From Acrocarpospora catenulata (GTDB lineage: Bacteria > Actinomycetota > Actinomycetes > Streptosporangiales > Streptosporangiaceae): a stretch of DNA of 64,000 nucleotides. The notes beneath the pieces were generated by a model, which saw only the letters and a program-made list of their open reading frames with translations, searched no databases and was not told where the DNA came from. Positions 1-64,000 of the stretch are shown in pieces (positions within the stretch are counted from its first letter, which is position 1; each line of letters begins with the position of its first letter). The DNA lies in assembly GCF_018476525.1 (NCBI RefSeq), contig NZ_JAHCST010000035.1:1-64000 (forward strand). The letters are read 5' to 3'. The position numbers were made by a program, and so were the translations under genes.

Positions 1-171
1 CCGCGGGCCCGTGGATCCCCGTCAACCCGGCACGACAGCCGGGCCACAACACTGACCCGATCACGCAATCAACGCTCAGCCGGACCATTCAACCGACCAC
101 GGGAAGATCACGAAAGATCCAGGCTAAGGAATGATCAGGCTCTTCCCCACAACTGAGAGACGATCCCCAGA

Positions 172-888
172 ATGACCATGCTGGATATAATTGTCCCCGA
201 TAATTCCGCTCGCCGAGACAGCGCCCGTTCCTCGATGCAGGGCACGGGCAGTGTCCTGGCGGACGTGTCATGCGGTGTGGCCGGCACCTCCGGTGATTTC
301 CGCGACATCGCCAAGCTCTTGATAGAGCGGATCGACCACGGCGACCTTCCGGAGGGAGCTCGCATTCCGACCGTTCGGGAACTGATGCGGGACCACTCCG
401 TTCGCAAGGGCACGGCAGTACGCGCACAGCGCGAACTTCGCAGCCTCGGCCTCATCCGGGCGGTCATCGGATTGGGGTACGTGGTCGGTGCTCCCAGCGA
501 TGAGGTCCAATCCTTGCCCTCAGTAGCCAACCAGAAGAAGAACGCGGTCGACTCCATCATCGGGAGAATCCAGCGGGGAGAGATCGCTCCGCACACCCGC
601 GTGGCCACTCTCAAGAGCCTGCGTACCGAGTTCGGAGCGAGCTACGAAACCGCCCGCTCCATCTTGATGCGGCTTCACTTCAGCGGCTGGGCCTACATGC
701 TGATCAACTGGGGCACCTTCGCAGTGCCACCACATTTCTGGCCTACCAAGAGCATTACAGGAGTCCGCCGGGAGCTGCCGTACTTCATAAATTCCGACTC
801 GATCCCAGACCTGGAAATGCAACTTGCCGTGCACCTGGGATTCCCTGGCTGGGAGCCGCCCGAGGGGTGCGCGAATCCACACCAATAA
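172..888 (+). CDS. GntR-like regulator with two winged-helix segments
   Basis: Predicted DNA-binding regulator of 238 residues. Residues about 43-105 form a GntR-type winged helix (segments FRDIAKLLIERIDHGDLPEG, PTVRELMRDHSV and GTAVRAQRELRSLGLIRAV). A second, more divergent winged-helix-like segment lies at about 122-185 (RIQRGEIAP, SYETARSILMRLHFSGWAY). No effector-binding domain is visible, and the tail is unrelated to the UTRA or FCD families. The tandem layout recalls the GntR protein at 7867, and such regulators are typical of AICEs. No convincing Shine-Dalgarno sequence precedes the ATG, and the first 40 residues are low-similarity, so the true start could lie further in. Nothing transcriptionally linked is seen on either side. 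The target is unknown. Confidence 0.7.
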   Translation: MTMLDIIVPDNSARRDSARSSMQGTGSVLADVSCGVAGTSGDFRDIAKLLIERIDHGDLPEGARIPTVRELMRDHSVRKGTAVRAQRELRSLGLIRAVIGLGYVVGAPSDEVQSLPSVANQKKNAVDSIIGRIQRGEIAPHTRVATLKSLRTEFGASYETARSILMRLHFSGWAYMLINWGTFAVPPHFWPTKSITGVRRELPYFINSDSIPDLEMQLAVHLGFPGWEPPEGCANPHQ

Positions 889-1154
889 TCTTCCTCCGCA
901 AACGCCCTGAGTTATCCAGTCCTCTCGCGGGCGCGTCTTCTCGGTCGCTTGCGTGGTCGTAGACATGCGGAGGAACCCGCGCGGCGGCATGAGCGCACGA
1001 CGAGGGTCTTTCCTCTCTTCTCCCCTTTGTCGTCCCGTGCCGCCGCGCCCTATCACGCTGAGGCGAGCGTCAAGCCAGACCAGGCCTGATCGAGCAACAA
1101 AGAGGCAAGCGTCGACCGGCATATCCCGCGCACCCGATCCGCTACCTTGACGAG

Positions 1155-1463
1155 GTGTCGACCCGCGAACGCCATCTGACGACCGAGGAGCAGGCGGTCA
1201 TTCTGGCGCTCCTCGGGCAGAACTTCTCAGGCGCGAACGAGCTTCGGGCTCAGGTCCCTTCGGCAGTCATCACCGGGCGCTGTGGACGCGGATGCGCGAC
1301 GGTGGATCTTCGCCCAGGAACAGGACCTCGCGCGCTCGACTCCCCTATCCAGGACGACGTACTGGTTTCTGCCAGTGTGCAAGGCAACGAGGCCGGCGTT
1401 CTTCTCTTCATCGAAGACGGGCATCTTTCGTGTCTGGGGATCTACACCACTAAAGATGAGTGA
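1155..1463 (+). CDS. Small conserved actinobacterial protein, probably 3'-truncated
   Basis: A GTG-initiated reading frame of 102 residues. It resembles a family of small uncharacterised actinobacterial proteins that open with a short helix (LTTEEQAVILALL, then FSGANELRAQ) followed by a beta-rich part containing GRCGRGCATVDL and VLLFIEDGHLSCLGIYT. No function is known to me for this family. The frame ends about ten bases before an IS3 fragment on the opposite strand begins. Family members usually continue a little after this last strand, so the C-terminus was probably lost when the insertion sequence landed. Family recognition is from memory of the motif pattern and is uncertain. Confidence 0.5.
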   Translation: MSTRERHLTTEEQAVILALLGQNFSGANELRAQVPSAVITGRCGRGCATVDLRPGTGPRALDSPIQDDVLVSASVQGNEAGVLLFIEDGHLSCLGIYTTKDE

Positions 1464-1473
1464 ATCGCTCCGG

Positions 1474-1627
1474 GTAACCGCCCCTTGTCGATCAGGTCCT
1501 GCCTGCGCCAGACGTAGATCGTCTGCTCGCTGATCTCCAGACGGGCAACATCCCGGACAGGCCGTCCGGCCTCGACCAGATCCAGCACCTTACGGCGAAA
1601 CTCCGATGGGTAGCCCTTGCGTGGCAT
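1474..1627 (-). mobile_element. IS3-family transposase OrfA fragment
   Basis: The minus strand encodes the N-terminal helix-turn-helix of an IS3-family OrfA: MPRKGYPSEFRRKVLDLVEA, then VARLEISEQTIYVWRRQDLI and GRLPG. The similarity stops after about 50 residues, where a normal OrfA would continue into its leucine zipper, and the orfB integrase part is absent. The HTH also seems to lack one residue (ARLEIS where ARDLGIS-like spacing is usual). This is a dead fragment, and it abuts the truncated gene at 1155-1463. The sequence right of 1627, up to about 1690, may include part of the IS end, but no terminal inverted repeat could be confirmed. Confidence 0.75.
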
Positions 1628-1704
1628 ACCGACCTCTTCTCGAGGGGTCAATGGCACACAAGTCAAGCAAAGCGACTCCACGGAAGCCGGGGAACATCAG
1701 GTGG

Positions 1705-2688
1705 TCACTCACGATCTACCCGCCTGTATGGCGGCCGAGCCGGCACGTCTTCCGTGTGAACCGTGAAGCCACGGGTCTGAGTCGGCATTACCTCGTCGAC
1801 ATCGAACAACCCGACATAGCCGTCTTTCTCTTCGCGGCTCTGCTTACGTTGCTGCCTGGCTCTCTCCTGCAAGGCACCCTGTCGCTTCATGGCCTTGGAA
1901 TATACCGATTTCATGATCTTGTCACCGACTGCGTGATCCGTCGCAAAGATCATGTCGAAGATCTCACTACCTCCGGTGTTCTTGATCTTGAAAACACGGG
2001 TGCTCTTGTAGCCGAGATCTCGTTCCAGGCGCCACCGCATCAGATTGGTGAGTTCATCGCGAAACTGAGCACCAGATAGCCTCTGCTCACGTGTCGCGAT
2101 TAGCGCATCGTGCCACTGCGTGGTGCCGAACATCAAGGTCATTTGATCAGCGACGTCGTCGTCAACCATCGCTTGACGCAACCGCAAGCCTCGAGGCAAT
2201 AGCCCGCTTGCACACAGGAGCCATAGTTCCACCTTGGGCTTGTTGGCCCTCTTATGGCCCGCCAGGCGCTCAAGCGTGGTCCATTTTACTTCCGTAGATT
2301 GCTGATCCAGGAAGGCGAAGGTCGGCGCCCAGTTGAGAGGGCGGAGGTCGTGTAGTACCTGGTCAATCGCCTGATTACAGTCACCTGGCACCACCTGGAA
2401 GTTGCGGTCGGGATACTCACCGCGTAAGGTGCGGTCCAAAGCAGCGGCGTTGTTGGACAGCTCGAAGAATTTGAGCACTGTGAACGGGGGGCTCGTGTCA
2501 AGAGCCCGACGTGCTGAGCCTCTGATTATGTGGCCAGAGCGCTCGCGGCTGACATTCTCTGGCTGACCTGCAAACAGGTCCAGGTAAACGGTTGTCCCAG
2601 CTCGAGTGGAGGCCGTCGTGAAAGCGGCCAGATAGTCCGACAGGATGTCGAGCTTCTGCTCAGTCCACCATCCCCAGTCTCGCGGCAT
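1705..2688 (-). CDS. tcmP: Three-Cys-motif partner protein TcmP
   Basis: A 327-residue member of the TcmP family, named for its fixed association with DUF5131 'three-Cys-motif' proteins, such as the gene just upstream (2778-3533). Family hallmarks are the N-terminal W-TEQKLDILSDYLAAF segment, YLDLFAGQPEN (reminiscent of a methyltransferase-fold glycine loop) and a later AFLDQQSTEVKW strand-loop. In most family members I recall, that last loop reads DPxG rather than DQQS, so this copy may be altered at a conserved turn. The C-terminal 70 residues are basic and probably flexible. The biochemical role of TcmP is not established. Gene pairs of this type are frequent on mobile elements, and together with the neighbouring defence genes this suggests a defence or element-maintenance role (inference). 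The gap to the upstream partner is 89 bases, compatible with one operon. Confidence 0.85.
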   Translation of the reverse strand: MPRDWGWWTEQKLDILSDYLAAFTTASTRAGTTVYLDLFAGQPENVSRERSGHIIRGSARRALDTSPPFTVLKFFELSNNAAALDRTLRGEYPDRNFQVVPGDCNQAIDQVLHDLRPLNWAPTFAFLDQQSTEVKWTTLERLAGHKRANKPKVELWLLCASGLLPRGLRLRQAMVDDDVADQMTLMFGTTQWHDALIATREQRLSGAQFRDELTNLMRWRLERDLGYKSTRVFKIKNTGGSEIFDMIFATDHAVGDKIMKSVYSKAMKRQGALQERARQQRKQSREEKDGYVGLFDVDEVMPTQTRGFTVHTEDVPARPPYRRVDRE

Positions 2689-2777
2689 CGCGTCTCCTTG
2701 CGGTTCCTTGCCTAGGAGACATGAAATACTTAGGAACGGTCCACTGTCTATAGATCGCGAAGAGCCTTCGCTGGCAT

Positions 2778-3533
2778 TTATGCACGGGCCACTTTGGGCA
2801 GCGCTGGCATCTGATCCCAGTGTCGTCCTTCAAGGTGACGTCCACCTTGCTTCGGCGTCCGTCCTCCCCACTGCTTGAAGAAGAAGGGCACGTCGTTTCG
2901 TACGCACTCATCCCTAATCTCGAGCACCCAGCTTGGATCCAGGGGGCGATGGCCAGTCCCTGACTCGCCGCCTGCGATGACCCATCCAATCCCATCTAGG
3001 TCGAGACCAGTCAGGGAACCGAGAAGAGGCTCACAGGACAGGAACCGTACGTAGGCCGGGACTGTGCAGAGGTCTTTGACTCGGTAGAGGACCTTGTCGT
3101 TCTCTACCGAGACGCCCATCCACAGGTTCGGAGGCCAATCCAGTTTGTCCGCCAGCTTGCGGAGCCGCGTTGAGCGCTTGGTTAGTACCTGGTAGGTGTG
3201 CTGCGGGGTGTCGGCGATCACTGAGAAGACGTCACGGATGAACTCTAGGGGCACCTTCGCATGAAACAGATCGCTCATTGAGTTGACAAACACAACCCGC
3301 GGTGTCCGCCATGTGTACGGCTGACGCAGTGCAGCCTGGTGGACCGTGAGGCCGAATCCCTCACCCGAGGTTCTCGGGTCCCCATCATTTTGGTACTTAG
3401 CGGCACCCATCGCCTTGAGCCGCTTGGCAAGAGTAAGCGCGTAGCAGTTGTCACAACCTGCCGATATCCGATCACAGCCTGTGGTGGGATTCCATGTGAC
3501 CTCGGTCCATTCGATAGCTGTCCGTGTCGCCAT
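2778..3533 (-). CDS. DUF5131 / phage Gp37-Gp68 family three-Cys-motif protein
   Basis: 251 residues, full length for the family. The N-terminus carries the signature three cysteines spaced CX6CX2C, in WNPTTGCDRISAGC then DNCYA. This resembles the iron-sulfur ligand pattern of radical SAM-like proteins. Further conserved blocks are VFVNSMSDLFH, YQVLTKR, LWMGVSVEN, RFLSCEPLLG, WVIAGGESG and FFFKQWGG. The product is probably an Fe-S enzyme of unknown substrate acting with TcmP, whose gene follows on the same strand. The ATG start is preceded by an AGGAGG-like motif (read on the minus strand). Transcription probably starts in the AT-rich gap shared with the divergent XRE regulator at 3639. Family assignment is firm; the reaction is unknown. 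Confidence 0.88.
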   Translation of the reverse strand: MATRTAIEWTEVTWNPTTGCDRISAGCDNCYALTLAKRLKAMGAAKYQNDGDPRTSGEGFGLTVHQAALRQPYTWRTPRVVFVNSMSDLFHAKVPLEFIRDVFSVIADTPQHTYQVLTKRSTRLRKLADKLDWPPNLWMGVSVENDKVLYRVKDLCTVPAYVRFLSCEPLLGSLTGLDLDGIGWVIAGGESGTGHRPLDPSWVLEIRDECVRNDVPFFFKQWGGRTPKQGGRHLEGRHWDQMPALPKVARA

Positions 3534-3590
3534 GCTCTCGACCTCCTTGGGCAGGTTAGCCCGCGCACCTGGAGTTGATCAATAGAAGAG

Positions 3591-3622
3591 GTGATAAATT
3601 TATAGCGGTATTAAACTATCAC
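3591..3622. promoter_or_regulatory. AT-rich divergent promoter with inverted repeat GTGATA-N20-TATCAC
   Basis: The 105-base gap between the DUF5131 gene (minus) and the XRE gene (plus) contains a markedly AT-rich core flanked by exact inverted arms GTGATA (3591-3596) and TATCAC (3617-3622). A symmetric site in a divergent promoter next to an XRE gene is the expected layout for an autoregulated switch. Binding by the XRE protein is inference. Confidence 0.5.
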
Positions 3623-3638
3623 TGAGGCTGGTTGGGCA

Positions 3639-3935
3639 GTGGCTGTAGGACGGAAGAGACGGGAAGCGAGTCAGTATGCAGACCACGCAGTTCGCCTATC
3701 GCGCCATCTGAGAGCACTTCGCGTCGATGCCGGATACACACAGGAGCAGTTGGCAACGCGAGCTCAGGTGACCTTGGCCACGCTACGCAAGATCGAGACT
3801 GGACGGACCGTAGAGCCTGGCTACTTCACTGTGCTAGCCCTTCTCCGCGCTTTGAATGTTCGACCTGCAGACTTCGACACTGCCGTATGGGAGGCGAAGC
3901 ACGAGGCCGGCGAGCGAGCGCGGGACCGCCCTTGA
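3639..3935 (+). CDS. XRE-family helix-turn-helix regulator
   Basis: 98-residue cytoplasmic DNA-binding protein starting at GTG. The Cro/C1-type HTH occupies about residues 20-75 (LRALRVDAGYTQEQLATRAQ, then VTLATLRKIETGR and FTVLALLRALNV). No other domain is present. It is transcribed divergently from the DUF5131-tcmP pair, and the shared gap carries an inverted repeat, so it most likely represses or times expression of that pair. Its own start codon is not preceded by a strong ribosome-binding site. Confidence 0.82.
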   Translation: MAVGRKRREASQYADHAVRLSRHLRALRVDAGYTQEQLATRAQVTLATLRKIETGRTVEPGYFTVLALLRALNVRPADFDTAVWEAKHEAGERARDRP

Positions 3936-4469
3936 CTTGCAACGTGTGCGGTCCGCACCGCTACCCTTGTACTGATCTTCCCGTCCGCTATCGACCCGCC
4001 ACAGAGGGGCGTCAGGCCGGTGACGGAAGGTCAAGCTCGGCTTTCGCGTGTACATGCTCCCCGGTGACCTTCCTCGCCTGCTGGTTGCCCTACCTAAACA
4101 GCCGGGCTTGTTCTGGAGGAACACCGGGGTCTGCTGGGCTTGCCCAGGTTGATGGCGGACGGGAACATCAGGGCTTCCCACCTCAGCTACTACCTAAGAA
4201 CCCAAGCCCGGGATCTTGAAAGCTTCCCAGAGCAGGAGCCCTCGCGGTTTGGGGCAGCGCCCCAAGGGTCTTCCCCTATCTCCGCTCACCAACTCCCGTG
4301 CTTCCCATGTTTCTTCGAAAGAGCCAACTGTGTGCGGGCTCTCGAACCGAGCCCACTTGTGTCTAGGGCATACTCGATAGCTAGACCTAAGCGCGTCATG
4401 AAGCGGTGTAGAGCGGCATGACGCTTCCTGACTAGTCATGCAGCTCAGTAACGTTCTAGGCTAATCACT
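3936..4469. other. Non-coding stretch with AICE-type conserved element
   Basis: No convincing gene in 534 bases. The left half contains the first copy of a conserved non-coding segment (about 4040-4135) that recurs at 6486-6582. The right half, upstream of the GntR gene at 4470, has several TCTAG/CTAGA-type short inverted arms: GTCTAGG near 4360, CTAGACC near 4381, and the palindrome GACTAGTC near 4430. It also has a possible -10 (TAGGCT) about ten bases before the ATG, which would give a leaderless or near-leaderless transcript. The GntR protein may bind these sites (inference). Confidence 0.45.
4040..4135. repeat. Conserved non-coding element, copy 1
   Basis: Aligns by eye with 6486-6582. 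Shared blocks include GTGACCTTCCTCGCC, GCTGGT-GCCCTAC and CAGCCGGGCTTG, followed in both by a run ending GGGCTTGCC. The two copies bracket the GntR-CD-NTase-S-4TM cassette. The differences include small shifts, which argues against a conserved protein, although a minus-strand frame in both copies could read KPGC..RATS.RGRSPG.MY. Function unknown; a transfer or replication site of the element is one possibility. Confidence 0.55.
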
Positions 4470-4790
4470 ATGAGCCAGGTGCCCCCTTACGACCCGGACG
4501 AACCGGGTGTCGTGAACTACGTCTATATGCGGTTAGCCGACCACATAACCGCACGAATCCAAGCTGGCGAACTGCTTACCGGGAACCGGCTACCGGGAGA
4601 ACGTGACCTTGCCGAAGAATACGGTGTCGCTCTCGGCACAGTGCGCCGGGCCGTGGAAGAACTGAGGCAACGCGGTCTGGTCATCACGCTGCCGGCCAAG
4701 GGCACCTACATAACAGATAGAAAAAGACTCCAACTAGCCAACAACCAGAAAGAGCCTGTCAACCTTGAGTCTAAACGGGAACGCAACTAA
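4470..4790 (+). CDS. GntR-family winged-helix regulator leading the CBASS operon
   Basis: 106 residues with a single GntR winged helix at about 15-85 (YMRLADHITARIQAGELL, RLPGERDLAEEYGVALGTVR, LRQRGLVITLPAKGTY). The last 20 residues are hydrophilic, with no effector domain. It belongs to the compact GntR regulators common on actinobacterial AICEs and plasmids. Its 3' end overlaps the CD-NTase start by 26 bases, so the three genes 4470-6418 are almost certainly one transcript. A regulator of this class as first gene of a CBASS operon is unusual: it could keep the toxic effector silent or be a hitch-hiking element regulator. The ATG start is well placed behind a TAGGCT-like -10. Confidence 0.82.
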   Translation: MSQVPPYDPDEPGVVNYVYMRLADHITARIQAGELLTGNRLPGERDLAEEYGVALGTVRRAVEELRQRGLVITLPAKGTYITDRKRLQLANNQKEPVNLESKRERN

Positions 4791-5565
4791 AAGCTCGCTC
4801 GACATAAACTTTGAACGGTTCGATAACCAGATAAGGCTCGCCAACAAGGAACTAGAGACGGCACTAGAAAGGACAAGGAAGCTGCGAAGCCAAATATCTC
4901 AACATCCCCAAGTGTTGACCTGTACTGTAACTGGATCGATAGCAAGATCTACAGCGATCCGCATCTATTCAGATATCGACCTGGCGGTCAGGTTCAACGA
5001 GAGAGCGGCGACAAACGGCGGCCCAGCGGAAATAATTGCCGAGACTGAGCATATTGGCAAATCGGTAACCAAAAACATCCAAACATCAGATGGCTCGGTC
5101 AGGCTGATATTCCCGGACTGGCCATCCGTAGACCTTATTCCAATAGTTCAAGACAATACCTCTAAAACGAAACTTTTGATGCCCAACAGGGCACTCGCCG
5201 CGTGGCTTCCATACACAGCAGGGCAACGCGATATCGAGATCAACCTAAAAAGCAACATATTGGGCCCAAAATTCACCACACTTATACGCATTATGAAGTG
5301 GTGGGATCGGGTCAACGACCACAACATCGGCGCCTATTACATCGAACAGATGGCACTTGATGCGTGCAAATATGAGATGCCATCATACCCGGACGGGATC
5401 GTAAGCATCCTAGGCCAGGCAGCACAGAAGGCCACGAAGTCAAGCGGCTCAGCCGAGGAGCTTCAGGCTGCACACGACCTAGCGAAGAAGGCATCATTCG
5501 CAACACGCCCCGAACCACTCTGGAAAGCACTCTTTGGTGAAAAATTCCCCATCTCCCGCCCTTGA
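4765..5565 (+). CDS. CD-NTase (cGAS/DncV-like nucleotidyltransferase), CBASS sensor-cyclase
   Basis: 266-residue nucleotidyltransferase of the SMODS/CD-NTase class. It is expected to make a cyclic or linear oligonucleotide messenger when phage infection is sensed. The catalytic core is visible: a GS helix motif in VTGSIARSTAIRIYSDIDL (about residues 52-72), the paired aspartates of SDIDL, and the third acidic residue in PSVDLIPIV. The C-terminal half is the helical OAS-like domain (ILGPKFTTLIRIMKWWDRVN, then IGAYYIEQMALD). No in-frame ATG exists nearby, so TTG at 4765 inside the GntR gene is the best start. The downstream gene encodes the effector, and the frames overlap by 32 bases. Base composition is clearly more AT-rich than the chromosome, indicating recent transfer. 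No Cap2/Cap3-like accessory genes are present, so this is a minimal two-gene system. Confidence 0.87.
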   Translation: MSLNGNATKSSLDINFERFDNQIRLANKELETALERTRKLRSQISQHPQVLTCTVTGSIARSTAIRIYSDIDLAVRFNERAATNGGPAEIIAETEHIGKSVTKNIQTSDGSVRLIFPDWPSVDLIPIVQDNTSKTKLLMPNRALAAWLPYTAGQRDIEINLKSNILGPKFTTLIRIMKWWDRVNDHNIGAYYIEQMALDACKYEMPSYPDGIVSILGQAAQKATKSSGSAEELQAAHDLAKKASFATRPEPLWKALFGEKFPISRP

Positions 5566-6418
5566 ATTTATCGCACTCGCCGATGATCAGCTACACAGGG
5601 CGTCAAAAGGATTCCGCATTAGCCGGCAAGTCCAAATAATAACCCTCGCCTCCGCCATTGTTTCAATATTCACTCCGACAACAATCGCCTACATATTGGC
5701 GCTAATATCCCTCGGCACGCAAAGCGCGTCTTGGGTGATTAGGCACCAGGCTAAGAACCGTCAAACAATTGGCGACGAAGGCCGGATGCGCGGCCTGCTT
5801 TCTGATGCTCTTGGTTCGGCGAGTGAGAGCATCGACCTTACCAACCTTCTCCACCGAATGAACGATCGCCCTCAATCCGACAAAAAGCCCGAAGTAGACC
5901 CCACATACTTTGCAAGCAAATCCCCGCATGGCCCCATTCGTCTACGCGAACACTTGCAAGAGAATGCATTCTGGGGGAAATGCCTGTATGGCGCAAGCGC
6001 CAAGCAGGCGATCCGAAATCTGGCCATCTACTTCGTCGCTATCATTATCGCGACCTTCCTTGCCATACCTTTCGCATCAAACGACGATCAACTGATAACA
6101 GCCAGGATTCTCGTCGCACTCACAGTATTCGGTGCGACAATAACTCAAATTAACGAAATTATTGCGTGGAGGTCGGCAGAGTCGAAGATCGAGCTTGTAG
6201 ACCGACGTCTTAATGCCCTTGAAATCTACTCGGAGGTCCAGCTAAGGGGAGACGCTGCCGAAGCACTATATGCCGTTTTCGGAGATTACTCCGTCGCCAC
6301 AGCTTTGACCCCTCCTGTTCCCAGGAAGCTCTATCTCCGAGAACGCGACAGCCTAAATGCGCTATGGAAGAGGCGCAGCCCTCACCTGCAAACAAGCCAG
6401 CAAGAAGAACCCGCCTGA
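5534..6418 (+). CDS. S-4TM family putative pore-forming effector
   Basis: 294-residue membrane protein with four predicted transmembrane helices in two pairs: about residues 33-75 (IITLASAIVSIFTPTTIAYILALISL-type hydrophobic stretch) and about 165-215 (AIYFVAIIIATFLAIPFA, then a stretch around LVALTVFGATITQINEII). A soluble linker of roughly 90 residues separates the pairs, and a charged tail follows. This layout matches the S-4TM effectors linked by comparative genomics to CD-NTases, thought to open a pore after nucleotide messenger binding and kill the infected cell. The start overlaps the cyclase gene by 32 bases (TTG at 5534, or GTG at 5537). Composition is AT-rich like its partner. Pore formation is family-level prediction, not shown here. 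Confidence 0.82.
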   Translation: MVKNSPSPALEFIALADDQLHRASKGFRISRQVQIITLASAIVSIFTPTTIAYILALISLGTQSASWVIRHQAKNRQTIGDEGRMRGLLSDALGSASESIDLTNLLHRMNDRPQSDKKPEVDPTYFASKSPHGPIRLREHLQENAFWGKCLYGASAKQAIRNLAIYFVAIIIATFLAIPFASNDDQLITARILVALTVFGATITQINEIIAWRSAESKIELVDRRLNALEIYSEVQLRGDAAEALYAVFGDYSVATALTPPVPRKLYLRERDSLNALWKRRSPHLQTSQQEEPA

Positions 6419-6902
6419 TCACCTCTTACGCCGTCGTCCAACCCTGGAGGGGCAGCATGCCGGCACCGGAGGGGCGAGCCTGGCTTCGCGGGTACATGTC
6501 CCCGGGTGACCTTCCTCGCCCGCTGGTAGCCCTACGTGCACAGCCGGGCTTGAGCCGGAGTCGCCGGCCTGCGGGCTTGCCTGGGACGACGGTGTCCGAG
6601 GTGATCCCCCGCCACCATCCATCCATGAACCCGTCGCCTCGTGCACCCACGATCACCTCGGGTTCGGGCTCCCCGCCGGAGGCAAGGAAGCCCGCTCTTC
6701 CTGCTTGGTCGACGAAGTCGTCGCGTCCCGGGATCTGCTTCCTCCTGCTACGAGGTCAACCCGCCGTCTCTGAGTCAGGCGCGGGGAGGTGGCGTGGCCG
6801 GGACCGGCCCGGAGAGGCCGCACGCCCGGCCGCGCCAGGCCGTACCGCGCGCCGACGCCCACGGGGCGGCGGCTTGATTGTGTAGGGATAAGTTTCTTTC
6901 GA
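6419..6902. other. Non-coding stretch downstream of the CBASS cassette
   Basis: 484 bases without a credible gene. The first part carries copy 2 of the conserved non-coding element. The remainder (about 6660-6900) is GC-rich, with hairpin-prone runs such as GGGCTCCCCGCCGGAGGC and CGGGACCGGCCCGGAG, and may hold the transcription end of the CBASS operon. Reading frames here are overlapping, arginine-rich and show no recognisable product. Confidence 0.45.
6486..6582. repeat. Conserved non-coding element, copy 2
   Basis: Second copy of the segment at about 4040-4135; see that entry for shared blocks. It begins near CGCGGGTACATGTCC and ends near GCGGGCTTGCC. This copy is more GC-rich than copy 1, in line with its different flank. 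Confidence 0.55.
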
Positions 6903-7634
6903 TCATGTACCTGGGTTGGCTGTCTCCCAGGTTCGTTCAAAGCTGGTCATGTACATGGGGAAGCTGCCCTGGTCTCCGTTGGCGCGGAGGTGAACGACGG
7001 GGGCGTCGGAGGCTGGTGTCCCGTAGACGTGTGTGTTGATGAGTAGTTCGTCGTCTGCGCGGTAGAGCGAGTTGTAGAGCACGGTGCGGTGGAAGCGGAA
7101 CTCGGTTCCCGGGAGTCCTCTAAGGGGCTGGAAGAGGGTGATCGCGTTGCGGATCTTGGCAGAGATCGTGTCGCTGCCGATACGCTCGTCGGTTCCTCGG
7201 GTGGCCACCTCTTCGCTTTCCGGGTCGCCGAGGAGGATGCGGACTCTTACGCCGTTGCGGGCCCGGTCGGCGATGGTGTGGAGGAGTCCAGTGTCTTCGG
7301 CGAGAAAGAGGCTGCTGTAGGCGAGGATGCCGATTTCCTCGGTGGCGTTCTCGAAGAGGGCTTGCCAGGTGGCGTGCGGGACGGCCCAACGGTGGGAGTA
7401 GACGGCAAGGATCTCGTTGGAGAGGTGTTGACGGCGTGGCACCGTTTCCGGCCAGAGTTCGCCTTCGTCGAGTTGGAGGAGGTCGGCGATGGCCCAGCGG
7501 TGTCGTGGGTAGGGGATGCGCCCTTTGAGCCATCGGTCGACGGTTTTGGGGTCCACGGCGAGCGCGGATGCTACGTCGATGGGCCGTAGGCGGGCTTTGA
7601 TCAGGGCGTATCGCAGGTTCTCGCTCACGGGCAC
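6903..7634 (-). CDS. XRE HTH regulator with PLD-like C-terminal domain (paralog 1)
   Basis: 243 residues. The N-terminal HTH (about 8-60) contains RPIDVASALAVDPKTVDRWL. The C-terminal part (about 75-235) looks like a phospholipase D-like/DUF5919-type fold without two clear HKD motifs; the conserved run is FRFHRTVLYNSLYRADDELL followed by INTHVYG. Proteins of this design are recurrent AICE cargo of unknown activity. A close paralog lies at 9431-10171 in the same orientation, differing throughout but with the same motif order. The start is GTG (VPVSENL), and the promoter region upstream carries a TATGTT -10 and a GACGTCCC-type operator. It could be a sensor-regulator; enzymatic activity is doubtful. 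Confidence 0.72.
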   Translation of the reverse strand: MPVSENLRYALIKARLRPIDVASALAVDPKTVDRWLKGRIPYPRHRWAIADLLQLDEGELWPETVPRRQHLSNEILAVYSHRWAVPHATWQALFENATEEIGILAYSSLFLAEDTGLLHTIADRARNGVRVRILLGDPESEEVATRGTDERIGSDTISAKIRNAITLFQPLRGLPGTEFRFHRTVLYNSLYRADDELLINTHVYGTPASDAPVVHLRANGDQGSFPMYMTSFERTWETANPGT

Positions 7635-7666
7635 CTCTCGTGGGCGTGGGCTCTGCCAGCGACGCT

Positions 7667-7692
7667 AACATAAGAAGTCCCTAGACGTCCCT
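7667..7692 (-). promoter_or_regulatory. Promoter and GACGTCC-type operator of the gene at 6903-7634
   Basis: Read on the minus strand, a TATGTT hexamer (complement of 7667-7672) serves as a plausible -10. It is immediately preceded by AGGGACGTCTAGGGACT (complement of 7676-7692), two GGGAC half-sites around the -35 position. The same half-site appears at 8344-8383 and near 10216-10238, pointing to one common repressor. Confidence 0.5.
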
Positions 7693-7738
7693 CGTGTGGG
7701 GTGGATAGGTCCTTCTTCCTGTCAGAGGCTCAACCAGC

Positions 7739-7870
7739 ATGAACCCCGCCCGCTCGCCCTACCGATCAGCCCAACCGGCGCTCGGCTGGACCAAGCTGGA
7801 GGTAGATCCCCTGAAGCGTCGGCACGCCAATCGTGACGTCAGGTCACGCGTTCCGGGCAGGGTCGGATGA
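7739..7870 (+). CDS. Possible 43-residue ORF coupled to the GntR gene
   Basis: ATG-initiated frame reading MNPARSPYRSAQPALGWTKL and ending in RVPGRVG. Its TGA overlaps the ATG of the next gene (ATGA at 7867-7870). It is hydrophilic and arginine-rich, with no similarity I recognise. The overlap is the only argument for it being translated; it may instead be leader sequence. Confidence 0.22.
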   Translation: MNPARSPYRSAQPALGWTKLEVDPLKRRHANRDVRSRVPGRVG

Positions 7871-8376
7871 ACAGCGATCCTGAGCGGCTGAGCGGTTGGC
7901 GCATCTACCCGAGGATCGTCGAGGAGATCCGGGCGAGGATCGTGGCGGCCGAGTATCAGCCAGGATCGCTGCTCCCATCGGAGGGAGTTCTCTGTAAGGA
8001 ATTCAGTGTCGCTCGTAACACCCTCCGTCGGGCGCTTGTCGAACTCAAGAACGAAGGGCTACTCGACACCATCCCGTCCAAAGGGTGGCGCGTCGTAGGA
8101 CGAAGCGATCCTCAGCATGATCGGTACAAGTACGAGGGCATCGCCCGGGTTTTCCGCGAGCGAATCCAGACCGGTCTCCTGCCGCCAGGTGCCCTGGTGC
8201 CCAGCGAAGCAATGTTGCGGCAGGAGCTCGGTATTTCCCGGTACACCGTGCGCTCGGCTCTGGCGGTTCTCGAACGTGAGGGACTTCTGGAGACGAGACA
8301 AGGCAAGGGCCGGTATGTCACCCGGCGCGCACCTGCGGAAATAGGACGTCCCGGGACGTCCAGTAACCGGGACTAG
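7867..8376 (+). CDS. Tandem winged-helix GntR regulator
   Basis: 169 residues made of two complete GntR winged helices in tandem. The first is at about 10-78 (IYPRIVEEIRARIVAAEYQP, SLLPSEGVLCKEFSVARNTL, LKNEGLLDTIPSKGWRVV); the second at about 90-155 (YEGIARVFRERIQTGLLPPG, EAMLRQELGISRYTVRSAL, EREGLLETRQGKGRYV). No effector-binding domain is present, so one polypeptide may bridge two half-sites alone. The repeated GGGAC/GACGTCC sites around it (7676-7692, 8344-8383, 10216-10238) are candidate targets. Its last codons overlap the operator of the next gene. Confidence 0.82.
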   Translation: MNSDPERLSGWRIYPRIVEEIRARIVAAEYQPGSLLPSEGVLCKEFSVARNTLRRALVELKNEGLLDTIPSKGWRVVGRSDPQHDRYKYEGIARVFRERIQTGLLPPGALVPSEAMLRQELGISRYTVRSALAVLEREGLLETRQGKGRYVTRRAPAEIGRPGTSSNRD

Positions 8377-8383
8377 ATGTCCC
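8344..8383. promoter_or_regulatory. Two adjacent palindromes upstream of the HD-domain gene
   Basis: GGACGTCCCGGGACGTCC (8344-8361, perfectly self-complementary) is followed by GGGACTAGATGTCCC (8369-8383). They lie just before the HD gene start at 8403 and overlap the 3' end of the GntR gene. Related half-sites occur before both XRE/PLD genes, which suggests a shared operator family in this element. Confidence 0.55.
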
Positions 8384-8402
8384 CCGGGGTCACCTACCTA
8401 TC

Positions 8403-8984
8403 GTGAACAGCATGAGACAAGTCGAATGGGCTCGTGAGCTGGCACGCAAGGTCTTGGAGCAGCATCTGCCGCGCCGTTGGGAGCACTCGCAGGGCGTCGG
8501 GCGTCGCGCTGAATCGCTGGCGCCGATTCTCCGTAAGGACGCTGAGATCCTGGCCGCTTCCGCGTGGCTGCACGACATCGGGTATGCCCCTGACCTGATC
8601 GACGCCGGATTCCATCCGATCGACGGTGCTCGTTACCTCCGCGATGTCCACGGCGCCGACGAACTCCTGTGCCGCTTGGTCGCTCACCACACCTGCGCTG
8701 AGATCGAGGCCGGCCAGCGTGGCCTCCTCGACATCCTCACCGGTGAATTCCCCAAAGAGCGCGGCGACCTGGTGGAAGCGCTGACGTTCTGCGATATGAC
8801 CACCAGCCCCGATGGGCTGCCGTTGACGGTGATCGATCGGCTGGCCGAGATCCGCTCGCGCTACGGACCTGACGACGAAGTCACCTGGTGCATCAATCGG
8901 GCTGAGCCGCACATTCTGTCGGCCGTGCGATCCGTTGAATCACGGTTGGCGCTATCCGATGTGCGGCTTGACTGCCTGGTCTAG
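8403..8984 (+). CDS. HD-domain phosphohydrolase
   Basis: 193 residues with the HD superfamily metal-binding set: WEHSQGV (first His), AWLHDIGYAP (the HD pair), then a later FCDM aspartate. VAHHTCAE adds further His residues. Such proteins cleave phosphate from nucleotides or related metabolites; the substrate here is unknown. Next to a Nudix gene on an AICE, it may belong to a nucleotide-handling or element-control module. Start is GTG at 8403 or ATG at 8412. The 3' end runs 33 bases into the convergent Nudix gene. Confidence 0.83.
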   Translation: MNSMRQVEWARELARKVLEQHLPRRWEHSQGVGRRAESLAPILRKDAEILAASAWLHDIGYAPDLIDAGFHPIDGARYLRDVHGADELLCRLVAHHTCAEIEAGQRGLLDILTGEFPKERGDLVEALTFCDMTTSPDGLPLTVIDRLAEIRSRYGPDDEVTWCINRAEPHILSAVRSVESRLALSDVRLDCLV

Positions 8985-9428
8985 GTAGTGGCCGATCCGC
9001 AGGCGCATCGAGCGATCCATCTTCAGGCCGGTCACCTGGTCGCGCGGCACCCATTGAACCTCGGTTGATTCGCTGCTCGGGGTGGGCTCGCCGCTGACGG
9101 CCTGGGCGGTGAGGACGATGGAGAACTCTTGCCGGGCCTCGCCGTTACTGGTGTAGAGGATTACGTGCCGGGGATCGGTGTAGGTTCCGACCAGGCCCGT
9201 GATCTCGCAGACGATGCCGGTCTCTTCGAGGGTCTCGCGAACGCCTGCGGCGGGGAGTGACTCGCCGAGATCGATCGCACCCCCGGGCACGGCCCAGTTC
9301 CCGTTATCGCTGCGGCGGATCATCAGAACGTCCCCGGCCAGGTTCGTCACCACGACGTTGACCGAGGGGACGAGGCTGTTGGGTGCGGGAGCGTCGGGGT
9401 CGTCGTAGAAGTCGATCCGTTTGCTCAT
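8952..9428 (-). CDS. Nudix hydrolase, Pif-like
   Basis: 158 residues from ATG (MSKRIDFYDDPDAP). The complete Nudix box is present: GGAIDLGESLPAAGVRET followed by LEETGI, matching GX5EX7REUXEEXGU. In pSAM2 a Nudix protein, Pif, prevents redundant transfer between element-bearing cells, and this gene sits in comparable company, so a Pif-like role is plausible. Nudix substrate preference cannot be read from sequence. It starts two bases after the stop of the XRE/PLD gene 9431-10171 and so is probably co-transcribed with it. Confidence 0.82.
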   Translation of the reverse strand: MSKRIDFYDDPDAPAPNSLVPSVNVVVTNLAGDVLMIRRSDNGNWAVPGGAIDLGESLPAAGVRETLEETGIVCEITGLVGTYTDPRHVILYTSNGEARQEFSIVLTAQAVSGEPTPSSESTEVQWVPRDQVTGLKMDRSMRLRIGHYLDQAVKPHIG

Positions 9429-9430
9429 GG

Positions 9431-10171
9431 TCAGGACTCTACCGGGGTGGCCTCGGACCATACGCGCTCGAAGCTCTCCAGGTAGGTGGTCACCATGTCA
9501 CCGCCGGCGACCCGTCGTAGATGCAGAACCGGGGCGTTGGCCGCGGGGGCGCCGTAGATGTGCGTGTTGACGAGAAGCTGGTCGTCGGCGCGATAGATCG
9601 AGTTGTAGAGGATCGTGCTGTGCAGTCGGATCTGTACGCCGTCGATCCGAAGGATGGGCCGGTAGAGGACCAGAGCGTTGCGGACTTTGGCCGCCATCAC
9701 TTCGTCGATGCCCTCGTCCGCGCCTCGTTGGGCGACTTCCGCGCTGTCGGGGTTGCCGAGAAGAATCCGTACCTGGACGCCGGTGCGGGCCTTCTCGCCG
9801 AGAACCCGGACCAGCCCGGAATCCTCGGCGAGGAACATGCCGCTGTAGACCAGGATGCCGATTTGCTCGGCGGCGTCGGAGAACAGACGTCCCCAGGTGT
9901 CACGAGGGACCGTCCAGCGATGTGGGTAGATGTTGACGATCTCGCTCTCTGACGCTGAGGCCACCTGTTCACGTGTCAGCGCTTCCGGCCAGAGATAGGA
10001 CTCGTCCATCCCGAGATGTGAGGAGACCGCGTACCTGTGTTTTCGGTACGGGGCGCGGCCTTTGGTGATCCACCGTTCGACGGTCTTGGGGTCCACCTCG
10101 ATGGCTGCGGCCAGTTCGGCGACGCTCACCCCGCGCTCCAGAAGAGCCGCGCGTAGTCGCTCGTTCGCCAT
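9431..10171 (-). CDS. XRE HTH regulator with PLD-like C-terminal domain (paralog 2)
   Basis: 246 residues, same architecture as 6903-7634. The HTH at about 8-60 has VSVAELAAAIEVDPKTVERW. The C-terminal domain carries HRWTVPRDTWGRLF, EQIGILVYSGMFLAEDSGL, VRILLGNPDSAEVAQRGADE and RLHSTILYNSIYRADDQLL then VNTHIYG. More than half of the positions match the paralog by eye. It is the first gene of a two-gene unit with the Nudix gene (2-base gap). The promoter region shows TAGGAT as -10 and a CCGGACGT/ACGTCCGG palindrome upstream. Two divergent copies in one region suggest merger of two related elements rather than recent duplication. Confidence 0.73.
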   Translation of the reverse strand: MANERLRAALLERGVSVAELAAAIEVDPKTVERWITKGRAPYRKHRYAVSSHLGMDESYLWPEALTREQVASASESEIVNIYPHRWTVPRDTWGRLFSDAAEQIGILVYSGMFLAEDSGLVRVLGEKARTGVQVRILLGNPDSAEVAQRGADEGIDEVMAAKVRNALVLYRPILRIDGVQIRLHSTILYNSIYRADDQLLVNTHIYGAPAANAPVLHLRRVAGGDMVTTYLESFERVWSEATPVES

Positions 10172-10205
10172 CTCACCTGCCCGCCTGGGACGTTCGGGGA
10201 CTCGT

Positions 10206-10238
10206 TCATCCTAAGCCGGACGTCTTGCACACGTCCGG
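10206..10238 (-). promoter_or_regulatory. Promoter and CCGGACGT-N7-ACGTCCGG operator
   Basis: Read on the minus strand, TAGGAT (complement of 10206-10211) is a fair -10. Exact arms CCGGACGT (10216-10223) and ACGTCCGG (10231-10238) sit over the -35. This drives the XRE/PLD-Nudix unit. It is the strongest member of the GACGTCC site family in this region. Confidence 0.5.
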
Positions 10239-10317
10239 TCGTGTAGTGATCTCGTCCTGACACTTCCTCGCACCCTCGGTAAGGAGCCCCAACCCGCCGA
10301 GGAAAGGAGGAGTGATC

Positions 10318-10536
10318 TTGACCAACACGATTACCGCCCCAGGTGAGGAACCCCCGCCGGTCTGCATCTGCGGGGCGGCCCTGGCCGAAGGTCAGAAGCT
10401 CTGCCGCAAGTGCGCGGCCCGGGAGCGCTGGGCCAAGCGTCAGGCGGCCCGGCTGCGTCTCAAGCGGCGTCGCAACCTCAGCCGACGTCCTCCGCGTGAC
10501 CCGCACCGCACGCCCATCGTGGGGACCGCGTCATGA
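10318..10536 (+). CDS. Small basic CxC-CxxC protein of the element
   Basis: 72 residues starting at TTG. A strong AAAGGAGG at 10303-10310 is spaced correctly for TTG at 10318 and too close for GTG at 10312. A compact zinc-ribbon-like pattern (VCICGAALAEGQKLCRKC) precedes a very basic tail (RLRLKRRRNLSRRPPR). Small proteins of this kind occur just upstream of transfer genes on AICEs; the role is unknown and nucleic-acid binding is a guess. Its TGA overlaps the ATG of the next gene (ATGA). Confidence 0.6.
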   Translation: MTNTITAPGEEPPPVCICGAALAEGQKLCRKCAARERWAKRQAARLRLKRRRNLSRRPPRDPHRTPIVGTAS

Positions 10537-10808
10537 GCTGGCTTCCGCTGATCATCGCGGTGATTTTGGCCGCTGCCGTACTGATCGGCTTCGTCGTGGT
10601 CCTGGTCGGAATGCACCGGGAAGACCACAGCCGGCACCTGCCACCGCACGCGCCGACCGTCTCCTCAGCACTGGCCCGGCGGGTGATCGGTTGCTACGTC
10701 CGCGACAACCGCCTTAATCGCTCGCCTTCGGATCGGCGGCGGGCAACGCGGCCTCGATCTGCTCCAGGCGGCGGGTCAGGTTCTGCACGGCACTACGCAG
10801 GGCGGTGA
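10533..10808 (+). CDS. Small single-pass membrane protein of the element
   Basis: 91 residues. The N-terminal transmembrane helix covers about residues 3-27 (LPLIIAVILAAAVLIGFVVV then LVG). A cytoplasmic segment with APTVSSALARRVIGCYV is followed by an arginine/serine-rich tail. It is translationally coupled to the preceding small zinc-ribbon-like gene. The last 95 bases overlap the antisense 3' end of the GntR gene, so the natural C-terminus may be shorter or altered. Function unknown; it is AICE-associated. Confidence 0.55.
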   Translation: MSWLPLIIAVILAAAVLIGFVVVLVGMHREDHSRHLPPHAPTVSSALARRVIGCYVRDNRLNRSPSDRRRATRPRSAPGGGSGSARHYAGR

Positions 10809-11079
10809 CCTCGGCCCGTAGGTCCGCATCCTGCGCTGGCTGCCCGTCCTCGCAGACGAACACCCCTTTGCCCTGCTGGCCGACGACAAGACCCTCGTTG
10901 CGCAAGATCCCCACGGCCATCTTCACCACCGACAGCGAGGCGTCGAACTGCTCGGCCAGTTGGGCGGTGGAGGGCAACGGTTCGCCGGGCGCGAGAAGTC
11001 CGCCGCGAATCCGCTCCCGCAGTTCGTCGGCGATCTGAAGGTATCCGGGCCTGCCCGTCTTCTTGACCATCGCGCTCAT
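10714..11079 (-). CDS. KorSA-like GntR repressor with C-terminal coiled coil
   Basis: 121 residues. A GntR winged helix spans about 10-78 (YLQIADELRERIRGGLLAPG, STAQLAEQFDASLSVVKMAV, RNEGLVVGQQGKGVFV). A predicted coiled coil at about 85-112 (LRAEVTALRSAVQNLTRRLE) is probably for dimerisation. In pSAM2 the GntR protein KorSA represses the transfer functions. Here the gene is divergent from the SCO3933-family/tra genes and the gap between them is packed with repeated TxGTTGxC motifs, so a KorSA-like role is well supported by context. With tra truncated, the repressor may now be a relic. Confidence 0.8.
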   Translation of the reverse strand: MSAMVKKTGRPGYLQIADELRERIRGGLLAPGEPLPSTAQLAEQFDASLSVVKMAVGILRNEGLVVGQQGKGVFVCEDGQPAQDADLRAEVTALRSAVQNLTRRLEQIEAALPAADPKASD

Positions 11080-11082
11080 CTC

Positions 11083-11155
11083 ACCACGCGCAACCCAACC
11101 AAGCCAACCACGAGCACATTGACAACCAAGCCAACTAGGTCAACTATGTTGACCG
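11083..11155. promoter_or_regulatory. Divergent promoter with phased GTTG repeats (KorSA-type operator)
   Basis: On the minus strand the gap reads as successive near-identical 9-base units TAGTTGACC, TAGTTGGCT, TGGTTGTCA, then a second cluster TGGTTGGCT, TGGTTGGGT. On the plus strand TTGACA at 11119-11124 is a possible -35 for the transfer operon. GntR repressors of AICEs bind such repeated sites. This would let one protein silence both directions. Confidence 0.6.
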
Positions 11156-11176
11156 TGAGCTAAGGAGGTTTACGAC

Positions 11177-11506
11177 ATGCGAACCATCCCGATCCCCGTC
11201 GACACGAACAGGCTCACCTTCACCTGCGTGAAGCAGCCGCGCCCCCGCCTGATCAACAAGGACACCGGAGAGATCAAGACCGACAAGACCGGACAGGTCG
11301 TCTACGAGGTCATCTGCTCGGTGGAAGACACCTCGGGCCGGATCGAACTGGTCAAGGTCGCCGTCTCCGGTGAGCCGCCCATCACCTCCGGAGACGAGGT
11401 GATCCCGGTCGACCTGGCGGGCTACGTCTGGGAGATCTCCGGCCGCTGGGGGATCTCCTACCGGGCCACCGCCTTCACACCCGCCCGAGGGGTCGACGGT
11501 GCCTGA
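11177..11506 (+). CDS. SCO3933-family AICE protein
   Basis: 109 residues, full length for the family. It starts at ATG behind an excellent AAGGAGG (11162-11168). Characteristic blocks are RTIPIPVDTNRLTF, LINKDTGEIKTDKTGQVVYE, ELVKVAVSGEPPI and IPVDLAGYVWEISGRWGISY. The family is named after a gene of the integrated SLP1 region of Streptomyces coelicolor and sits directly before tra/ftsK in such elements. It has been annotated as regulatory, but its mechanism is not known to me. It overlaps the downstream fusion gene by 8 bases, so they are co-translated. Confidence 0.85.
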   Translation: MRTIPIPVDTNRLTFTCVKQPRPRLINKDTGEIKTDKTGQVVYEVICSVEDTSGRIELVKVAVSGEPPITSGDEVIPVDLAGYVWEISGRWGISYRATAFTPARGVDGA

Positions 11507-12902
11507 GTCCGCTCACTTCCCGCTGATGGTCCTCGCCGCTGTGCTCATCGCGGCGGCGGGGCTGCCGACCTGGCGCCGACTCCACTACCGGTCCTATTGG
11601 CCGGCGGTCGGCTATCCGCTGGCCGCGCTGTCGGTGTGGGCCTCCTGGCGGCGGGTCGCCCTGGGCTGCGGGCTGACCAAGAAGCGGCAACGCTACTGGT
11701 TCACCCTCGTACCTGGAAGCGTCGCCTCCACCGGCCTGGTCAAGGTCAAGCGGCGTTTCCAGCGGGTCGCGGTCGACACTCGCCCGTTCATGTGGCTGCC
11801 GATGCCCACCCGGCACGGGTGGCGCGTCACGGTGCACACCCTTGAAGGCCAGACTCCCGCTGACTACTCCGAAGCTGCGGAACGACTCGCGCACTCCTGG
11901 GGAGTCCACGCCGTACGGGCCTCGTCACCTCGCCCGGGTCGGGTAGTCCTCGCCGCGACCGTGCGTGACCCACTCGTACAGATTGATCAGCTTCCGCCGT
12001 CAACCGAGTTGCTCGGCGTGACGGTGGGCCGCTTGGAATCCGGTACGCCGTGGGTGATCGACTTCAAGATCGTTCCACAGCTGGACGGTGAAGCCGCGGC
12101 GGCAACAACGATCGCCCGTAAGCGATCGGTCTTCTACAACGTTCTTCAGTACGCGGTAGATCTAGAGGAACTGCCATCCAATCCGATCGACAAGGTCAAG
12201 GCGTGGAAGCCGCCTAAAGTCCGTGAAGTGGTGGACAGGCGCGTAGTCGTCAATCCGAGCCAGGCGCGCGAACTTCTCAACGCGGTTACCTACGTTGGTC
12301 GCCTCGATCGTGGCAGGCATCTCCGGGCTTTCTTCACGTGCCTCTACTTCGCGGCGCTCCGCCCAGCAGAAGCGCTCGGCCTCCGTGAAGCCGATTGCTA
12401 CCTACCCGCGACAGGCTGGGGCCTTCTCGTCCTCGCCAAGTCCAAGCCGCAAGCCAACAAGCGATGGACGAACAGTGGGGATGCACACGACGACCGAGGG
12501 CTGAAACACCGAGCCAGCGAAGAGGGTCGTCCCGTGCCGATACCCCCGGAACTGGTGACAATCCTCCGTGCCCATATCGAAGAGTTCGGCGTGAACCCGG
12601 ACGGCCGACTCTTCCGTACCTCACGCGGGGGCGTTATCTCGATCGGCACCTACTGCAACGTATGGAGGAAGGCGCGCCACACTGCCTTCAGGCCCGAGCA
12701 AGTCGCCTCCCCTTTGGCTGGGCGTCCATACGACCTGCGTCACGCGGCCGTCTCGCTGTGGCTCAACGCAGGTGTGGCCGCGCCTGAGGTCGCCGACCGG
12801 GCAGGGCACGGTGTTGATGTCCTCTTGAAGGTCTACGCCAAGTGCATCGATGGTGGCGCCGAAATCGCCAATCAGCGCATCAGCGATGCGCTGGGGCCAT
12901 GA
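11499..12902 (+). CDS. In-frame fusion of TraB/FtsK N-terminus to tyrosine integrase C-terminus
   Basis: 467 residues composed of two unrelated gene pieces. Residues 1 to about 190 match the start of an AICE TraB/FtsK transfer protein: membrane helix LMVLAAVLIAAAGLP, then YRSYWPAVGYPLA, WRRVALGCGLTKK, AERLAHSWGVHAVR, ATVRDPL and TPWVIDFKIVP. That last block normally lies just before the Walker A motor, which is missing. Residues from about 194 match an AICE integrase from inside its core-binding domain onward (RKRSVFYNVLQYAVDLEELP, NPIDKVKAWKPP). All catalytic blocks follow: AALRPAEALGL (Arg I), RPYDLRHAAVSLWLNAGV (second Arg/His), RAGHGVDVLLKVYAKC (His and nucleophile Tyr). The join is near 12060-12085. 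The simplest reading is one deletion removing the tra motor, rep, xis and the integrase N-terminus. Conjugative function is lost; recombination activity is doubtful. Confidence 0.85.
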   Translation: MPESAHFPLMVLAAVLIAAAGLPTWRRLHYRSYWPAVGYPLAALSVWASWRRVALGCGLTKKRQRYWFTLVPGSVASTGLVKVKRRFQRVAVDTRPFMWLPMPTRHGWRVTVHTLEGQTPADYSEAAERLAHSWGVHAVRASSPRPGRVVLAATVRDPLVQIDQLPPSTELLGVTVGRLESGTPWVIDFKIVPQLDGEAAAATTIARKRSVFYNVLQYAVDLEELPSNPIDKVKAWKPPKVREVVDRRVVVNPSQARELLNAVTYVGRLDRGRHLRAFFTCLYFAALRPAEALGLREADCYLPATGWGLLVLAKSKPQANKRWTNSGDAHDDRGLKHRASEEGRPVPIPPELVTILRAHIEEFGVNPDGRLFRTSRGGVISIGTYCNVWRKARHTAFRPEQVASPLAGRPYDLRHAAVSLWLNAGVAAPEVADRAGHGVDVLLKVYAKCIDGGAEIANQRISDALGP

Positions 12903-12944
12903 GACGGAGGAGTCATCCGAGGGTCTCGACCATCTCGGGTCCCT

Positions 12945-13056
12945 CCTATCCGGAACAACGACAAACGAGGACTGCGCACAGCTCACTGCTGCACATCGAG
13001 CAAACGCTCAACCAGGCTGATGAGAGGCGTATGCGCTGGTCAAATGGCGTTTAGAA
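12945..13056. repeat. Integrase-flanking segment, copy 1
   Basis: Directly downstream of the integrase part lies a segment similar to 16425-16527 beside the tRNA-Ser gene. Shared stretches include CAACGAC-AAC, GCTGCACATC and GTATGCGCTGGT followed by a common GTTT. AICE integrase genes normally end next to attP, so these segments are probably att-proximal flanks of two related elements. The tRNA 3'-end identity block itself is not recognisable after this copy; only AGCGTGGG near 13080 survives. Confidence 0.5.
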
Positions 13057-13232
13057 GATCGGGTGGTGATCCAGGCGTTCAGCGTGGGCCCAACTGCGGC
13101 AGAAGCCCCGCGATCTAACCTTCTCAAGCGTGTGTCGACGACTGATCGTACATACAAGCTCGCCAAACCGCGTGCAATCTTCGGCGTCGATGCTTGACCG
13201 GCCTGCTGTGGCGGTCAAGGTATTCTCACTAC

Positions 13233-14033
13233 GTGACCAAACGTTCGCATCGTCTCCTCCAAGAAATCGAGGCAGGCGCCCTGGATCATCGCACGGCCAT
13301 CGCTGATCTTCTGCGGAAGGTGATCGCCCTTGGCGGACGAGCAGGCTCGGCTGAGCTTAGCGACTGGGCCGCCCGAGAACTGCGGGGTTACAAACCTGAC
13401 GAAGAACTGCCCGAGTATCGAAAAATCGTTGCACCGCTGCATGTCGACATGATGAATATGCGGTGGGCGATCAAGGGGCGGCAAGTTAGCCCCTCGCAGT
13501 TGCCGGATTTCGCCCAAGATAGCATCAACAATGATCTGAACCTCTACATGGGAATCGCGGAGATCGAGAAGCTCGCTCGTCAGTCCACCAGCTCAGACGA
13601 GGTCGTAAAGCTGCAACCAAGGGGTGCCGCCGATCTGGTGCATTACATGAACCTCAAGGAGATGGCTAACGGACACATCGAACGGCTTTACTGGGCTGTC
13701 GCGCCAGTGGCATTTGAGGGCGTAGTCGAGCAAGTCCGCACGACGCTCGTCGTTATGGTGGCTGAAATCAACGCGAACCTCCCGGATGGCGCAGAGACAC
13801 CGCCAGCGGAGGTGGCAACCAACGCCATCAACTTCGCCGTGACCGGGAAACGCAACAAAATCAATTTTGTTGCTCCCCAGAGTGGCAGCACCGTGGAGAC
13901 GACCCTGTCAGCAGACGAAGAGGGAGAGCCTAGGTACTCGCTACGTCTCGCCGCAGCTGTCATCGTGGGACTGATCACCATCGCCGGAGCGGTCTTTGCC
14001 TTGATGCAAGTGCAGGGGTGGACGTTTGGATGA
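13233..14033 (+). CDS. AbiTii-domain protein with C-terminal membrane anchor
   Basis: 266 residues from GTG at 13233 (VTKRSHRLLQEI). The N-terminal 80 residues carry the AbiTii pattern: a leading helix LLQEIEAGALDH, then LLRKVIALGGRAG, LSDWAARELRGYKPDEELPE and YRKIVAPL. This domain is associated with abortive-infection-type phage resistance. A long helical middle part follows, and then one transmembrane helix at about 240-262 (LRLAAAVIVGLITIAGAVFA). The topology puts the AbiTii part in the cytoplasm. It stands alone, with no obvious partner on its strand, between integrase and the DUF262-HEPN pair. Defence activity is a family-level inference. Confidence 0.75.
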   Translation: MTKRSHRLLQEIEAGALDHRTAIADLLRKVIALGGRAGSAELSDWAARELRGYKPDEELPEYRKIVAPLHVDMMNMRWAIKGRQVSPSQLPDFAQDSINNDLNLYMGIAEIEKLARQSTSSDEVVKLQPRGAADLVHYMNLKEMANGHIERLYWAVAPVAFEGVVEQVRTTLVVMVAEINANLPDGAETPPAEVATNAINFAVTGKRNKINFVAPQSGSTVETTLSADEEGEPRYSLRLAAAVIVGLITIAGAVFALMQVQGWTFG

Positions 14034-14398
14034 CCCTTACGCCCGGATATGCGCCACCAGCTACAAGCCAATGCGTCTTTCAATCACGGTCACCTCAGGG
14101 CCGGAATCCCTCACCAAAAGGCTCTGACCTGCATCCGAGCGCAAGCTGTGCACCACTACTCACATAAGATAATCCCGGGCCACCGGAGAGCGTCACGAGC
14201 GAACCCAACAGACCACAGCGGCCAACGCCCATGCGAAGCACCCGTAGAGCAGCGAAGCGGTGGGGGCCGGCGGTGTGGCGGACGCAGCGTAAGCGTATAC
14301 TGATCTCTTCGTGGCCGTGCCAGAGGCGGATACACACCCCTCTTCAGCGTTCTCGCTAAGGCTTTCAACTCCACATGGCAATTGGGTCGCGATCCCTC
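14034..14398. other. Non-coding stretch between AbiTii and HEPN genes
   Basis: 365 bases between convergently transcribed genes with no supported ORF. The only notable item is a short inverted pair CCCTCTCAGCGAGGG at 14394-14408, just after the HEPN stop on the minus strand, which could end that transcript. No IS end or att core was recognised. Confidence 0.4.
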
Positions 14399-14899
14399 TC
14401 AGCGAGGGTCGAAATTCAGAATGAACCAATCTGTCAATAACTGAGAGTAATTGAGCAGATCCAGCGCTTTCCGGGATCCAACACCTTCGCTCTCGCCGTG
14501 CGCTATCAGATTCCTTTTATTGATAAGGAGAGAGATCTCTCTTTTTAACTCCGAATCATTGTTTTCAAATAACTCACGCAGATCCCGCTGCAATTCAGGC
14601 CCGAACCTACCAACCATTTCGATCAGGCGCTCAGGCTCGGGATTGTTAATGCGCGCGGTCCAAGACCTTGAGAAGAGGCGTACTCTCCCAAAGGACTTAT
14701 GCTCGATATATACCTGAAAGCATTCTTGTACCGTCTTCTCGAGATGCCCGCAAGTGCGAACAACTAGGAATCTAGCTAAAGCTTGCGTTACCTGGTCCGG
14801 CTCTTCGGGTGCCGGATACTCCACGAGCTTGGCCAGCGAATTCAGCTTCCTATCGAGATTCTGAAGTGTAAGCGATGGCCATGCAATCACGCCGCCCAT
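14399..14899 (-). CDS. HEPN-domain protein (MAE_28990-like), candidate ribonuclease toxin
   Basis: 166 residues, all-helical. The C-terminal part contains RNLIAHG at about 138-144, fitting the HEPN RX4-6H ribonuclease motif (R-NLIA-H). Upstream helices (LARFLVVRTCGHLEKTVQEC, LRELFENNDSELKREISLLI) match the MAE_28990/RiboL-PSP type of HEPN proteins, which are found beside DUF262 genes. Its ATG follows the DUF262 stop after one base, so the two are translated together. The expected role is RNA cleavage on infection, held in check or triggered by the DUF262 partner. This is inference from family and layout. Confidence 0.78.
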   Translation of the reverse strand: MGGVIAWPSLTLQNLDRKLNSLAKLVEYPAPEEPDQVTQALARFLVVRTCGHLEKTVQECFQVYIEHKSFGRVRLFSRSWTARINNPEPERLIEMVGRFGPELQRDLRELFENNDSELKREISLLINKRNLIAHGESEGVGSRKALDLLNYSQLLTDWFILNFDPR

Positions 14900-14900
14900 T

Positions 14901-16034
14901 CTAAGCTCTCGCGAATCGTCTCGTTGCTGTCTCTAGACGGGCCTTAACGCTCTCCTCGTCGGCGGTCGAGCGGCTAATTGCTGCAGGAAGCGTTGGGTCA
15001 CTCTGGATCTCTCGGATCGCGATTGCAACGCCATCGGCAGTAATTTCTCGGTCGAAGTCAAGACGACGCATAAGCCCAACGAACAACGCCTCAGTTAGCG
15101 CTGCGTTTACTTGGCTACTCTGGAATCGCACCGCCTTGCGCCCTACGGCCTCTGCGATTAGCTGACTCGTGCGCTTGAACAAGTCCTCAAGCACCGCTGT
15201 ATTTAGGTGCTGCAGAGTCCGGTGTTGCGCTGCGAAGTTGTTCAGAAATACTTTTAGTGGCCTTTTATAGGTTGGAGCGCTGGCATAGAGGGCGAGGATT
15301 CTTAGGATAAGCTCCTGATCGCGCAGGCGAGGGGATGGCTTTCCATAGATTGCTCGCCAGTCCTGGCCCTGGTTCAACTTCTCTAGGAAGTCGATGAATG
15401 GACCCGCATAGAGAGCCACCCGTATCTCATGTGGGGTGAGTTGAGTGCCTCCCGAATTCAGGCGCTCGAAAATCTGATATACAACTTCGAGGGATTCGCG
15501 TGAACCGTCTGTATCGACGATAGTTGCTTGAAAGAACGTGTTGTCCAAGAGGCGCCGCTGGTCCTCTGGAAGGGTCTCGTATGTTAGGCCTTTGAGCGGT
15601 TCCCCCACATTGCTCAGGGCAAATTGCTTGCCTTCAAATGTTCCATCATAGAATCGCTGGAGCGTACGCAATCGCTGCTGCCCATCGAGTACTAGATACC
15701 GTCGATCCGCTTGACGAACCAAAAAAATCCCTGGGATGGGGTAACCCAGAAGCAGCGACTCGATAAACCTGTCCATTTGAGGGCGCGTCCAAACAAATGC
15801 ACGCTGGAACCCTGCCGACGAGATTCGTTTGTCATCGTGGCCGAACGTTGGAACAAGAATATCGTTCTTATTGAGACGACGCACTAGGCCTTCTACGTCG
15901 AAGTCTTGACCAGAATAGGTTACCTGCTTTGGCGTCGGCTCTGCCTCAAGCAAGTCCAGTTTTTCTTGTTCGATTAGCTCTATCGGCTCTTCGACATCGG
16001 CGTTCTCTGGAGGGGACTCCTGCTGATCGTTCAC
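14901..16034 (-). CDS. DUF262 (ParB-like/GmrSD N-terminal domain) protein
   Basis: 377 residues from GTG at 16034 (VNDQQESPPEN). The open frame extends to 16298, but that part runs antisense through an IS256 fragment and lacks a family match, so it is rejected. The DUF262 core shows FVWTRPQMDRFIESLLLGYP, GIFLVRQ and the signature YLVLDGQQRLRTLQRFYDG (DGQQRL). Then come IFERLNSGGTQLTPHEIRVA and the helical domain to the end. The HNH (DUF1524) nuclease of GmrSD enzymes is absent, in line with the separate HEPN protein supplying nuclease activity. The DGQQR segment is thought to bind or hydrolyse nucleotide. It is co-transcribed with the HEPN gene (1-base gap). Confidence 0.83.
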   Translation of the reverse strand: MNDQQESPPENADVEEPIELIEQEKLDLLEAEPTPKQVTYSGQDFDVEGLVRRLNKNDILVPTFGHDDKRISSAGFQRAFVWTRPQMDRFIESLLLGYPIPGIFLVRQADRRYLVLDGQQRLRTLQRFYDGTFEGKQFALSNVGEPLKGLTYETLPEDQRRLLDNTFFQATIVDTDGSRESLEVVYQIFERLNSGGTQLTPHEIRVALYAGPFIDFLEKLNQGQDWRAIYGKPSPRLRDQELILRILALYASAPTYKRPLKVFLNNFAAQHRTLQHLNTAVLEDLFKRTSQLIAEAVGRKAVRFQSSQVNAALTEALFVGLMRRLDFDREITADGVAIAIREIQSDPTLPAAISRSTADEESVKARLETATRRFARA

Positions 16035-16198
16035 GCTGGAAGCGTACAGGCAGTCCTGTCCAGATGTCTGTGATTTACCTGCCGTGTGATTGCAGAGAGT
16101 TGACCACTCCTGTTGTCCGAGAAGCAGCGATGGCGCGACCGGGTCACGTCCCACTGAGTGGTGTAGTTCAGGCGTCGCGTGCGGCTCTGCCGGTTTGA

Positions 16199-16320
16199 CT
16201 ATGCCGTGAGTAGGTCGGGCTGTGCCACCAGTTGGGTGGCGGTGTCGGTCAGCAGTGCCATCGATCCTTCCGACAGGTAGCGGTCGGCCATCTGCCATTC
16301 ATCGTAGGCTTTCGACCAGG
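16199..16320 (-). mobile_element. IS256/Mutator-type transposase C-terminal fragment
   Basis: The minus strand reads SKAYDEWQMADRYLSEGSMA then LLTDTATQLV and stops at 16199. This is the typical tail of actinobacterial IS256-family transposases (DEWQ...RRYLSEGSM). About 40 codons remain, with no catalytic DDE region. The matching tail has one residue fewer than usual around DRYLS. It marks an old insertion between the defence cargo and the tRNA. Confidence 0.65.
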
Positions 16321-16343
16321 GCGGCGCCGGCCGAGCCGTAGCA

Positions 16344-16367
16344 GGGCCCCGGGACATCCCGGGGCCC
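16344..16367. terminator. Perfect GGGCCCCGGG hairpin left of tRNA-Ser
   Basis: A 10-base perfect stem (GGGCCCCGGG 16344-16353, CCCGGGGCCC 16358-16367) closes a 4-base ACAT loop and is followed rightward by TCTTCCATTT. It could be the terminator once attached to the tRNA-Ser transcript, or to the IS fragment. The short U-like tract lies on the right side, favouring rightward transcription. Confidence 0.5.
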
Positions 16368-16424
16368 TCTTCCATTTCCGCCGCTGAGCAGGGGAAACAC
16401 GCCCATCATCCATCCCGGACATAT

Positions 16425-16527
16425 CCCGGGAGCAACGACGAACAGGGGCTACAACTGGCTCATAGCTGCACATCAAGCGGGCGATCAACGATGGCTGCCA
16501 AGAAGCGTATGCGCTGGTAGATGCTGT
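16425..16527. repeat. Integrase-flanking segment, copy 2, beside tRNA-Ser
   Basis: Similar to 12945-13056 (see there). It lies 15 bases from the 3' end of tRNA-Ser, the position expected for an integrase-side att flank after integration at this tRNA. No integrase gene remains beside it, so this looks like the stub of an element whose integrase was lost. Confidence 0.5.
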
Positions 16528-16541
16528 TTCAGGAGGTAGGG

Positions 16542-16630
16542 CGGAGAGCGTGGGATTCGAACCCACGAGACCGGTTGCCCGGCCTAGCGGTTTTCAAGAC
16601 CGCCGCCATCGTCCACTAGGCGAGCTCTCC
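16542..16630 (-). tRNA. tRNA-Ser(UGA)
   Basis: The minus strand folds as a class II tRNA. The 7-base acceptor GGAGAGC/GCTCTCC is closed exactly, the D-arm reads GCCTAGTGG, and the anticodon loop is CTTGAAA with anticodon TGA. A variable arm of serine type and a T-arm GTGGGTTCGAATCCCAC follow. Its 3' end points to the accessory region, and tRNA 3' ends are the standard attB of AICEs. Confidence 0.95.
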
Positions 16631-16685
16631 TGGTGTGTCAGATGCACTGTAGTGCGTCAGGGGTGGGGGCGCGACCAGGAAACGA

Positions 16686-16717
16686 TCTCTCCCGCTTCGA
16701 GCGGGAAGCGGGAGAGA
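16686..16717 (-). terminator. Terminator of the ParA/MinD-like gene
   Basis: A 13-base perfect stem TCTCTCCCGCTTC/GAAGCGGGAGAGA (16686-16698, 16705-16717) with a 6-base loop starts 8 bases after the stop codon of the minus-strand ATPase gene. Confidence 0.75.
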
Positions 16718-16724
16718 AGGTGGG

Positions 16725-18884
16725 TCAGAGTTGGTCGGGGATTTCGGAGTAGCGGCGTTCGGTTAGGGACTGGGGGCCGGCGAAGCCGTCGCCGACGGAG
16801 GCGGCCAGTTTGAGGAAGGCTTCCTGGGTGGAGTCGAGCATGCGGTCCAAGTCGATTTCGGCGCCTTCCTCCAGGTGCGGGTCGTACGGCACGCGGATGA
16901 CGGCCCGGCAGCGGGCCGCGAAGTGGGCTTCCAGGCGGTTGAGGTCGACCGTGGACTTGGAACGGGGGCGTACGCTGCACAGCACGACAGAGGCCGCTTT
17001 GACGAGGTCTGCGTAGTTGTGGGCCTCCAGCCAGTCGAGGGTGGCGGAGGCGGCGCGGGCGCCGTCCACGGAGGGGGAGCTGACCAGGACGAGCTGGTCG
17101 GCCAGGCCGAGCACGCCGGACATGGCGGAGTGCAGGAGGCCGGTTCCGCAGTCGGTGATGCAGATCGAGTAGAAGTTCTCCAGGACCTGGGAGACCGCCT
17201 GGTAGTCGGCGGCGGAGAACGCCTCCGAGACCGAGGGGTCGCGGTCGGAGCCGAGGATTTCCAGGCGTGACTGGGTCTGCGAGGTGAAGGATCGAATGTC
17301 GGCGTACCGCCGGATCTGGGCCCGCTCGTTGAGCAGGTCGCGGATGGTGGCGGAGGTTTCGAGTTCGACCTTGTCGGAGAGCGTTCCACGGTCGGGGTTG
17401 GCGTCGACGGCGATGACGCGGTCGCCGCGGACCTGGGCGAGCGTGGCGCCGAGGCCGACGGTGGTGGTCGTCTTGCCGACGCCGCCCTTCAGGCTGAGCA
17501 CGGCGACCCGGTGGTGGCCGGCGGCGACGGGCGTACGGGCCCGGGCGATCAGGTCGCGGCGGCGGCGGACCTCGGAGGATTCGCCTGGCTTGATCAGACC
17601 GGCGGAGGCCTTGTAGATCAGACGGCGCCAGCCGTTCTCGGGCGCGTTGCGGCGGCCCTTGAGCAGGCTGAGCGGGTCCAGGCTGTCGGCGGATGGTTTG
17701 CCACTCGACCGGCTTGAGGTGGTACGCGTTGGGGAGTTGAACGCGGAGACGGGAGGGGCGGTCTGACGACGCCGCGGCTGGTACGGCTCCCGCTCCTGCT
17801 CTCCCAGATCGCGATCCCGGCCACGGTCGCGATCGTGGTCACGATCCCGATCCCGGTCGCGCTCGAAGGCGAGGTCGTCGCGGAGTGAGCCGCCGAACCG
17901 TTCGCCTCGCGCCTCATCAGCGCCGGAAGTCCCGAGAGCGCCGGGGATGACCCCGAAGGGCCCGCTCGATTCGTCCCGAGAGTCCCGTACGTCGTGCAGG
18001 TCCCGTACCTCGCGAGACTCCTGCGCCTGGGCGCGGAGATCACGAGGCTCGGGGAATCCGGCCGAGTCGAGGGTCCGGGGTTCGCGCGTGTCCCGCGACC
18101 GGAAGGCGTTGTCGCCGAGTCCGAAGGGGGTGTCCCGTGCCGCGAAGGGATCGTCCTGGGTTTCGCCCCCGGTGCCGAACTCCTCGCGCTTGCGTAAGTC
18201 GGCGCCGAAGCCGAGGGTGTTGTCCTGCTGTCCGAAGTCCCCGCGTGACCCGAACTCTCCGGTGTCCCGCCCCGCGAAGTCGCGCTTGCCGAAGTCACGG
18301 GACCCGAACCGTTCGGTGCTGTGCTCGCCCGGGAATCCCGGGATCGGTCCAGTGAAGCGTTCGGATTCACCAGAGTCGGGTTCCGTGACGGGTCGCGCGG
18401 GTTCCAGCCAGCCCCGAACCGGCTCCTCCGCGCTCTCCTCGTACGACTCGTACGGCTCAAAGGCGGGCGACGCCTGGGCCGCACGCTTCTCCTCGGCGAA
18501 GGCGCCGACGTTGTAGGAGTCGGTGTCGACCGGGGACTCCCCGAACGCCCCGCGCCCCGCGCCGAAGGGCGGCGTCCCGCCGGGCGGGTTGGTCGGCGCG
18601 TCGTCGTCCGCGGGAGCGGCGGGCGCGTCGGCCTCGACCGAGGTCCGGAAGAGCGGCGCCGGCTCGGCGGGTACGGACAGCCACGGGTCCTTGGGGTACG
18701 GCGAAGGAGCCTCCTCGGCGGGAGGAGGCGGCGGCGTGCCCAGCGTGGACGTACCGCTCGCCAAAGACGAAGCGGTAACCGCGCTCACCGCGATGTCGAC
18801 CTCGTCTGGCATCTCCTTGATCGCGTCAAGCCAGGCCAGCTGGTCTTCGAGAGAATGGGGATCCTCACGATCGTGTCTTGCCAC
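16725..18884 (-). CDS. EspI-like ParA/MinD-family ATPase with long disordered N-terminus
   Basis: 719 residues, GTG start after GAGGGGG. Residues 1 to about 440 are low-complexity and charged, rich in Pro, Asp and Arg. They contain an FGxRD-type run (FGSRDFGKRDFAGRDTGEFG), a pure Arg/Asp run near residues 345-362 and phosphorylatable Ser/Thr. The C-terminal 260 residues are a MinD/ParA ATPase with deviant Walker A KGGVGKTTTTVGLGATL, VIAVDANPDRGTL, ITDCGTGLLHSAM and LVLVSSPSVDGARAA. This resembles EspI-type proteins of actinobacteria, which modulate ESX/type VII secretion, but no ESX genes are in this window, so the client process is open. A strong hairpin terminator follows. Confidence 0.8.
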   Translation of the reverse strand: MARHDREDPHSLEDQLAWLDAIKEMPDEVDIAVSAVTASSLASGTSTLGTPPPPPAEEAPSPYPKDPWLSVPAEPAPLFRTSVEADAPAAPADDDAPTNPPGGTPPFGAGRGAFGESPVDTDSYNVGAFAEEKRAAQASPAFEPYESYEESAEEPVRGWLEPARPVTEPDSGESERFTGPIPGFPGEHSTERFGSRDFGKRDFAGRDTGEFGSRGDFGQQDNTLGFGADLRKREEFGTGGETQDDPFAARDTPFGLGDNAFRSRDTREPRTLDSAGFPEPRDLRAQAQESREVRDLHDVRDSRDESSGPFGVIPGALGTSGADEARGERFGGSLRDDLAFERDRDRDRDHDRDRGRDRDLGEQEREPYQPRRRQTAPPVSAFNSPTRTTSSRSSGKPSADSLDPLSLLKGRRNAPENGWRRLIYKASAGLIKPGESSEVRRRRDLIARARTPVAAGHHRVAVLSLKGGVGKTTTTVGLGATLAQVRGDRVIAVDANPDRGTLSDKVELETSATIRDLLNERAQIRRYADIRSFTSQTQSRLEILGSDRDPSVSEAFSAADYQAVSQVLENFYSICITDCGTGLLHSAMSGVLGLADQLVLVSSPSVDGARAASATLDWLEAHNYADLVKAASVVLCSVRPRSKSTVDLNRLEAHFAARCRAVIRVPYDPHLEEGAEIDLDRMLDSTQEAFLKLAASVGDGFAGPQSLTERRYSEIPDQL

Positions 18885-18998
18885 CGTGTTCCCCCTCGGG
18901 ATGGGCTAAAGGGGCAGCAACCACATTGAAGGTTAGCGCCCCGTAACACAACGAACGTGACCAACGGTCGAGTTCGCCGCTCCGTTACTTTAGGTGAC

Positions 18999-19946
18999 AT
19001 GCGCGCCATCCTCATTTCGGCCCCCGGCGGTCCCGAAGTTCTTACCTGGCAGGAAGTCCCCGACCCGGTTCCTGGACCGGACGAAGTGGTCATTGACGTG
19101 GCCGCTTCCGCCGTGAACAGGGCAGATCTCCTCCAGCGGCAGGGCTTCTATCCCCCGCCACCGGGCGCCTCGGAGATTCCGGGCCTGGAATGCTCCGGCA
19201 CGGTCTCCGAAGTCGGCGCGAATGTCGACACGGTGAGGGTCGGCGACCAGGTGACCGCGCTGCTGGCCGGTGGCGGATACGCCGAGCGCGTGGCGGTGCC
19301 CTGGCAGCAGGTGATGCCCGCGCCCACCGCGCTGGTGGACTCGGCTGCCCTGCCCGAGGTCGCCTGTACGGTCTGGGCCAACGTTTTCATGGCCGCCCGG
19401 TTGCGCAAGGGCGAGACCCTGCTCGTGCACGGCGGCGCCAGCGGCATCGGCACCATGGCCATCCAGCTGGCGAAGGCGTACGGCGCGAGGGTGATCGTCA
19501 CCGCCGGATCGGACGAGAAGGTACGGCGCTGCCTGGAGCTGGGAGCGGATGAAGGAATCAACTACCGAGAAGAGGACTTCTCTACCCGAACCGCGGACGT
19601 GATTCTCGACATCATTGGTGCGAAATACCTCAAGCAGAACGTGAACTCGCTGGCGGTCGGCGGCCGCCTGGTGGTGATCGGGTTGCAGGGCGGCGCCGTC
19701 GGCGAGCTCGATCTCGGCAAGCTGCTCGCCAAGCGCGCCTCGGTGCACGCCGCCGGGCTCCGCGCGCGGCCGGTGGACGAGAAGGGCGTCATCTGCCGGG
19801 GTGTGGCGGACAATGTCTGGCCGTTGGTGAGCGCGGGCGCCATCCGGCCCGTCGTGCACGCCAGGATCCCGATGGCGGACGCGGCCGAGGCGCACCGGCT
19901 GCTCGAATCTGGGGAACACGTCGGGAAGATCCTGCTAGTAAGTTGA
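18999..19946 (+). CDS. Zinc-free NAD(P)H:quinone oxidoreductase (PIG3-type MDR)
   Basis: 315 residues from ATG at 18999 (MRAILISAPGGPEVLTWQEV). An upstream in-frame start at 18957 would add 14 residues without family support. Domains: GroES-like N-terminus with VNRADLLQRQGFYPPPPGAS and GLECSGTVSEVG, then a Rossmann domain with HGGASGIGTMAIQLAKAYGA. The catalytic zinc ligands of alcohol dehydrogenases are absent. It probably reduces quinones or enones with NADPH in the cytosol. The bpa gene begins 5 bases after its stop, so both may share a transcript. Confidence 0.9.
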   Translation: MRAILISAPGGPEVLTWQEVPDPVPGPDEVVIDVAASAVNRADLLQRQGFYPPPPGASEIPGLECSGTVSEVGANVDTVRVGDQVTALLAGGGYAERVAVPWQQVMPAPTALVDSAALPEVACTVWANVFMAARLRKGETLLVHGGASGIGTMAIQLAKAYGARVIVTAGSDEKVRRCLELGADEGINYREEDFSTRTADVILDIIGAKYLKQNVNSLAVGGRLVVIGLQGGAVGELDLGKLLAKRASVHAAGLRARPVDEKGVICRGVADNVWPLVSAGAIRPVVHARIPMADAAEAHRLLESGEHVGKILLVS

Positions 19947-19951
19947 GAGCT

Positions 19952-20470
19952 ATGAACGCTGAGGAGAGCACCCCGCACGTGGTGGTCGTCGGCCCCGAGG
20001 GGCTTTCGGTCGGTGCCGACCAGGGGGAACCCGAGGAGCGGTCCATCGCTGACCTGGTTGAGCAGCCGGCCAAGGTGATGCGTATCGGCAGCATGATCCG
20101 CCAGCTGCTGGAGGAGGTCCGCGCGGCGCCGCTCGACGTGCCCAGCCGCAAGCGGCTCAAGGAGATCCATGCCAGCTCCATCAAGGAGCTGGAAGACGGT
20201 CTTGCCCCCGAACTCGTGGACGAACTGGAACGGCTGTCCCTGCCGTTCACCGACGAGGGCGACCCGCCCAGCGAGGGCGAACTGCGCGTTGCCCACGCCC
20301 AGTTGGTCGGCTGGCTGGAGGGCCTGTTCCACGGCATCCAGACCACGCTGTTCGCCCAGCAGATGGCGGCTCGCGCCCAGTTGGAGCAGATGCGTCGTGC
20401 CCTGCCCGGCGGCCTCTCCCAAGCCGCAGAGGACCAGGTCCACCAGCGCTCGCCCGGCCCCTACCTGTGA
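19952..20470 (+). CDS. bpa: Bacterial proteasome activator Bpa
   Basis: 172 residues (ATG at 19952; upstream alternatives lie inside the oxidoreductase stop region). It belongs to the Bpa/PafE family, a ring-shaped ATP-independent opener of the actinobacterial 20S proteasome. Visible features are an acidic N-terminus, the helical core (VMRIGSMIRQLLEEVRAAPL, RLKEIHASSIKELEDGLAPE, LVGWLEGLFHGIQTTLFAQQ, MAARAQLEQMRRALPGG) and the C-terminal GPYL. The penultimate tyrosine motif docks into proteasome pockets (GQYL in Mycobacterium). This shows that the host has a proteasome, as expected of this actinobacterial group. Confidence 0.93.
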   Translation: MNAEESTPHVVVVGPEGLSVGADQGEPEERSIADLVEQPAKVMRIGSMIRQLLEEVRAAPLDVPSRKRLKEIHASSIKELEDGLAPELVDELERLSLPFTDEGDPPSEGELRVAHAQLVGWLEGLFHGIQTTLFAQQMAARAQLEQMRRALPGGLSQAAEDQVHQRSPGPYL

Positions 20471-20526
20471 CGACCGGATGAGGCCGGTTTCCCCCCGGCC
20501 TCATCTCTTGTTCAACACCCCCCGGC

Positions 20527-21354
20527 TCACCCGTAGAGCTGTTCCAGGACCAGCGCCACCCCGTCGTCGTTGTTGGTCGCCGTGACATGGTCCACTGCGG
20601 CCAGCACGTCGCTGTGCGCGTTGGCCACCGCGTACGAGGTGCCCGCCCAGCTGAGCATGGGCAGGTCGTTCGGCATGTCCCCGAAGGCCACCACGTCCTC
20701 GGGCGGGATGGCGTGCCGGGCGGCCAGCCCCGCCAGCGCGGTCGCCTTGGTCACCCCTCGCGCGCTGATCTCGATCATCGCCCGCCCGCTGGAGTGGGTC
20801 GGTGTGACCAGATCCCCCACCAGGTCCGCCACCTGGCGGAAGAGGCTGTCCGCGTCGTTTCCCGGGCGCAGCGCGAGCAGTTTCGCGCAGGGCAGAGCGG
20901 TGAGCGTGTCCGGCGCCACCCTGGTGCCGTGTACGGCCTCGTGGTCCCAGTCGCCGACGCGGAAGGCGTGTTCGTAGGCGAAGCCCACTTCGTACTCCAC
21001 CGCGAAGCTGAGCTCCGGCACGCCCTCGCGCAGGCGCCGTACCACCTCGTCGAGCACGGGCCGCTCGATCAGGTGGGACTCCACGATGGTCTCGTTGTGC
21101 AGGTCGTAGACGAGCGCGCCGTTGGCGCAGATGGCCAGCCCGTGGTGGCGGACCTTGTCGGCCACGGCGTGCATCCAGCGGGGCGGGCGGCCGGTCACGA
21201 AGACGAGCATGGCGCCGGCCCGCTCGACCCCGGCGAAGGCGGCGGCGGTACGCGGCGAGACGGTGCCGTCGGAGCGGAGCGCGGTGCCGTCGAGGTCGGT
21301 GGCGATCAGCCGGGGCGGGCGGGACGGTCGATGGTGAAGCTGCGGGTTGGCCAT
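20527..21354 (-). CDS. HAD-superfamily hydrolase (Cof-type)
   Basis: 275 residues, ATG start. HAD motif I is IATDLDGTALRSDG, motif II FVTGRPPRW, a lysine in TKATALAGLAARHAI, and motif IV DVVAFGDMPNDLPML. The large cap between motifs II and III (about 80-190) is of the C2B Cof type. It is likely a cytosolic phosphatase of a sugar phosphate or nucleotide phosphate; the substrate cannot be read. Monocistronic, convergent with bpa. Confidence 0.88.
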   Translation of the reverse strand: MANPQLHHRPSRPPRLIATDLDGTALRSDGTVSPRTAAAFAGVERAGAMLVFVTGRPPRWMHAVADKVRHHGLAICANGALVYDLHNETIVESHLIERPVLDEVVRRLREGVPELSFAVEYEVGFAYEHAFRVGDWDHEAVHGTRVAPDTLTALPCAKLLALRPGNDADSLFRQVADLVGDLVTPTHSSGRAMIEISARGVTKATALAGLAARHAIPPEDVVAFGDMPNDLPMLSWAGTSYAVANAHSDVLAAVDHVTATNNDDGVALVLEQLYG

Positions 21355-21593
21355 AACACGTTCCAGTTTGCCGGGTGATGCTCACGCGCCGGACAAGGGC
21401 ATGTCGGGAGAAGAATTCTCCCCCGGACATGGAACACCCCGGGTCCGCCATAGTGTTAGATGGCATGGCGTTGTATTAGCTGTTCCCGCAAGCGAAACCA
21501 GTTCGACTGATATGAGCCACCCGGGGAGCTGTGCGACACACCGGGGTGCGCGAGGTGTGTACCCCACGATTCACTTCCTTAGGGAGAGCGTTA

Positions 21594-21797
21594 ATGGCTC
21601 AGGGAACCGTCAAGTGGTTCAACGCTGAAAAGGGCTTCGGCTTCATCGCCCCGGACGGCGGCGCGCCGGACGTGTTCGTCCACTTCTCCGCGATCACGGG
21701 TTCCGGTTACCGGAACCTGGAGGACGGCCAGCGCGTGGAGTTCGAGGTCACCGAGGGCCCCAAGGGGCCCCAGGCTTCGCAGGTGCGCGCCCTCTAA
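21594..21797 (+). CDS. Cold-shock protein CspA family
   Basis: 67 residues from ATG at 21594 with AGGGAG upstream ([20 protein letters not shown]). It is a single OB-fold cold-shock domain with RNP1 KGFGFI and RNP2 VFVHFSAI; full length. It acts as an RNA chaperone in the cytosol. A leader of about 120 bases precedes it (after the divergent HAD gene), as usual for csp genes where the leader can carry temperature or stability control. A strong terminator follows. Confidence 0.93.
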
Positions 21798-21810
21798 ACC
21801 ACTGACACAC

Positions 21811-21845
21811 TGAAGGCGGGGCCCTCCCTAAGGGCCCCGCCTTCA
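21811..21845. terminator. Bidirectional terminator between cspA and serS
   Basis: A 14-base perfect stem (TGAAGGCGGGGCCC, 21811-21824; complement 21832-21845) with a 7-base loop lies between convergent genes. Confidence 0.85.
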
Positions 21846-21868
21846 GCGTTGTTTGGGTGGCTCTCGCG

Positions 21869-23131
21869 TTATTTGAGCGGCTCCAGAACGTCGAGCCCCA
21901 CGTACGGCCGGAGCGCCTTGGGCACCACGACGGAACCGTCGGCCTGCTGGTGGTTCTCCAGAATGGCCACGATCCACCGGGTGGTGGCCAGCGTGCCGTT
22001 GAGAGTGGCCACCATCTGCGGACGCCCGTCGTCGTCGCGGTAGCGGACCTTCAGCCGCCGGGCCTGGAAGGTCGTGCAGTTGGAGGTGGAGGTGAGCTCC
22101 CGATACCGCCCCTGGCTGGGGATCCACGCCTCGCAGTCGAACTTCCTGGCCGCCGACATGCCGAGGTCGCCCGCCGCGGTGTCGATCACCCGGTACGGCA
22201 GCTCGACCTTGTCCAGCATCTCCTTCTCCCAGGCCAGCAGGCGCCGGTGCTCCTCCTGGGACTCCTCGGGGCGGCAGTAGGAGAACATCTCCACCTTGTC
22301 GAACTGGTGCACCCGGATGATGCCGCGGGTGTCCTTCCCGTACGACCCGGCCTCGCGGCGGAAGCAGGAGGACCAGCCCGCGTACCGATAGGGCAGGGAC
22401 GCCTGGTCGAGGATCTCGTCGGCGTGGTAGGCGGCCAGCGGGACCTCCGAGGTGCCCACCAGATACAGATCGTCCTCGGGCAGCCGGTAGATCTCGCTGT
22501 CGTGGGCGATGGTGAATCCGGTGCCCTGCATGGACTCCGGCTTGACCAGCACCGGGGTGATCATCGGCGTGAAGCCGGCCTCGATGGCCTGCTGCATGGC
22601 CATGTTGAGCAGGCCGAGCTGGAGCCGGGCGCCGACGCCCCGGAGGAAGAAGAACCGCGAGCCGGACACCTTGGCGCCGCGTTCCATGTCGATGGCGCCG
22701 AGCAGCTCGCCCAGCTCCAGGTGGTCGCGGGGGGTGAAGTCGAACGCCCGGGGCGTGCCGATCTCCTCCAGCACCGCGTAGTCGTCCTCACCGCCGACCG
22801 GGGCGGCCTCCTCGACGATGTTGGGCACCTTCAGGGCCAGCTCGTCGAGCTCGCCGCCGAGCCGCTCGGCCTCGGTCTCGGCGGACTTCACCCGCTCGGC
22901 CAGCTCCTTGGCCCGGTCGAGCAGCGCCTGCCGCTCCTCTCCGGACGCCTTCGACACCGACTTGCCGATGCTCTTCTGTTCGGCGCGCAGCGACTCGAAC
23001 GAGGTCAGCGCGGACCGCCGACGCTCGTCGAGCGAGAGCAGCGCGTCAACGACGGAGTCATCCTCACCACGGGCGCGCTGGGACGCCCGGAGCCGGTCCG
23101 GATCATCACGGAGGGTTCGCAGGTCAATCAC
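21869..23131 (-). CDS. serS: Seryl-tRNA synthetase
   Basis: 420 residues, GTG start, normal length. The N-terminal coiled-coil arm ([20 protein letters not shown] through about residue 100) grips the long variable arm of tRNA-Ser. The class II catalytic core follows, with [54 protein letters not shown] (motif 2) and [18 protein letters not shown] (motif 3). It charges serine tRNAs, including the tRNA-Ser at 16542 in this window. The 3' end is shared with the cspA terminator. Its upstream gap to pheA holds a perfect DnaA box. Confidence 0.97.
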
Positions 23132-23183
23132 ACGTCAAAGGCTACCGAGGTACGACGACCGCCCGCGCCTCCGGCCACCCGCC

Positions 23184-23192
23184 TGTGGATAA
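23184..23192 (-). promoter_or_regulatory. Perfect DnaA box
   Basis: TGTGGATAA on the plus strand is the complement of the consensus TTATCCACA. It lies in the serS-pheA gap, just after the pheA stop. Two further perfect boxes occur at 26808 and 63110. It may be a DnaA-titration or regulatory site near the origin. Confidence 0.55.
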
Positions 23193-23211
23193 GATTTCGG
23201 ATTGCTCGAAA

Positions 23212-24132
23212 CTAGGCCTGTCCGGTGCGCATTCGCGCCAACCAGTCGGCGGCCTCCGCGAAATCGGTGTCCCGGGTTCCGGGCCGGATCTGGGTGCTGA
23301 GCTGATCGGCGCGCGGATAACTTCCCAGGAATCTCAAATCACCACAAATCCGGTGCAAACCGGAAAGGGCTTCGCCGACCCGGGCGTCGGCCACATGGCC
23401 CTCGCAGTCGAAATGGAAGAAATAGCGGCCGATGCCGTCCCCGGTCGGGCGGGATTCGATCCGGCTCAGGTTGACCCCGCGCACCGCGAACTCGCTCAGC
23501 ATTTCCAGCAGCGCCCCGGCATGGTCGTCGCGGAGGAAGGCCACCATGGAGGTCCGGTCCGCGCCGGTCGGCTCGGGCAGCGGCCCGGGCGGGCCGACCC
23601 GGATGAACCGGGTGACGGTGTCGGCCCGGTCCCCGATCCCGGAGGCCAGCTCCTCCAGCCCGTACAGCTCGCCGGCGATGGCGGGGCTGATCGCCGCGTC
23701 GTACGGAGACTCGGGGTTGGAGACCTCCTGCGCGGCGGCGGCCGTGGAGGAGGCGTGGATGACCACGGCGCCGGGCAGCTCGCGCTCGATGAAGCCGCGG
23801 CACTGGGTGTGCGCGGCCGGGTGGGTGACCAGGCGCTTGATCTGGCCGATCTCGGTGCCGGGGCGGACCAGCAGGGAGAACTCGACCGGCAGCAGCAGCT
23901 CACCGATGATCAGCAGCGGCTCGCCCCAGGCGAACTCGTCGAGGGTCTGGGTGATCCCGCCCTCCAGCGAGTTCTCGATCGGCACCACGGCGCCGTCCGC
24001 CTCGCCCTTGCGGACCGCGTCCAGCGCGGCTCCGACGTTGGCGCACGGCAGGCCCTCGGCCTCGGGTGCCAGCAGGCGCAGGGCGGCCTCACAGAAGGTG
24101 CCCTCGGGGCCCAGGTAGGCGAGCTTCGACAT
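23212..24132 (-). CDS. pheA: Prephenate dehydratase
   Basis: 306 residues, ATG start. It converts prephenate to phenylpyruvate in phenylalanine synthesis. The catalytic domain has KLAYLGPEGTFCEAALRLLA, VPIENSLEGGITQTLD and the active-site TRF in DTVTRFIRVG. The C-terminal ACT domain (SMVAFLRDDHAGALLEMLSE, then NLSRIESRPTGDGIGRYFFH) senses phenylalanine. It is a stand-alone dehydratase with no chorismate mutase fused. It is transcribed towards serS, with 80 bases between. Confidence 0.96.
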   Translation of the reverse strand: MSKLAYLGPEGTFCEAALRLLAPEAEGLPCANVGAALDAVRKGEADGAVVPIENSLEGGITQTLDEFAWGEPLLIIGELLLPVEFSLLVRPGTEIGQIKRLVTHPAAHTQCRGFIERELPGAVVIHASSTAAAAQEVSNPESPYDAAISPAIAGELYGLEELASGIGDRADTVTRFIRVGPPGPLPEPTGADRTSMVAFLRDDHAGALLEMLSEFAVRGVNLSRIESRPTGDGIGRYFFHFDCEGHVADARVGEALSGLHRICGDLRFLGSYPRADQLSTQIRPGTRDTDFAEAADWLARMRTGQA

Positions 24133-24224
24133 AGTTCCAGGTTAGCGAGTCGCCAGAGTGGTTGTATGTGAATACTTACCGATTTCCCGAAGCGTGATCA
24201 GTGACTGTCTGGGGGGCAGGCTGC

Positions 24225-24600
24225 TTCCCGAACCTTGATCAAGGGCCGTCCGGGGCTGTTCGACAGGGACCAACCCGAGGCAAACCTGTTCGCAGGGGCA
24301 ATCAGGAGCCGCCCGAGGCCAGGCTGCTCGGGCGCGATCAGGACCCAACCAAGAGCAGGCGCTTGCTGTCCCGGGACCAGTGGGACGCCGTTCCTCCCGA
24401 GGCTGCGAACGGAAGGTCAGGATGTTTGCTAGGGCGGTCAGGAGCCGCCCGGCGCCAGACTGCTCGCGGGCGCGGTCAGAAGCTGCCTGAGGCCAGACTG
24501 TTCGCAGGCACGGCCAGAAGCCGCCTGAGGCCAGACTGTTGGCGGGCGCGATCAGGAGCCGCCTGAGGCCAGGCTTTTCCTGGGGCGTAACCAGAGGCCT
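24225..24600. repeat. Degenerate ~38-bp tandem repeat
   Basis: At least four clear units begin near 24433, 24469, 24507 and 24545, each approximating GGGCGCGATCAGGAGCCGC followed by CTGAGGCCAGACTGTTCGC. More decayed units lie to the left (for example near 24293 and 24328). The repeat fills the pheA upstream region and enters the 3' end of the DUF4446 gene, whose last residues are encoded by it. Confidence 0.75.
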
Positions 24601-25016
24601 CCCGAAGTCAGGGTTGGCTCGATATCCGGGCCCAGGCCGAGCCGGGCGGCGCGGACCGCCTGCTCCTCCTCTGGGGAGAGCTGCTGGCTGCTCTTTCCGG
24701 CGCGCACGGGGCGCACGTAGGTGCGGGTTTCGGTGCGGCCGTTGATGGAGGTGAGCACGATGCCGTCGCCCAGGCCGTTGATCATCGCCACCGAGAAGGA
24801 CAGCCGGCCGGTCATCTCTTCCAGCGCGTCGTAGCGGTAGACGGCCACGTCCCGGATCGCCTTGGCGTCCACCGCGCCCTCTGCCGCCGTCCGCCGGGCC
24901 AGCACGTCGAGGCAGTCCTCGACGGCGCGGCGGGCGTTCCGGAGAGCGAGCAGGCCGATGAGCACGCCGGTCACCCCAGCAACGACTCCGACAACCACCA
25001 CAACAGTAACCAGCAC
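24552..25016 (-). CDS. DUF4446-family membrane protein
   Basis: About 154 residues from GTG at 25016 (VLVTVVVVVGVVAG). The frame is open further upstream to 25244, but that part is arginine-rich repeat-derived sequence and lacks family support. One N-terminal transmembrane helix (about 1-25) is followed by a coiled segment and the DUF4446 core: VAVYRYDALEEMTGRLSFSV, INGLGDGIVLTSINGRTETR and SPEEEQAVRAARLG. Function is unknown; related proteins occur across Gram-positive bacteria. Its last dozen residues come from the tandem repeat at 24225-24600, so the natural C-terminus may have been replaced. Confidence 0.75.
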   Translation of the reverse strand: MLVTVVVVVGVVAGVTGVLIGLLALRNARRAVEDCLDVLARRTAAEGAVDAKAIRDVAVYRYDALEEMTGRLSFSVAMINGLGDGIVLTSINGRTETRTYVRPVRAGKSSQQLSPEEEQAVRAARLGLGPDIEPTLTSGGLWLRPRKSLASGGS

Positions 25017-25059
25017 GCGACTGAGAGTAACGGCACGGTCAAGGCTTCGCCAAGTCGGC

Positions 25060-25140
25060 GGTACCGCTCCGCGGAACTGGGCGGGCGTGGTGTCCTTGCC
25101 GCGCCGCGGAACTGGGCGGGCGGGGTGTCCGCGCCGCGCC
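25060..25140. repeat. Two copies of a ~40-bp GC-rich repeat
   Basis: CCGCGGAACTGGGCGGGC followed by a TGTCC motif occurs twice in direct order, upstream of the DUF4446 start and just after the GT87 stop. Confidence 0.6.
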
Positions 25141-25152
25141 GCGCCCCGCCCG

Positions 25153-26844
25153 TCAAGCGGGCTGCTGGTGGGCCGGGTGTGGGTCAACCGGACGTTGATC
25201 AGCCGAGCCCTGCCGAGCCGAACTCTCACGGTCCGGACCCTCACGGCCCGGACCCTCTTGGGATGGCCCCTGGTGGGACGGGCTCCCGTGGGGCGGGTGC
25301 TGGTTGCGTGGGCGCTGGTTGGCCAGGAGGCAGACGAGGGCGAGTGCGCCCAGGCCGAAGGCGTTCTGGACGATCTTTCCTAGAGTGGGGCTGAGTACCG
25401 GGATCTCCCAGCCCTTGATGTACGCGCCCCACCACGGGATCGGGATCACGTAGTAGAGCCACACCCCGGCGGCCAGCAGCGCCCTGGTCCGGGCCAGGGC
25501 GGCCAGGACGAGGAGGATCCAGGCCAGGTGGTGGATCCAGGCCACCGGGGAAAGCAGCACCGCCATCAGGCCGGTCAGAGCGATCGCCGTCGGCACATCG
25601 CCCTCGTCGTACGCGCGGCGGGCGGCGCGGAAGCCGTACCAGCCGACGGCGGCCACGGCGGCGAGCCAGAGCGCGGTGGTGACGGAGTCCGGCCAGTAGA
25701 GGCGGAGGAGCATGGCGCGGATCGACTGGTTGGTGGTGCCTGTGTTGGCGCCCAGGCGTTCGGAGTCGAGCAGCGCGCCGAACCAGAAGTCGGTGGCGTC
25801 CTGGGGGATCGCGGCGAACGGGATCAAAGTGAGCACGGCCGCTGTGCCCACCGCCGTCCAGAACGGACGCCGCTGGTCTGGATCGCGCCAAGCCGTGATG
25901 GCGAGATAGATCAGGAAAACGCCGGGTGTGAGCTTGACCGCCGTCGCGATGCCGATCAGCATTCCGCGTGGCCACCACGGTCGCCGGACCACCGAATCCA
26001 ACAGACAGAGCGCCACCAGGAACAGATCCACCTGCCCGAACCTGATCTGATCCCTGATCGGCATCAGGTACAGGCAGGCGACCACGACCAGACCGAACAC
26101 CAACGGGACCCCGAACCCACGCCCCCATCCGCGCTCGTCCCAGGCGGCCGAACCCTGGCCACCACGCCGCAGAAAAAAGGCCGGGACCGAGAGAGCCGCG
26201 TGTCGAAGCCCGTCCCGAAAACCACGGCCTGGAACAGCGGAAGAACGGGGGACGCTGGCCTGGCCTGAAATAGTGGGAGCACTGGGAATTCCGGGCTGAC
26301 CTGGAACAGCGGGAGCACTAGGAACTCCGGGCTGACCTGGAACAGCAGAAGAGTTGGGGATGTTGGCAGCCTGGCCCGGAACTGCGGGAACACTTGGAAC
26401 ATCTGCCTGGCTTGGCGGGGACGCCCCTTCCGACCCGTCCCGGAACCACCGCTGTGGGACGACTCCTTGGGCTGGCGGAATCGCCGCTTGGAAGCTGTCC
26501 CGGAAGGCGTACCAGACCGTCACGGCGAGGGTGAGCAGGATCGCGACGATCCACACCCACTGCGCTACCGGCCAGGAGATCAGCGCGAGCGGAACCGCCA
26601 TCATCGCGGCGATCGGCGGATAGGTGAACGGCAACAGCTGCGGCGCCGGAGTGATCACTTCATAGACCGGAAGCCCCTGAAGCAGCGCCCAACCACCTGT
26701 GCGGTACACATCCAGGTCAACCAGCCGCTGGTCCTCAGGATTGGTGAGCCAATAGCTGACCAACAGCCAAGCGGCCACAACCACGATCACCAGCGCCAGC
26801 GCACCAGTTATCCACAGGCGGCGCCTCACCGGAACAGTGCTCAC
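25153..26844 (-). CDS. GT87 (DUF2029) polyprenol-dependent mannosyltransferase-like protein
   Basis: 563 residues, GTG start, with about ten transmembrane helices. The N-terminal helix is followed by DLDVYRTGGWALLQGLPVYE, where the aspartate matches the catalytic position of PimE-type GT-C enzymes. Then come LLPFTYPPIAAMMAVPLALI, GQVDLFLVALCLLDSVV, AVKLTPGVFLIYLAITAW and LLSPVAWIHHLAWILLVLAA. It probably transfers a sugar from a polyprenol donor outside the membrane to a glycolipid or glycan. Residues about 145-215 are an added loop of 12-residue repeats (SAPAVPGQPGVP), unlike the family, and the last 50 residues are hydrophilic and repetitive. A DnaA box lies inside its 5' end. Confidence 0.82.
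   Translation of the reverse strand: MSTVPVRRRLWITGALALVIVVVAAWLLVSYWLTNPEDQRLVDLDVYRTGGWALLQGLPVYEVITPAPQLLPFTYPPIAAMMAVPLALISWPVAQWVWIVAILLTLAVTVWYAFRDSFQAAIPPAQGVVPQRWFRDGSEGASPPSQADVPSVPAVPGQAANIPNSSAVPGQPGVPSAPAVPGQPGIPSAPTISGQASVPRSSAVPGRGFRDGLRHAALSVPAFFLRRGGQGSAAWDERGWGRGFGVPLVFGLVVVACLYLMPIRDQIRFGQVDLFLVALCLLDSVVRRPWWPRGMLIGIATAVKLTPGVFLIYLAITAWRDPDQRRPFWTAVGTAAVLTLIPFAAIPQDATDFWFGALLDSERLGANTGTTNQSIRAMLLRLYWPDSVTTALWLAAVAAVGWYGFRAARRAYDEGDVPTAIALTGLMAVLLSPVAWIHHLAWILLVLAALARTRALLAAGVWLYYVIPIPWWGAYIKGWEIPVLSPTLGKIVQNAFGLGALALVCLLANQRPRNQHPPHGSPSHQGPSQEGPGREGPDRESSARQGSADQRPVDPHPAHQQPA
26225..26400 (-). repeat. In-gene 36-bp repeat encoding SAPAVPGQPGVP-like units
   Basis: About four imperfect units of 36 bases (12 codons) lie within the cytoplasmic or extracellular loop of the GT87 gene. 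The period preserves frame. Units are recognisable by GGAACAGCGGGAGCACT and TCCGGGCTGACCT. Confidence 0.7.
26808..26816 (+). promoter_or_regulatory. Perfect DnaA box inside the GT87 gene
   Basis: TTATCCACA on the plus strand, within the first 15 codons of the GT87 gene. See the boxes at 23184 and 63110. Confidence 0.45.
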
Positions 26845-26906
26845 GACCAGGCAGGCTACCGTGGACGCTGTCCGCCCGCCCGTCCACCGGAGGAGGCCCC
26901 GGCCCC

Positions 26907-29537
26907 GTGCTTACGCGCGCCCTCACCTGGCTCGCCCTCACCACCATGCTGGGCCTCTTCTTCCCTGGCACGACCAATGCCACCACCGCCACCAGCGGCT
27001 TCCTCGCCAGCACCCTCAATTCCACCGCCGCCAGCGGCCTTCCTGACACCCTCAAAACCATCACCCCCGCGGGCCTTCACGGCACCAGCAACGCCGCCAC
27101 GGCAACCGGCGAAGTCCTTCCTGGCGCCTCCAGCACCGCCGCCGCGATCAGCAAGGTCCCCCCTGGCACTCTCAACACCACTGCCACGGTCAGGGAGGTC
27201 CTCAACACCGGCAAGGCCACCGCCCCCGCACGCAAGGCCACTATCTCTACCGGTCGTGTGGTTCTTATCGGCGTTCCTGGCCTGCAATGGAGTGACCTCA
27301 ATCCGGAGACCACGCCAAATTTGTGGGCGCTGACCGGGCGAAGCGCCGCGGCGTCCCTCTCCATTCGGACTATTCCGCCGCCTGGGCGCTCCACCACCTG
27401 TCCTCTCAACGGCTGGCTCACCATCTCCGCAGGTCAACGAGCAGGGTCACCCGGTGATTGCGCGCCCCCGCCCACCCCTGTCGTGGCCGCCGACGGCTCC
27501 GCCACCATTCCGACCTGGTCGGCTCTGCGGGCCTACCAGCAGTCCGGCTCCTTCAAAGCCGACATCGGCCTTCTTGCTCAGACGATTCTGGACAACGGGG
27601 GCAAAGTGGCGGCCGTTGGCCCGGGTGCCGCTCTGGCCGCAGCCACCAAATCTGGAAATGTCGCCAGATACGTCACCACCTCCGCCGACCTTCCCGACTT
27701 CAGCCCGTACAACTTGATCACCGTCGAGGCCGACGAACTCCAGACGGCCTGGATGGATGCGCAGACGGGCACGGCGACCATGCCGCCCTCCGATGCGGAT
27801 GTGGGAACGCCGACTGATCTCGCCCCCGAGGTGCGGCGGGAGGCTGCGGCGGCCGTGGATCGCACGGTTGGGGAGATTCTTGGGCGGGTTCCGGTCGGGA
27901 GCACGCTCCTGCTGGCGGGGGTCTCGGATGCGAGTGAGGTGGCGCACCTCCACGTTGCGATGGCGCAGGGGCCCGGATATCGGCCGGGGCTGATGACCGC
28001 GGCGTCCACCCGGCAGGACGCCCTGGTCACGATCACCGATGTGACGGCGACGGTTCTCGGGACGCTCGGGATGCGGGTGCCGGAGGGAGTCGTGGGCCGG
28101 GCCTGGGTGAGCGATGGAACAGCGTCGGGGGGCAAGGGAGGCGCCGATGCGCGAACCCCCAACACAGGAACCCCCAACGCGGGGAACTCCAACGCGGGGA
28201 ACTCCAACGCAGGAACCTCCAACGCGGAGAACTCCAGCGCAGGGAACCTCAACGCTGAGAACCCCAACACCGGGAACACCAACACCGGGAACACCAACGC
28301 CGGGAACCCCGACGCTGAGGTCACCGATGTGGGAGATGTTGTGGCGCGGCTGGCTGATGCGGATTTGGCCAGTCAGGTGTTGCGGGAGGTGCGGGAGCCG
28401 TTCTTTTTGAGTCTGGTGGCTGTGCAGTTGGTCTTCTATGGGCTGGCGGCGCTGGTGGTGCGGCGGAACGGGCTGGACGGTACGCGGCGGACGATGAGCG
28501 CGACGCGGGTTGTGGCCGTGGTCAGCGGAGCGATTCCGATCAGTACCTTTTTGGCGCAGCTTGTCCCGTGGTGGAGTGTGGGACATCCCATGCCCGCATT
28601 GATCGCCACGATTCTGGGGTTCGCCGGATTGATCACGGTGATCGCCCTGGCCGGGCCTTGGCGGCGGAGTGTGATGGGACCGCTCACCGTCGTCGCGGGC
28701 GTGTCCTCGGTGGCATTGCTGATCGATGTGATGACTGGATCACATCTGCAGGTCAACGCGGTCACCGGATACGAGCCAGTCACCGGAGGCCGGTTCTACG
28801 GATTCGGCAACATGGCCTTCGCGGTCTATTCGACGGGGACGATCCTGGCGCTGGCAGGCCTCGCCCATGCCCTGCGCAACCGCGTCGGAACGGCTCTCTG
28901 CCTCGGATACGGACTGCTGGCGATCTTCGCGGACGGCTGGCCGGGATGGGGGGCCGACTTCGGCGGGGTGCCCTCGTTCGTGCTGGGCTTCGCCGTGTTC
29001 ATGCTGATGCTGGTCGGTCGGCGCGTCACCATCGGGAAGCTGGTCGCGGTGGGCGCCGCCGGAACCCTGCTGATCGGCGCGCTGGCCGTCGCGGACCGGC
29101 TCCGCCCGCCGGAGCAGCGCACCCACCTGGGCGTGTTCGTCCAGCAGGTGCTGGACGGCGAGGCCGGCTCGGTGCTCGGCCGCAAGCTCGGCGCCATGCT
29201 CGGCACCCTCGGCAACCTCCCGCTGACCCTGCTCTCCCTGGTCGCCCTGGCCTTCCTCTACCTGGTGCTGGCCCGGCCGTCCCACCTCGGCGCCCCCGCC
29301 CTGAGCCGGGCGTACGGCTACGCGCCGACCCTGCGCGCAGGCCTGTTCGGCGCGCTCACCGCCGCCCTGGTCGGGTTCCTGATCAACGACTCGGGGATCG
29401 CGATCCCGGCGATGGCGTTGACGGTAGCGGTGCCGCTGACCCTGGCCGCCTCGCTGCACGCCCTGCGCCTCGCCAGGTCCACCACAGCAGCGCCCCAGTC
29501 AGCCCCAGCAGGGTCGCGGGCACGACCTGGGCCCTGA
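26907..29537 (+). CDS. Large polytopic membrane protein with extracytoplasmic phosphatase/phosphodiesterase-like domain
   Basis: 876 residues, GTG start. A signal-anchor (LTWLALTTMLGLFFPGTTNA) is followed by a threonine/alanine-rich repetitive stretch to about residue 110. An extracytoplasmic domain of about 300 residues reminiscent of the alkaline-phosphatase fold follows (GRVVLIGVPGLQWSDLNPET, TTPNLWALTGRSA, TLLLAGVSDASE, LVTITDVTATVLGTLGM). At about 414-465 an asparagine-rich five-residue repeat forms a linker. The C-terminal 400 residues hold about ten transmembrane helices with ITGYEPVTGG-like and GFGNMAFAVYSTGTI segments (VNAVTGYEPVTGGRFYGFGN). Homologues occur widely in actinobacteria without known function. 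The neighbourhood suggests envelope glycolipid biology. Its 3' end overlaps the convergent mannosyltransferase by 155 bases. Confidence 0.75.
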   Translation: MLTRALTWLALTTMLGLFFPGTTNATTATSGFLASTLNSTAASGLPDTLKTITPAGLHGTSNAATATGEVLPGASSTAAAISKVPPGTLNTTATVREVLNTGKATAPARKATISTGRVVLIGVPGLQWSDLNPETTPNLWALTGRSAAASLSIRTIPPPGRSTTCPLNGWLTISAGQRAGSPGDCAPPPTPVVAADGSATIPTWSALRAYQQSGSFKADIGLLAQTILDNGGKVAAVGPGAALAAATKSGNVARYVTTSADLPDFSPYNLITVEADELQTAWMDAQTGTATMPPSDADVGTPTDLAPEVRREAAAAVDRTVGEILGRVPVGSTLLLAGVSDASEVAHLHVAMAQGPGYRPGLMTAASTRQDALVTITDVTATVLGTLGMRVPEGVVGRAWVSDGTASGGKGGADARTPNTGTPNAGNSNAGNSNAGTSNAENSSAGNLNAENPNTGNTNTGNTNAGNPDAEVTDVGDVVARLADADLASQVLREVREPFFLSLVAVQLVFYGLAALVVRRNGLDGTRRTMSATRVVAVVSGAIPISTFLAQLVPWWSVGHPMPALIATILGFAGLITVIALAGPWRRSVMGPLTVVAGVSSVALLIDVMTGSHLQVNAVTGYEPVTGGRFYGFGNMAFAVYSTGTILALAGLAHALRNRVGTALCLGYGLLAIFADGWPGWGADFGGVPSFVLGFAVFMLMLVGRRVTIGKLVAVGAAGTLLIGALAVADRLRPPEQRTHLGVFVQQVLDGEAGSVLGRKLGAMLGTLGNLPLTLLSLVALAFLYLVLARPSHLGAPALSRAYGYAPTLRAGLFGALTAALVGFLINDSGIAIPAMALTVAVPLTLAASLHALRLARSTTAAPQSAPAGSRARPGP
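28150..28317 (+). repeat. In-gene 15-bp tandem repeat (~11 units)
   Basis: Units such as AACGCGGGGAACTCC repeat with a 15-base period and encode a five-residue pattern (N-A/T-G/E-N/T-x), joining the extracytoplasmic domain to the membrane part. The last units are more varied (AACACCGGGAACACC). The period preserves frame, so copy-number change would simply alter linker length. Confidence 0.85.
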
Positions 29538-30894
29538 CCACGTCCACCAGCCATCCCAGGTCCCCGGGCTGCCCAAGCTGCCGGGCCGGCAGGTACGCCA
29601 GGGACAGCGCCGCCAGCCGCACCACCAGGAACCCGTCCAACGCCGATGCGGGCACCAGCGCCAGCAGCGCGAACGCCAGCCCGTCGTACCAGGGCAGCAC
29701 GTACGGCGTGGCGAACAGCCAGGCCACCACGAACACCACGGCGACCATCGGCCCATCCAGCGGAAGGGACCGGCGCCCGTCTAGTGAAAGGGACCGGCGC
29801 CCGTCTAGTGAAAGGAACCGGCGCCCGTCTAGTGAAAGGAACCGGCGCGACAACCCCCAGACCAGCACCGCGAGCAGAATCAACGACCCAAGCTGGATCC
29901 ACACCCGGTAGGCGCCCGACCCGAGCCCCAGCTGTAGCCCGCGCTGCACCAGCTTCCACGGGGTGGCCAGTGAGACCGATCGGCTGGCGTTGAGTACCTG
30001 GTCGAACGCGTGCGGCCCGGCCAGCCAGTACGCCACGCCCGCCACCGCCACCGCGATCCCGGCCACCACCGCCAGCCGGGACAGCTGACGCCGCGCCTCC
30101 CAGGCGGGCCCCAGCGCCACCAGCCCGGCCGTGATCTTCACTGCCACCCCGAGCCCGAGTAGCACCCCGCAGGCGACCCATCGGCCCCTGAACACCAATG
30201 CGGCGATCATGAACGCGATGGCCAGGGTGTCCACGTGCATGCCGGCCGCCAACTGGTACACCACCAGGGGGTTCGCCGTCCACAGCAGGGCGGCCCGCCC
30301 CTGGCGTACCGGATCCTGGCTGGTGGCTCGGTGGAGGAGCAGGGCGGTGGCGACGAACGCCGCCGCGTTGACCACGGCCAGCACGAACACCGTCAGCCGC
30401 ACCGAGTCGCCCCCGATCCAGGAGGCGAACGCCTGGACAGCGGTGGCGACCGGTCCGTACACGCTGGGCGTCGTGGTCCATTCCTCGACGCTCCCCAGTA
30501 CGGGATCGCCGGGCAGATCCGCCGGAACCGTCACATAAGGATCGAGCCCGAGGGTGACCATCCGCCCATAGGCCGCGTAGTTGAGATGGTCGGCCGACCC
30601 GAAGGACGGCAGGAAGGCCAGCAGCGCGGCCACGGCACATCCGGTGACCAGCAGCGCCCGGGCGGGCAGGCGGGAGGCGTACAGGCCGGTGAACAGACCT
30701 GCCGCGCCGAGGATGAGCGCGGCGGCGGCCAGCCCGATGACCAGATGCCCGCCAGGCCGCACGTCCAGCCAGAACGGCGGCGGACCGGACCCCGGCAGGT
30801 TCGGCACCATGGCGGACGGTCCGAGCAGCGCGATGAGGACCGTCAACAGCAGTGACCCGCCGACGCAGCCGACGGCCACCGTGTCTCGTCTCAC
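29383..30894 (-). CDS. mptB: MptB-like polyprenol-phosphate-mannose alpha-1,6-mannosyltransferase
   Basis: 503 residues, GTG start, GT-C fold with about 12 transmembrane helices. Conserved loops are FLPSFGSADHLNYAAYGRMV and LGLDPYVTVPADLPGDPVLG, then WTTTPSVYGPVATAVQAFAS (periplasmic loop motif), LLWTANPLVVYQLAAGMHVD and GLGVAVKITAGLVALGPAW. It fits the MptA/MptB family that extends mannan cores of lipomannan-type glycans in the envelope. A 24-base repeat inserts four RRFLSLDG units at about 377-408, between transmembrane helices. The extreme C-terminus is Pro/Ser-rich and read from sequence shared antisense with the neighbour. Symbol by family resemblance. Confidence 0.82.
   Translation of the reverse strand: MRRDTVAVGCVGGSLLLTVLIALLGPSAMVPNLPGSGPPPFWLDVRPGGHLVIGLAAAALILGAAGLFTGLYASRLPARALLVTGCAVAALLAFLPSFGSADHLNYAAYGRMVTLGLDPYVTVPADLPGDPVLGSVEEWTTTPSVYGPVATAVQAFASWIGGDSVRLTVFVLAVVNAAAFVATALLLHRATSQDPVRQGRAALLWTANPLVVYQLAAGMHVDTLAIAFMIAALVFRGRWVACGVLLGLGVAVKITAGLVALGPAWEARRQLSRLAVVAGIAVAVAGVAYWLAGPHAFDQVLNASRSVSLATPWKLVQRGLQLGLGSGAYRVWIQLGSLILLAVLVWGLSRRFLSLDGRRFLSLDGRRSLSLDGRRSLPLDGPMVAVVFVVAWLFATPYVLPWYDGLAFALLALVPASALDGFLVVRLAALSLAYLPARQLGQPGDLGWLVDVVRAQVVPATLLGLTGALLWWTWRGAGRAARRPGSAAPLPSTPSPGSRSPSR
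29757..29852 (-). repeat. In-gene 24-bp repeat, four units (RRFLSLDG)
   Basis: Four successive 24-base units, each containing GGCGCCCGTCTAGTGAAAGG on the plus strand, encode RRFLSLDG, RRFLSLDG, RRSLSLDG and RRSLPLDG. Near-identity of the units indicates recent expansion. Frame is kept. Confidence 0.9.
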
Positions 30895-30914
30895 CCGCCG
30901 AATTCCACCACAAG

Positions 30915-31330
30915 GTCAGGACTCGAACGCGCACGGCGCGACAGGTCACCGACAGCCAACCCCGGAACACACCCTCAGAAGCCAGCAACGCGTTAGGGGC
31001 TCTGGGACGACCCCCGGAATCCGCCCGAACCTAAACGGGGCTCAAAACGCCCACGGCTACGAGTCACGGACAGCGAACCAGGGACACACCCTCGGAAGCC
31101 CGCAACGGGTTAGAAGCCAGGAACCAACCCTGATTGGGGCTCAAACGGCACGGCACGACAGGTCGCGAATAGACGGCGCCCAGGCACCCTTGGAGGCGCG
31201 CAACGCGTTAGGGGCCCTGGGACACACTCTGATCGAGGCTCGGACGCGCACGGCGCGTCAGGTCACGGACAGCTGGCGTCCGGAACGCACGCTCGAACGC
31301 CTGCGGCGCAGAGACACACCCTGGTCAGGC
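30915..31330. repeat. Intergenic array of four ~100-bp degenerate direct repeats
   Basis: Units begin near 30918, 31037, 31135 and 31236. Shared landmarks in order are ACGCGCACGGCGCGACAGGT, ACACACCCTC-GAAG, GCAACGCGTTAGGGGC and CTGGGACACACTCTGAT. They occupy the whole gap between the MptB-like gene and the GT2 gene. No conserved reading frame runs through them. Each unit has diverged, so the array is old compared with the 24-base repeat nearby. Confidence 0.8.
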
Positions 31331-32065
31331 TTTGGATGTGCGTAGCCCGCTCAGTTCGCGGGCGGCCAGGGCCAGGGAGACGTCGCGGAGTTGCTTGGCC
31401 CGGTGTAGTTGGGCGCGCCAGTCGGTTCCGGTGGCCCGGTGGGCCATGTCCACCGGGACCTCGATCACCCGGAACCCCTTGCGGAGGAGGTCAACGGTGA
31501 GGCCGACCTCGACGCCGAAGCCGTGGGCCAGTGGCCGGGCCGCCTCGAACGCGGCGCGGGTGAGGCAGCGCTGTCCGTTGAGCGGCTGGGCGGGCTCCCA
31601 GCCGGTGGCCCGTTTGATGCCCTCGGTGGCGACCTTGACCACGATGCCGTGACCACCGAGTTTCACCCGGGTGGTGAAGACGGCAATGGTCATGTCCGCC
31701 TCGCCCGCCCGGACAGGGGCGATCAACGCCGCCGCGGCGAGCGCGGTCTCGCCCAGGTCGGCGTCGAGAAAGAGCAGGTTATGCGGAACGTCCCTGCCGT
31801 CCTCCAGCAGCCGCACGGCCTCCGCCCCGGTCTCCATGGCGGCGGCCTTGCCGCGGTTGCGGCTGTGCCGGACCACGCTGGCGCCGGCCGCCCGCGCGGC
31901 CCGGCCGGTCTGGTCGGCCGACCCGTCGTCGACCACCACGACCAGATCCACCCCGGGCAGCTGCCGGACGGCCGACACGGTGACCCCGACCCGGTCGCCC
32001 TCGTCCTTGGCCGGGATGATCACCGCGGTGTCCGGCGTGGGGACGTCAGGGACGAGGTCGCTCAT
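31325..32065 (-). CDS. Family 2 glycosyltransferase
   Basis: 246 residues, ATG start. GT-A fold with AVIIPAKDEGDRVGVTVSAV, VVVVDDGSADQT, HSRNRGKAAAMETGAEA, and the metal-binding LLFLDADLGET. It lacks membrane helices. The overall pattern is like dolichyl-phosphate-mannose synthase-related or GpgS-like nucleotide-sugar transferases; acceptor unknown. Next to two polyprenol-dependent mannosyltransferases, it could supply a polyprenyl-phosphate sugar donor (inference). Its ATG overlaps the STAS gene stop (ATGA), so the two are co-translated. Confidence 0.83.
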   Translation of the reverse strand: MSDLVPDVPTPDTAVIIPAKDEGDRVGVTVSAVRQLPGVDLVVVVDDGSADQTGRAARAAGASVVRHSRNRGKAAAMETGAEAVRLLEDGRDVPHNLLFLDADLGETALAAAALIAPVRAGEADMTIAVFTTRVKLGGHGIVVKVATEGIKRATGWEPAQPLNGQRCLTRAAFEAARPLAHGFGVEVGLTVDLLRKGFRVIEVPVDMAHRATGTDWRAQLHRAKQLRDVSLALAARELSGLRTSKA

Positions 32066-32400
32066 TGCGAGTGTTCCGCCGGCAGGGTGTCGTGCACCGT
32101 GAAGACCGAGTCGAGGCCGGTCACCTGGAGGATCTTGCGGACCGCCGGGCGCGGTGCGGCCACCTCAAGCGCGCCGCCGCGTTCCTTGAGCCGTTTGAGC
32201 GCCGACAGCAGCACGTTCATGCCCGTGGAGTCGCAGAACTCGACTCCGGACATGTCGATGACCACCAGGTCGGGACTGGTCTCCTCCAGTAGCCGGGTGA
32301 ACTCCGACTGGAGGCGAGGCGCGGTATATAGATCGATTTCACCAGCGATGGTCATGACGGCCTGGCTGGCGTGGGATCGGGTCGAGACTTTCAGCTCCAC
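32062..32400 (-). CDS. STAS-domain anti-sigma factor antagonist
   Basis: 112 residues from GTG at 32400 (VELKVSTRSHASQAVMTIAG). An in-frame extension to 32436 is possible. The single STAS fold has DLVVIDMSGVEFCDSTGMNV, where the serine of DSTGMN is the usual phosphorylation site that switches binding to an RsbW-type kinase. A candidate RsbW-like ATPase is encoded 3 kb away at 35254. The 4-base overlap with the GT2 gene is an unusual pairing of partner-switching and glycosylation genes. Confidence 0.88.
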   Translation of the reverse strand: MELKVSTRSHASQAVMTIAGEIDLYTAPRLQSEFTRLLEETSPDLVVIDMSGVEFCDSTGMNVLLSALKRLKERGGALEVAAPRPAVRKILQVTGLDSVFTVHDTLPAEHSQ

Positions 32401-32631
32401 AGCGCGCACACTAGCGCCGCCACCGCCCGGGGTCACGTTTCTGCGGGAATACCGAAGAGTCGTTCGCCCTTTGTCCCCGATTTCGGCCTCATGTAAACGC
32501 TGAGTGCGCGAAGCTTGACGCTACGACACCGGCTGGTCCGGAGGGGAGGGGCCCGGAACCCTCACCCAACCGGCCGCCTTCAACACAGGAGGGGGCACGG
32601 GCGTCGGGTGACCCACGGGCCCGGATCACGC

Positions 32632-33003
32632 ATGAACACTGAACTTCCGGAAGATCCTCAACGACGCCGGCTGCGTGAGCGGCTGGAACTCATCCAGATC
32701 AGGACCGACAAGGCGACCTCCTGGCAGGAGCCCGCGCAGACCCTGCGCTCCCTGGTCAACCGCGCGGGGTACGTGCCGGTCAAGGCGCGGCTCTCGGTGG
32801 AGGACCTGGACTTCCTCTCGACCTCCCGGGAGGAGCTGCTCAGCTTCGCCGAGCTCGGGCTGCGCCTGCTCGACCTGCACCAGCCGCGCGACGCCGGCGG
32901 CATCACCAGCGACACCGCCCACCCGATCCTGCGCTGCCGCAGCTGCATGTGGCGGTGGCCCTGCCCAACCTTCCGCGCGATGGCCGAAGCTTTCCCCGCG
33001 TAG
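32632..33003 (+). CDS. Conserved actinobacterial protein with C-terminal CxxC motif
   Basis: 123 residues from ATG at 32632 (MNTELPEDPQRRRLRERLEL). Mostly helical: QEPAQTLRSLVNRAGYVPV, ARLSVEDLDFLSTSREELLS and FAELGLRLLDLHQP. It ends with a compact cysteine motif in HPILRCRSCMWRWPCPTFRA. Homologues of this length are found in many actinomycetes; function unknown. The three cysteines could bind a metal. The upstream frame to 32515 is arginine-rich and not supported. Confidence 0.72.
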   Translation: MNTELPEDPQRRRLRERLELIQIRTDKATSWQEPAQTLRSLVNRAGYVPVKARLSVEDLDFLSTSREELLSFAELGLRLLDLHQPRDAGGITSDTAHPILRCRSCMWRWPCPTFRAMAEAFPA

Positions 33004-33004
33004 A

Positions 33005-33145
33005 GCCGAGCGAGCAGGGCGCCGCGTAAGACGAACGGGCAGTGCCTCGCGTAAGCGAACGGGCAGTGGCTCGCGTGAAGCCGAACGGGCAGTGCTTCGC
33101 GTGAAGCCGAACGGGCAGGCCCCGCGTAGAGCCGAGCAAGCAGGC
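33005..33145. repeat. Intergenic ~30-bp tandem repeat (about five units)
   Basis: Units built around GCCGAACGGGCAGTGCTTCGC recur between the CxxC gene and the histidine kinase gene: near 33030, 33058, 33089, 33117, with an edge unit at 33005. The inner units are nearly identical, so the expansion is young. No gene inside. Confidence 0.8.
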
Positions 33146-33149
33146 GCCG

Positions 33150-34265
33150 TCAGAGCCGAGTCGGCAGGCGGATCTCGAAGCGGCAGCCGGGGCCTTCGTT
33201 GACCACGGTGACGGTCCCGTCGTGGGCCTCCACCAGGCCCTTGGCGATGGCGAGGCCCAGCCCGGCACCCCCGTCCGGCCCGGGCGTGCGGGCGGTCTCG
33301 CCACGGAAGGCCACGTCGAACACCCGGGCCAGCTCGTCGTCCGGGATCCCGCCGCAGGCGTCCAGCACCGAGAGACTGGCGGTCTCCCCGTCCGACCGGA
33401 CCACCACCGTCACCGTGCCCTCCGAGGGCGTGTGCCGGATGGCGTTCACCACCAGGTTCCGCAGCGCCCGCCCGAGCGCCCCCGCGTCGGCGTGCACCGG
33501 CACCCCGCCCTCCACCTCGGCGGTCAGCCGTACGCTCCGGGCCAGCGGCTCCACCCCGGCCAGCACGTCGGCCACCACGTCGGCCAGCCCCACCCGGGTC
33601 CGGGCCAGGCGGAGCGAGCCGGCGTGGATGCGGGAGAGTTCGAACAGGTCGTCCACCATGCCGGAGAGCCGGTCCACCTCCAGCCGGATCTGGGTGTGGT
33701 ACCGGCGGACCGTCGCCGGATCGTCCACCACCCCGTCCTCCAGCGCCTCGGCCATCGCCCGCATCCCGGCCAGCGGCGTACGCAGATCGTGGCTGACCCA
33801 GGAGACCAGCTCGCGCCGGGCGCTCTCCAGGGTGCGCTCCCGCTCCCGGCCGGCCTGGATCCGCGCGTACGCCTGACCCAGCGCCTGGCTGACCCGTTCC
33901 AGCTCGGCGGGGAGGACCCCCCGGGGCGGGGCCACGTAGTCGCCGGTCTCGCCGGTCCGCTCCACGGCGTCCACCAGGGCCCGCCCGGCGGCGACCACCC
34001 GGCGCGCGATGACCAGGGCCACCCCCAGACCGACCAGGCCGCCGATGGCCAGCACGGTGAGCACCACGTCCCTGGGCCGCCGGTCGATGATCATCGCCAT
34101 CGTGATCGCCACGATCCCGGCCAGCGTGGCCAGTACGGTGACCACCGCGACCACGCCGAGCATCACGCCGATGGACCGGCGGCGGAGCACCCGGAGCACG
34201 GCGAGCCCGAGCAGCGCGATGACCAGGCCGAGCCCGGCGCAGACCGCCAGAATCTGGACGATCAT
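33150..34265 (-). CDS. Membrane sensor histidine kinase
   Basis: 371 residues, ATG start. Two transmembrane stretches at about 1-25 and 35-65 flank almost no extracellular loop, and a third hydrophobic stretch lies at about 72-95, so the stimulus is probably sensed in or at the membrane. A HAMP-like linker leads to HisKA with LVSWVSHDLRTPLAGMRAMA (His near 157), then HATPase with NLVVNAIRHTPSEGT, VLDACGGIPDDELA and GGAGLGLAIAKGLVEAHDGT. It is the cognate kinase of the response regulator at 34262, whose stop overlaps this start (ATGA). Confidence 0.93.
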   Translation of the reverse strand: MIVQILAVCAGLGLVIALLGLAVLRVLRRRSIGVMLGVVAVVTVLATLAGIVAITMAMIIDRRPRDVVLTVLAIGGLVGLGVALVIARRVVAAGRALVDAVERTGETGDYVAPPRGVLPAELERVSQALGQAYARIQAGRERERTLESARRELVSWVSHDLRTPLAGMRAMAEALEDGVVDDPATVRRYHTQIRLEVDRLSGMVDDLFELSRIHAGSLRLARTRVGLADVVADVLAGVEPLARSVRLTAEVEGGVPVHADAGALGRALRNLVVNAIRHTPSEGTVTVVVRSDGETASLSVLDACGGIPDDELARVFDVAFRGETARTPGPDGGAGLGLAIAKGLVEAHDGTVTVVNEGPGCRFEIRLPTRL

Positions 34266-34966
34266 GACAGTGGCTCGTACCGGTACCCGACCCCCCAGAC
34301 CGTGACGATGCGTCGCGGGTCGGTGGGGTCGGCCTCGATCTTCTCGCGAAGCCGCCGCACGTGCACGGTCACCGTGGAGGAGTCGCCGAACGACCAGCCC
34401 CAGACCTGGTCGAGCAGGGCGGTACGGCTGAACGCCTGGCGGGGGTTGCGGAGCAGGTAGGCCAGCAGATCGAACTCACGAGCGGTCAACGTGATCTCGG
34501 CGCCGCCCAGGCGTACCTCGTGCGCGCCCACGTCCACCACCAGGTCGCCGTCGCGGAGCACCCCGGTCCCGGCCGGCACCAGCGCGCCGCGCGCCCTGCG
34601 CAGCACCGACTGCACCCGCAGGGCCAGCTCGCGCGGGCTGAACGGCTTGGTCACGTAGTCGTCGGCGCCGGTCTCCAGGCCGACCACCCGGTCGATCTCC
34701 TCACCCAGCGCGGTCAGCATGATCACCGGCACCGGCCAGCGTTCCCTGAGCTTCCGGCAGACCTGGAGGCCGTCCATTCGGGGGAGCATCAGGTCCAGCA
34801 CCAGCAGGTCAGGCGGGCTGGCCAGGGCGCGCCGGAGCGCCTCCGCGCCGTCGCCCACGCACTCCACCTCGTGGCCGTCCCGCTCCAGATACCGGGCCAC
34901 CACCTCGGCGACAGTGGGATCGTCGTCCACGACGAGGATGCGCGCGGCGGGATTGGCTGTCACCAC
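34262..34966 (-). CDS. OmpR/PhoB-type response regulator
   Basis: 234 residues. The receiver domain has ILVVDDDPTVAEVVARYLER, LLVLDLMLPRMDGLQVCRKL (phospho-acceptor Asp) and the conserved lysine in YVTKPFSPRELALRV. The C-terminal winged helix has ITLTAREFDLLAYLLRNPRQ and STVTVHVRRLREKIEADPTD. First gene of a two-gene unit with the kinase. Start is one of two tandem GTG codons. Confidence 0.95.
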   Translation of the reverse strand: MVTANPAARILVVDDDPTVAEVVARYLERDGHEVECVGDGAEALRRALASPPDLLVLDLMLPRMDGLQVCRKLRERWPVPVIMLTALGEEIDRVVGLETGADDYVTKPFSPRELALRVQSVLRRARGALVPAGTGVLRDGDLVVDVGAHEVRLGGAEITLTAREFDLLAYLLRNPRQAFSRTALLDQVWGWSFGDSSTVTVHVRRLREKIEADPTDPRRIVTVWGVGYRYEPLS

Positions 34967-35083
34967 TTCAGATTAGGGCGGGAGACCCCTACCCCCACGC
35001 CTTCGTCACCACACCGTAAGTGATTCACGTGAAACGTCGATCTTTCTCAGCGAGGGCCCGGCGGAACGCGTATTTTTGTGGCT

Positions 35084-35257
35084 ATGGCCCGCACCGCGTT
35101 AACCGTCGTCGGCATCATTCTCGCCATCTGGCTGGTGGTCAGCTTCCTGATCCCGGCCCTCTTCGCGACCCTGAAGTTCCTGCTGGTCTTCGCACTCATC
35201 GCGCTCGCGGTGGTGGCGACGATCACTGTGCTCGGACGGAGTTCACGCAGAGATTAG
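35084..35257 (+). CDS. 57-residue small membrane protein
   Basis: ATG at 35084 opens MARTALTVVGIILAIWLVVS and ends RSSRRD. Almost the whole protein is two closely spaced hydrophobic helices (about 5-27 and 30-50) with a basic tail. Such short two-helix proteins are common, poorly annotated actinobacterial membrane genes. A TATTTT-containing upstream region may serve as promoter. It overlaps the convergent RsbW-like gene by 4 bases. Composition and hydrophobic pattern favour a real gene. Confidence 0.6.
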   Translation: MARTALTVVGIILAIWLVVSFLIPALFATLKFLLVFALIALAVVATITVLGRSSRRD

Positions 35258-35706
35258 ACAACCTCGCGCAGCGTGCCCATTCCGGTCGTCCTCGGTTGAC
35301 CGTTTCGGGCAGGCTGCGGAGCGTGCAGCACCGCCCAGACCGTGGTCGCCTCGTCCTCGTGCCGGACTCCCCAGCGGACGGCGAGGTACTCCACGATGCC
35401 CAGGCCCCGCCCGCCGAGCGAGGAGAGGGTGGGCCGTCCGGCCCGGGGTTCGGTGGCCGCGCCGCCGTCGCTCACCGAGATCTCGACATGGCTCTCCGAG
35501 CACGCCCAGGCGACCCTGAGCTGGCCGGTGGCCAGGGGATGCGCATGCCGGAGGGCGTTGCTGAGCAGCTCACTCATCACCAGGACGGTGTCGTCGACCG
35601 CACCGGCGTACACGCCACAGGCGATCAGGTCGGCGCTGAGGCGTTGCCGGGCGACGGCGACGCTTGCCAGCGCGTACGGCACCATGATGACGCTCGACGC
35701 ACTCAC
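35254..35706 (-). CDS. RsbW-like ATP-binding anti-sigma/regulatory protein
   Basis: About 150 residues from GTG at 35706 (VSASSVIMVPYALASVAVAR); an ATG lies a few codons on. It is a stand-alone GHKL ATPase with DTVLVMSELLSNALRHAHPL (N box), VEISVSDGGAATEP and LGGRGLGIVEYLAVRWGV. This type phosphorylates STAS antagonists or binds sigma factors, and actinomycetes carry many. A partner could be the STAS protein at 32062, but no sigma factor gene is in this window. The C-terminal 20 residues are basic and variable. Confidence 0.85.
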   Translation of the reverse strand: MSASSVIMVPYALASVAVARQRLSADLIACGVYAGAVDDTVLVMSELLSNALRHAHPLATGQLRVAWACSESHVEISVSDGGAATEPRAGRPTLSSLGGRGLGIVEYLAVRWGVRHEDEATTVWAVLHAPQPARNGQPRTTGMGTLREVV

Positions 35707-35845
35707 CTCCCCGTCTCCCGTACCCCCTGAGGAGTCACACACCCCAGATACGACCGAAATGCCCCGTTAGCCGACAGCGGAAACCGACCGACCATTACAG
35801 CTTGTGAACATTGGAGAATAGGCCGCACGTACCGTGACCGGCCCG

Positions 35846-37750
35846 TTACCGCAGTGCTGAGTCCACTCCTGTAACGGGGTTTTCGACGTGCGCGGTCGTG
35901 TTCAGCACCACGCGCATCCGGGTTCCCCCGCCGGGGCGGGCCAGCGCGGTCACCTCGCCGCCTTGGGCTTTGGCCAGGCTTCGCACAATGTACAGGCCCA
36001 AACCAACCCCTCCGAACCGGCGTCGGTCGCCGCTGTCGCCCTGGACGAAACGCTCGAAGACCCGCTCCCGATCGGCGGGTGGGATGCCGATGCCCTCGTC
36101 GTCCACGACCAGGACCACCCGATCCCCCTCGGGCCAGGCGGCGACCCGGATCAGGCCGCCGTCCGGGGAGTACTTGAAGGCGTTCTCCAGCAGCTGGCCG
36201 AGGAGGATGTCGGTGGCCAGCTCGTCGCCGTGGGCGGCGGGCAGGTCGTCGGGGATGCTCACCTCGATCCGGTGCCGGTCGGACAGCACCGGCAGGCCGA
36301 GGGTGGCCGCGCGCACCCGCTCGGCCAGGTCGAACGGCTCGGCGCGTACGCTCGGCTCGGCCGCGCCGGCCCGGGAGCCGAGCAGCAGCTGGTCGATGAG
36401 GTGGCCGAGGGATTTGGCGCGTTCCGCAATGGTGTGTACGGCGGAGCGGCGTTCGTCGTCGGAGAGCTTGTCCCAGCGGGTGGCCAGCGTGCTGGCGAAG
36501 CCGCGCACGATGGTGATCGGGGTACGCAGCTCGTGGCTGGTGGTGGCCAGGAACAGGTCCTTGGCCTCCTCCAGTTCCTTGGCCCTGGTGACGTCCCGGA
36601 AGTCGACCACGATCTCGCCGGTCTCGTTGATCTCTGCGCAGAGCACGTCCAGCCACCGCCCCGAGGGCAGCTGGATGGTGAGCTTCTCCCCGGGCACCGG
36701 CAGCGCGAACGGCGGCGGCCCGCCGATCACCTCGTGCGCCGGGAACCCGGTGAGCTCGGCCGCCGACGGGTTCCACTGGATGACCGCGCCCTTCCCGTCC
36801 AGTACGGCGATGCCGTCCGCGCTGGCGTCGAAGACCGCGCGCTCGTGGGCGCGCTGCCGTACCGCGTCCTGGTACGCCATGGCGTTGGCGACGGCGATGC
36901 CGGCGTGACCGGCCAGCAGTTCCAGCAGCTCCAGTTCGAGGTGGCCGGCCTTGCGCCGGGCGAACAGGGCGTAGAGCGCGCCGTACGGGCGGCCGCCGAC
37001 GGCCGCGATGCCGACCGCGATGGTGTGCAGGCCGTCCAGCTGGGCCCAGATCAGGTCCTGGAGGCCGTCGTGCCCGGTCTCCAGCATGACCGGTTTACCG
37101 GTTCTGAGGAGCTTGCCGACCAGGCTGGAACCCAGGTCGGCGGTGGCGCCGCGGATCGAGGTGGGCAGCTGGTGGGAGCCGACCAGGCGCAGCCGGTCCC
37201 CTTCGATCTGCACGAAACCCCCCGCGTCCGCGCCGGTCAGCTCGGTGAGGCTGGCCGCGATGCGGTCCAGCACGACGGGCAGGTCCAGTTCGGCATTGAT
37301 GTCGCCGACCACGTCGGTGAGGCGGCGGACCAGTCTGGCCCGGCGCACCACCCGGTCCCTGGCGGCCTCGTCCTCCTTGGTCACGTGGTAGACGTTCACG
37401 TAGCCGAGCAGCGCGCCCGCGTCGGTGCGCAGCGCGCCGGTGTCCACCTGCACGTCGATGAGCCGCCCGTCCCGGTGCAGGCGTTTGGTCCGCAGCGACA
37501 CCTGGCCACCGTTGCGCACCCGTTCCAGCACCGCGTTGTGCTCGGCCATCAGCTCACCGGGCACCAGCGGGGCACGGCGGCCGAGCACCTCGGCGGCGGA
37601 CCAGCCGAACAGTTGCTCGGCGGCCGGATTCCAGCTGAGCACGGAGAGGTCACGGTCCAAGGCGACGATGGCGTTGGCCGATCCGGCCAGTACGGCCCTG
37701 GCCAATCCTTCGTCCTCGGCGTCCCATTCGTCCCTGTGATCACTCTCCAT
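35846..37750 (-). CDS. Soluble PAS-GAF-PAS histidine kinase
   Basis: 634 residues from ATG at 37750 (MESDHRDEWDAEDEGLARAV); the 30-residue upstream frame is unlikely. Domain order: PAS (about 15-125, LSWNPAAEQLFGWSAAEVLG), GAF (about 145-290, LPVVLDRIAASLTELTGADA), PAS (about 300-385, IQWNPSAAELTGFPAHEVIG), HisKA with LFLATTSHELRTPITIVRGF, HATPase with LLENAFKYSPDGG, VDDEGIGIPPADRERVFERF and GVGLGLYIVRSLAKAQGGEV. No membrane helix, so it senses a cytosolic cue; GAF or PAS may hold a cofactor. An orphan kinase with no adjacent regulator. Confidence 0.92.
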   Translation of the reverse strand: MESDHRDEWDAEDEGLARAVLAGSANAIVALDRDLSVLSWNPAAEQLFGWSAAEVLGRRAPLVPGELMAEHNAVLERVRNGGQVSLRTKRLHRDGRLIDVQVDTGALRTDAGALLGYVNVYHVTKEDEAARDRVVRRARLVRRLTDVVGDINAELDLPVVLDRIAASLTELTGADAGGFVQIEGDRLRLVGSHQLPTSIRGATADLGSSLVGKLLRTGKPVMLETGHDGLQDLIWAQLDGLHTIAVGIAAVGGRPYGALYALFARRKAGHLELELLELLAGHAGIAVANAMAYQDAVRQRAHERAVFDASADGIAVLDGKGAVIQWNPSAAELTGFPAHEVIGGPPPFALPVPGEKLTIQLPSGRWLDVLCAEINETGEIVVDFRDVTRAKELEEAKDLFLATTSHELRTPITIVRGFASTLATRWDKLSDDERRSAVHTIAERAKSLGHLIDQLLLGSRAGAAEPSVRAEPFDLAERVRAATLGLPVLSDRHRIEVSIPDDLPAAHGDELATDILLGQLLENAFKYSPDGGLIRVAAWPEGDRVVLVVDDEGIGIPPADRERVFERFVQGDSGDRRRFGGVGLGLYIVRSLAKAQGGEVTALARPGGGTRMRVVLNTTAHVENPVTGVDSALR

Positions 37751-37838
37751 CCCTCCATCGTGCCTGGTTTCCGATCGTGATCTTGGTGTTTTTCCCGGCT
37801 CCGCTACAGTGCTCCCGACAGCGAGAGGAAGTGGGGCC

Positions 37839-38414
37839 ATGTCGGAAGAGGTGTCCTCCGGGGACCTCGAAGCCCTGCTCCGGGTGACCGCACCCGGCTA
37901 TGTCGGGAAAACTGCGCCCGACATCGCGTTCGGCACGACCGACACTCCGGTCGGGCGACTGGTCCTGGCGGTGACCGGGCGCGGTGTGGTGTCCGTCAGT
38001 TTCGAGCCGGAACACGCGGTCTTCGCCCGCGTCTCCCGCGACGTCGGCCGCTTCATCGGCCCCGACCCCAACCGCCTGGATCCGGTACGGCGTGAGCTGG
38101 ACGCCTACTTCGCGGGCCGGCTGCGCGCCTTCACCGTGCCGTTCGACCTGCGACTGGCCACACCCTTCGCCCGGACCGTGCTGTCCATGCTGACCGGGGT
38201 CGGGTACGGCAGCGTGACGACATATCAGGAGATGGCCGAGCGCATCGGACGGCCGCAGGCGCTGCGCGCGGTGGCCAACGCGGTGACCGCCAACCCGGTC
38301 TGCCTGATCGTGCCCTGCCACCGGGCGATCGACTCGTCGGGTTCGCTCGGTTCGTACGCGGGGGGCGCGGCGGCCAAGGAGCAGCTGCTCCGGATGGAGG
38401 GCGCGTTTTCCTGA
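37839..38414 (+). CDS. ogt: Methylated-DNA-[protein]-cysteine S-methyltransferase
   Basis: 191 residues from ATG at 37839. It repairs O6-methylguanine by irreversible transfer to its own cysteine in NPVCLIVPCHRAIDSSGSLG (PCHR). Also seen are the helix-turn-helix DNA recognition part GVGYGSVTTYQEMAERIGRP and the asparagine hinge AVANAVTANP. The N-terminal 90 residues are the less conserved domain. It is divergent from the histidine kinase. Confidence 0.93.
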   Translation: MSEEVSSGDLEALLRVTAPGYVGKTAPDIAFGTTDTPVGRLVLAVTGRGVVSVSFEPEHAVFARVSRDVGRFIGPDPNRLDPVRRELDAYFAGRLRAFTVPFDLRLATPFARTVLSMLTGVGYGSVTTYQEMAERIGRPQALRAVANAVTANPVCLIVPCHRAIDSSGSLGSYAGGAAAKEQLLRMEGAFS

Positions 38415-38502
38415 CCTCACGGCTTTGCGCCGGTCACTTAATGTGATAGCTATGTCACGGCACGCAGTCAGCAAAGTGACCTAGCTTTCTTGGGGAGTGG
38501 CC

Positions 38503-39270
38503 ATGCTGGCCCCTGTTCTCGCGATCGCCGCTGCGATCGCCGTGGTGGCCCTGGCCGCCTTCCTGTTCCGCAAGCTCGACCGGGGCGTCGACGACCGCGA
38601 CCCCGGCGGCCCCTCGGTGGGCCACGCGGGAGCCATGTTGTCCGCGCTGTTCCTGCTGGTCTTCGCCATCGCGATCATCGTCCCGTGGACCACGGCGGAC
38701 GCGGCCAGGGAGAACACCTACACCGAGAGCCAGGCCGCCGTCGAGGCGTACTGGGCGGCCGGCCAGCTGCCGTACCCGGCGGCCGGGATGGTGCAGACCG
38801 AGCTGCGGGACTACGTCGGCTTCGTCATCGAGCAGGAGTGGCGGCTGATGGCCTCGGGCAATCTGAGCCCCGAGGGCGCGGCCCGGCTGAGCACGATCCG
38901 GGAGCAGATCGCCGGGCTGCAGGTGAAGGGGGCCGATGCCGAGGAGGCGAAGGCGGCGGTGCTGGAGCAGGTGCAGAACCTCTCCTCGTCCCGCCGCCAG
39001 CGCGCCGCCGACGCCCAGGCCACCCCGCCCACCGGGATCCTGGTGCTGACCGTGGTGACCGGCCTGGTGGTGCTGCTGTTCCCGTTCATGGCGGGAGCCC
39101 GGCCGCGCGGCGCCTCCCTGGTGCCGATGCTGGCCATGGCCGCACTGCTGGGGATCGGGATCTTCCTCACCTTCGACATCGTCCGCGTCTTCGACGGCGG
39201 CCTGGCCGTGCGGCCGGACGCGTTCACCGCCGCGTTGCAGGAGTTCCAGCGGATCTCCGGGACGAGCTGA
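38503..39270 (+). CDS. DUF4239-type membrane protein (bestrophin-like)
   Basis: 255 residues from ATG at 38503 with GGGGAG upstream. Helices at about 2-22 and 44-66 are followed by a long soluble loop (about 67-175) and then two helices at about 178-200 and 208-232. This is the layout of DUF4239 proteins, distantly likened to bestrophin channels. Cues: GHAGAMLSALFLLVFAIAII and AARENTYTESQAAVEAYW. No known function. A short palindromic block, GTGATAGCTATGTCAC (about 38441-38456), lies upstream. The next gene starts one base after its stop. Confidence 0.75.
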   Translation: MLAPVLAIAAAIAVVALAAFLFRKLDRGVDDRDPGGPSVGHAGAMLSALFLLVFAIAIIVPWTTADAARENTYTESQAAVEAYWAAGQLPYPAAGMVQTELRDYVGFVIEQEWRLMASGNLSPEGAARLSTIREQIAGLQVKGADAEEAKAAVLEQVQNLSSSRRQRAADAQATPPTGILVLTVVTGLVVLLFPFMAGARPRGASLVPMLAMAALLGIGIFLTFDIVRVFDGGLAVRPDAFTAALQEFQRISGTS

Positions 39271-39271
39271 G

Positions 39272-39820
39272 ATGCGCCTTCCCGTAGTGGTGCTGACGGG
39301 CATGCTGGTCGGGCTCACCGTCATGGCGGGGCCCGCGGAGGCCGAGGGGGACCACGACGATCACGGGCTGGTTCAGGTCGGGGTCTGCCTGGATGTGAAC
39401 GTCGTGGTGAGCGTGCAGGTCGGGGTGGGGCTGGGGACCTACCCCTGCCCGCCGGTGCACCAGGATCCGCCGCCGCCTCCCCCGGAGCCCTCTCCGACGC
39501 CGGAGCCGCCGGAGCCCTCGGTGGTGCCGGAGCCACCCGAGCCGTCGCCCGAGCCGCCGGAGCCCTCCCCGGAGCCGCCGCCCGCGCCGAAGCCGTCCCC
39601 GAGGGTGGTGCCGCGCCGGGTGGTCCCGGTGATCCAGCCCGTGATCCGGCCCAGCCCCTCGCCTTCACCGTCCCCCAGCGCGTCCCCTGTGGTGATCCGG
39701 CACCGGCAGGCGGCGCCGCCGCTGAAGCGGCCCAACCCGCTACGCTCGCCGCTCGTCCTGGTGGTGCTCACCACGGTGATCGCCGCCGCGGCCGGGATCG
39801 CATTCGCGGGCGCGCGCTGA
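39272..39820 (+). CDS. Secreted proline-rich surface protein with C-terminal membrane anchor
   Basis: 182 residues. Signal peptide MRLPVVVLTGMLVGLTVMAG then PAEAEG (cleavage near AEA-E). A short domain has two cysteines (VGVCLDVNVVVSVQVGVGLG, TYPCPP). Proline/glutamate/serine repeats of the EPPEPSPEPP type run at about 65-140, and a C-terminal helix (LVLVVLTTVIAAAAGIAFAG) follows. No LPxTG sorting signal is seen. Probably a wall-spanning or surface spacer. Coupled to the DUF4239 gene (1-base gap), so the two may act together in the envelope. Confidence 0.7.
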   Translation: MRLPVVVLTGMLVGLTVMAGPAEAEGDHDDHGLVQVGVCLDVNVVVSVQVGVGLGTYPCPPVHQDPPPPPPEPSPTPEPPEPSVVPEPPEPSPEPPEPSPEPPPAPKPSPRVVPRRVVPVIQPVIRPSPSPSPSPSASPVVIRHRQAAPPLKRPNPLRSPLVLVVLTTVIAAAAGIAFAGAR

Positions 39821-39841
39821 CGGGGAGGCCCAGCCGCCGGG

Positions 39842-41173
39842 TTAGCGCCTCCGGCGCGGTAGTGCCAGCGTGATGAGCGCCGCGACCAGGAACGATCCGA
39901 GCGCGGCGCTCATCCACGGCGCCGGGGTGAAGCCCAGCCAGTCCCGGACCGACAGCCACCACGACTCCCACCAGGCCACCGGGGGCAGGGCGCCGAGCAG
40001 CCACCAGGTGACGAAGCCCAGCGCCCACGGCACCACCATCGGCCACCGGGACGGCGCCGTCGCCGAGACGTCCCAGCGGGCGGCCCCGCCGAGCACGAAG
40101 TAGTCCACCACCAGCACCGCGAACATCGGCACGAACACCGCCCCGATGATCCCCAGGAACGCCGCGTAGGTGTCGGCGCTCACGAAGATCGCCAGCAGCG
40201 TGACGAAGACGCCGGTCGCCACCGAGATGATCCGCCGGTCCACCCGGGGCAGCAGGTTCTGGATCGACATCGTGGTCGAGTACACGTTGACGAACGACTG
40301 GTCGCTCTCCCGCAGCACCAGGATCCCGAAGAAGACCGCCCCCAGCGAGGCGCTCACGAACGGGTCCCAGACCTTGGCGGTGTCGTTGCCGACCAGCGCC
40401 ATCGCCCCGATGCCCAGCGCCAGGCAGGCCACCTGGGCGACCGTGTACCCGCCGACCACGCCGCCGAAGGCCGCCCGGCTGGACCGCGAGAACCGCGAGA
40501 AGTCGGCGGCCAGCGGCACCCAGGAGACCGATAACGCGATCACATAGTCGACGGCCGGCGCGAACGCCTCCCAGGACCCGCCGCCGAGTTCCGGCGCCCG
40601 GCCGACGAACTCGTACGTGAAGTACCCCATGGCCACGATCACTCCGACGGTGACGTACCGCCGCAGCAGCCGCACCGCCCCCAGCGGCTTGATCGTCAAC
40701 GCCGTGGTGACCACCCCGGCCAGCACCACCCAGACCTCGTACGGCACCCGCGCGCCCATGCTCCCCGCGATGGCCTGAGCCCCCTGCGCGATCACCCAGA
40801 GCTCGAAGGCCCCCCACCCCAGCATCTGGATGACGTTGAGCACGGTGGGCAGATACGACAGCCTGGCCCCGAACAACCCCCGGAGCAGCACCATCGCCGG
40901 CGCCCCCGTCTGCGTCCCCGGCACCGCCGCCAGCCCCACCATGGCCGTCCCGACCAGGCTCCCGACCACCGCCGCGACCATCGCCGCCGCGAAACTCAAC
41001 GGCCGATCCCCCAACGGATCAACCAACGCGACGGCCCCGGAGAACCCCAGCAGACTAACCCCGAGGTTCCCCCACAGCGCCCCCTGATCGAGCAGCCCCA
41101 ACGCCCTCGGCGGCGCCTCATCAAGCGTCAGCGGTGCCTCAACCTGCGACTTCACGACGCCATGCGCCATCAC
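39842..41173 (-). CDS. cytX: CytX-like hydroxymethylpyrimidine transporter (NCS1 permease)
   Basis: 443 residues, about 12 transmembrane helices, purine-cytosine permease family. Cues: GLLDQGALWGNLGVSLLGFS, YLPTVLNVIQMLGWGAFELW, SVSWVPLAADFSRFSRSSRA and FVPMFAVLVVDYFVLGG. The sequence family alone would say cytosine/purine permease, but the TPP riboswitch that ends right at its start codon identifies a thiamine-precursor substrate, most likely hydroxymethylpyrimidine (CytX). It is an inner membrane importer. A TenA-type salvage enzyme is encoded at 46521. Confidence 0.9.
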   Translation of the reverse strand: MMAHGVVKSQVEAPLTLDEAPPRALGLLDQGALWGNLGVSLLGFSGAVALVDPLGDRPLSFAAAMVAAVVGSLVGTAMVGLAAVPGTQTGAPAMVLLRGLFGARLSYLPTVLNVIQMLGWGAFELWVIAQGAQAIAGSMGARVPYEVWVVLAGVVTTALTIKPLGAVRLLRRYVTVGVIVAMGYFTYEFVGRAPELGGGSWEAFAPAVDYVIALSVSWVPLAADFSRFSRSSRAAFGGVVGGYTVAQVACLALGIGAMALVGNDTAKVWDPFVSASLGAVFFGILVLRESDQSFVNVYSTTMSIQNLLPRVDRRIISVATGVFVTLLAIFVSADTYAAFLGIIGAVFVPMFAVLVVDYFVLGGAARWDVSATAPSRWPMVVPWALGFVTWWLLGALPPVAWWESWWLSVRDWLGFTPAPWMSAALGSFLVAALITLALPRRRR

Positions 41174-41176
41174 ACG

Positions 41177-41266
41177 CTCCCTACGCCGGCATTACCCGGA
41201 CAGGTTCATGCGGTCGGCAACGCTGGTTGCCCTCTCAGCCTGGTTACGCCCAAGCTCCCGCGGTCT
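41177..41266 (-). promoter_or_regulatory. TPP riboswitch (THI element)
   Basis: The minus strand contains the conserved THI blocks in order: CGCGGGAGC, CTGAGAGGG, GACCGC, AACCTG followed by TCCGGGTAATGCCGGCGTAG, and GGGAGCG. The last block doubles as the Shine-Dalgarno sequence (AGGGAG) a few bases before the cytX ATG at 41173. Ligand binding should therefore hide the ribosome site, giving translational shut-off when thiamine pyrophosphate is plentiful. From 41267 to 41508 I see nothing beyond a possible promoter. Confidence 0.95.
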
Positions 41267-41508
41267 TAAGTTGAATACACGCCCGGCATCAACCCAGCGT
41301 GCGATCCCCATAATGCCCCACAAGCGGACAAAGATCCACCCCGGGTTCAGGGTTCGAGGATTTCGAACAATCGTCCGCAGACGTCCACGACCGTACAGCT
41401 GCGTGCGCTGCGGTAGCTGTACTTTTCGGCCCATCACACCTGATCAGAGCTCAGATCGATCAGCTCGGAACCATACAGCCGCAAGGGGTCCCCGTAGGCC
41501 AGCCCATG

Positions 41509-42675
41509 TCAGAGCCTCTCGATGATCGTGGCGTTCGCCTGTCCGCCCGCTTCGCACATGACCTGCAGCCCGTACCGGCCGCCCGTCTGTTCCAGGACGC
41601 CGAGCAGGGTCGTCATGAGGCGCACGCCGGACGCTCCGAGCGGGTGACCGATGGCGGTCGCGCCACCGTTGACGTTGACCTTCTCCAGCGGCGCGCCGGT
41701 CTCCTTCTGCCAGGCGAGGACCACCGACGCGAACGCCTCGTTGACCTCGAAGGCGTCGATGTCGTCAACCGAGAGGCCCGCGCGGGCAAGCACCTTCTGC
41801 GTGGCGGGAATGATGCCCGTGAGCATGAAGATCGGATCGTCACCGGCGACCGCGAAGGAATGGATCCGCGCGCGCGGCTTCAGGCCGTGACGCGCTGCGG
41901 CCTCTTCGCTGGTGATCAGAACGGCGGCCGCTCCGTCGTTGACCGGGGAACTGTTCCCGGCCGTGATCTTCCAATCCAGCTGCGGATACCGCTGCTCCCA
42001 GTGGTCGTTCTTGAAAGCCGGCCGCAGTCCGGCCAGCACAGCGGCGTCGGTGTCCGGGCGAATGGTCTCATCGACGCGAAGGTGGTTCACGAGCGCGACC
42101 TGGGAGTCGAACCGTCCGTCCTTCCACGCGGCAGCCGCGCGTCGATGCGACTCCGCGGCGAACTCGTCGAGTTCGCTCCGCGACAGTGCCCAGCGGTCCG
42201 CGATCAGCTCGGCGCTGATCCCCTGCGGCACGAGTCCGCCGTCGTATCGAGCCTGGACCGCGGGCCCGGCGAAATCCTTGCCCATGGTCTGCGAACCGAT
42301 CGGAATCCGGCTCATCGACTCGACGCCCGAGGCGATGACGATGTCATAGGCGCCGGCGATGACGCCCTGCGCGGCGAAGTGGATGGCCTGCTGGCTCGAC
42401 CCGCACTGACGATCCACCGTGACGCCGGGGACAGACTCCGGGAAACCGGCCGCAAGCAGAGCCCAGCGCGCGGTGTTCGCAGACTGCTCGCCGATCTGGC
42501 CGACGGCTCCGCTGATGACGTCATCGACAACGGCGGGGTCGAGCGCGCTGCGTTCTGTCGCGGCGCGGAGCGCCACGGCGTGGAGATCGACGGGGTGGAT
42601 GTCAGAGTAGGCTCCGCCGGGCTTGCCCTTCGCGATCGGGGTACGGACTGCGTCGACGATGACTGCAGAGGTCAT
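41509..42675 (-). CDS. Acetyl-CoA acetyltransferase / 3-ketoacyl-CoA thiolase
   Basis: 388 residues, ATG start, normal thiolase length. Catalytic blocks: nucleophile cysteine in VTVDRQCGSSQQAIHFAAQG, GVESMSRIPIGS, VNEAFASVVLAWQ, NVNGGATAIGHPLGASGVRL (His) and the second cysteine in YGLQVMCEAGGQANATIIER. It cleaves or forms 3-ketoacyl-CoA; chain preference cannot be read from sequence. The HxlR regulator is encoded upstream in the same direction, and an alpha/beta hydrolase divergently, suggesting a small regulated catabolic unit. Confidence 0.92.
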   Translation of the reverse strand: MTSAVIVDAVRTPIAKGKPGGAYSDIHPVDLHAVALRAATERSALDPAVVDDVISGAVGQIGEQSANTARWALLAAGFPESVPGVTVDRQCGSSQQAIHFAAQGVIAGAYDIVIASGVESMSRIPIGSQTMGKDFAGPAVQARYDGGLVPQGISAELIADRWALSRSELDEFAAESHRRAAAAWKDGRFDSQVALVNHLRVDETIRPDTDAAVLAGLRPAFKNDHWEQRYPQLDWKITAGNSSPVNDGAAAVLITSEEAAARHGLKPRARIHSFAVAGDDPIFMLTGIIPATQKVLARAGLSVDDIDAFEVNEAFASVVLAWQKETGAPLEKVNVNGGATAIGHPLGASGVRLMTTLLGVLEQTGGRYGLQVMCEAGGQANATIIERL

Positions 42676-42716
42676 GGCGTTGCCTTTCTTGGTGAGCCGG
42701 CCCGCGGCCCGTACGG

Positions 42717-43208
42717 CTAGTCGGTGGCAGCCCGCTGGCGCGACCGCAACGCCACGGTCACATCGTCATCGCCGACGACATGACCGTTCGCGCACCGCAC
42801 CTCGACTTCGACTGCCGCTCCACATCCGGCGTGCACCATGCGAAGCCGGTGCGGGCGAGGCCGATGGCGGTCGCCCCACGACGCCAGCGCGAGCAAGATC
42901 GGAACGAAGTCGTGGCCGGCCTCAGTGAGGACGTACTCGAACCGCTGCCGCTGCGCCGGCTCCCGGTACGGCTGCTTGACCATCAGCCCCTCGGTCACAA
43001 GCGTGCGCAGCTGCGCCGCCGTGACGCTCTCGGTCAGACCTGTACGCCGCACGAAATCATCGAACCTCGCCGTGCCGTAGGACGCCTCACGCAGAAGCAG
43101 CACCGTGGAGCGTCGCGCGACAAGTTCGCTCGCCCGTTCGATCGGGCACAGATCCCCGAGCTCCGTTCGATCCTCCGCGGCCAGCCGGCCCGTCATCTGC
43201 AGCGTCAT
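42717..43208 (-). CDS. HxlR-family transcriptional regulator
   Basis: 163 residues. The winged helix at about 18-105 has CPIERASELVARRSTVLLLR, FDDFVRRTGLTESVTAAQLR, LVTEGLMVKQPYREPAQRQR and FEYVLTEAGHDFVPILLALA. The C-terminal 50 residues hold CGAAVEVEVRCANGHVV, a possible zinc-binding or oxidation-sensitive pair of cysteines. It likely represses the divergent hydrolase and its downstream thiolase. The 143-base divergent gap before the hydrolase would hold the operator. Confidence 0.88.
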   Translation of the reverse strand: MTLQMTGRLAAEDRTELGDLCPIERASELVARRSTVLLLREASYGTARFDDFVRRTGLTESVTAAQLRTLVTEGLMVKQPYREPAQRQRFEYVLTEAGHDFVPILLALASWGDRHRPRPHRLRMVHAGCGAAVEVEVRCANGHVVGDDDVTVALRSRQRAATD

Positions 43209-43351
43209 GGCAACACTCTACCGCCTGACTTGCGTTTTGCGTAGTCAGGGTGCAGGCTCTAACTGCACTATTCCGAAGTCAGCATGCGGCCATCCGTCGG
43301 GAGTCCCGGCAGGTTCCGGTCGCGCGCCCGTCGCGTCAGGAGCGCACAGAC

Positions 43352-44197
43352 ATGACCTCGCAGTATCAGGCGGATCTCGCCCCCACCCAGTACGTTGACG
43401 GACCGCTGGGTGAGCGGTTCGCTTACCGGCGCCTCGGCCGCCCCAGCTCCACGCCGCTGGTGCTGACGCTGCGCCTGCGCGGCACCATCGACCACTGGGA
43501 TCCCGCCTTCCTCGACGCCGTCTCCCGCGACCGCGAGGTGATCGTGTTCGACAACCGCGGCCTGAACGCCTCCACCGGCACGCCCGCATCCTCCGTGCCC
43601 GAGCTTGTCGACGGCGCCATCGCGTTCATCCACGCCCTGGGCCTGGAGAAGGTGGACCTGCTCGGCTGGTCGCTCGGCGGAACCGTGGCCCAGGGCATCG
43701 CCCTCACCGAGCCGGGACTGGTCCGTCGGCTCATCGTCGCCGGCAGCACCCCGGGCGGCATCCCGGAAATGCCGCGCATGAGCGAGCGCGTGCTGAGCAT
43801 CGTGACCAAACCGGTCGCCGACGACGAGGACTTCCTCTACTTGTTCTTCCCCGAGACCCCTGAGGGCCGCAAGTCCGGCCAGCAGTCTCTGGAGCGCCTG
43901 CGCTACCGCCTCGAAACCTCGAACGCGGCAATCAGCCCCGAGGCCGCGCGCGGTCAGCTGACGGCCCTGGGCTCCTTCGAGGGCTACTGGAAGCGCCTGA
44001 ATGAGCTGACCATTCCCGTCCTGCTCGCCAACGGCACGAACGACGTGATGATCGACGCTGACCACACCTACGCGGCAGCCCGCAAGCTGACCAACGCACG
44101 CACGGTCTTCTGGAGCGACGCCGGCCACGCCTTCCTGTTCCAGCACATCGAGGACTTCGCCCGACAGATCGACTGGTTCCTCGCAGACGCCGGCTGA
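43352..44197 (+). CDS. Alpha/beta hydrolase
   Basis: 281 residues from ATG at 43352 (MTSQYQADLAPTQYVDGPLG); the upstream frame to 43250 lies in the promoter region. Nucleophile elbow VDLLGWSLGGTVAQGIALTE (GWSLGG), acid in LLANGTNDVMID, histidine in WSDAGHAFLFQHIEDFARQI. The oxyanion strand LVLTLRLRGTIDHWDPAFLD is typical of haloperoxidase-like hydrolases. Cytosolic, substrate unknown. Divergent from the HxlR gene, which probably controls it. Confidence 0.9.
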   Translation: MTSQYQADLAPTQYVDGPLGERFAYRRLGRPSSTPLVLTLRLRGTIDHWDPAFLDAVSRDREVIVFDNRGLNASTGTPASSVPELVDGAIAFIHALGLEKVDLLGWSLGGTVAQGIALTEPGLVRRLIVAGSTPGGIPEMPRMSERVLSIVTKPVADDEDFLYLFFPETPEGRKSGQQSLERLRYRLETSNAAISPEAARGQLTALGSFEGYWKRLNELTIPVLLANGTNDVMIDADHTYAAARKLTNARTVFWSDAGHAFLFQHIEDFARQIDWFLADAG

Positions 44198-44322
44198 AAC
44201 GGCCGTGATGTCGAGCGGGCATGAGACTCACTTCAACCTGCTGGTGCCCGGCGCCGGATCCGCGCCGCCCCGCGGGCGACGCGTCGTCTGCTCCCGCGAG
44301 CCGACCGCTCCGTTGATCAGGG

Positions 44323-44646
44323 TTATGCCACGTAGGGCGGGTGGCCGCTTTCGCTGGTCATGGGTTTGCCGGCGGCGGCCCAGGATTGCATGCCGCCGCC
44401 TACGTTGACGGCGTCCCAGCCGACGTGGTTGAGCCAGGCGGTGGCCTGGGCGGAGCGGCCGCCGACGCGGCAGATGACGTAGACGGGCTGGCCCTGCGGG
44501 ACCTCGCCCACCCGGGCCTGGAGCTCCATCAGCGGGATGTGCTGGGCTTCGGGGGCGTGACCGGCCCGCCATTCGTCGAGTTCGCGCACGTCGAGCAGGT
44601 GCGCGTGCTCGGGGATGGAGTGCACGTCGATCTCGCGAAGGGTCAT
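44323..44646 (-). CDS. Rhodanese-like sulfurtransferase domain protein
   Basis: 107 residues from ATG at 44646 (MTLREIDVHSIPEHAHLLDV). Single rhodanese domain: LLDVRELDEWRAGHAPEAQH, active-site loop VYVICRVGGRSAQATAWLNH (catalytic Cys) and VNVGGGMQSWAAAGKPMTSE. It carries persulfide sulfur in the cytosol; partner unknown. A MarR gene lies upstream on the same strand, 27 bases away. Confidence 0.92.
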   Translation of the reverse strand: MTLREIDVHSIPEHAHLLDVRELDEWRAGHAPEAQHIPLMELQARVGEVPQGQPVYVICRVGGRSAQATAWLNHVGWDAVNVGGGMQSWAAAGKPMTSESGHPPYVA

Positions 44647-44673
44647 GGCGCCCATCCTATGGACCTCGGGGGG

Positions 44674-45141
44674 TTACCAGACAGGGCGAAGCGCGGCCCG
44701 TCCGCCGGAAGCGGACACGTAGGCCCGCAGGTCGTGGTGGAGCTGGTCGAGCCGGTCGGTGCCGATCTGGGCCGCCCAGCGGTCTTCGAGTTGTGCCCAG
44801 AGTTCGTCGGCGTGGCGTACGTAGTCCGCGCCCTTGGCGGTGAGGGCCAGGACGCGGGCGCGGCCGTCGGTGGGGTGGGGGCGGCGCTCCAGGTAGCCCC
44901 AGGTCTCCAGTTCGGTGGCGATTTTGGAGGCGGCCTGTTTGGTGACGCCGAGGTGGTCGGCGAGGTCCACGGCGGTGACGTCGGCGCGCTCGGTGAGCAG
45001 GCGGAAGGTGTAGCCGTGCGCGGGGCGGAGCGGCTCGCGGCCCTCGGTGCGCAGGTGTTCGTGCAGCTCGTCGGTCATGGCCCGGTAGACCATCGCGAGC
45101 AGCAGCGGGATCTCGCCTCGGCGTCTTGACGAACTGGTCAA
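44674..45141 (-). CDS. MarR-family transcriptional regulator
   Basis: 155 residues, TTG start (alternatives inside). Winged helix with LLAMVYRAMTDELHEHLRTE, TERADVTAVDLADHLGVTKQ, AASKIATELETWGYLERRPH and DGRARVLALTAKGADYV. It is divergent from the cupin gene with an exact palindrome GTCAA-N5-TTGAC in between, so it probably represses the cupin gene and itself. Ligand unknown. Confidence 0.88.
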   Translation of the reverse strand: MTSSSRRRGEIPLLLAMVYRAMTDELHEHLRTEGREPLRPAHGYTFRLLTERADVTAVDLADHLGVTKQAASKIATELETWGYLERRPHPTDGRARVLALTAKGADYVRHADELWAQLEDRWAAQIGTDRLDQLHHDLRAYVSASGGRAALRPVW

Positions 45142-45161
45142 CTCGGTTTACCTTCTCGAAT

Positions 45162-45189
45162 GTAGTCAACTAGATTGACCATTATAGGG
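45162..45189. promoter_or_regulatory. MarR operator: GTCAACTAGATTGAC palindrome
   Basis: GTCAA (45165-45169) and TTGAC (45175-45179) form exact inverted arms around CTAGA, in the 57-base gap between the MarR and cupin genes. A TATAGG just before the cupin Shine-Dalgarno GGGAGG may be the -10. Confidence 0.6.
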
Positions 45190-45198
45190 AGGATCACC

Positions 45199-45573
45199 AT
45201 GACCACCGCCACCCTGGCCGACGCGCCGGTCTTCGAGCGGGACGGGTCCACCATCCGTTCGCTGGCCGTGCCCTCGCGTGGGTCCACCGAACTGGCCGTC
45301 TGGTCGCTGGAGTTCGAACCGGGCGCGCGTTCGCCCGAGCACTCGGTGGACCGGGAGGAGGTCTTCGTCGTGCAGAGCGGCCGCCTGGTCGCGCACGTGG
45401 GCGGCCGGGAGCACGTGGCAGGTCCGGGGGACGCGCTGATCGTTCCGGTGCGCACGATGTTCTGGCTGGGCAACGGCTCGGACGCGGAGCCCGTCCGCGT
45501 GACGGTCTGCACCTCGGCCGGTATTCAGGGCACGGTGGACGGCACGGTCATCTCGCCGCCCTGGGCGCAGTAA
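45199..45573 (+). CDS. Single-domain cupin protein
   Basis: 124 residues from ATG at 45199 behind GGGAGG. Cupin barrel with FEPGARSPEHSVDREEVFVV (motif 1; one His and the Glu ligand) and VGGREHVAGPGDALIVPVRT (motif 2). The usual second motif-1 histidine is partly replaced (PEHSVDREE), so metal binding may differ. It could be an isomerase, dioxygenase or small-molecule binder. Under probable MarR control. Confidence 0.82.
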   Translation: MTTATLADAPVFERDGSTIRSLAVPSRGSTELAVWSLEFEPGARSPEHSVDREEVFVVQSGRLVAHVGGREHVAGPGDALIVPVRTMFWLGNGSDAEPVRVTVCTSAGIQGTVDGTVISPPWAQ

Positions 45574-45579
45574 AGCGGA

Positions 45580-46458
45580 CTACTTCAGCAGGCGGGACAG
45601 GCGGCGGTCGGCCAGCGGCTTGCCGCCGGTCTGGCAGGTGGGGCAGTACTGGAGGGAGGAGTCGGCGAAGGAGACCTCCCTGATGGTGTCGCCGCAGACC
45701 TCGCATTTCTCGCCGGTACGGCCATGCACTCGCAGGCCCGACTTCTTCTCCGCCTTCAGGTCCTTGGCGGCCAGGCCCCTGGCGCGCCCGACCGCGTCGC
45801 GCAGGGTGGTGACGATGGCCTCGTGCAGGTCGGCGACCTGCGCCTCGGTCAGAGATGACGCGATCTTGAAGGGGGACATCTTCGCGACGTGCAGCACCTC
45901 GTCGGAGTACGCGTTCCCGATGCCCGCGATCACCTTCTGGTCCCGGAGCAGCCCTTTGATCTGGGTACGGTTGCCGCGCAGGATCGCCGCCAGCGCGTCC
46001 GCCGTGAAATCCTCGGCCAGCGGATCGGGGCCCAGGCCGGCCACCCCGGGGACGTCCTCCGGATTCCGTACGACATAGGCGGCCAGGCGTTTCTGGGTGC
46101 CCGCCTCGGTCAGTTCGAAGCCGGGGGCCAGGCCCAGTTCGTCGGGCGCCAGCCGTACCCGGACCGCGAGCGGGCCCTTGCCGGGGCGGACCGGTTTGGC
46201 GCCCGAGAGGTCCTCGCGCCAGCGCAGCCAGCCCGCCCGGGCCAGGTGCACGACCAGGTGCAGGCCGTCGCAGTCCAGGTCGAGGAACTTCCCGTGCCGC
46301 GACACATCGGTCACGGTCAGCCCGCCCAGCGCGCTGATCGGCGGGTCCACCGTCTTCAGCGCCTGGAAGGCGACCACGTCCACTGCGGCGACGGTACGGC
46401 CGACGGCGCGGTCACGGAGAAACTCGGCGAGTGACTCCACCTCGGGTAGCTCCGGCAT
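45580..46458 (-). CDS. Fpg/Nei-family DNA glycosylase
   Basis: 292 residues, ATG start with the N-terminal catalytic proline: MPELPEVESLAEFLRDRAVG. The helix-two-turn-helix part has IAGIGNAYSDEVLHVAKMSP (conserved Asn and Lys region), and the C-terminal zinc finger has EKCEVCGDTIREVSFADSSL then QYCPTCQTGG with four cysteines. It removes oxidised bases and nicks the strand. The motif mix is nearer the actinobacterial Fpg-like/Nei2 types than classical MutM, so no symbol is given. Confidence 0.92.
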   Translation of the reverse strand: MPELPEVESLAEFLRDRAVGRTVAAVDVVAFQALKTVDPPISALGGLTVTDVSRHGKFLDLDCDGLHLVVHLARAGWLRWREDLSGAKPVRPGKGPLAVRVRLAPDELGLAPGFELTEAGTQKRLAAYVVRNPEDVPGVAGLGPDPLAEDFTADALAAILRGNRTQIKGLLRDQKVIAGIGNAYSDEVLHVAKMSPFKIASSLTEAQVADLHEAIVTTLRDAVGRARGLAAKDLKAEKKSGLRVHGRTGEKCEVCGDTIREVSFADSSLQYCPTCQTGGKPLADRRLSRLLK

Positions 46459-46479
46459 GCCTCCACAGTACAGAGCCCC

Positions 46480-46499
46480 TGTCCACAGGCTGTGGACAA
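46480..46499. promoter_or_regulatory. Inverted near-consensus DnaA boxes
   Basis: CTGTCCACAG and CTGTGGACAA face each other in the gap between the glycosylase and tenA. The right arm is the complement of TTGTCCACA, a common actinobacterial DnaA box variant. A perfect 8-base inverted repeat (GTCCACAG/CTGTGGAC) is formed. Confidence 0.45.
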
Positions 46500-46520
46500 C
46501 GTGCGGCAGGATGATCGCCC

Positions 46521-47129
46521 ATGGGCATATCCGAAGATCTGCGGCGCATCGGCACGCCGCTGCTGGAGGCGCAGCTGGCGCACCCCACCGTGGCCGGGAT
46601 CGCCCGGGGCGACCTGCCGGAGCCGGTGTTCCGAGCCTGGCTGGAACAGGACTACCTGTTCCTGCTCGACTACGTCCGGGTGTTCTCGCGGCTGGCCTGG
46701 CAGGCGCCCGACGGGCACCTGGGCGACCTGGTGGATCTGGCGCACGCCACCTTCCACGACGAGCTGCGGCTGCACCGGTCGCTGGCGGCCGAGTTCGGGG
46801 CCGATCTGGCGGGGGCGCGGAAAGGGCCGGCCTGCGCCGCGTACACGGCCTTTCTGCTGGAGTCGGCGGCCGAGTACGGCGAGGGGCTGGCGGCGCTCTA
46901 TCCCTGCATGTGGGGATATTCCACGCTGGGCCGGCGCCTGGCCGCCGATCCCCCGGCCGAGCCGCGTTACCGGGCCTGGGTGGAGACCTACGCCGACCCC
47001 GGCTTCGCGGCGCTGGCCGACCGTATCGGGGTGATGATCGACGAGGCCGGTCCTGACCCGGCCCGGGCGGCCGAAATGTTCACCCAGGGCATGGCGCACG
47101 AGCTGAGTTTCTGGGATGTGGCGGCATAA
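46521..47129 (+). CDS. tenA: TenA-family aminopyrimidine aminohydrolase
   Basis: 202 residues, all-helical TenA fold. Cues: AHPTVAGIARGDLPEPVFRA, WLEQDYLFLLDYVRVFSRLA, HATFHDELRLHRSLAAEFG and LYPCMWGYSTLGRRLA, the last being the typical PCxWxY region. The usual catalytic cysteine about mid-chain is not obvious (an alanine/cysteine pair in GPACAAYTAFLLESA is the candidate), so this may be a TenA-E or TenA-C type. It salvages the pyrimidine of thiamine breakdown products. No thi genes are adjacent, but cytX is 5 kb away. Confidence 0.85.
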   Translation: MGISEDLRRIGTPLLEAQLAHPTVAGIARGDLPEPVFRAWLEQDYLFLLDYVRVFSRLAWQAPDGHLGDLVDLAHATFHDELRLHRSLAAEFGADLAGARKGPACAAYTAFLLESAAEYGEGLAALYPCMWGYSTLGRRLAADPPAEPRYRAWVETYADPGFAALADRIGVMIDEAGPDPARAAEMFTQGMAHELSFWDVAA

Positions 47130-47138
47130 GGTCGGGCA

Positions 47139-47783
47139 ATGAGCGTCATCCTCGCGGAAGAACTCCTGCTCCTGGCGTACCACGACGAGACCGGCAAAGC
47201 GCTGGTCGGCGGCGAGCTCAACGTGGCCATCGCGGGGGCGCTGGTGGCCGAACTCGCGATCAACGGGCGGATCGACCTGGACGGCAAGAAGGTGGCCGTG
47301 GTCGACCCGTCCCCGCTCGGCGACGACGAACTGGACGCCGTGCTCGCCCGCATGGCGGGCGAGGCGAAGGTGCGCAAACCCGCCTGGTGGGTCGGCCGGA
47401 TCAGCTCCGAGAAGGTACGGCGCCGCCTGCTGGGCCGGCTGGCCGAGCGGGGCATCCTGTCGGCCCAGCAGGTCAAGGTGCTCGGCATCTTCCCCGCCAC
47501 CCGCTACCCGGAGCAGGACGGCGGCGTGGAACGGGAGCTCCGGCAGCGCGTGGCGAGCGTGCTGGCCGGGGCCGAGCCCGACGCCCGGCTGGCCATGCTG
47601 ATCGCCGTGCTCCAGGCGTCCGGGGTGCTCAAGAAGACCTTCCCGGACGCCCCCAAGGACCGGGTCAAGGAGATCACCGAGGGCGCCTGGGCGGGCGAGG
47701 CGGTCCGCGCCACCATCGCCGCGGTCAACGCGGCCATCATGTCCGCCGTGATCGCCGCGGTGGTGGCCGGCTCTACTTCGTGA
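47139..47783 (+). CDS. GPP34 (GOLPH3-like) phosphoprotein
   Basis: 214 residues, ATG start 9 bases after the tenA stop. GPP34 domain pattern: LAEELLLLAYHDETGKALVG, LNVAIAGALVAELAINGRID, RRRLLGRLAERGILSAQQVK and RLAMLIAVLQASGVLKKTFP. In eukaryotes GOLPH3 binds PI4P at the Golgi. The actinobacterial members are mostly uncharacterised and often sit near membrane or regulatory genes. The C-terminal alanine-rich helix (ATIAAVNAAIMSAVIAAVVA) is hydrophobic and may touch the membrane. It overlaps the convergent LCP gene by 11 bases. Confidence 0.86.
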   Translation: MSVILAEELLLLAYHDETGKALVGGELNVAIAGALVAELAINGRIDLDGKKVAVVDPSPLGDDELDAVLARMAGEAKVRKPAWWVGRISSEKVRRRLLGRLAERGILSAQQVKVLGIFPATRYPEQDGGVERELRQRVASVLAGAEPDARLAMLIAVLQASGVLKKTFPDAPKDRVKEITEGAWAGEAVRATIAAVNAAIMSAVIAAVVAGSTS

Positions 47784-49002
47784 TCACGTCCTTCGGCACG
47801 GCCTTGTCCTGCGCCAGGGCCTCGAAGAGCTTGTTGGCCTTGGCGTTGTCCCACTTGACCACGGCCTGACCGTTGATGGTGGGCAGCGACCCGATCGGCA
47901 CGGCGGTGGTCAACGGCTTGTTCTTCATGGCCATGCCCAGTGAGAGCAGGTCGAACATCCCCGTGCCCGGGGTGACCGCGACCGACTCGGCGGCGCTGAG
48001 CGCCAGCGGGATCGAGGTGAACGGGTTGATCAGGGTGCCGGGGCTGGCCGCCTTCTGCACCACGGCCGAGAAGAACTGCCGCTGCCGCTCGGTGCGCTCG
48101 AAGTCGGGGATGGCGCCGGTGGCCCGGGTGCGGACGTAGCCGAGCGCGGTGCCGCCGTCCATCTCCTGGCAGCCCTTCTTCAGGTTGATGCCGGCCTTGG
48201 GGTCCTTGATGTCCTGCTTGACGCAGATCTCCACGCCGCCGATGGCGTCCACGATGCCGACGAAGCCCCCGAAACCAATCTCCATGTAGTGGTCGACGCG
48301 GATGCCGGTGACCTCCTCCACGGTCCGGGTGAGGAGCTTGGGGCCGCCGAAGGCGTACGCGGCGTTGAGTTTGTCGCTGCCGTGGCCGTTGATCGGGACG
48401 TAGGAGTCCCGGGGGAGGCTGACCAGGGTGGGGCGGCCGTCGCCCTCCGGGATGTGCAGCAGCATCATGGTGTCGGTGCGCTTGCCGACCGCCTTGCCGG
48501 TGCGGAGCTTCTTGCGCTCGGCGGCGCTGAGGCCGGCCCGGCTGTCGGAGCCGACCAGCAGCCAGTCCTGCCCGGGGGTCTCCGCGGGACGGCCGTCGTA
48601 GTCGGTGAACGCCTCGACGTTGTTCATCTTGGAGCTGACCCAGAAGAAGGTGCCCACGCCGCCGGCCAGCAGCACCACCAGGAAGATCACGAACCCGATG
48701 GCGATCTTGCGGCCGATCCGCCGGGGGCGGCGGGGTTCCTCGGGGGCAGAGCCGCCCCCGCTGGAGAACGGCTTGACCGGGCTGGAACCCGAACGCACCT
48801 TGCCGTACACCTTGGAGCGTCCCGGCGGCGCGGTGGGCGCGCTCCGGAACTGGTTCGCGAGATCGCTGTCGATCCGGGTCTCGGCCACCGGGGGCGGGGG
48901 TGGCGGCGGGGGTGCCTGGGGCACGCGGTAGGCCGGTGTGCCCGCTGATCGAGCGTCCCCCGGCCGACGCATCGCACGCGTCGGGTCGTCGTCCTGTGCC
49001 AC
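47773..49002 (-). CDS. LytR-CpsA-Psr (LCP) family glycopolymer ligase
   Basis: 409 residues from GTG at 49002 (VAQDDDPTRAMRRPGDARSA). The frame continues upstream to 49296, but that sequence is arginine-rich leader and unsupported. A cytoplasmic tail with a polyproline run (residues about 30-37) leads to one transmembrane helix (IAIGFVIFLVVLLAGGVGTF). The extracytoplasmic LCP domain has WLLVGSDSRAGLS, RTDTMMLLHIPEG, VSLPRDSYVPI, DKLNAAYAFGGPKLLTRTVE and ALGYVRTRATGAIPDFERTE with the conserved arginines. It attaches polyprenyl-linked glycopolymers to peptidoglycan. Confidence 0.93.
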   Translation of the reverse strand: MAQDDDPTRAMRRPGDARSAGTPAYRVPQAPPPPPPPPVAETRIDSDLANQFRSAPTAPPGRSKVYGKVRSGSSPVKPFSSGGGSAPEEPRRPRRIGRKIAIGFVIFLVVLLAGGVGTFFWVSSKMNNVEAFTDYDGRPAETPGQDWLLVGSDSRAGLSAAERKKLRTGKAVGKRTDTMMLLHIPEGDGRPTLVSLPRDSYVPINGHGSDKLNAAYAFGGPKLLTRTVEEVTGIRVDHYMEIGFGGFVGIVDAIGGVEICVKQDIKDPKAGINLKKGCQEMDGGTALGYVRTRATGAIPDFERTERQRQFFSAVVQKAASPGTLINPFTSIPLALSAAESVAVTPGTGMFDLLSLGMAMKNKPLTTAVPIGSLPTINGQAVVKWDNAKANKLFEALAQDKAVPKDVITK

Positions 49003-49202
49003 GGTCCAAACCCCCACTTTGCCCAGTACCGCACTTACCTTGACGGTACGCGGTAGCCCGCTATGCCCGCAGATCTGGCGCCAAGGTTTTCTTATGGAAA
49101 AGTACACAAACGAGAACCCGGAAACACCAACGGCGGCTGAGCCGTTACGGTGGTAGACCCCACGTTGAAAGGACCATCGTGTCCGTTTCGGACCCCTGGA
49201 GT

Positions 49203-49241
49203 ACCGGCCCGTGCCTGCGCACGGGTTCCCGTGAGGCCGGT
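49203..49241 (+). promoter_or_regulatory. Two-tier hairpin in the leader of the CNNM/CorC operon
   Basis: Inner arms CCCGTGC (49208-49214) and GCACGGG (49219-49225) pair around CTGC. Outer arms ACCGG (49203-49207) and CCGGT (49237-49241) close the structure five bases before the ATG at 49247. No clear Shine-Dalgarno sequence exists elsewhere, so the structure may control ribosome access. It does not match the M-box consensus that I know. Confidence 0.45.
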
Positions 49242-49246
49242 GCCTG

Positions 49247-50674
49247 ATGAGCATCGCCCTCGGTCTCCTCGCTGTTCTTCTGCTCACCCTGGCCACCGGC
49301 TTCTTCGTGGCCCAGGAGTTCGCCTACGTCGCCGCCGACCGGACCATGCTGCGCGAGCGCGCCGAGGCCGATCCGGCCGCCGCCCGGGCGGTCGAGGTCA
49401 CCGGCCGTCTGTCGTTCATGTTGTCCGGCGCCCAGCTGGGCATCACCGTCACCACCCTGCTGGTCGGCTTCATCGCCCAGCCCGCCATCGCGGACGTGAT
49501 CCGCGTCCCGCTGGAGGACTTCGGCCTGCCCGCGGGGGCGGTGCCCGGGGTGAGCGTGGCAATCGGTGTGGCGATCGCGACCATTGTGCAAATGATTCTT
49601 GGGGAACTCGCCCCCAAGAACCTTGGTATCGCCCGTCCTGAGCAGGTGGCGACCGCGCTGGCCCGCGTCACGCTGATCTACCTGAAGGTGGCCGGTCCGG
49701 TGATCCGTCTCTTCGACTCCGCCGCCACCCGGCTGGTCCGGCTGGCCGGGATCGAGCCGGTCGAAGAGCTGGAGCACGGCGCCACCCCGGAGGAGCTGTC
49801 CCGCATCGTGGCCGAGTCCAGCGCCGCCGGCGAGCTGCCGTCGCGCCTGGCCGAACTGCTGGAACGCGCCCTGGAGTTCGGTGACAGGACCGCCGAGGAG
49901 GTGATGGTCCCGCGGACCCGGGTGGTCTGGCTGCGGGCCTCCCATCCGGTCGGCGACCTGCTGGAGGCCGTACGGGAGCATGGGCACTCCCGCTACCCCG
50001 TCCTCGGCGACGACGGTGACGACGACGTGGTGGGCGTCACCGGGCTGCTGGAGTACCTGCGCTCCCCCGGTGCGGGCACCATCAGCGACATCACCCGCGC
50101 GCCGCTGCTGGTTCCGGCCACCCTGCCGGTCACCGAGCTGCTCAAGCGCATGGTCGGCAACGACACCTTCGCCTGCGTCATCGACGAGTACGGCGGGCTG
50201 GCCGGCGTGGTCGCGATGGAGGACCTGGCCGAGGAGTTGGTCGGCGAGCTGGTCGACGAGAACGACCCCGAGCCGCTGGGGGTGCGCGCCAACGCCGACG
50301 GCTCCTGGGACGTGCCCGGCACCCTCCGCATCGACGAGGTCGAGCGCGCCACGGGGGTGGAGCTTCCCGAGGGCGAGGAGTACGAGACCATCGGCGGCCT
50401 GATCCTCGCCGAACTCGGCCGGATGGCCGAAACCGGGGACACCGTCACCGTTCCGACGCTGACGGAAACCGACATCCTGGAGGACGAGTCCCCCGCGCCG
50501 CACGCACAGCTGACCGTTCTTCAGGTCCATCGCCGCGTGCCCGAGTGGGTACGGCTCTCGCTGGGTGTTCCGGAGGCCCCCCTCCAGCCTGAGGATTCCC
50601 CACCGGTGGGCGGTGCGGGGGCCGACTACGCCCCTGAGCTGTTCTCGGCGCTCTTCCAGGGGAGGCCCGCGTGA
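49247..50674 (+). CDS. CNNM/HlyC-CorC family membrane protein with CBS domains
   Basis: 475 residues. A CNNM transmembrane domain covers about 1-190 (LLAVLLLTLATGFFVAQEFA, LMSGAQLGITVTTLLVGFI-like LSFMLSGAQLGITVTTLLVG, IVQMILGELAPKNLGIARPE). Two CBS domains lie at about 215-340 (MVPRTRVVWLRASHPVGDLL, VIDEYGGLAGVVAMEDLAEE). A CorC_HlyC transporter-associated domain ends near 430 (GVRANADGSWDVPGTLRIDE). The family is implicated in magnesium or cobalt transport or resistance. First gene of a coupled pair (stop overlaps the next GTG). Confidence 0.92.
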   Translation: MSIALGLLAVLLLTLATGFFVAQEFAYVAADRTMLRERAEADPAAARAVEVTGRLSFMLSGAQLGITVTTLLVGFIAQPAIADVIRVPLEDFGLPAGAVPGVSVAIGVAIATIVQMILGELAPKNLGIARPEQVATALARVTLIYLKVAGPVIRLFDSAATRLVRLAGIEPVEELEHGATPEELSRIVAESSAAGELPSRLAELLERALEFGDRTAEEVMVPRTRVVWLRASHPVGDLLEAVREHGHSRYPVLGDDGDDDVVGVTGLLEYLRSPGAGTISDITRAPLLVPATLPVTELLKRMVGNDTFACVIDEYGGLAGVVAMEDLAEELVGELVDENDPEPLGVRANADGSWDVPGTLRIDEVERATGVELPEGEEYETIGGLILAELGRMAETGDTVTVPTLTETDILEDESPAPHAQLTVLQVHRRVPEWVRLSLGVPEAPLQPEDSPPVGGAGADYAPELFSALFQGRPA

Positions 50675-51669
50675 ACAGCCTGACCGCGATCCTGCTCGGC
50701 ATCGTCCTGCTCGTGCTCAACGGCGTTTTCGTGGCCGCCGAGTTCGCCGTGATCTCCGCCAAGCGTCACCGCCTGGAAGAGGCCTCAAGCGGCCGTATGG
50801 CCCGGCTGGCGGCCCGTGCCGCGGTTCGGTCCAGCCGACAACTCTCGATCATGCTGGCCGGCGCCCAGCTGGGCATCACGCTGTGTTCGCTGGGCCTCGG
50901 CATGGTTACCGAGCCCGCCATCCACCATCTGCTGGAACCCCTTCTGGGGGCGCTGCCCGCGGGCGTGCAGACCGCTCTCTCCTATGTGGTGGCCCTGGCC
51001 ATCGTCACCTTCCTGCACATGGTGGTCGGTGAGATGGCACCCAAGTCGCTGGCCCTCACCCACCCCGAACAGTCGGCTCTGGCCCTGGCTATCCCGTTCC
51101 GCGGCTTCGTCTGGCTGGTTCGACCTGTTCTGGCCAGCCTCAACGGACTCACCAACGCTCTGCTCCGCGCCTGCGGCGTACGACCCAAGGACGAGCTGGC
51201 AACCACCCGCACCCCCCACCAGCTGGCCGTTCTGGTCGCCGAATCCGGTCGCATGGGCATGCTCGACCGCAACGAACATGACCTGCTCACCCGAGCTCTG
51301 CGCGCGCAGACCCAGACGGTGGGCCGCCTCATGACCCCATTGACCGAGGCCCCCATCGTGCGTTCCACAACCCCCGCCCACGAGATTCACGACCTGGCCG
51401 CCGCCACAGGAAATCTCCGCATGCTGGTTACGGAGAACGACCGGATCTGCGGCGTCCTCCACCTCCGAGACACCCTCATCCACCCCGCCACCCCTCTGGC
51501 GACCTTGGTAACCCCAGCGCCCCACATCCCCGCCACCGCCACCATCCCCGACGCCCTGACCACCCTCCAGGACGCTCACGCCCACCTAGCGGCCGTAACC
51601 GACCAAGTCGGCCGTCCCGTAGGGGTGATCAGCCTCAACACACTCACCGCACAACTACTGACCGTCTGA
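50671..51669 (+). CDS. Second CNNM-family membrane protein, shorter
   Basis: 332 residues, GTG start within the preceding stop (GTGA overlap). CNNM domain with LLGIVLLVLNGVFVAAEFAV, QLSIMLAGAQLGITLCSLGL and LHMVVGEMAPKSLALTHPEQ, then CBS-like segments up to residue 325 (LMTPLTEAPIVRSTTPAHEI). The C-terminal CorC_HlyC domain of its partner is missing, which is usual for the second gene of this actinobacterial pair. The two probably form a heterodimer. Confidence 0.9.
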   Translation: MNSLTAILLGIVLLVLNGVFVAAEFAVISAKRHRLEEASSGRMARLAARAAVRSSRQLSIMLAGAQLGITLCSLGLGMVTEPAIHHLLEPLLGALPAGVQTALSYVVALAIVTFLHMVVGEMAPKSLALTHPEQSALALAIPFRGFVWLVRPVLASLNGLTNALLRACGVRPKDELATTRTPHQLAVLVAESGRMGMLDRNEHDLLTRALRAQTQTVGRLMTPLTEAPIVRSTTPAHEIHDLAAATGNLRMLVTENDRICGVLHLRDTLIHPATPLATLVTPAPHIPATATIPDALTTLQDAHAHLAAVTDQVGRPVGVISLNTLTAQLLTV

Positions 51670-52170
51670 ACCATCTGAACCATTTGCCTTCTTAGGTCAT
51701 CACTGCCGGGGTGCGAGGAGGGGCCGGGCGTTGTCCGTGGCAGCCGGGCGTTGTCCGCGGCATTCGAATGAAGACGGCCTCGCAAGCAACCAGCTAGCAA
51801 TTTGAAAGCCGCGATCACCAGACTGACCCCACCGACACCGCAGCAACCTCGCACCCACCAGGTCACACGCACCAAAGGCAACGGATTCGCAAAGATGCGG
51901 ACAACCCTCGCATCAGCAAAAAAACCAAAGCCCGCAACCAAACGAATCACAGATACAACGGGCACCAGGAACAAGAAGCGCGAGGGCACCCACATGACCT
52001 ACAAGCCAACCCGGCAACCAATTTTACCCCCCAAGAGGGCAACGAGCCGGGGGGCGTGGGGGGCAGAGCCCCCCACATCGGGGGGTTCGGGGGGTCGCCC
52101 CCCCGTACAAACAAAGAACGGCCTGGCGGGAAGGAAGCGAAGCTTCCAAACAGCCAAGGCCGGTCGTTCG
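51670..52170. other. Non-coding stretch with G6 runs and short repeats beside tRNA-Leu
   Basis: 501 bases without a supported gene. Near 51730-51770 a 21-base sequence (CCGGGCGTTGTCCGTGGCAG-like) occurs twice. Between 52049 and 52105 there are four runs of six G on the plus strand and matching C runs. These give hairpin GTGGGGGGC/GCCCCCCAC (52056-52064, 52068-52076) and a second CGGGGGG/CCCCCCG stem. This lies downstream of the minus-strand tRNA-Leu and may end its transcript. Confidence 0.55.
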
Positions 52171-52253
52171 TGGGCAAGGGGGGAGTTGAACCCCCACGTC
52201 CTTTCGGACACACGGACCTGAACCGTGCGCGTCTGCCATTCCGCCACTTGCCC
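52171..52253 (-). tRNA. tRNA-Leu(CAG)
   Basis: Class II tRNA on the minus strand. Acceptor GGGCAAG/CTTGCCC pairs exactly, D-arm begins TGGCGGAATGGCAGACGC, anticodon loop TTCAGGT with anticodon CAG. A long variable arm (GTGTCCGAAAGGACGT) and a T-arm GGGGGTTCAACTCCCCC follow. No sign of integration at its 3' end. Confidence 0.95.
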
Positions 52254-52361
52254 CTTGCGGGTGCCCCCGTCTTCGGGTGCTGTGAAAGGTTAGCACGGAA
52301 CCGCCAGTGCTACTGAACCCGGATACGATCCCTGTAGACGATGGAGGAAGGGAGGTAACCG

Positions 52362-53102
52362 GTGGGAGTCCTTCAGCGCTTCGAGCGCAGGCTCGAAGGC
52401 TTGGTTGAAGGCGCCTTCGCACGCGCGTTCAAGTCCGACCTTCAACCGGTCGAGGTCGCGAGTGCCGTCCAGCGAGAGATGGACGAGCGCGCCGCGATCG
52501 TCGCTCAGGGCCGCACGCTCGTGCCGAACGACTTCGTGGTGGAGCTGTCCACGACCGACAGCGAACGGCTGGAGGTGTACGCCGACAGCATCAGCCACGA
52601 ACTTGCCAATCTCGCCAGGGAGTACGCCAAGGAGCAGGGGTACTCGTTCGTGGGCCCGGTCCGGGTCCGCTTCGAGACCGCTGAAGACCTGGCGGTGGGG
52701 TTGTTCCGGATCAGGTCCGGGGTGATCCGCGGCGCGACGGTTGAACAGGACGAGATCCGCCAGCCGGTCAGCGATGTGCCGGTCGGCCGGCAGAGCGCGT
52801 TCGGCGGGCATCCCCGGCTGCTGGTCTCCACCCAGGACGATCCGCAGGGCCAGCGGTCCTACGAGCTGACCACTCCGGTCACTTTGCTCGGCCGGGGTAC
52901 CGATTGTGATCTACGGCTGGTGGATCCGGGCGTATCGCGGCATCATGCCGAGCTACGGGTCGAAGGTCAGCAAGTGGTCCTGGTTGATCTCGGCTCCACG
53001 AACGGCACCTTCGTCAACGGGCAACCGGTCCGCAGGATCGAGATGCAGGACGGGACGAGGGTGACACTGGGTCGCACGACTCTGGTGTTCCGGCGCGATT
53101 AA
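52362..53102 (+). CDS. fhaA: FhaA: DUF3662 and FHA domain protein
   Basis: 246 residues, GTG start after GGGAGG. DUF3662 at about 1-125 (GVLQRFERRLEGLVEGAFAR, DDFVVELST-like PNDFVVELSTTDSERLEVYA). A short linker leads to a C-terminal FHA domain at about 155-245 (TLLGRGTDCDLRLVDPGVSR, HHAELRVEGQQ, DLGSTNGTFVNGQPVR) that reads phosphothreonine. In mycobacteria FhaA binds MviN and PbpA and tempers peptidoglycan synthesis. Here the linker is much shorter than in M. tuberculosis. First gene of the seven-gene growth-control operon. Confidence 0.95.
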   Translation: MGVLQRFERRLEGLVEGAFARAFKSDLQPVEVASAVQREMDERAAIVAQGRTLVPNDFVVELSTTDSERLEVYADSISHELANLAREYAKEQGYSFVGPVRVRFETAEDLAVGLFRIRSGVIRGATVEQDEIRQPVSDVPVGRQSAFGGHPRLLVSTQDDPQGQRSYELTTPVTLLGRGTDCDLRLVDPGVSRHHAELRVEGQQVVLVDLGSTNGTFVNGQPVRRIEMQDGTRVTLGRTTLVFRRD

Positions 53103-53119
53103 AGGTAGACAAACGGTCC

Positions 53120-53584
53120 ATGTCCGAGCTCACGCTGCTGCTGATCCGGCTCGCTTTTCTGGCGGTGCTCTGGTTCTTTGTCATTGCCGCGGTCGGTGTG
53201 ATCCGGACAGACTTGTTCGGTCCACGTACGGCCCCGGCATCGCCACGGAAGCCCGCCAAACCGGCGAAACCGGTGTCAAAGCCCAAGAGGGGGGAACCTC
53301 GTCAAATGGTCGTCACGGGTGGCCCTCTGCAAGGGACCATCATCAACCTCACGGAGACGCCCATCACCATCGGCCGGGCGACTGACGCCACGCTCGTCCT
53401 CAGCGACGACTACGCATCGAGCCGGCACGCCCGGCTCTTCCCCCAGGACGGCCAGTGGATCGTGGAAGATCTCGGTTCCACCAACGGCACGTATCTTGAC
53501 CGTTCCAAAGTGACCCGCCCGACGCCGGTGCCTCTCGGAACCCCGATACGCATCGGCAAGACCGTCATCGAATTGCGCAAATGA
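53120..53584 (+). CDS. fhaB: FhaB (FipA): membrane-anchored FHA protein
   Basis: 154 residues, ATG start. N-terminal transmembrane helix (LLLIRLAFLAVLWFFVIAAV), a basic linker, and an FHA domain at about 70-145 (PITIGRATDATLVLSDDYAS, SRHARLFPQDGQW, EDLGSTNGTYLDRSKV). It couples kinase signalling to division machinery at the septum. The stop overlaps the pstP start. Confidence 0.95.
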   Translation: MSELTLLLIRLAFLAVLWFFVIAAVGVIRTDLFGPRTAPASPRKPAKPAKPVSKPKRGEPRQMVVTGGPLQGTIINLTETPITIGRATDATLVLSDDYASSRHARLFPQDGQWIVEDLGSTNGTYLDRSKVTRPTPVPLGTPIRIGKTVIELRK

Positions 53585-54861
53585 CAATCGCACTCCGCTA
53601 CGCCGCCCGCTCGGACGTCGGCCTCCTCCGCGAAGGGAACGAGGACTCGGCGTACGCTAGCGGCCGCCTGCTGGCCGTCGCCGACGGCATGGGCGGGCAT
53701 GCTCACGGCGAGGTGGCCAGCTCGGTCGCCATCGCCGCACTGTCGTCCTTGGACAAGGACGCCTACGGGAGTGATCTGCTCGGCACGATCGAGGCCGCGG
53801 TCCGTGACGCCAACCATCAGCTGCACACGATGGTCGCCCGCGATCCGAGCCTCAAGGGCATGGGTACCACGCTCACCGCGATGTTGTGGAACGGCGCCAG
53901 GTTCGCGCTGGTGCACGTCGGCGATTCACGTGCCTACCTGTTGCGCAACAACGAGCTGTACCAGATCACCCACGACCACACACTCGTGCAGTCGCTGGTG
54001 GACGATGGCCGGATCACCCAGGAGGAGGCGGCCAACCACCCGCAACGCTCGATCCTGCTACGCGCCCTGGACGGCAGCGGCGAGGTCGACCCCGACCTGC
54101 AGGACCGGGAGGCCCAGCTGGGCGACCGGTACCTGCTCTGCTCGGACGGCCTGTCCACCGTGGTCAGCGCCGAGACCCTGCACCACACGCTCTCCACGAT
54201 CGAGGATCCGGAGGACGTGGTGCGCCAGCTCATCGACCTGGCGAACCGGGGCGGTGGGCCGGACAACATCACCTGCGTGCTGGCCGACGTCGTCGAGAGC
54301 GACGACGTGCCGGCGCTCAACCACGCCGCGGCAGTGGTGGGTGCGGCCGGGTCCGGCCGGATGCGCTCGCCTTCGCCGGACACACCGGCCGGCCGGGCGG
54401 CCACGGCGACCGCCCCGCAACCGGTGATCACCGACCTGGACCTGGACGAGAGTCCGCGGCCGGAGGCGCTCGCGTCCGGCCGCCGGGCCAGGAAGAAACG
54501 ATCGTGGCCGCTTGTGGTCACCCTGCTTACCGTTATCGCCGCCGCGCTTGGGCTCGGCGGCTATTACGGTTATCAGTGGACCCAGGACCAGTTCTACGTC
54601 GGCGCGGAGGGCGACCGGCTGGTCGTCTTCCAGGGCGTCGACGCGGATCTCGGATTCGTCTCCCTCAAGCACGTGGTGCACGACCCGAAGCTGTCGGTGT
54701 CCGCGCTGCCGCCGGTGGAGCAGGCGCGGGTCCGCGGCAACATCGTGGTCGACAGCCTGCAAGCCGGAAAGGATCGGATCTTGGCGCTGCAGGGCACCGT
54801 CAAGACCGCGGACGACACCGAGCCCGCGGCCAGCCCCTCCCCGACGGAGTCGGGTAAGTGA
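53581..54861 (+). CDS. pstP: PstP: PP2C-type Ser/Thr phosphatase
   Basis: 426 residues, ATG start overlapping the fhaB stop. PP2C catalytic domain at about 1-240 with the metal-binding aspartates in RSDVGLLREGNEDSAYAS, VADGMGGHAHGEVASS, LVHVGDSRAYLLRNNELYQI and GGPDNITCVLADVVE. A linker and one transmembrane helix follow (about 305-327, PLVVTLLTVIAAALGLGGYY), then an extracellular domain of about 95 residues. It dephosphorylates PknA/PknB and their targets. Confidence 0.96.
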   Translation: MTIALRYAARSDVGLLREGNEDSAYASGRLLAVADGMGGHAHGEVASSVAIAALSSLDKDAYGSDLLGTIEAAVRDANHQLHTMVARDPSLKGMGTTLTAMLWNGARFALVHVGDSRAYLLRNNELYQITHDHTLVQSLVDDGRITQEEAANHPQRSILLRALDGSGEVDPDLQDREAQLGDRYLLCSDGLSTVVSAETLHHTLSTIEDPEDVVRQLIDLANRGGGPDNITCVLADVVESDDVPALNHAAAVVGAAGSGRMRSPSPDTPAGRAATATAPQPVITDLDLDESPRPEALASGRRARKKRSWPLVVTLLTVIAAALGLGGYYGYQWTQDQFYVGAEGDRLVVFQGVDADLGFVSLKHVVHDPKLSVSALPPVEQARVRGNIVVDSLQAGKDRILALQGTVKTADDTEPAASPSPTESGK

Positions 54862-56246
54862 CGGCCACACCGGGAGTCGAGGTCGCGCCCGTCCCCATGA
54901 CCGCGAAACGGCGGGGGGCGCAGCTGTTCATGCTCGCCTTCGCCATCGTGATCGTGATGGGGGCGTACGCCAGCGTGGGCCTGGGCATCAATGGCCAGAT
55001 TCCGGCCGGCATGCTCACCTACGGTCTCGGCCTCGGTGGCCTGATGCTCGCCGCCTACCTGGTGCTGGCCAGGTTCGCGCCGTGGGCCGACCCGCTGCTG
55101 CTGCCGCTGGTGACGCTGGTCAACGGGATCGGCCTGGTGATGATCTACCGGATCGAGCAGACCGGCCAGGGGGGCGCCTCCGCCACCAACCAGCTGATGT
55201 GGACGGCGCTCGGCGTGGTCATGTTCTCCGCGACGCTGATCGTGTTGAAGGACCACCGCGCCTTGCAGCGCCTCACCTACACCTTGGGCTTCGTCGGCCT
55301 CGGGCTGCTGGTGCTCCCGCTGGTGCCGTTCATCGGCAAGGAGATCAACGGCGCCCGGATCTGGATCGGCATCGGCGGCTTCAGCATCCAGCCCTCGGAG
55401 TTCGCCAAGCTCGCGCTGGTGGTGTTCTTCGCCGGATACCTGGTCGCCAAGAGGGACGTGCTGGCGCTGGCCGGGCGGCGGCTGCTCTTCATCGACCTGC
55501 CCCGGGCCCGTGACCTCGGCCCGGTTCTGATCACCTGGGGCTTCAGCCTGGCCGTGCTGATCCTGCAGAAGGACCTGGGCAGCTCGCTGCTGCTGTTCGG
55601 CACGTTCATCGTGATGCTCTACGTCGCCACCCAGCGCACCTCGTGGGTGCTCATCGGCGTGCTGCTCTTCCTGGGCGGCGCGATCCTGGCCGGGCAGATC
55701 TTCGACCACGTGGCGGCCCGGTTCGAGGTGTTCCTGAACCCGGAGTCCCCCGAGCTCTACGACCGCGAGCTCGGCGGCAGCTACCAGCTCATGCAGGGCC
55801 TGTTCGCCCTCGGCTCCGGCGGCATCCTTGGCACCGGCCTCGGCGAAGGCCACCCCAAGGAGATCCCGCTTTCGTTCTCGGACTTCATCTTCGCCGCCAC
55901 CGGCGAGGAGCTGGGCCTGACCGGCCTGATGGCGCTGCTGATGGTGTACGCGCTGATCGTCGAGCGCGGCCTGCGCACCGCCATCGCGGCCAGGGACCCA
56001 TTCTCCAAGCTGCTGGCGGGCGGCCTGTCCTTCATCCTGGCCTGGCAGGTGTTCATCATCGTCGGCGGTGTCACCAACCTGATCCCGCTCACCGGCCTGG
56101 TCACGCCGTTCATGTCGGCCGGCGGATCCGCCCTGCTCGCTAACTGGATCCTTATCGCCCTGCTGGTACGCATGTCGGATGCGGCCCGACGGCCCCCGCC
56201 CCAGGCGATCCAGGACGAAGGACTGACACAGGTGTTCCAGCGATGA
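54858..56246 (+). CDS. rodA: SEDS-family peptidoglycan glycosyltransferase (RodA/FtsW)
   Basis: 462 residues, about ten transmembrane helices; GTG start overlapping pstP. SEDS motifs: KEINGARIWIGIGGFSIQPS then EFAKLALVVFFAGYL, ILQKDLGSSLLLFGTFIVML, LGGSYQLMQGLFALGSGGIL and IVGGVTNLIPLTGLVTPFMS. It polymerises lipid II together with the class B PBP encoded next. Position in this operon fits RodA rather than the division FtsW. Confidence 0.95.
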   Translation: MTATPGVEVAPVPMTAKRRGAQLFMLAFAIVIVMGAYASVGLGINGQIPAGMLTYGLGLGGLMLAAYLVLARFAPWADPLLLPLVTLVNGIGLVMIYRIEQTGQGGASATNQLMWTALGVVMFSATLIVLKDHRALQRLTYTLGFVGLGLLVLPLVPFIGKEINGARIWIGIGGFSIQPSEFAKLALVVFFAGYLVAKRDVLALAGRRLLFIDLPRARDLGPVLITWGFSLAVLILQKDLGSSLLLFGTFIVMLYVATQRTSWVLIGVLLFLGGAILAGQIFDHVAARFEVFLNPESPELYDRELGGSYQLMQGLFALGSGGILGTGLGEGHPKEIPLSFSDFIFAATGEELGLTGLMALLMVYALIVERGLRTAIAARDPFSKLLAGGLSFILAWQVFIIVGGVTNLIPLTGLVTPFMSAGGSALLANWILIALLVRMSDAARRPPPQAIQDEGLTQVFQR

Positions 56247-57703
56247 ACGGTACTCTCAAGCGCGCCGCCATAGCCTGCCTGGTCATGTTCGGCCTGCTCA
56301 TGGCGAACGTGAACTACCTCGGCGCGGTGAAGGCCGACGACTACCGGAACGACTCCCGCAACAAGCGCGCCTTCTTCGCCCGCTACAGCGTGGACCGCGG
56401 CTGGATCACCGCCGACGACGGCAAGACCACGCTGGCCAAGACGGTGGACACCAAGAGCGAGTTCCGCTTCGAGCGGGAGTACCCCGACGGGAAGATGTAC
56501 GCGCACGTGCTCGGCTTCTTCGCGCCGGAGAGCTCGCGCGGCATCGAGGCGGCGGCCGGGAAGTACCTGGACGGCAGCCACCCGGACCTGCTGGTCCGCC
56601 GGGCCATCGACTTCATCAGCAACGAGCCGCCCAAGGGCGCCAGCGTGGACCTGACCCTGGTCTCGCGGGCCCAGAAGGTGGCCTACGACCAGTTGCGGGC
56701 CAGCGGCAAGCGGGGCGCCATCGTGGCGATGAACCCCAAGACCGGCGCCGTGCAGGTCATGGTCTCGCTGCCGACGTACGATCCGAACACGCTGGCCCTG
56801 CCGAACAAGGGCAAGGTGGCGGACGCGTACAACAAGCTGGACGCGGACGAGCAGCACCCGCTGCTCAACCGGGCCACCGAGCGGACCTACCCGCCGGGCT
56901 CCACGTTCAAGGTGGTGACCGCGGCGGAGTTCCTGGAGGACGATCCGAGCCGCGGACCCGAGACGATGGTGGCCGCCCCCCAGGTACTGGACCTGCCGCA
57001 GACCACGGTGGGCCTGCCCAACTACGGCGGCGCCGCCTGTGGCGGCGGCCAGGTGACGCTGCGGTACGCGCTGGAGCGCTCGTGCAACACCCCCTTCGCC
57101 AAGTTCGGCATGGAGCTGGGCTGGGACAAGATGCGCGAGCAGGCGGCCAAGTTCGGGATGGGGGAGCCGGTCCCGTTCACCCTGCCGGTCGCCAAGAGCG
57201 ACATCGGCCCGGAGGAGGAGCTGGCCGCGCTGGCCCAGCTGTCCATCGGGCAGCGGAACAACCAGATGACCCCACTGCAGATGCTGCTGGTCGCGGCGGG
57301 CATCGCCAACGGCGGCACCGTGATGAAGCCGTACCTGATCAACAAGGTGGTCGGCCCGGACGGCGGGGTGCTGGACGAGGCCAGTCCGGACGAGCTGTCG
57401 GAGGCGGTCAGCGCCGACGTGGCCGACAAGCTCAAGCAGATGATGGTCTCGGTGGTGCAGGCCGGCACCGCGACCTCGGCGCAGATCCCGGGCGTGAGCG
57501 TGGCCGGCAAGACCGGCACCGCCGAGGCCGGTGACGCGCCCGCGCCGCACGCCTGGTTCATCGGGTTCGCCCCGGCTGACGACCCGGAGGTCGCGGTCTG
57601 CGTGTTCATCGAGTCCGGGAGCGCCGGCAACGAGGCCACCGGTGGCCACACCGCGGCGCCGATCGCCCGGGAGGTCCTGCAGGCGGTGCTCCAGTCCAAA
57701 TGA
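56243..57703 (+). CDS. pbpA: PbpA: class B penicillin-binding protein
   Basis: 486 residues, ATG overlapping rodA. One N-terminal membrane helix (IACLVMFGLLMANVNYL), a dimerisation region, then the transpeptidase with TYPPGSTFKVVTAAEF (SxxK), ERSCNTPFAKFGME (SxN) and SVAGKTGTAEAGDAP (KTG). It cross-links peptidoglycan with its SEDS partner. The stop overlaps the pknA start. Confidence 0.96.
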   Translation: MNGTLKRAAIACLVMFGLLMANVNYLGAVKADDYRNDSRNKRAFFARYSVDRGWITADDGKTTLAKTVDTKSEFRFEREYPDGKMYAHVLGFFAPESSRGIEAAAGKYLDGSHPDLLVRRAIDFISNEPPKGASVDLTLVSRAQKVAYDQLRASGKRGAIVAMNPKTGAVQVMVSLPTYDPNTLALPNKGKVADAYNKLDADEQHPLLNRATERTYPPGSTFKVVTAAEFLEDDPSRGPETMVAAPQVLDLPQTTVGLPNYGGAACGGGQVTLRYALERSCNTPFAKFGMELGWDKMREQAAKFGMGEPVPFTLPVAKSDIGPEEELAALAQLSIGQRNNQMTPLQMLLVAAGIANGGTVMKPYLINKVVGPDGGVLDEASPDELSEAVSADVADKLKQMMVSVVQAGTATSAQIPGVSVAGKTGTAEAGDAPAPHAWFIGFAPADDPEVAVCVFIESGSAGNEATGGHTAAPIAREVLQAVLQSK

Positions 57704-59064
57704 GTCACCCGCTGCTCGGTAACCGCTACCGGCTCACCGCCCGTATCGCCGCCGGCGGCATGGGCGAGGTGTGGCGGGCCACCGACGAGCTGCTCCACCG
57801 CGAGGTCGCGGTGAAGCTGCTCCGCGCGCACGTGGCCGCCGATCCCGCCTTCCGTGAGCGGTTCCGGAGCGAGGCGCGGATCACCGCCGGGCTGGCCGAC
57901 GCGGGAATCGCCCAGGTCTTCGACTACGGCGAGGAGGACGACGAGACCGCCTACCTGGTGATGGAGCTGGTGCACGGGGAGCCGCTGTCGGCCATCCTGG
58001 CCCGCAACGGGCGGCTCAGCGCCGAGGTCACCCTGGACGTGGTGGCGCAGGCGTCGCGCGGGCTGCAGGCGGCGCACCGGGCGGGGATCATCCACCGGGA
58101 CATCAAGCCGGGCAACCTGCTGATCACCGAGTCCGGCCAGGTGAAGATCACCGACTTCGGCATCGCGCGGGCGCTGGAGGCGGCGCCGGTGACCCAGACG
58201 GGCACCGTGCTGGGCACCGCCCAGTACGTCAGCCCCGAGCAGGCCTCGGGCACCCGGCTGACCCCGGCCACCGACATCTACTCACTGGGCGTGGTGACCT
58301 ACGAGTGCCTGGCCGGGCGGCCGCCGTTCATCGCCGAGACGCAGGTGGCGATCGCGCTCCACCACCTGAACGACCCGCCGCCCCCGCTGCCCGAGAGCGT
58401 GCCGCCGCCGGTGCGCGCCCTGGTGGCGGCGATGCTCGCGAAGGATCCGGCGATGCGGCCGGCCGGCGCCCGGGAGCTCGGCGACCGGGCGCTCGTGCTG
58501 AAGGACACCCTGGCGGGGGGCGGCCCGACCGAGCTGAACACGGGGCTGAGCACCGAGTTGCGCACGCTGACCGACCCGTCCGGGTTCGCGGTCCGGCGGG
58601 TGGGCTCCCCGCCGACGGGCGGTCCGACCGGCCGGATCACCCCGCTGCCGCTCCCGCCGCCACCCCCTCGCCGGCATGGCCGGGTGGTGGCCCTGGCGGC
58701 GCTGGTGGTGGCCGCGGTCGGGCTGGGCTCGTTCGCGTTGGCCCGGTTCGGGGGCGGCGAGCCGCCGGAGAGCGCGCCGCCGACGGCCGAGGTGATTCAG
58801 GTCTCGGAAGTGCCATCCCCGAGCCTGAAACCCACTCCGAAGGCTTCCAAACCCCCGGTTACAGTAACGTCGGCCCGTCCGTCGCGCTCGCCGTCGGCTA
58901 CCGTAAGCACGACGGAGCCTTCGCCCTCGGAGAGCCCGTCGCCGTCTCCGACCCCGACACCCACCCCGACCCCGACGCCCAGTGAGACTCCATCCCCGAG
59001 CGAGACTCCAAGCCCCTCATTAACCCCAAGCGCCGCAAGCCTCTCGATTGAGGAGACGCCATGA
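57700..59064 (+). CDS. pknA: PknA-type Ser/Thr protein kinase
   Basis: 454 residues, ATG overlapping pbpA. Kinase domain at about 8-270: RIAAGGMGEVWRATDELLHR, VAVKLLRAHV, HRAGIIHRDIKPGNLLITES (catalytic loop), ITDFGIARALEAAPVTQTGT and GVVTYECLAGRPPF. A juxtamembrane region, one transmembrane helix (VVALAALVVAAVGLGSFALA) and a long Ser/Thr/Pro extracellular tail with no PASTA domain follow. It directs growth and septation, acting with PknB. Confidence 0.94.
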   Translation: MSHPLLGNRYRLTARIAAGGMGEVWRATDELLHREVAVKLLRAHVAADPAFRERFRSEARITAGLADAGIAQVFDYGEEDDETAYLVMELVHGEPLSAILARNGRLSAEVTLDVVAQASRGLQAAHRAGIIHRDIKPGNLLITESGQVKITDFGIARALEAAPVTQTGTVLGTAQYVSPEQASGTRLTPATDIYSLGVVTYECLAGRPPFIAETQVAIALHHLNDPPPPLPESVPPPVRALVAAMLAKDPAMRPAGARELGDRALVLKDTLAGGGPTELNTGLSTELRTLTDPSGFAVRRVGSPPTGGPTGRITPLPLPPPPPRRHGRVVALAALVVAAVGLGSFALARFGGGEPPESAPPTAEVIQVSEVPSPSLKPTPKASKPPVTVTSARPSRSPSATVSTTEPSPSESPSPSPTPTPTPTPTPSETPSPSETPSPSLTPSAASLSIEETP

Positions 59065-59128
59065 CGTACGGGGTCGATGATGGACATCGGCGGCACCCCA
59101 AGATGAACGGCAAGGGACAGTGCAGGAA

Positions 59129-60964
59129 ATGACTCAGCCACGGCTACTCGGCGGTCGATACGAACTCGACGGCGTCGTCGGGCGTGGCGGCATGGCCGAG
59201 GTGTATCGCGCCCGGGACATCCGGCTGGACCGCATCGTCGCGATCAAAACGCTCCGTTCTGATCTGGCCAGGGATCATACCTTCCAGGCCAGGTTCCGGC
59301 GCGAGGCGCAGTCCGCCGCGTCCCTCAACCATCCGGCGGTCGTCGCGGTGTACGACACCGGTGAGGACATGACGGACGGCACGCCCGTGCCGTACATCGT
59401 GATGGAGTACGTGGACGGCCGTACCTTGCGCGACCTGCTCCGGGCCGACCGCAGGCTCATGCCGGAGCGGGCGGCGGAGTTGGTGGACGGCATCCTGCGG
59501 GCGCTCGACTACAGCCACCGCGGCGGGATCGTGCACCGGGACATCAAACCGGCGAACATCATGGTGACCCGCAACGGCGAGGTCAAGGTGATGGACTTCG
59601 GCATCGCCCGGGCGATGGCCGACTCGGCCGCCACCATGACCCAGACCGCGCAGGTGATCGGCACCGCCCAGTACCTCTCCCCCGAGCAGGCCAGGGGCGA
59701 GCGGGTGGACGCGCGCAGCGACATCTACTCGACGGGGTGCGTGCTCTACGAGCTGCTCACCGGCCAGCCACCGTTCACGGGGGACTCGCCGGTCGCGATC
59801 GCCTACCAGCACGTGCGGGAGGATCCGATCCCGCCGTCCAGGATCGACCCGGACATCCCCAAGTGGTGCGACGCGATCGTGCTGAAGGCGATGGCCAAGG
59901 ACCCGGTGCACCGCTATCAGAGCGCCGCCGAGATGCGCGCCGACATCCAGCGCGCGGTCCAGGGCATGCCGATGGACCCGCAGACGATGGCGCTGGCCAA
60001 CAACTACGGCCAGTACGCCGGGGCCGACCGCACCCGGGCGATGACGGCCGCCGGCGGCCCGCCCACCCAGGGCACCCGGCACATCGAGCCGTACGAGTAC
60101 GGCCAGGAGGAGCGGGGCAGCCGCAGCGACCGGCACCGGCAGCGCAACACCGGGAACACCGCGCTCAAGACGGCGGCCTGGATCCTCATCCCGCTGCTGG
60201 TCATCGCCTCCTTCATCCTGATCGGCTACCAGTTCCTGAGCTCCCCCGGCGGACCGACCACGACCGACAAGGTCGACGTGCCGATCGTGGAGAACCAGCC
60301 ACAGGCGGAGGCGGAGAAGCTGCTCACCGAGCTCGGGCTGAAGGTCACCCCGGTGCAGGAGTTCAACCCCGACATCAAGAAGGGCCGGGCGATCAGCACC
60401 GATCCCGGTCCTGGCAGCTCGGTGGAGAAGGGCAGCGAGATCAAGCTGATGGTCTCCAAGGGTGTGGAGACCATGCAGGTGCCGAACGTGATCGGCAAGA
60501 CGCTGGAGGAGGCGCAGGCCGAACTCCAGGCGGCGGGCTTCTCGTGGACGGTGACGTACAAGAACTCCACGTCCGAGCAGGGCAAGGTGATCGAGACCAA
60601 GCCGGCGCCGGGCACCGAGGCGCCGAAGGAGAGCAAGGTCCGGCTGACGCTGCCGACCGAGCTGATCGAGCTGCCGAGCGTGGTGGGCCTGCTGGCCGAG
60701 GAGGCCAAGAGCACGTTGGAGCAGGCCGGTTTCCGGGTGAAGCTGGTGCAGCAGCCGAGCGACTCGGTGGTCGCCGGTCAGGTCATCGACCAGGCCCCGG
60801 CCGCCGGGAGCAAGCACCCGCCGGGCCGGACCATCACGCTGGTCGTCTCCAGCGGCCCGTCGGCGGAACCGACCCCGGACGACACCCCGACGGACGACGG
60901 CGGCTTCCCACCCGACGTCACGGACCCCGGCGACGTCCCCATCGGCGACAACCCCAACGGCTAA
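59129..60964 (+). CDS. pknB: PknB-type Ser/Thr kinase with three PASTA repeats
   Basis: 611 residues from ATG at 59129 (MTQPRLLGGRYELDGVVGRG); GTG at 59120 is an alternative. Kinase: VVGRGGMAEVYRARDIRLDR, IVAIKTLRSDLARD, YSHRGGIVHRDIKPANIMVT, MDFGIARAMADSAATMTQTA. One transmembrane helix lies at about 352-374 (TAAWILIPLLVIASFILIGY). Three PASTA domains follow, at about 385-450, 452-515 and 517-585 (VPNVIGKTLEEAQAELQAAG, LPSVVGLLAEEAKSTLEQAG), then a Pro/Asp tail. PASTA binds muropeptides or lipid II. Mycobacterial PknB has four, so three is slightly short. Confidence 0.95.
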   Translation: MTQPRLLGGRYELDGVVGRGGMAEVYRARDIRLDRIVAIKTLRSDLARDHTFQARFRREAQSAASLNHPAVVAVYDTGEDMTDGTPVPYIVMEYVDGRTLRDLLRADRRLMPERAAELVDGILRALDYSHRGGIVHRDIKPANIMVTRNGEVKVMDFGIARAMADSAATMTQTAQVIGTAQYLSPEQARGERVDARSDIYSTGCVLYELLTGQPPFTGDSPVAIAYQHVREDPIPPSRIDPDIPKWCDAIVLKAMAKDPVHRYQSAAEMRADIQRAVQGMPMDPQTMALANNYGQYAGADRTRAMTAAGGPPTQGTRHIEPYEYGQEERGSRSDRHRQRNTGNTALKTAAWILIPLLVIASFILIGYQFLSSPGGPTTTDKVDVPIVENQPQAEAEKLLTELGLKVTPVQEFNPDIKKGRAISTDPGPGSSVEKGSEIKLMVSKGVETMQVPNVIGKTLEEAQAELQAAGFSWTVTYKNSTSEQGKVIETKPAPGTEAPKESKVRLTLPTELIELPSVVGLLAEEAKSTLEQAGFRVKLVQQPSDSVVAGQVIDQAPAAGSKHPPGRTITLVVSSGPSAEPTPDDTPTDDGGFPPDVTDPGDVPIGDNPNG

Positions 60965-60968
60965 CCGA

Positions 60969-60998
60969 GAACCCCTCCCCCGAGCGGGGGAGGGGTTC
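60969..60998 (+). terminator. Terminator of the fha-pkn operon
   Basis: A 13-base perfect stem GAACCCCTCCCCC/GGGGGAGGGGTTC with a GAGC loop, followed by TTCCT, five bases after the pknB stop. Confidence 0.9.
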
Positions 60999-61042
60999 TT
61001 CCTATTCACGGCACCCAATTTCGTGACGAAGCCACTTGCCCC

Positions 61043-61129
61043 GAGGGCGCGCCGGTGCCTGGACTGACGGAGCGCCGGGAGCGCAGCGACCAGAGCGGAG
61101 GAGGGAAGGCACCGGACCTGAGCGCCCTC
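61043..61129. repeat. Large nested inverted repeat in pknB-pabA gap
   Basis: Outer arms GAGGGCGC (61043-61050) and GCGCCCTC (61122-61129), inner arms CCGGTGCCT (61052-61060) and AGGCACCGG (61107-61115), enclosing a purine-rich core with GGAGCGC and GGAGCGGAGGAGGG. It is separate from the operon terminators on both sides and has no coding potential. It could form a structured RNA or cruciform. Confidence 0.55.
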
Positions 61130-61158
61130 GCCGCGATGCGCAGCATCGCCATGACACA

Positions 61159-61197
61159 GAGGGTTTCCGCCACTCGGGGGCAATGGCGGAAACCCTC
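61159..61197 (-). terminator. Terminator of the pabA operon
   Basis: A 14-base perfect stem GAGGGTTTCCGCCA/TGGCGGAAACCCTC (61159-61172, 61184-61197), located 30 bases after the pabA stop on the minus strand. Confidence 0.8.
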
Positions 61198-61227
61198 ATT
61201 GTGATGTCGTTGCCGACATGTCGGGCG

Positions 61228-61797
61228 TTACATGATTTGTCGGAGCCAGTTTCCGAGCAGTCGATGGCCGTGTTCGGACAGCACCGACTCGGGGTGGAAC
61301 TGCACGCCCTCGATCGGGGCGGTGTGGTGGCGCAGGCCCATGATGGTGCCGTCGGGGGTGGTGGCGCTCACCGTAAGCTCCGGCGGCACCGTGCCGGGGA
61401 CGACCGCGAGCGAGTGGTAGCGCGTCATGGTCACCGGGGTGGGCACATCGCGGAAGACGCCGCGGCCGTCGTGGCTGATCCGGCTGGTGCGGCCGTGCAT
61501 GAGCTCGGGGGCGCGGGCCACGCTCGCCCCGTACGCGATGGCGATGGCCTGGTGGCCGAGGCAGACGCCGAGCAGCGGCAGGTCGCGGCCGGCGCAGTGG
61601 CGGACCAGCGGGACGCTGACCCCGGCGGCTTCGGGGGTGCCGGGGCCGGGGGAGACGAGCACGCCGTCGAAGCCGGCGGTGTCCTGGAGGGTGACCTGGT
61701 CGCGGGGGCGGACGTCGCAGGTGGCACCGAGCTCGCGCAGGTACTGCACGATCGTGTGGACGAAGCTGTCGTGGTTGTCCACCACCAGGACGCGCAC
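61228..61797 (-). CDS. pabA: Glutamine amidotransferase of p-aminobenzoate/anthranilate synthase
   Basis: 189 residues, GTG start. Class I glutamine amidotransferase: VLVVDNHDSFVHTIVQYLRE, DGVLVSPGPGTPEAAG, LLGVCLGHQAIAIAYGASVA (nucleophile Cys) and EGVQFHPESVLSEHGHRLLG (His-Glu). It gives ammonia to chorismate. No trpE/pabB is beside it, and this location in actinomycetes is usually annotated pabA/trpG, possibly shared between folate and tryptophan pathways. Four bases separate it from the upstream 52-residue gene. Confidence 0.92.
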   Translation of the reverse strand: MRVLVVDNHDSFVHTIVQYLRELGATCDVRPRDQVTLQDTAGFDGVLVSPGPGTPEAAGVSVPLVRHCAGRDLPLLGVCLGHQAIAIAYGASVARAPELMHGRTSRISHDGRGVFRDVPTPVTMTRYHSLAVVPGTVPPELTVSATTPDGTIMGLRHHTAPIEGVQFHPESVLSEHGHRLLGNWLRQIM

Positions 61798-61801
61798 CCG
61801 C

Positions 61802-61960
61802 TCACCCTCCGACGGTCACCTGGTCCAACGGCACGTGGAGTTCCAGCCAGGGGAACACCAGGTACCAGAGTAGGGCGGCGGCCAGGGTGACCAGCAGCAG
61901 GACGGTGATCAGCTTGGCGGGCAGGCCGCCGGGCAGCAGGCGCCAGATGAATCGGTACAT
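61802..61960 (-). CDS. 52-residue single-pass membrane protein
   Basis: ATG at 61960 reads MYRFIWRLLPGGLPAKLITV, then LLLVTLAAALLWYLVFPWLE, and ends VTVGG. One strong transmembrane helix (about 17-40). It starts one base after the sortase stop and ends 4 bases before pabA, so it is part of that operon. Small proteins with this layout sit between sortase and pabA in other actinomycetes, but their role is unknown to me. Confidence 0.75.
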   Translation of the reverse strand: MYRFIWRLLPGGLPAKLITVLLLVTLAAALLWYLVFPWLELHVPLDQVTVGG

Positions 61961-61961
61961 G

Positions 61962-62633
61962 CTAGGTACGTCGTTCCTGGGTGGTGGCGAGCACGCCGTA
62001 CACGATGAGGCGTTCCCTGGCGGAGTATTCGGGATGGCAGGTGGAGAGGGTGAGCCGGGCCTGGGTGGGGCGTTTGCCCGGGTGCTCCGGGACCGGGTCG
62101 ATGACGTCGACCCGGGTGGGGAGCACGATCTTCACCCCGGTCACCCGGTAGGTGTAGCGGGCCTCCCGGGCGTCAATGATCACGTCGTCGCCCCGGCGGA
62201 GCTCGTCGAGCCGGTTGAAAGGCGCGGCGTACGTCGTCCGGTGGCCCGATACCACGAAATTTCCGATCTGGCCGGGGAGCGCGGTGCCGGGGTAGTGGCC
62301 GGGGCCCTGCCGGAGGTGCTCGGCGTCGATGCCCTCGACGATGGCGTACTTGTAGTCCGCGCCCAGCCGGGGAATGCGGATCAGCGCCAGCGCCCGGCCC
62401 AGCCGGATCCTGCCGAGCGCCTCCTCCCGGGCCGGCGGGCCCTCCGCCAACTGCCGCTGGAGCTCCTCCTGGTGGCGTTCGGTGTACGCGGAGGTCCCCC
62501 AGAGCAGGTACGCGCAGAACAGCAGCAGCACCAGACCGAGAGTGATGCTGACCTCACCGAACGTCCGCAGCATCACCCGCACGGCACGCGCTCCCTCCTG
62601 TGTCGCGGTGTACCACCGTACGTGCGGCGGCAT
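61962..62633 (-). CDS. Class E sortase
   Basis: Up to 223 residues; the GTG/ATG at residues 18-21 (VRVMLRTFGEVSITLGLVLL) is the likelier start. N-terminal transmembrane helix, then the sortase barrel with NFVVSGHRTTYAAPFNRLDE (His), LTLSTCHPEYSARERLIVYG (Cys and Arg). The TLSTC-HPEYSARERL pattern is that of class E, which joins LAxTG-type surface proteins to the wall of high-GC actinobacteria. No substrate gene is visible here. Confidence 0.93.
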   Translation of the reverse strand: MPPHVRWYTATQEGARAVRVMLRTFGEVSITLGLVLLLFCAYLLWGTSAYTERHQEELQRQLAEGPPAREEALGRIRLGRALALIRIPRLGADYKYAIVEGIDAEHLRQGPGHYPGTALPGQIGNFVVSGHRTTYAAPFNRLDELRRGDDVIIDAREARYTYRVTGVKIVLPTRVDVIDPVPEHPGKRPTQARLTLSTCHPEYSARERLIVYGVLATTQERRT

Positions 62634-62819
62634 CCCGGCGACCGGCGAACGGGCCCGCGTTGGCGATTTGTTTGCCCTGGGGGCCAGGGCGTATCGAGAT
62701 GCAGCCTGCCGTGGAATGGCCCTCAGGGGCAGGCCCGACTATTCTTACTCCGGACTTCGCTCGCGTACGCTTACTGGCAAACCCGCAAGACAGCGCGGGT
62801 GATTATCAGGAGAACTCCC

Positions 62820-63068
62820 GTGCCCAAATCCCACGTCCGCAAGAAGGCCGTCTACACACCGCCGCAGAAGACGACCACGGTCAAGGTCAGCCCGCGTTGG
62901 CTGGCGCCGGTCATGGTGGCGTCCTGGCTGCTCGGCATCGGCTGGATCGCCGCGTACTACGTCGTCGGCAACACCGGCCCGGTCTTCGGGGCGCTCGGCA
63001 ACTGGAACCTGCTCATCGGGTTCAGCCTGCTCATCTTCGGCGTGGTGCTGTCCACCAAGTGGCGGTAG
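62820..63068 (+). CDS. crgA: Cell division protein CrgA
   Basis: 82 residues, GTG start after AGGAG. Two transmembrane helices (about 28-50 and 62-80) follow a basic cytoplasmic tail: MPKSHVRKKAVYTPPQKTTT, PRWLAPVMVASWLLGIGWIA and GNWNLLIGFSLLIFGVVLST. It belongs to the divisome regulators of actinomycetes; it interacts with FtsZ, FtsI and others in mycobacteria and tunes septation in streptomycetes. Its place beside the pkn operon is conserved. Confidence 0.96.
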   Translation: MPKSHVRKKAVYTPPQKTTTVKVSPRWLAPVMVASWLLGIGWIAAYYVVGNTGPVFGALGNWNLLIGFSLLIFGVVLSTKWR

Positions 63069-63097
63069 CACGGCAGCGGGGCGTGCCGGGCTGAAAC

Positions 63098-63118
63098 TTT
63101 CCACAGGCTTTATCCACA
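63098..63118 (+). promoter_or_regulatory. DnaA boxes between crgA and the rhomboid gene
   Basis: TTTCCACAGG (63098-63107, near consensus) and TTATCCACA (63110-63118, perfect) sit in tandem in the convergent gap. Confidence 0.55.
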
Positions 63119-63149
63119 GCCTGGGGAAACCAGCCCGGCCCCGGCCGAC

Positions 63150-64000
63150 TCACCCGCCGTATCGCCGTTGCACTTCCGCGATCAACGCGTACGGCTCTCC
63201 GAGCGCCAGTGTCGCGACGAGGACCAAGAGAATCACCAGGGTACCGCCCAGCTGCACCGCGGTGCGGTTCCGCTCCGGCGCGTACGCGAAGACGAGCGCC
63301 ACCAGGCCGCCCACCAGCAGGCCGCCCAGGTGGCCCTGCCAGCTGATCCCGGCGACGACGAAGGTCAGCACCACGTTGATGCCGATCAGCCAGAGCACGC
63401 CACGCGCGTCGTACCCGAGCCGCCGGGAGACCACGAAGAGCGCGGCGAACAGGCCGTAGATCGCGCCGGAGGCGCCCACCGCCGGGTACACGCTGGCCAG
63501 GAAGACCGCCACCGAACCGCCCAGCGCGGAGAGCAGGTACAGCGCCAGGAAGCGCAGGTGCCCGAGGCGGCGTTCCAGCTCGGGGCCGATCGCGTACAGC
63601 GCCCACATGTTGAACAGGATGTGGGTGATCGCGAACGTGCTGGTCGGGGGCAGGTGCAGGAACGCCCCGGTGATCAGCCGGTACCACTCGCCCTGGGCCA
63701 CGTGGCCCGGCGAGGTGTTGAACTGGTTGACGAAGCTGTTGCCGAGGGCGAACTCCGCGAAGTAGGCGAGCACGTTGATGACCAGGAGCGTCCAGGTCAC
63801 CCGGGGCACGGTCACCGCGCCGCCGCCGAAGACGGCCTTGGCCTGCCGCACATCGCGGTTGCCCTCGCGGACACACTCCACGCACTGGAAGCCGACCGCC
63901 GCCTCACGCATGCAGTCGGGGCAGATCGGCCGGTCACAGCGCTGGCAGCGCACGTAGGTCTCGCGGTCGGGGTGCCGGTAGCAGGTGGGGACCGCTCCCG
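63150..64000 (-). CDS. Rhomboid-family intramembrane serine protease (5' end cut by window)
   Basis: At least 283 residues; the frame remains open to the right edge (VPTCYRHPDRETYVRCQRCD), so the true start lies beyond 64000. An N-terminal B-box-like zinc finger has CYRHPD, CQRCDRPICPDCM and CVECV. Six transmembrane helices with the rhomboid dyad follow: VYPAVGASGAIYGLFAAL (GASGAIYG, nucleophile Ser) and ISWQGHLGGLLVGGLVALVF (His). HILFNMWALYAIGPELER is the conserved loop. It cleaves membrane proteins within the bilayer; substrate unknown. The internal methionine seen as MRCQRCD is not the real start. Confidence 0.92.
   Translation of the reverse strand, partial: GAVPTCYRHPDRETYVRCQRCDRPICPDCMREAAVGFQCVECVREGNRDVRQAKAVFGGGAVTVPRVTWTLLVINVLAYFAEFALGNSFVNQFNTSPGHVAQGEWYRLITGAFLHLPPTSTFAITHILFNMWALYAIGPELERRLGHLRFLALYLLSALGGSVAVFLASVYPAVGASGAIYGLFAALFVVSRRLGYDARGVLWLIGINVVLTFVVAGISWQGHLGGLLVGGLVALVFAYAPERNRTAVQLGGTLVILLVLVATLALGEPYALIAEVQRRYGG

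Follow-up and report, generated by a model that had tools for sequence, protein, structure and literature searches.

The AICE pSAM2 encodes KorSA, Pra, TraSA, RepSA, Xis, and Int; the pra promoter is a target to which KorSA binds, and the operon formed by repSA, xis, and int is activated by Pra (PMC8584621). AICEs are described as "prone to decay", with partial integrases and cargo left between direct repeats (PMC9513070), and AICE remnants have also been described in a separate report (PMC3218068). The locus analyzed in this study lies in a 64,000-nt stretch of the Acrocarpospora catenulata genome (the window). It contains the same gene families and the same regulator pair as pSAM2, but has neither a complete tra nor a complete int gene. 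No replication initiator was found among the window frames scanned, which are a part of all its frames, and the left contig break hides part of the element.

Several known systems resemble this locus closely. The degenerate AICEs of a Streptomyces population are likewise AICE remains that keep cargo and part of an integrase, flanked by direct repeats where the element originally integrated; in the window, however, the integrase remnant continues the frame of a TraB N-terminus, and no such joint is described in the available part of that report (PMC9513070). The intact AICE of Acrocarpospora macrocephala has the same tRNA-Ser and the same backbone genes, in the same order and on the same strand, but differs by complete traB, repSA, and int genes, other cargo, and a more diverged int. 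No published description of a tra-int fusion of the type seen in the window was found in the literature searched.

The fused frame and the intact relative

Window positions 11499-12902 on the plus strand form a single open frame of 467 codons, which has a GTG start and is interrupted by neither a stop nor a frameshift. Codons 1-193 correspond to the N-terminus of an AICE TraB, and in codons 195-467 the C-terminal part of an AICE tyrosine integrase follows, 60% of that protein (Table 1). The codon-by-codon comparison with homologues (16 TraB and 52 integrase rows of at least 57% identity, five of the rows being visibly out of register) places the switch between P193 and L195, that is, at window 12078-12083. 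The original prediction of an in-frame tra-int fusion is thus borne out by the open frame and by its split homology to the TraB and Int proteins of A. macrocephala. The junction, placed near residue 190 in that prediction, is indeed in this region, with the exact switch a few residues later.

The TraB homology breaks off within PHWLNAGATQSGKS, and the GATQSGKS motif would begin six residues past P193. Since the homology ends 12 residues ahead of the Walker A lysine, Walker A and all of the downstream motor are lost from the remnant. The integrase is entered 183 residues past its normal start, so that these N-terminal residues are gone, and it extends to its normal end.

In A. macrocephala (G003; contig C6, NZ_BLAE01000006.1), a member of the same genus, the two halves match at two places on one strand. 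The TraB half matches C6:222191-222778 (87% identity over residues 1-196 and 88% over residues 1-194; E 1.1e-115), and the integrase half matches C6:226855-227679 (84% over residues 191-465; E 7.7e-155), both above chance. The gene order there is GntR, the SCO3933-like gene, TraB (443 aa, FtsK_SpoIIIE), further frames, RepSA (448 aa), Int (456 aa), cargo, and tRNA-Ser(TGA). The window DNA is 89.3% identical to this region (L038, 6567-11768) through window 12076, and from window 12081 the match resumes at L038 15868 with 73% identity. This jump in collinearity means that about 4.1 kb of the A. macrocephala element is absent from the window. The TraB motor part, RepSA, and the integrase N-terminus all lie between the halves in A. 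macrocephala, in agreement with the losses originally proposed. The list of missing genes had also included xis, but none was identified between the halves, where the one small frame scanned matched no family. Among the matches listed for the 341 family genomes, the nearest integrases are 81-86% identical; the integrases of the relatives named in Table 1 are located near tRNA-Ser(TGA), like that of the window.

Table 1. Features of the AICE remnant in the window
Feature	Position	Strand	Basis or remark
Element backbone collinear with A. macrocephala	6869..11498, block continuing to 12076		89.3% DNA identity
GntR-type regulator in KorSA position, divergent from SCO3933-like gene	10714..11079	-	Pfam GntR; same arrangement in A. 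macrocephala
SCO3933-family (Pra-like) regulator, overlaps start of fused frame	11177..11506	+	NCBIfam NF051478
TraB (FtsK-like) N-terminal part, codons 1-193	11499..12077	+	Homology; helices 3-28 and 30-56 predicted, and a small alpha/beta part; without Walker A
Junction traB/int, codons 194-195	12078..12083	+	Codon comparison with TraB and integrase homologues
Tyrosine integrase C-terminal part, codons 195-467 and stop	12081..12902	+	End of core-binding part and catalytic domain
Cargo between int remnant and attR: AbiTii-like, HEPN, GmrSD_N	12903..16504		No match to A. macrocephala region
tRNA-Ser (TGA), integration site	16540..16630	-	Common to relatives G003, G002, G085, G036, G009, G042
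attR repeat, 61 bp, 3' part of tRNA-Ser(TGA)	16541..16601	-	Second copy at C157:41206-41266 of the same genome

Regulators, cargo, and ends of the element

The int remnant was expected to have come under the control region of the tra gene. It is indeed placed directly behind the pair of GntR (KorSA-like) and SCO3933-like genes. The GTG start of the fused frame overlaps the stop codon of the SCO3933-like gene, an arrangement shared with the intact relative. Recognizable backbone genes are retained, with some core functions lost, and att direct repeats flank the remnant at a tRNA gene.

The attR repeat lies in the window, and the second att copy, on contig C157, is followed by DNA resembling the left end of the A. 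macrocephala element (76% identity). The first approximately 126 bp of the window contig are a repeat that also occurs on several other contigs, so a contig break probably interrupts the element, and we infer that contig C157 and the window contig (C111) are adjacent. The two att copies (C157 copy, L147 6170-6267; window 16505-16601) are 93% identical over 98 bp, and their likeness extends about 36 bp outside the tRNA part on the same side; the end of another element might be located left of the C157 copy.

A 14-bp motif occurs at window 13027-13040 (125 bp past the int stop) and 16505-16518 (adjoining attR). With one mismatch, it also adjoins the C157 att copy (L147 6170) and is found at L038 18491 and 1314 in the A. 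macrocephala region. It is absent at up to two mismatches from the tRNA-Ser loci L041, L042, L043, and L046, and L040 has a two-mismatch copy only. This motif is a candidate arm-type or Xis site.

Defence-like cargo is found at window 1705-6418 and 13194-16298. It comprises a PDC-M41 A/B pair, a CBASS-like combination of an oligonucleotide cyclase and a 4TM effector, and, in addition, AbiTii, a HEPN protein, and a GmrSD_N/PD-T4-2_A-like protein. Window 6903-7634 and 9431-10171 (both on the minus strand) encode two proteins that are related to each other and weakly match PLD-like, DUF5919, and HTH families; each also matches the A. macrocephala counterpart of the other, at about 70% DNA identity.

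The site itself appears to be used by more than one element. Second att copies are present near tRNA-Ser in G001 and G004, and in G036, which has another tRNA-Ser element, an int relic (L042, 1154-1363 and 1576-1699) adjoins the left att repeat, a sign of tandem accretion. Together these observations suggest that the tRNA-Ser site collects elements.

Search for further tra-int joints

The same fusion was sought in related genomes, a check proposed together with the original prediction, and among the matches listed none was found beyond the window's own genome. With the full protein as a query, a joint-spanning match occurred nowhere else in the genus (five genomes), nor was there one outside the own genome among the matches listed for the relatives set (149 genomes) and for the family (341 genomes). 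A query spanning the junction (threshold E 1e-70, scoring limited to a few candidates in each genome) matched 92 of the 341 family genomes, and the joint was spanned in the window's own only; every other match ended at query residue 149 or before, or started at residue 141 or after. The 75 distinct genome_contigs loci, a collection that may omit the window's own genome, likewise gave no joint-spanning match. All these searches relied on score thresholds, and among the matches listed the fusion is carried by one genome only. A conserved fusion family was rejected, as the matches listed for these sets include no spanning one beyond the own genome.

Several individual candidates were also rejected. 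In G027, G075, and G011, the matches reach the TraB half, but there is no TraB homology at E 1, and each has its own integrase N-part, whole or partial. G309 shows neither TraB homology nor an integrase N-part and looks like another cut integrase. The integrase N-part is present in L015, L020, L005, L036, L093, and L111. In L032, a weak 30-residue piece of the integrase N-part was found at the contig edge. A TraB part was seen in none of the rows that run over into that half; in L093, a TraB hit occurs separately, 3 kb upstream.

N-terminally cut integrases are common. The deduplicated set of 115 integrase catalytic hits in the loci compared comprises 79 with the N-part, 30 without it, and six too near an edge. 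These 30 hits are spread over 23 loci, where some of them are fragments of a single gene, and an N-part that has diverged strongly could escape detection; moreover, the loci were chosen by likeness to the fused protein, and 30/115 is not a population rate. In two of the 30, the integrase part directly adjoins a tra frame, one being the window and the other locus L100 of Micromonospora endolithica (NZ_RBAK01000012.1, L100 positions 8001-9159). As in the window, an FtsK-like Tra N-terminus in L100 leads directly into the catalytic part of an integrase, but the joint is independent, is situated just past Walker A, and is out of frame: the FtsK-like frame, 34% identical to the A. macrocephala TraB, passes Walker A, and the integrase goes on in a different frame. 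The two cases indicate that tra-int joints arise more than once and need not be in frame.

Origin, age, and activity of the fused frame

The fused frame is very probably the fossil of a recent in-frame deletion, most likely the ordinary wreck of a pSAM2-like AICE at tRNA-Ser(UGA). With traB codon 193 joined to approximately int codon 184, the element would have lost the motor of TraB, its genes for transfer and replication, and 40% of the integrase, and the ends would have met in frame by chance, a one-in-three event. Such in-frame joining leaves a long open frame, since both parent frames were open. Of the two options initially offered, the simple fossil is the best reading, in view of the intact relative, the missing parts, and the cut integrase domains. 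The accompanying suggestion of a single deletion between tra and int holds as far as an in-frame deletion is concerned, but an origin from one element is unproven, because the int half is far more diverged from A. macrocephala than the TraB half.

A variant compatible with the fossil reading is that two elements meet at the joint: a resident AICE would have given the traB gene, and another AICE, accreted in tandem at this tRNA-Ser, the int end. We regard it as a tentative but real possibility. It is favored by the fall of DNA identity to A. macrocephala at the junction, from 89.3% to 73%, and by dS, which is 0.40 in the TraB half and saturated in the int half. The difference in GC3 (0.81 in the TraB half versus 0.71 in the int half), the cargo past int without a match in the A. 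macrocephala region, the second att copies in G001 and G004, and the int relic by the left repeat in G036 point in the same direction. However, replacement of the int module in either lineage, followed by a simple internal deletion, gives the same pattern, and module exchange between AICEs has been described (PMC9513070). Further, no donor with both the window int and its cargo was seen among the matches listed for the 341 family genomes. Within int, the matches listed by the DNA search with window 12084-16500 (E 1e-30, two candidates scored per genome) reached 78% identity at most; outside int, a single match was among them, 165 bp long and 83% identical, in G004. Judging from these comparisons, another element, perhaps one in tandem, may be the source of the integrase half: either the parent would have been a mosaic, with its int module replaced before the deletion, or two tandem elements would have been joined.

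An assembly chimera is highly improbable. The contig does start in a repeat, but the junction lies about 12 kb inside the 92.9-kb contig. In the own genome (G000, contig C111) both halves are spanned by the window copy only, and the next best separate copies are only 55% (int) and 61% (TraB) identical at the protein level, so that there is no near-identical repeat to mislead the assembler.

For the fossil reading, the age of the event is of interest. The non-synonymous differences to four outgroups are about equal for the window and A. macrocephala TraB, being, respectively, 85.8 and 85.8 (G002), 85.8 and 87.2 (G004), 98.3 and 101.2 (G085), and 86.8 and 88.8 (G036). Between the window and A. 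macrocephala, dN/dS of the TraB half is 0.17, and in the int half the synonymous sites are saturated. None of the 41 near-invariant positions in int (compared with 66 sequences) and none of the 38 in TraB (18 sequences) is lost, in a count that dropped rows with stops, with at least eight gaps, or at least 97% alike. Hence decay visible in the sequence was rejected as a sign of age: near-invariant positions are kept, and the TraB half has no non-synonymous excess. The lack of accelerated protein change in the TraB half suggests a recent event. The intact positions and the open frame would fit such an event, and maintenance would explain them too.

The domain structure of the integrase was considered in an AlphaFold model of the A. 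macrocephala protein (mean pLDDT 84, 42 sequences). A strand-and-helix N-terminal domain (about residues 1-60) and a helical core-binding part (69 to about 221) are followed by the catalytic part from residue 242. By analogy with the general integrase plan, which includes an arm-binding N-terminal domain (PMC8138268), the first domain is probably arm-binding. Foldseek relatives of the model include the Tn1549 integrase, XerH, lambda Int, and Cre, and no TM-score, taken by query length, exceeds 0.44; a search of solved structures by sequence profile gave no matches at E 0.001. The fusion begins at Int residue 184, and of the core-binding domain it retains only the final helices, namely the last long one (191-210) and a short one (218-221). 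Residues R288, K336, Y411, R414, H437, and Y446, which we take to be the active site by the tyrosine recombinase motif (R, K, H or Y, R, H, Y), are all present in the fused frame. Of 13 positions in the active-site region, eight are invariant across 42 aligned rows, and at the other five (Int 401, 423, 424, 426, and 432), where a few rows deviate, the window carries the majority residue. In a model of the whole fused frame (mean pLDDT 66), there are two long N-terminal helices, the joint region (residues 182-205) has pLDDT below 50, and the catalytic part is predicted to be folded; most of this part exceeds 80, except for a loop with low values at 315-341.

Since the N-terminal domain and most core-binding helices are missing, recombination by the fused protein is unlikely, although the active-site residues survive. 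The product, if made, would be a membrane-anchored TraB stub carrying a catalytic domain that could not clamp or select att DNA, so that the element would be immobile by its own genes. A related Int acting in trans might still act on the element. A broken int alone does not prove immobility, as excision was observed for a Frankia AICE despite a stop codon in its int; the authors propose the action of another integrase, although no close one was found (PMC3218068).

The second option offered initially, a membrane-tethered recombinase with new control, finds no support here. That a functional tethered recombinase or DNA-binding regulator is expressed from the KorSA/Pra-controlled promoter seems extremely improbable, for although the frame is open, the active-site residues are present, the TraB N-terminal helices are predicted, and the start overlaps the SCO3933-like gene, the protein lacks the domains named above, its joint is predicted with low confidence, no other searched genome carries it among the matches listed, and the parallel L100 joint is out of frame. 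Just as doubtful is co-expression with the KorSA/Pra unit of a membrane-held catalytic domain or a dominant-negative partner that would hinder related integrases or TraB hexamers, guarding tRNA-Ser against incoming AICEs.

The window case is another instance of the known decay of AICEs, with an accidental open frame. It provides a base-level example of this process, in which one joint strips transfer, replication, and integration and yet leaves a frame open. Automatic annotation could name such a frame an unusual integrase, and an intact relative should be checked before chimeras of this kind are called new proteins. The tRNA-Ser gene is a hot spot where defence-like cargo may be stranded.
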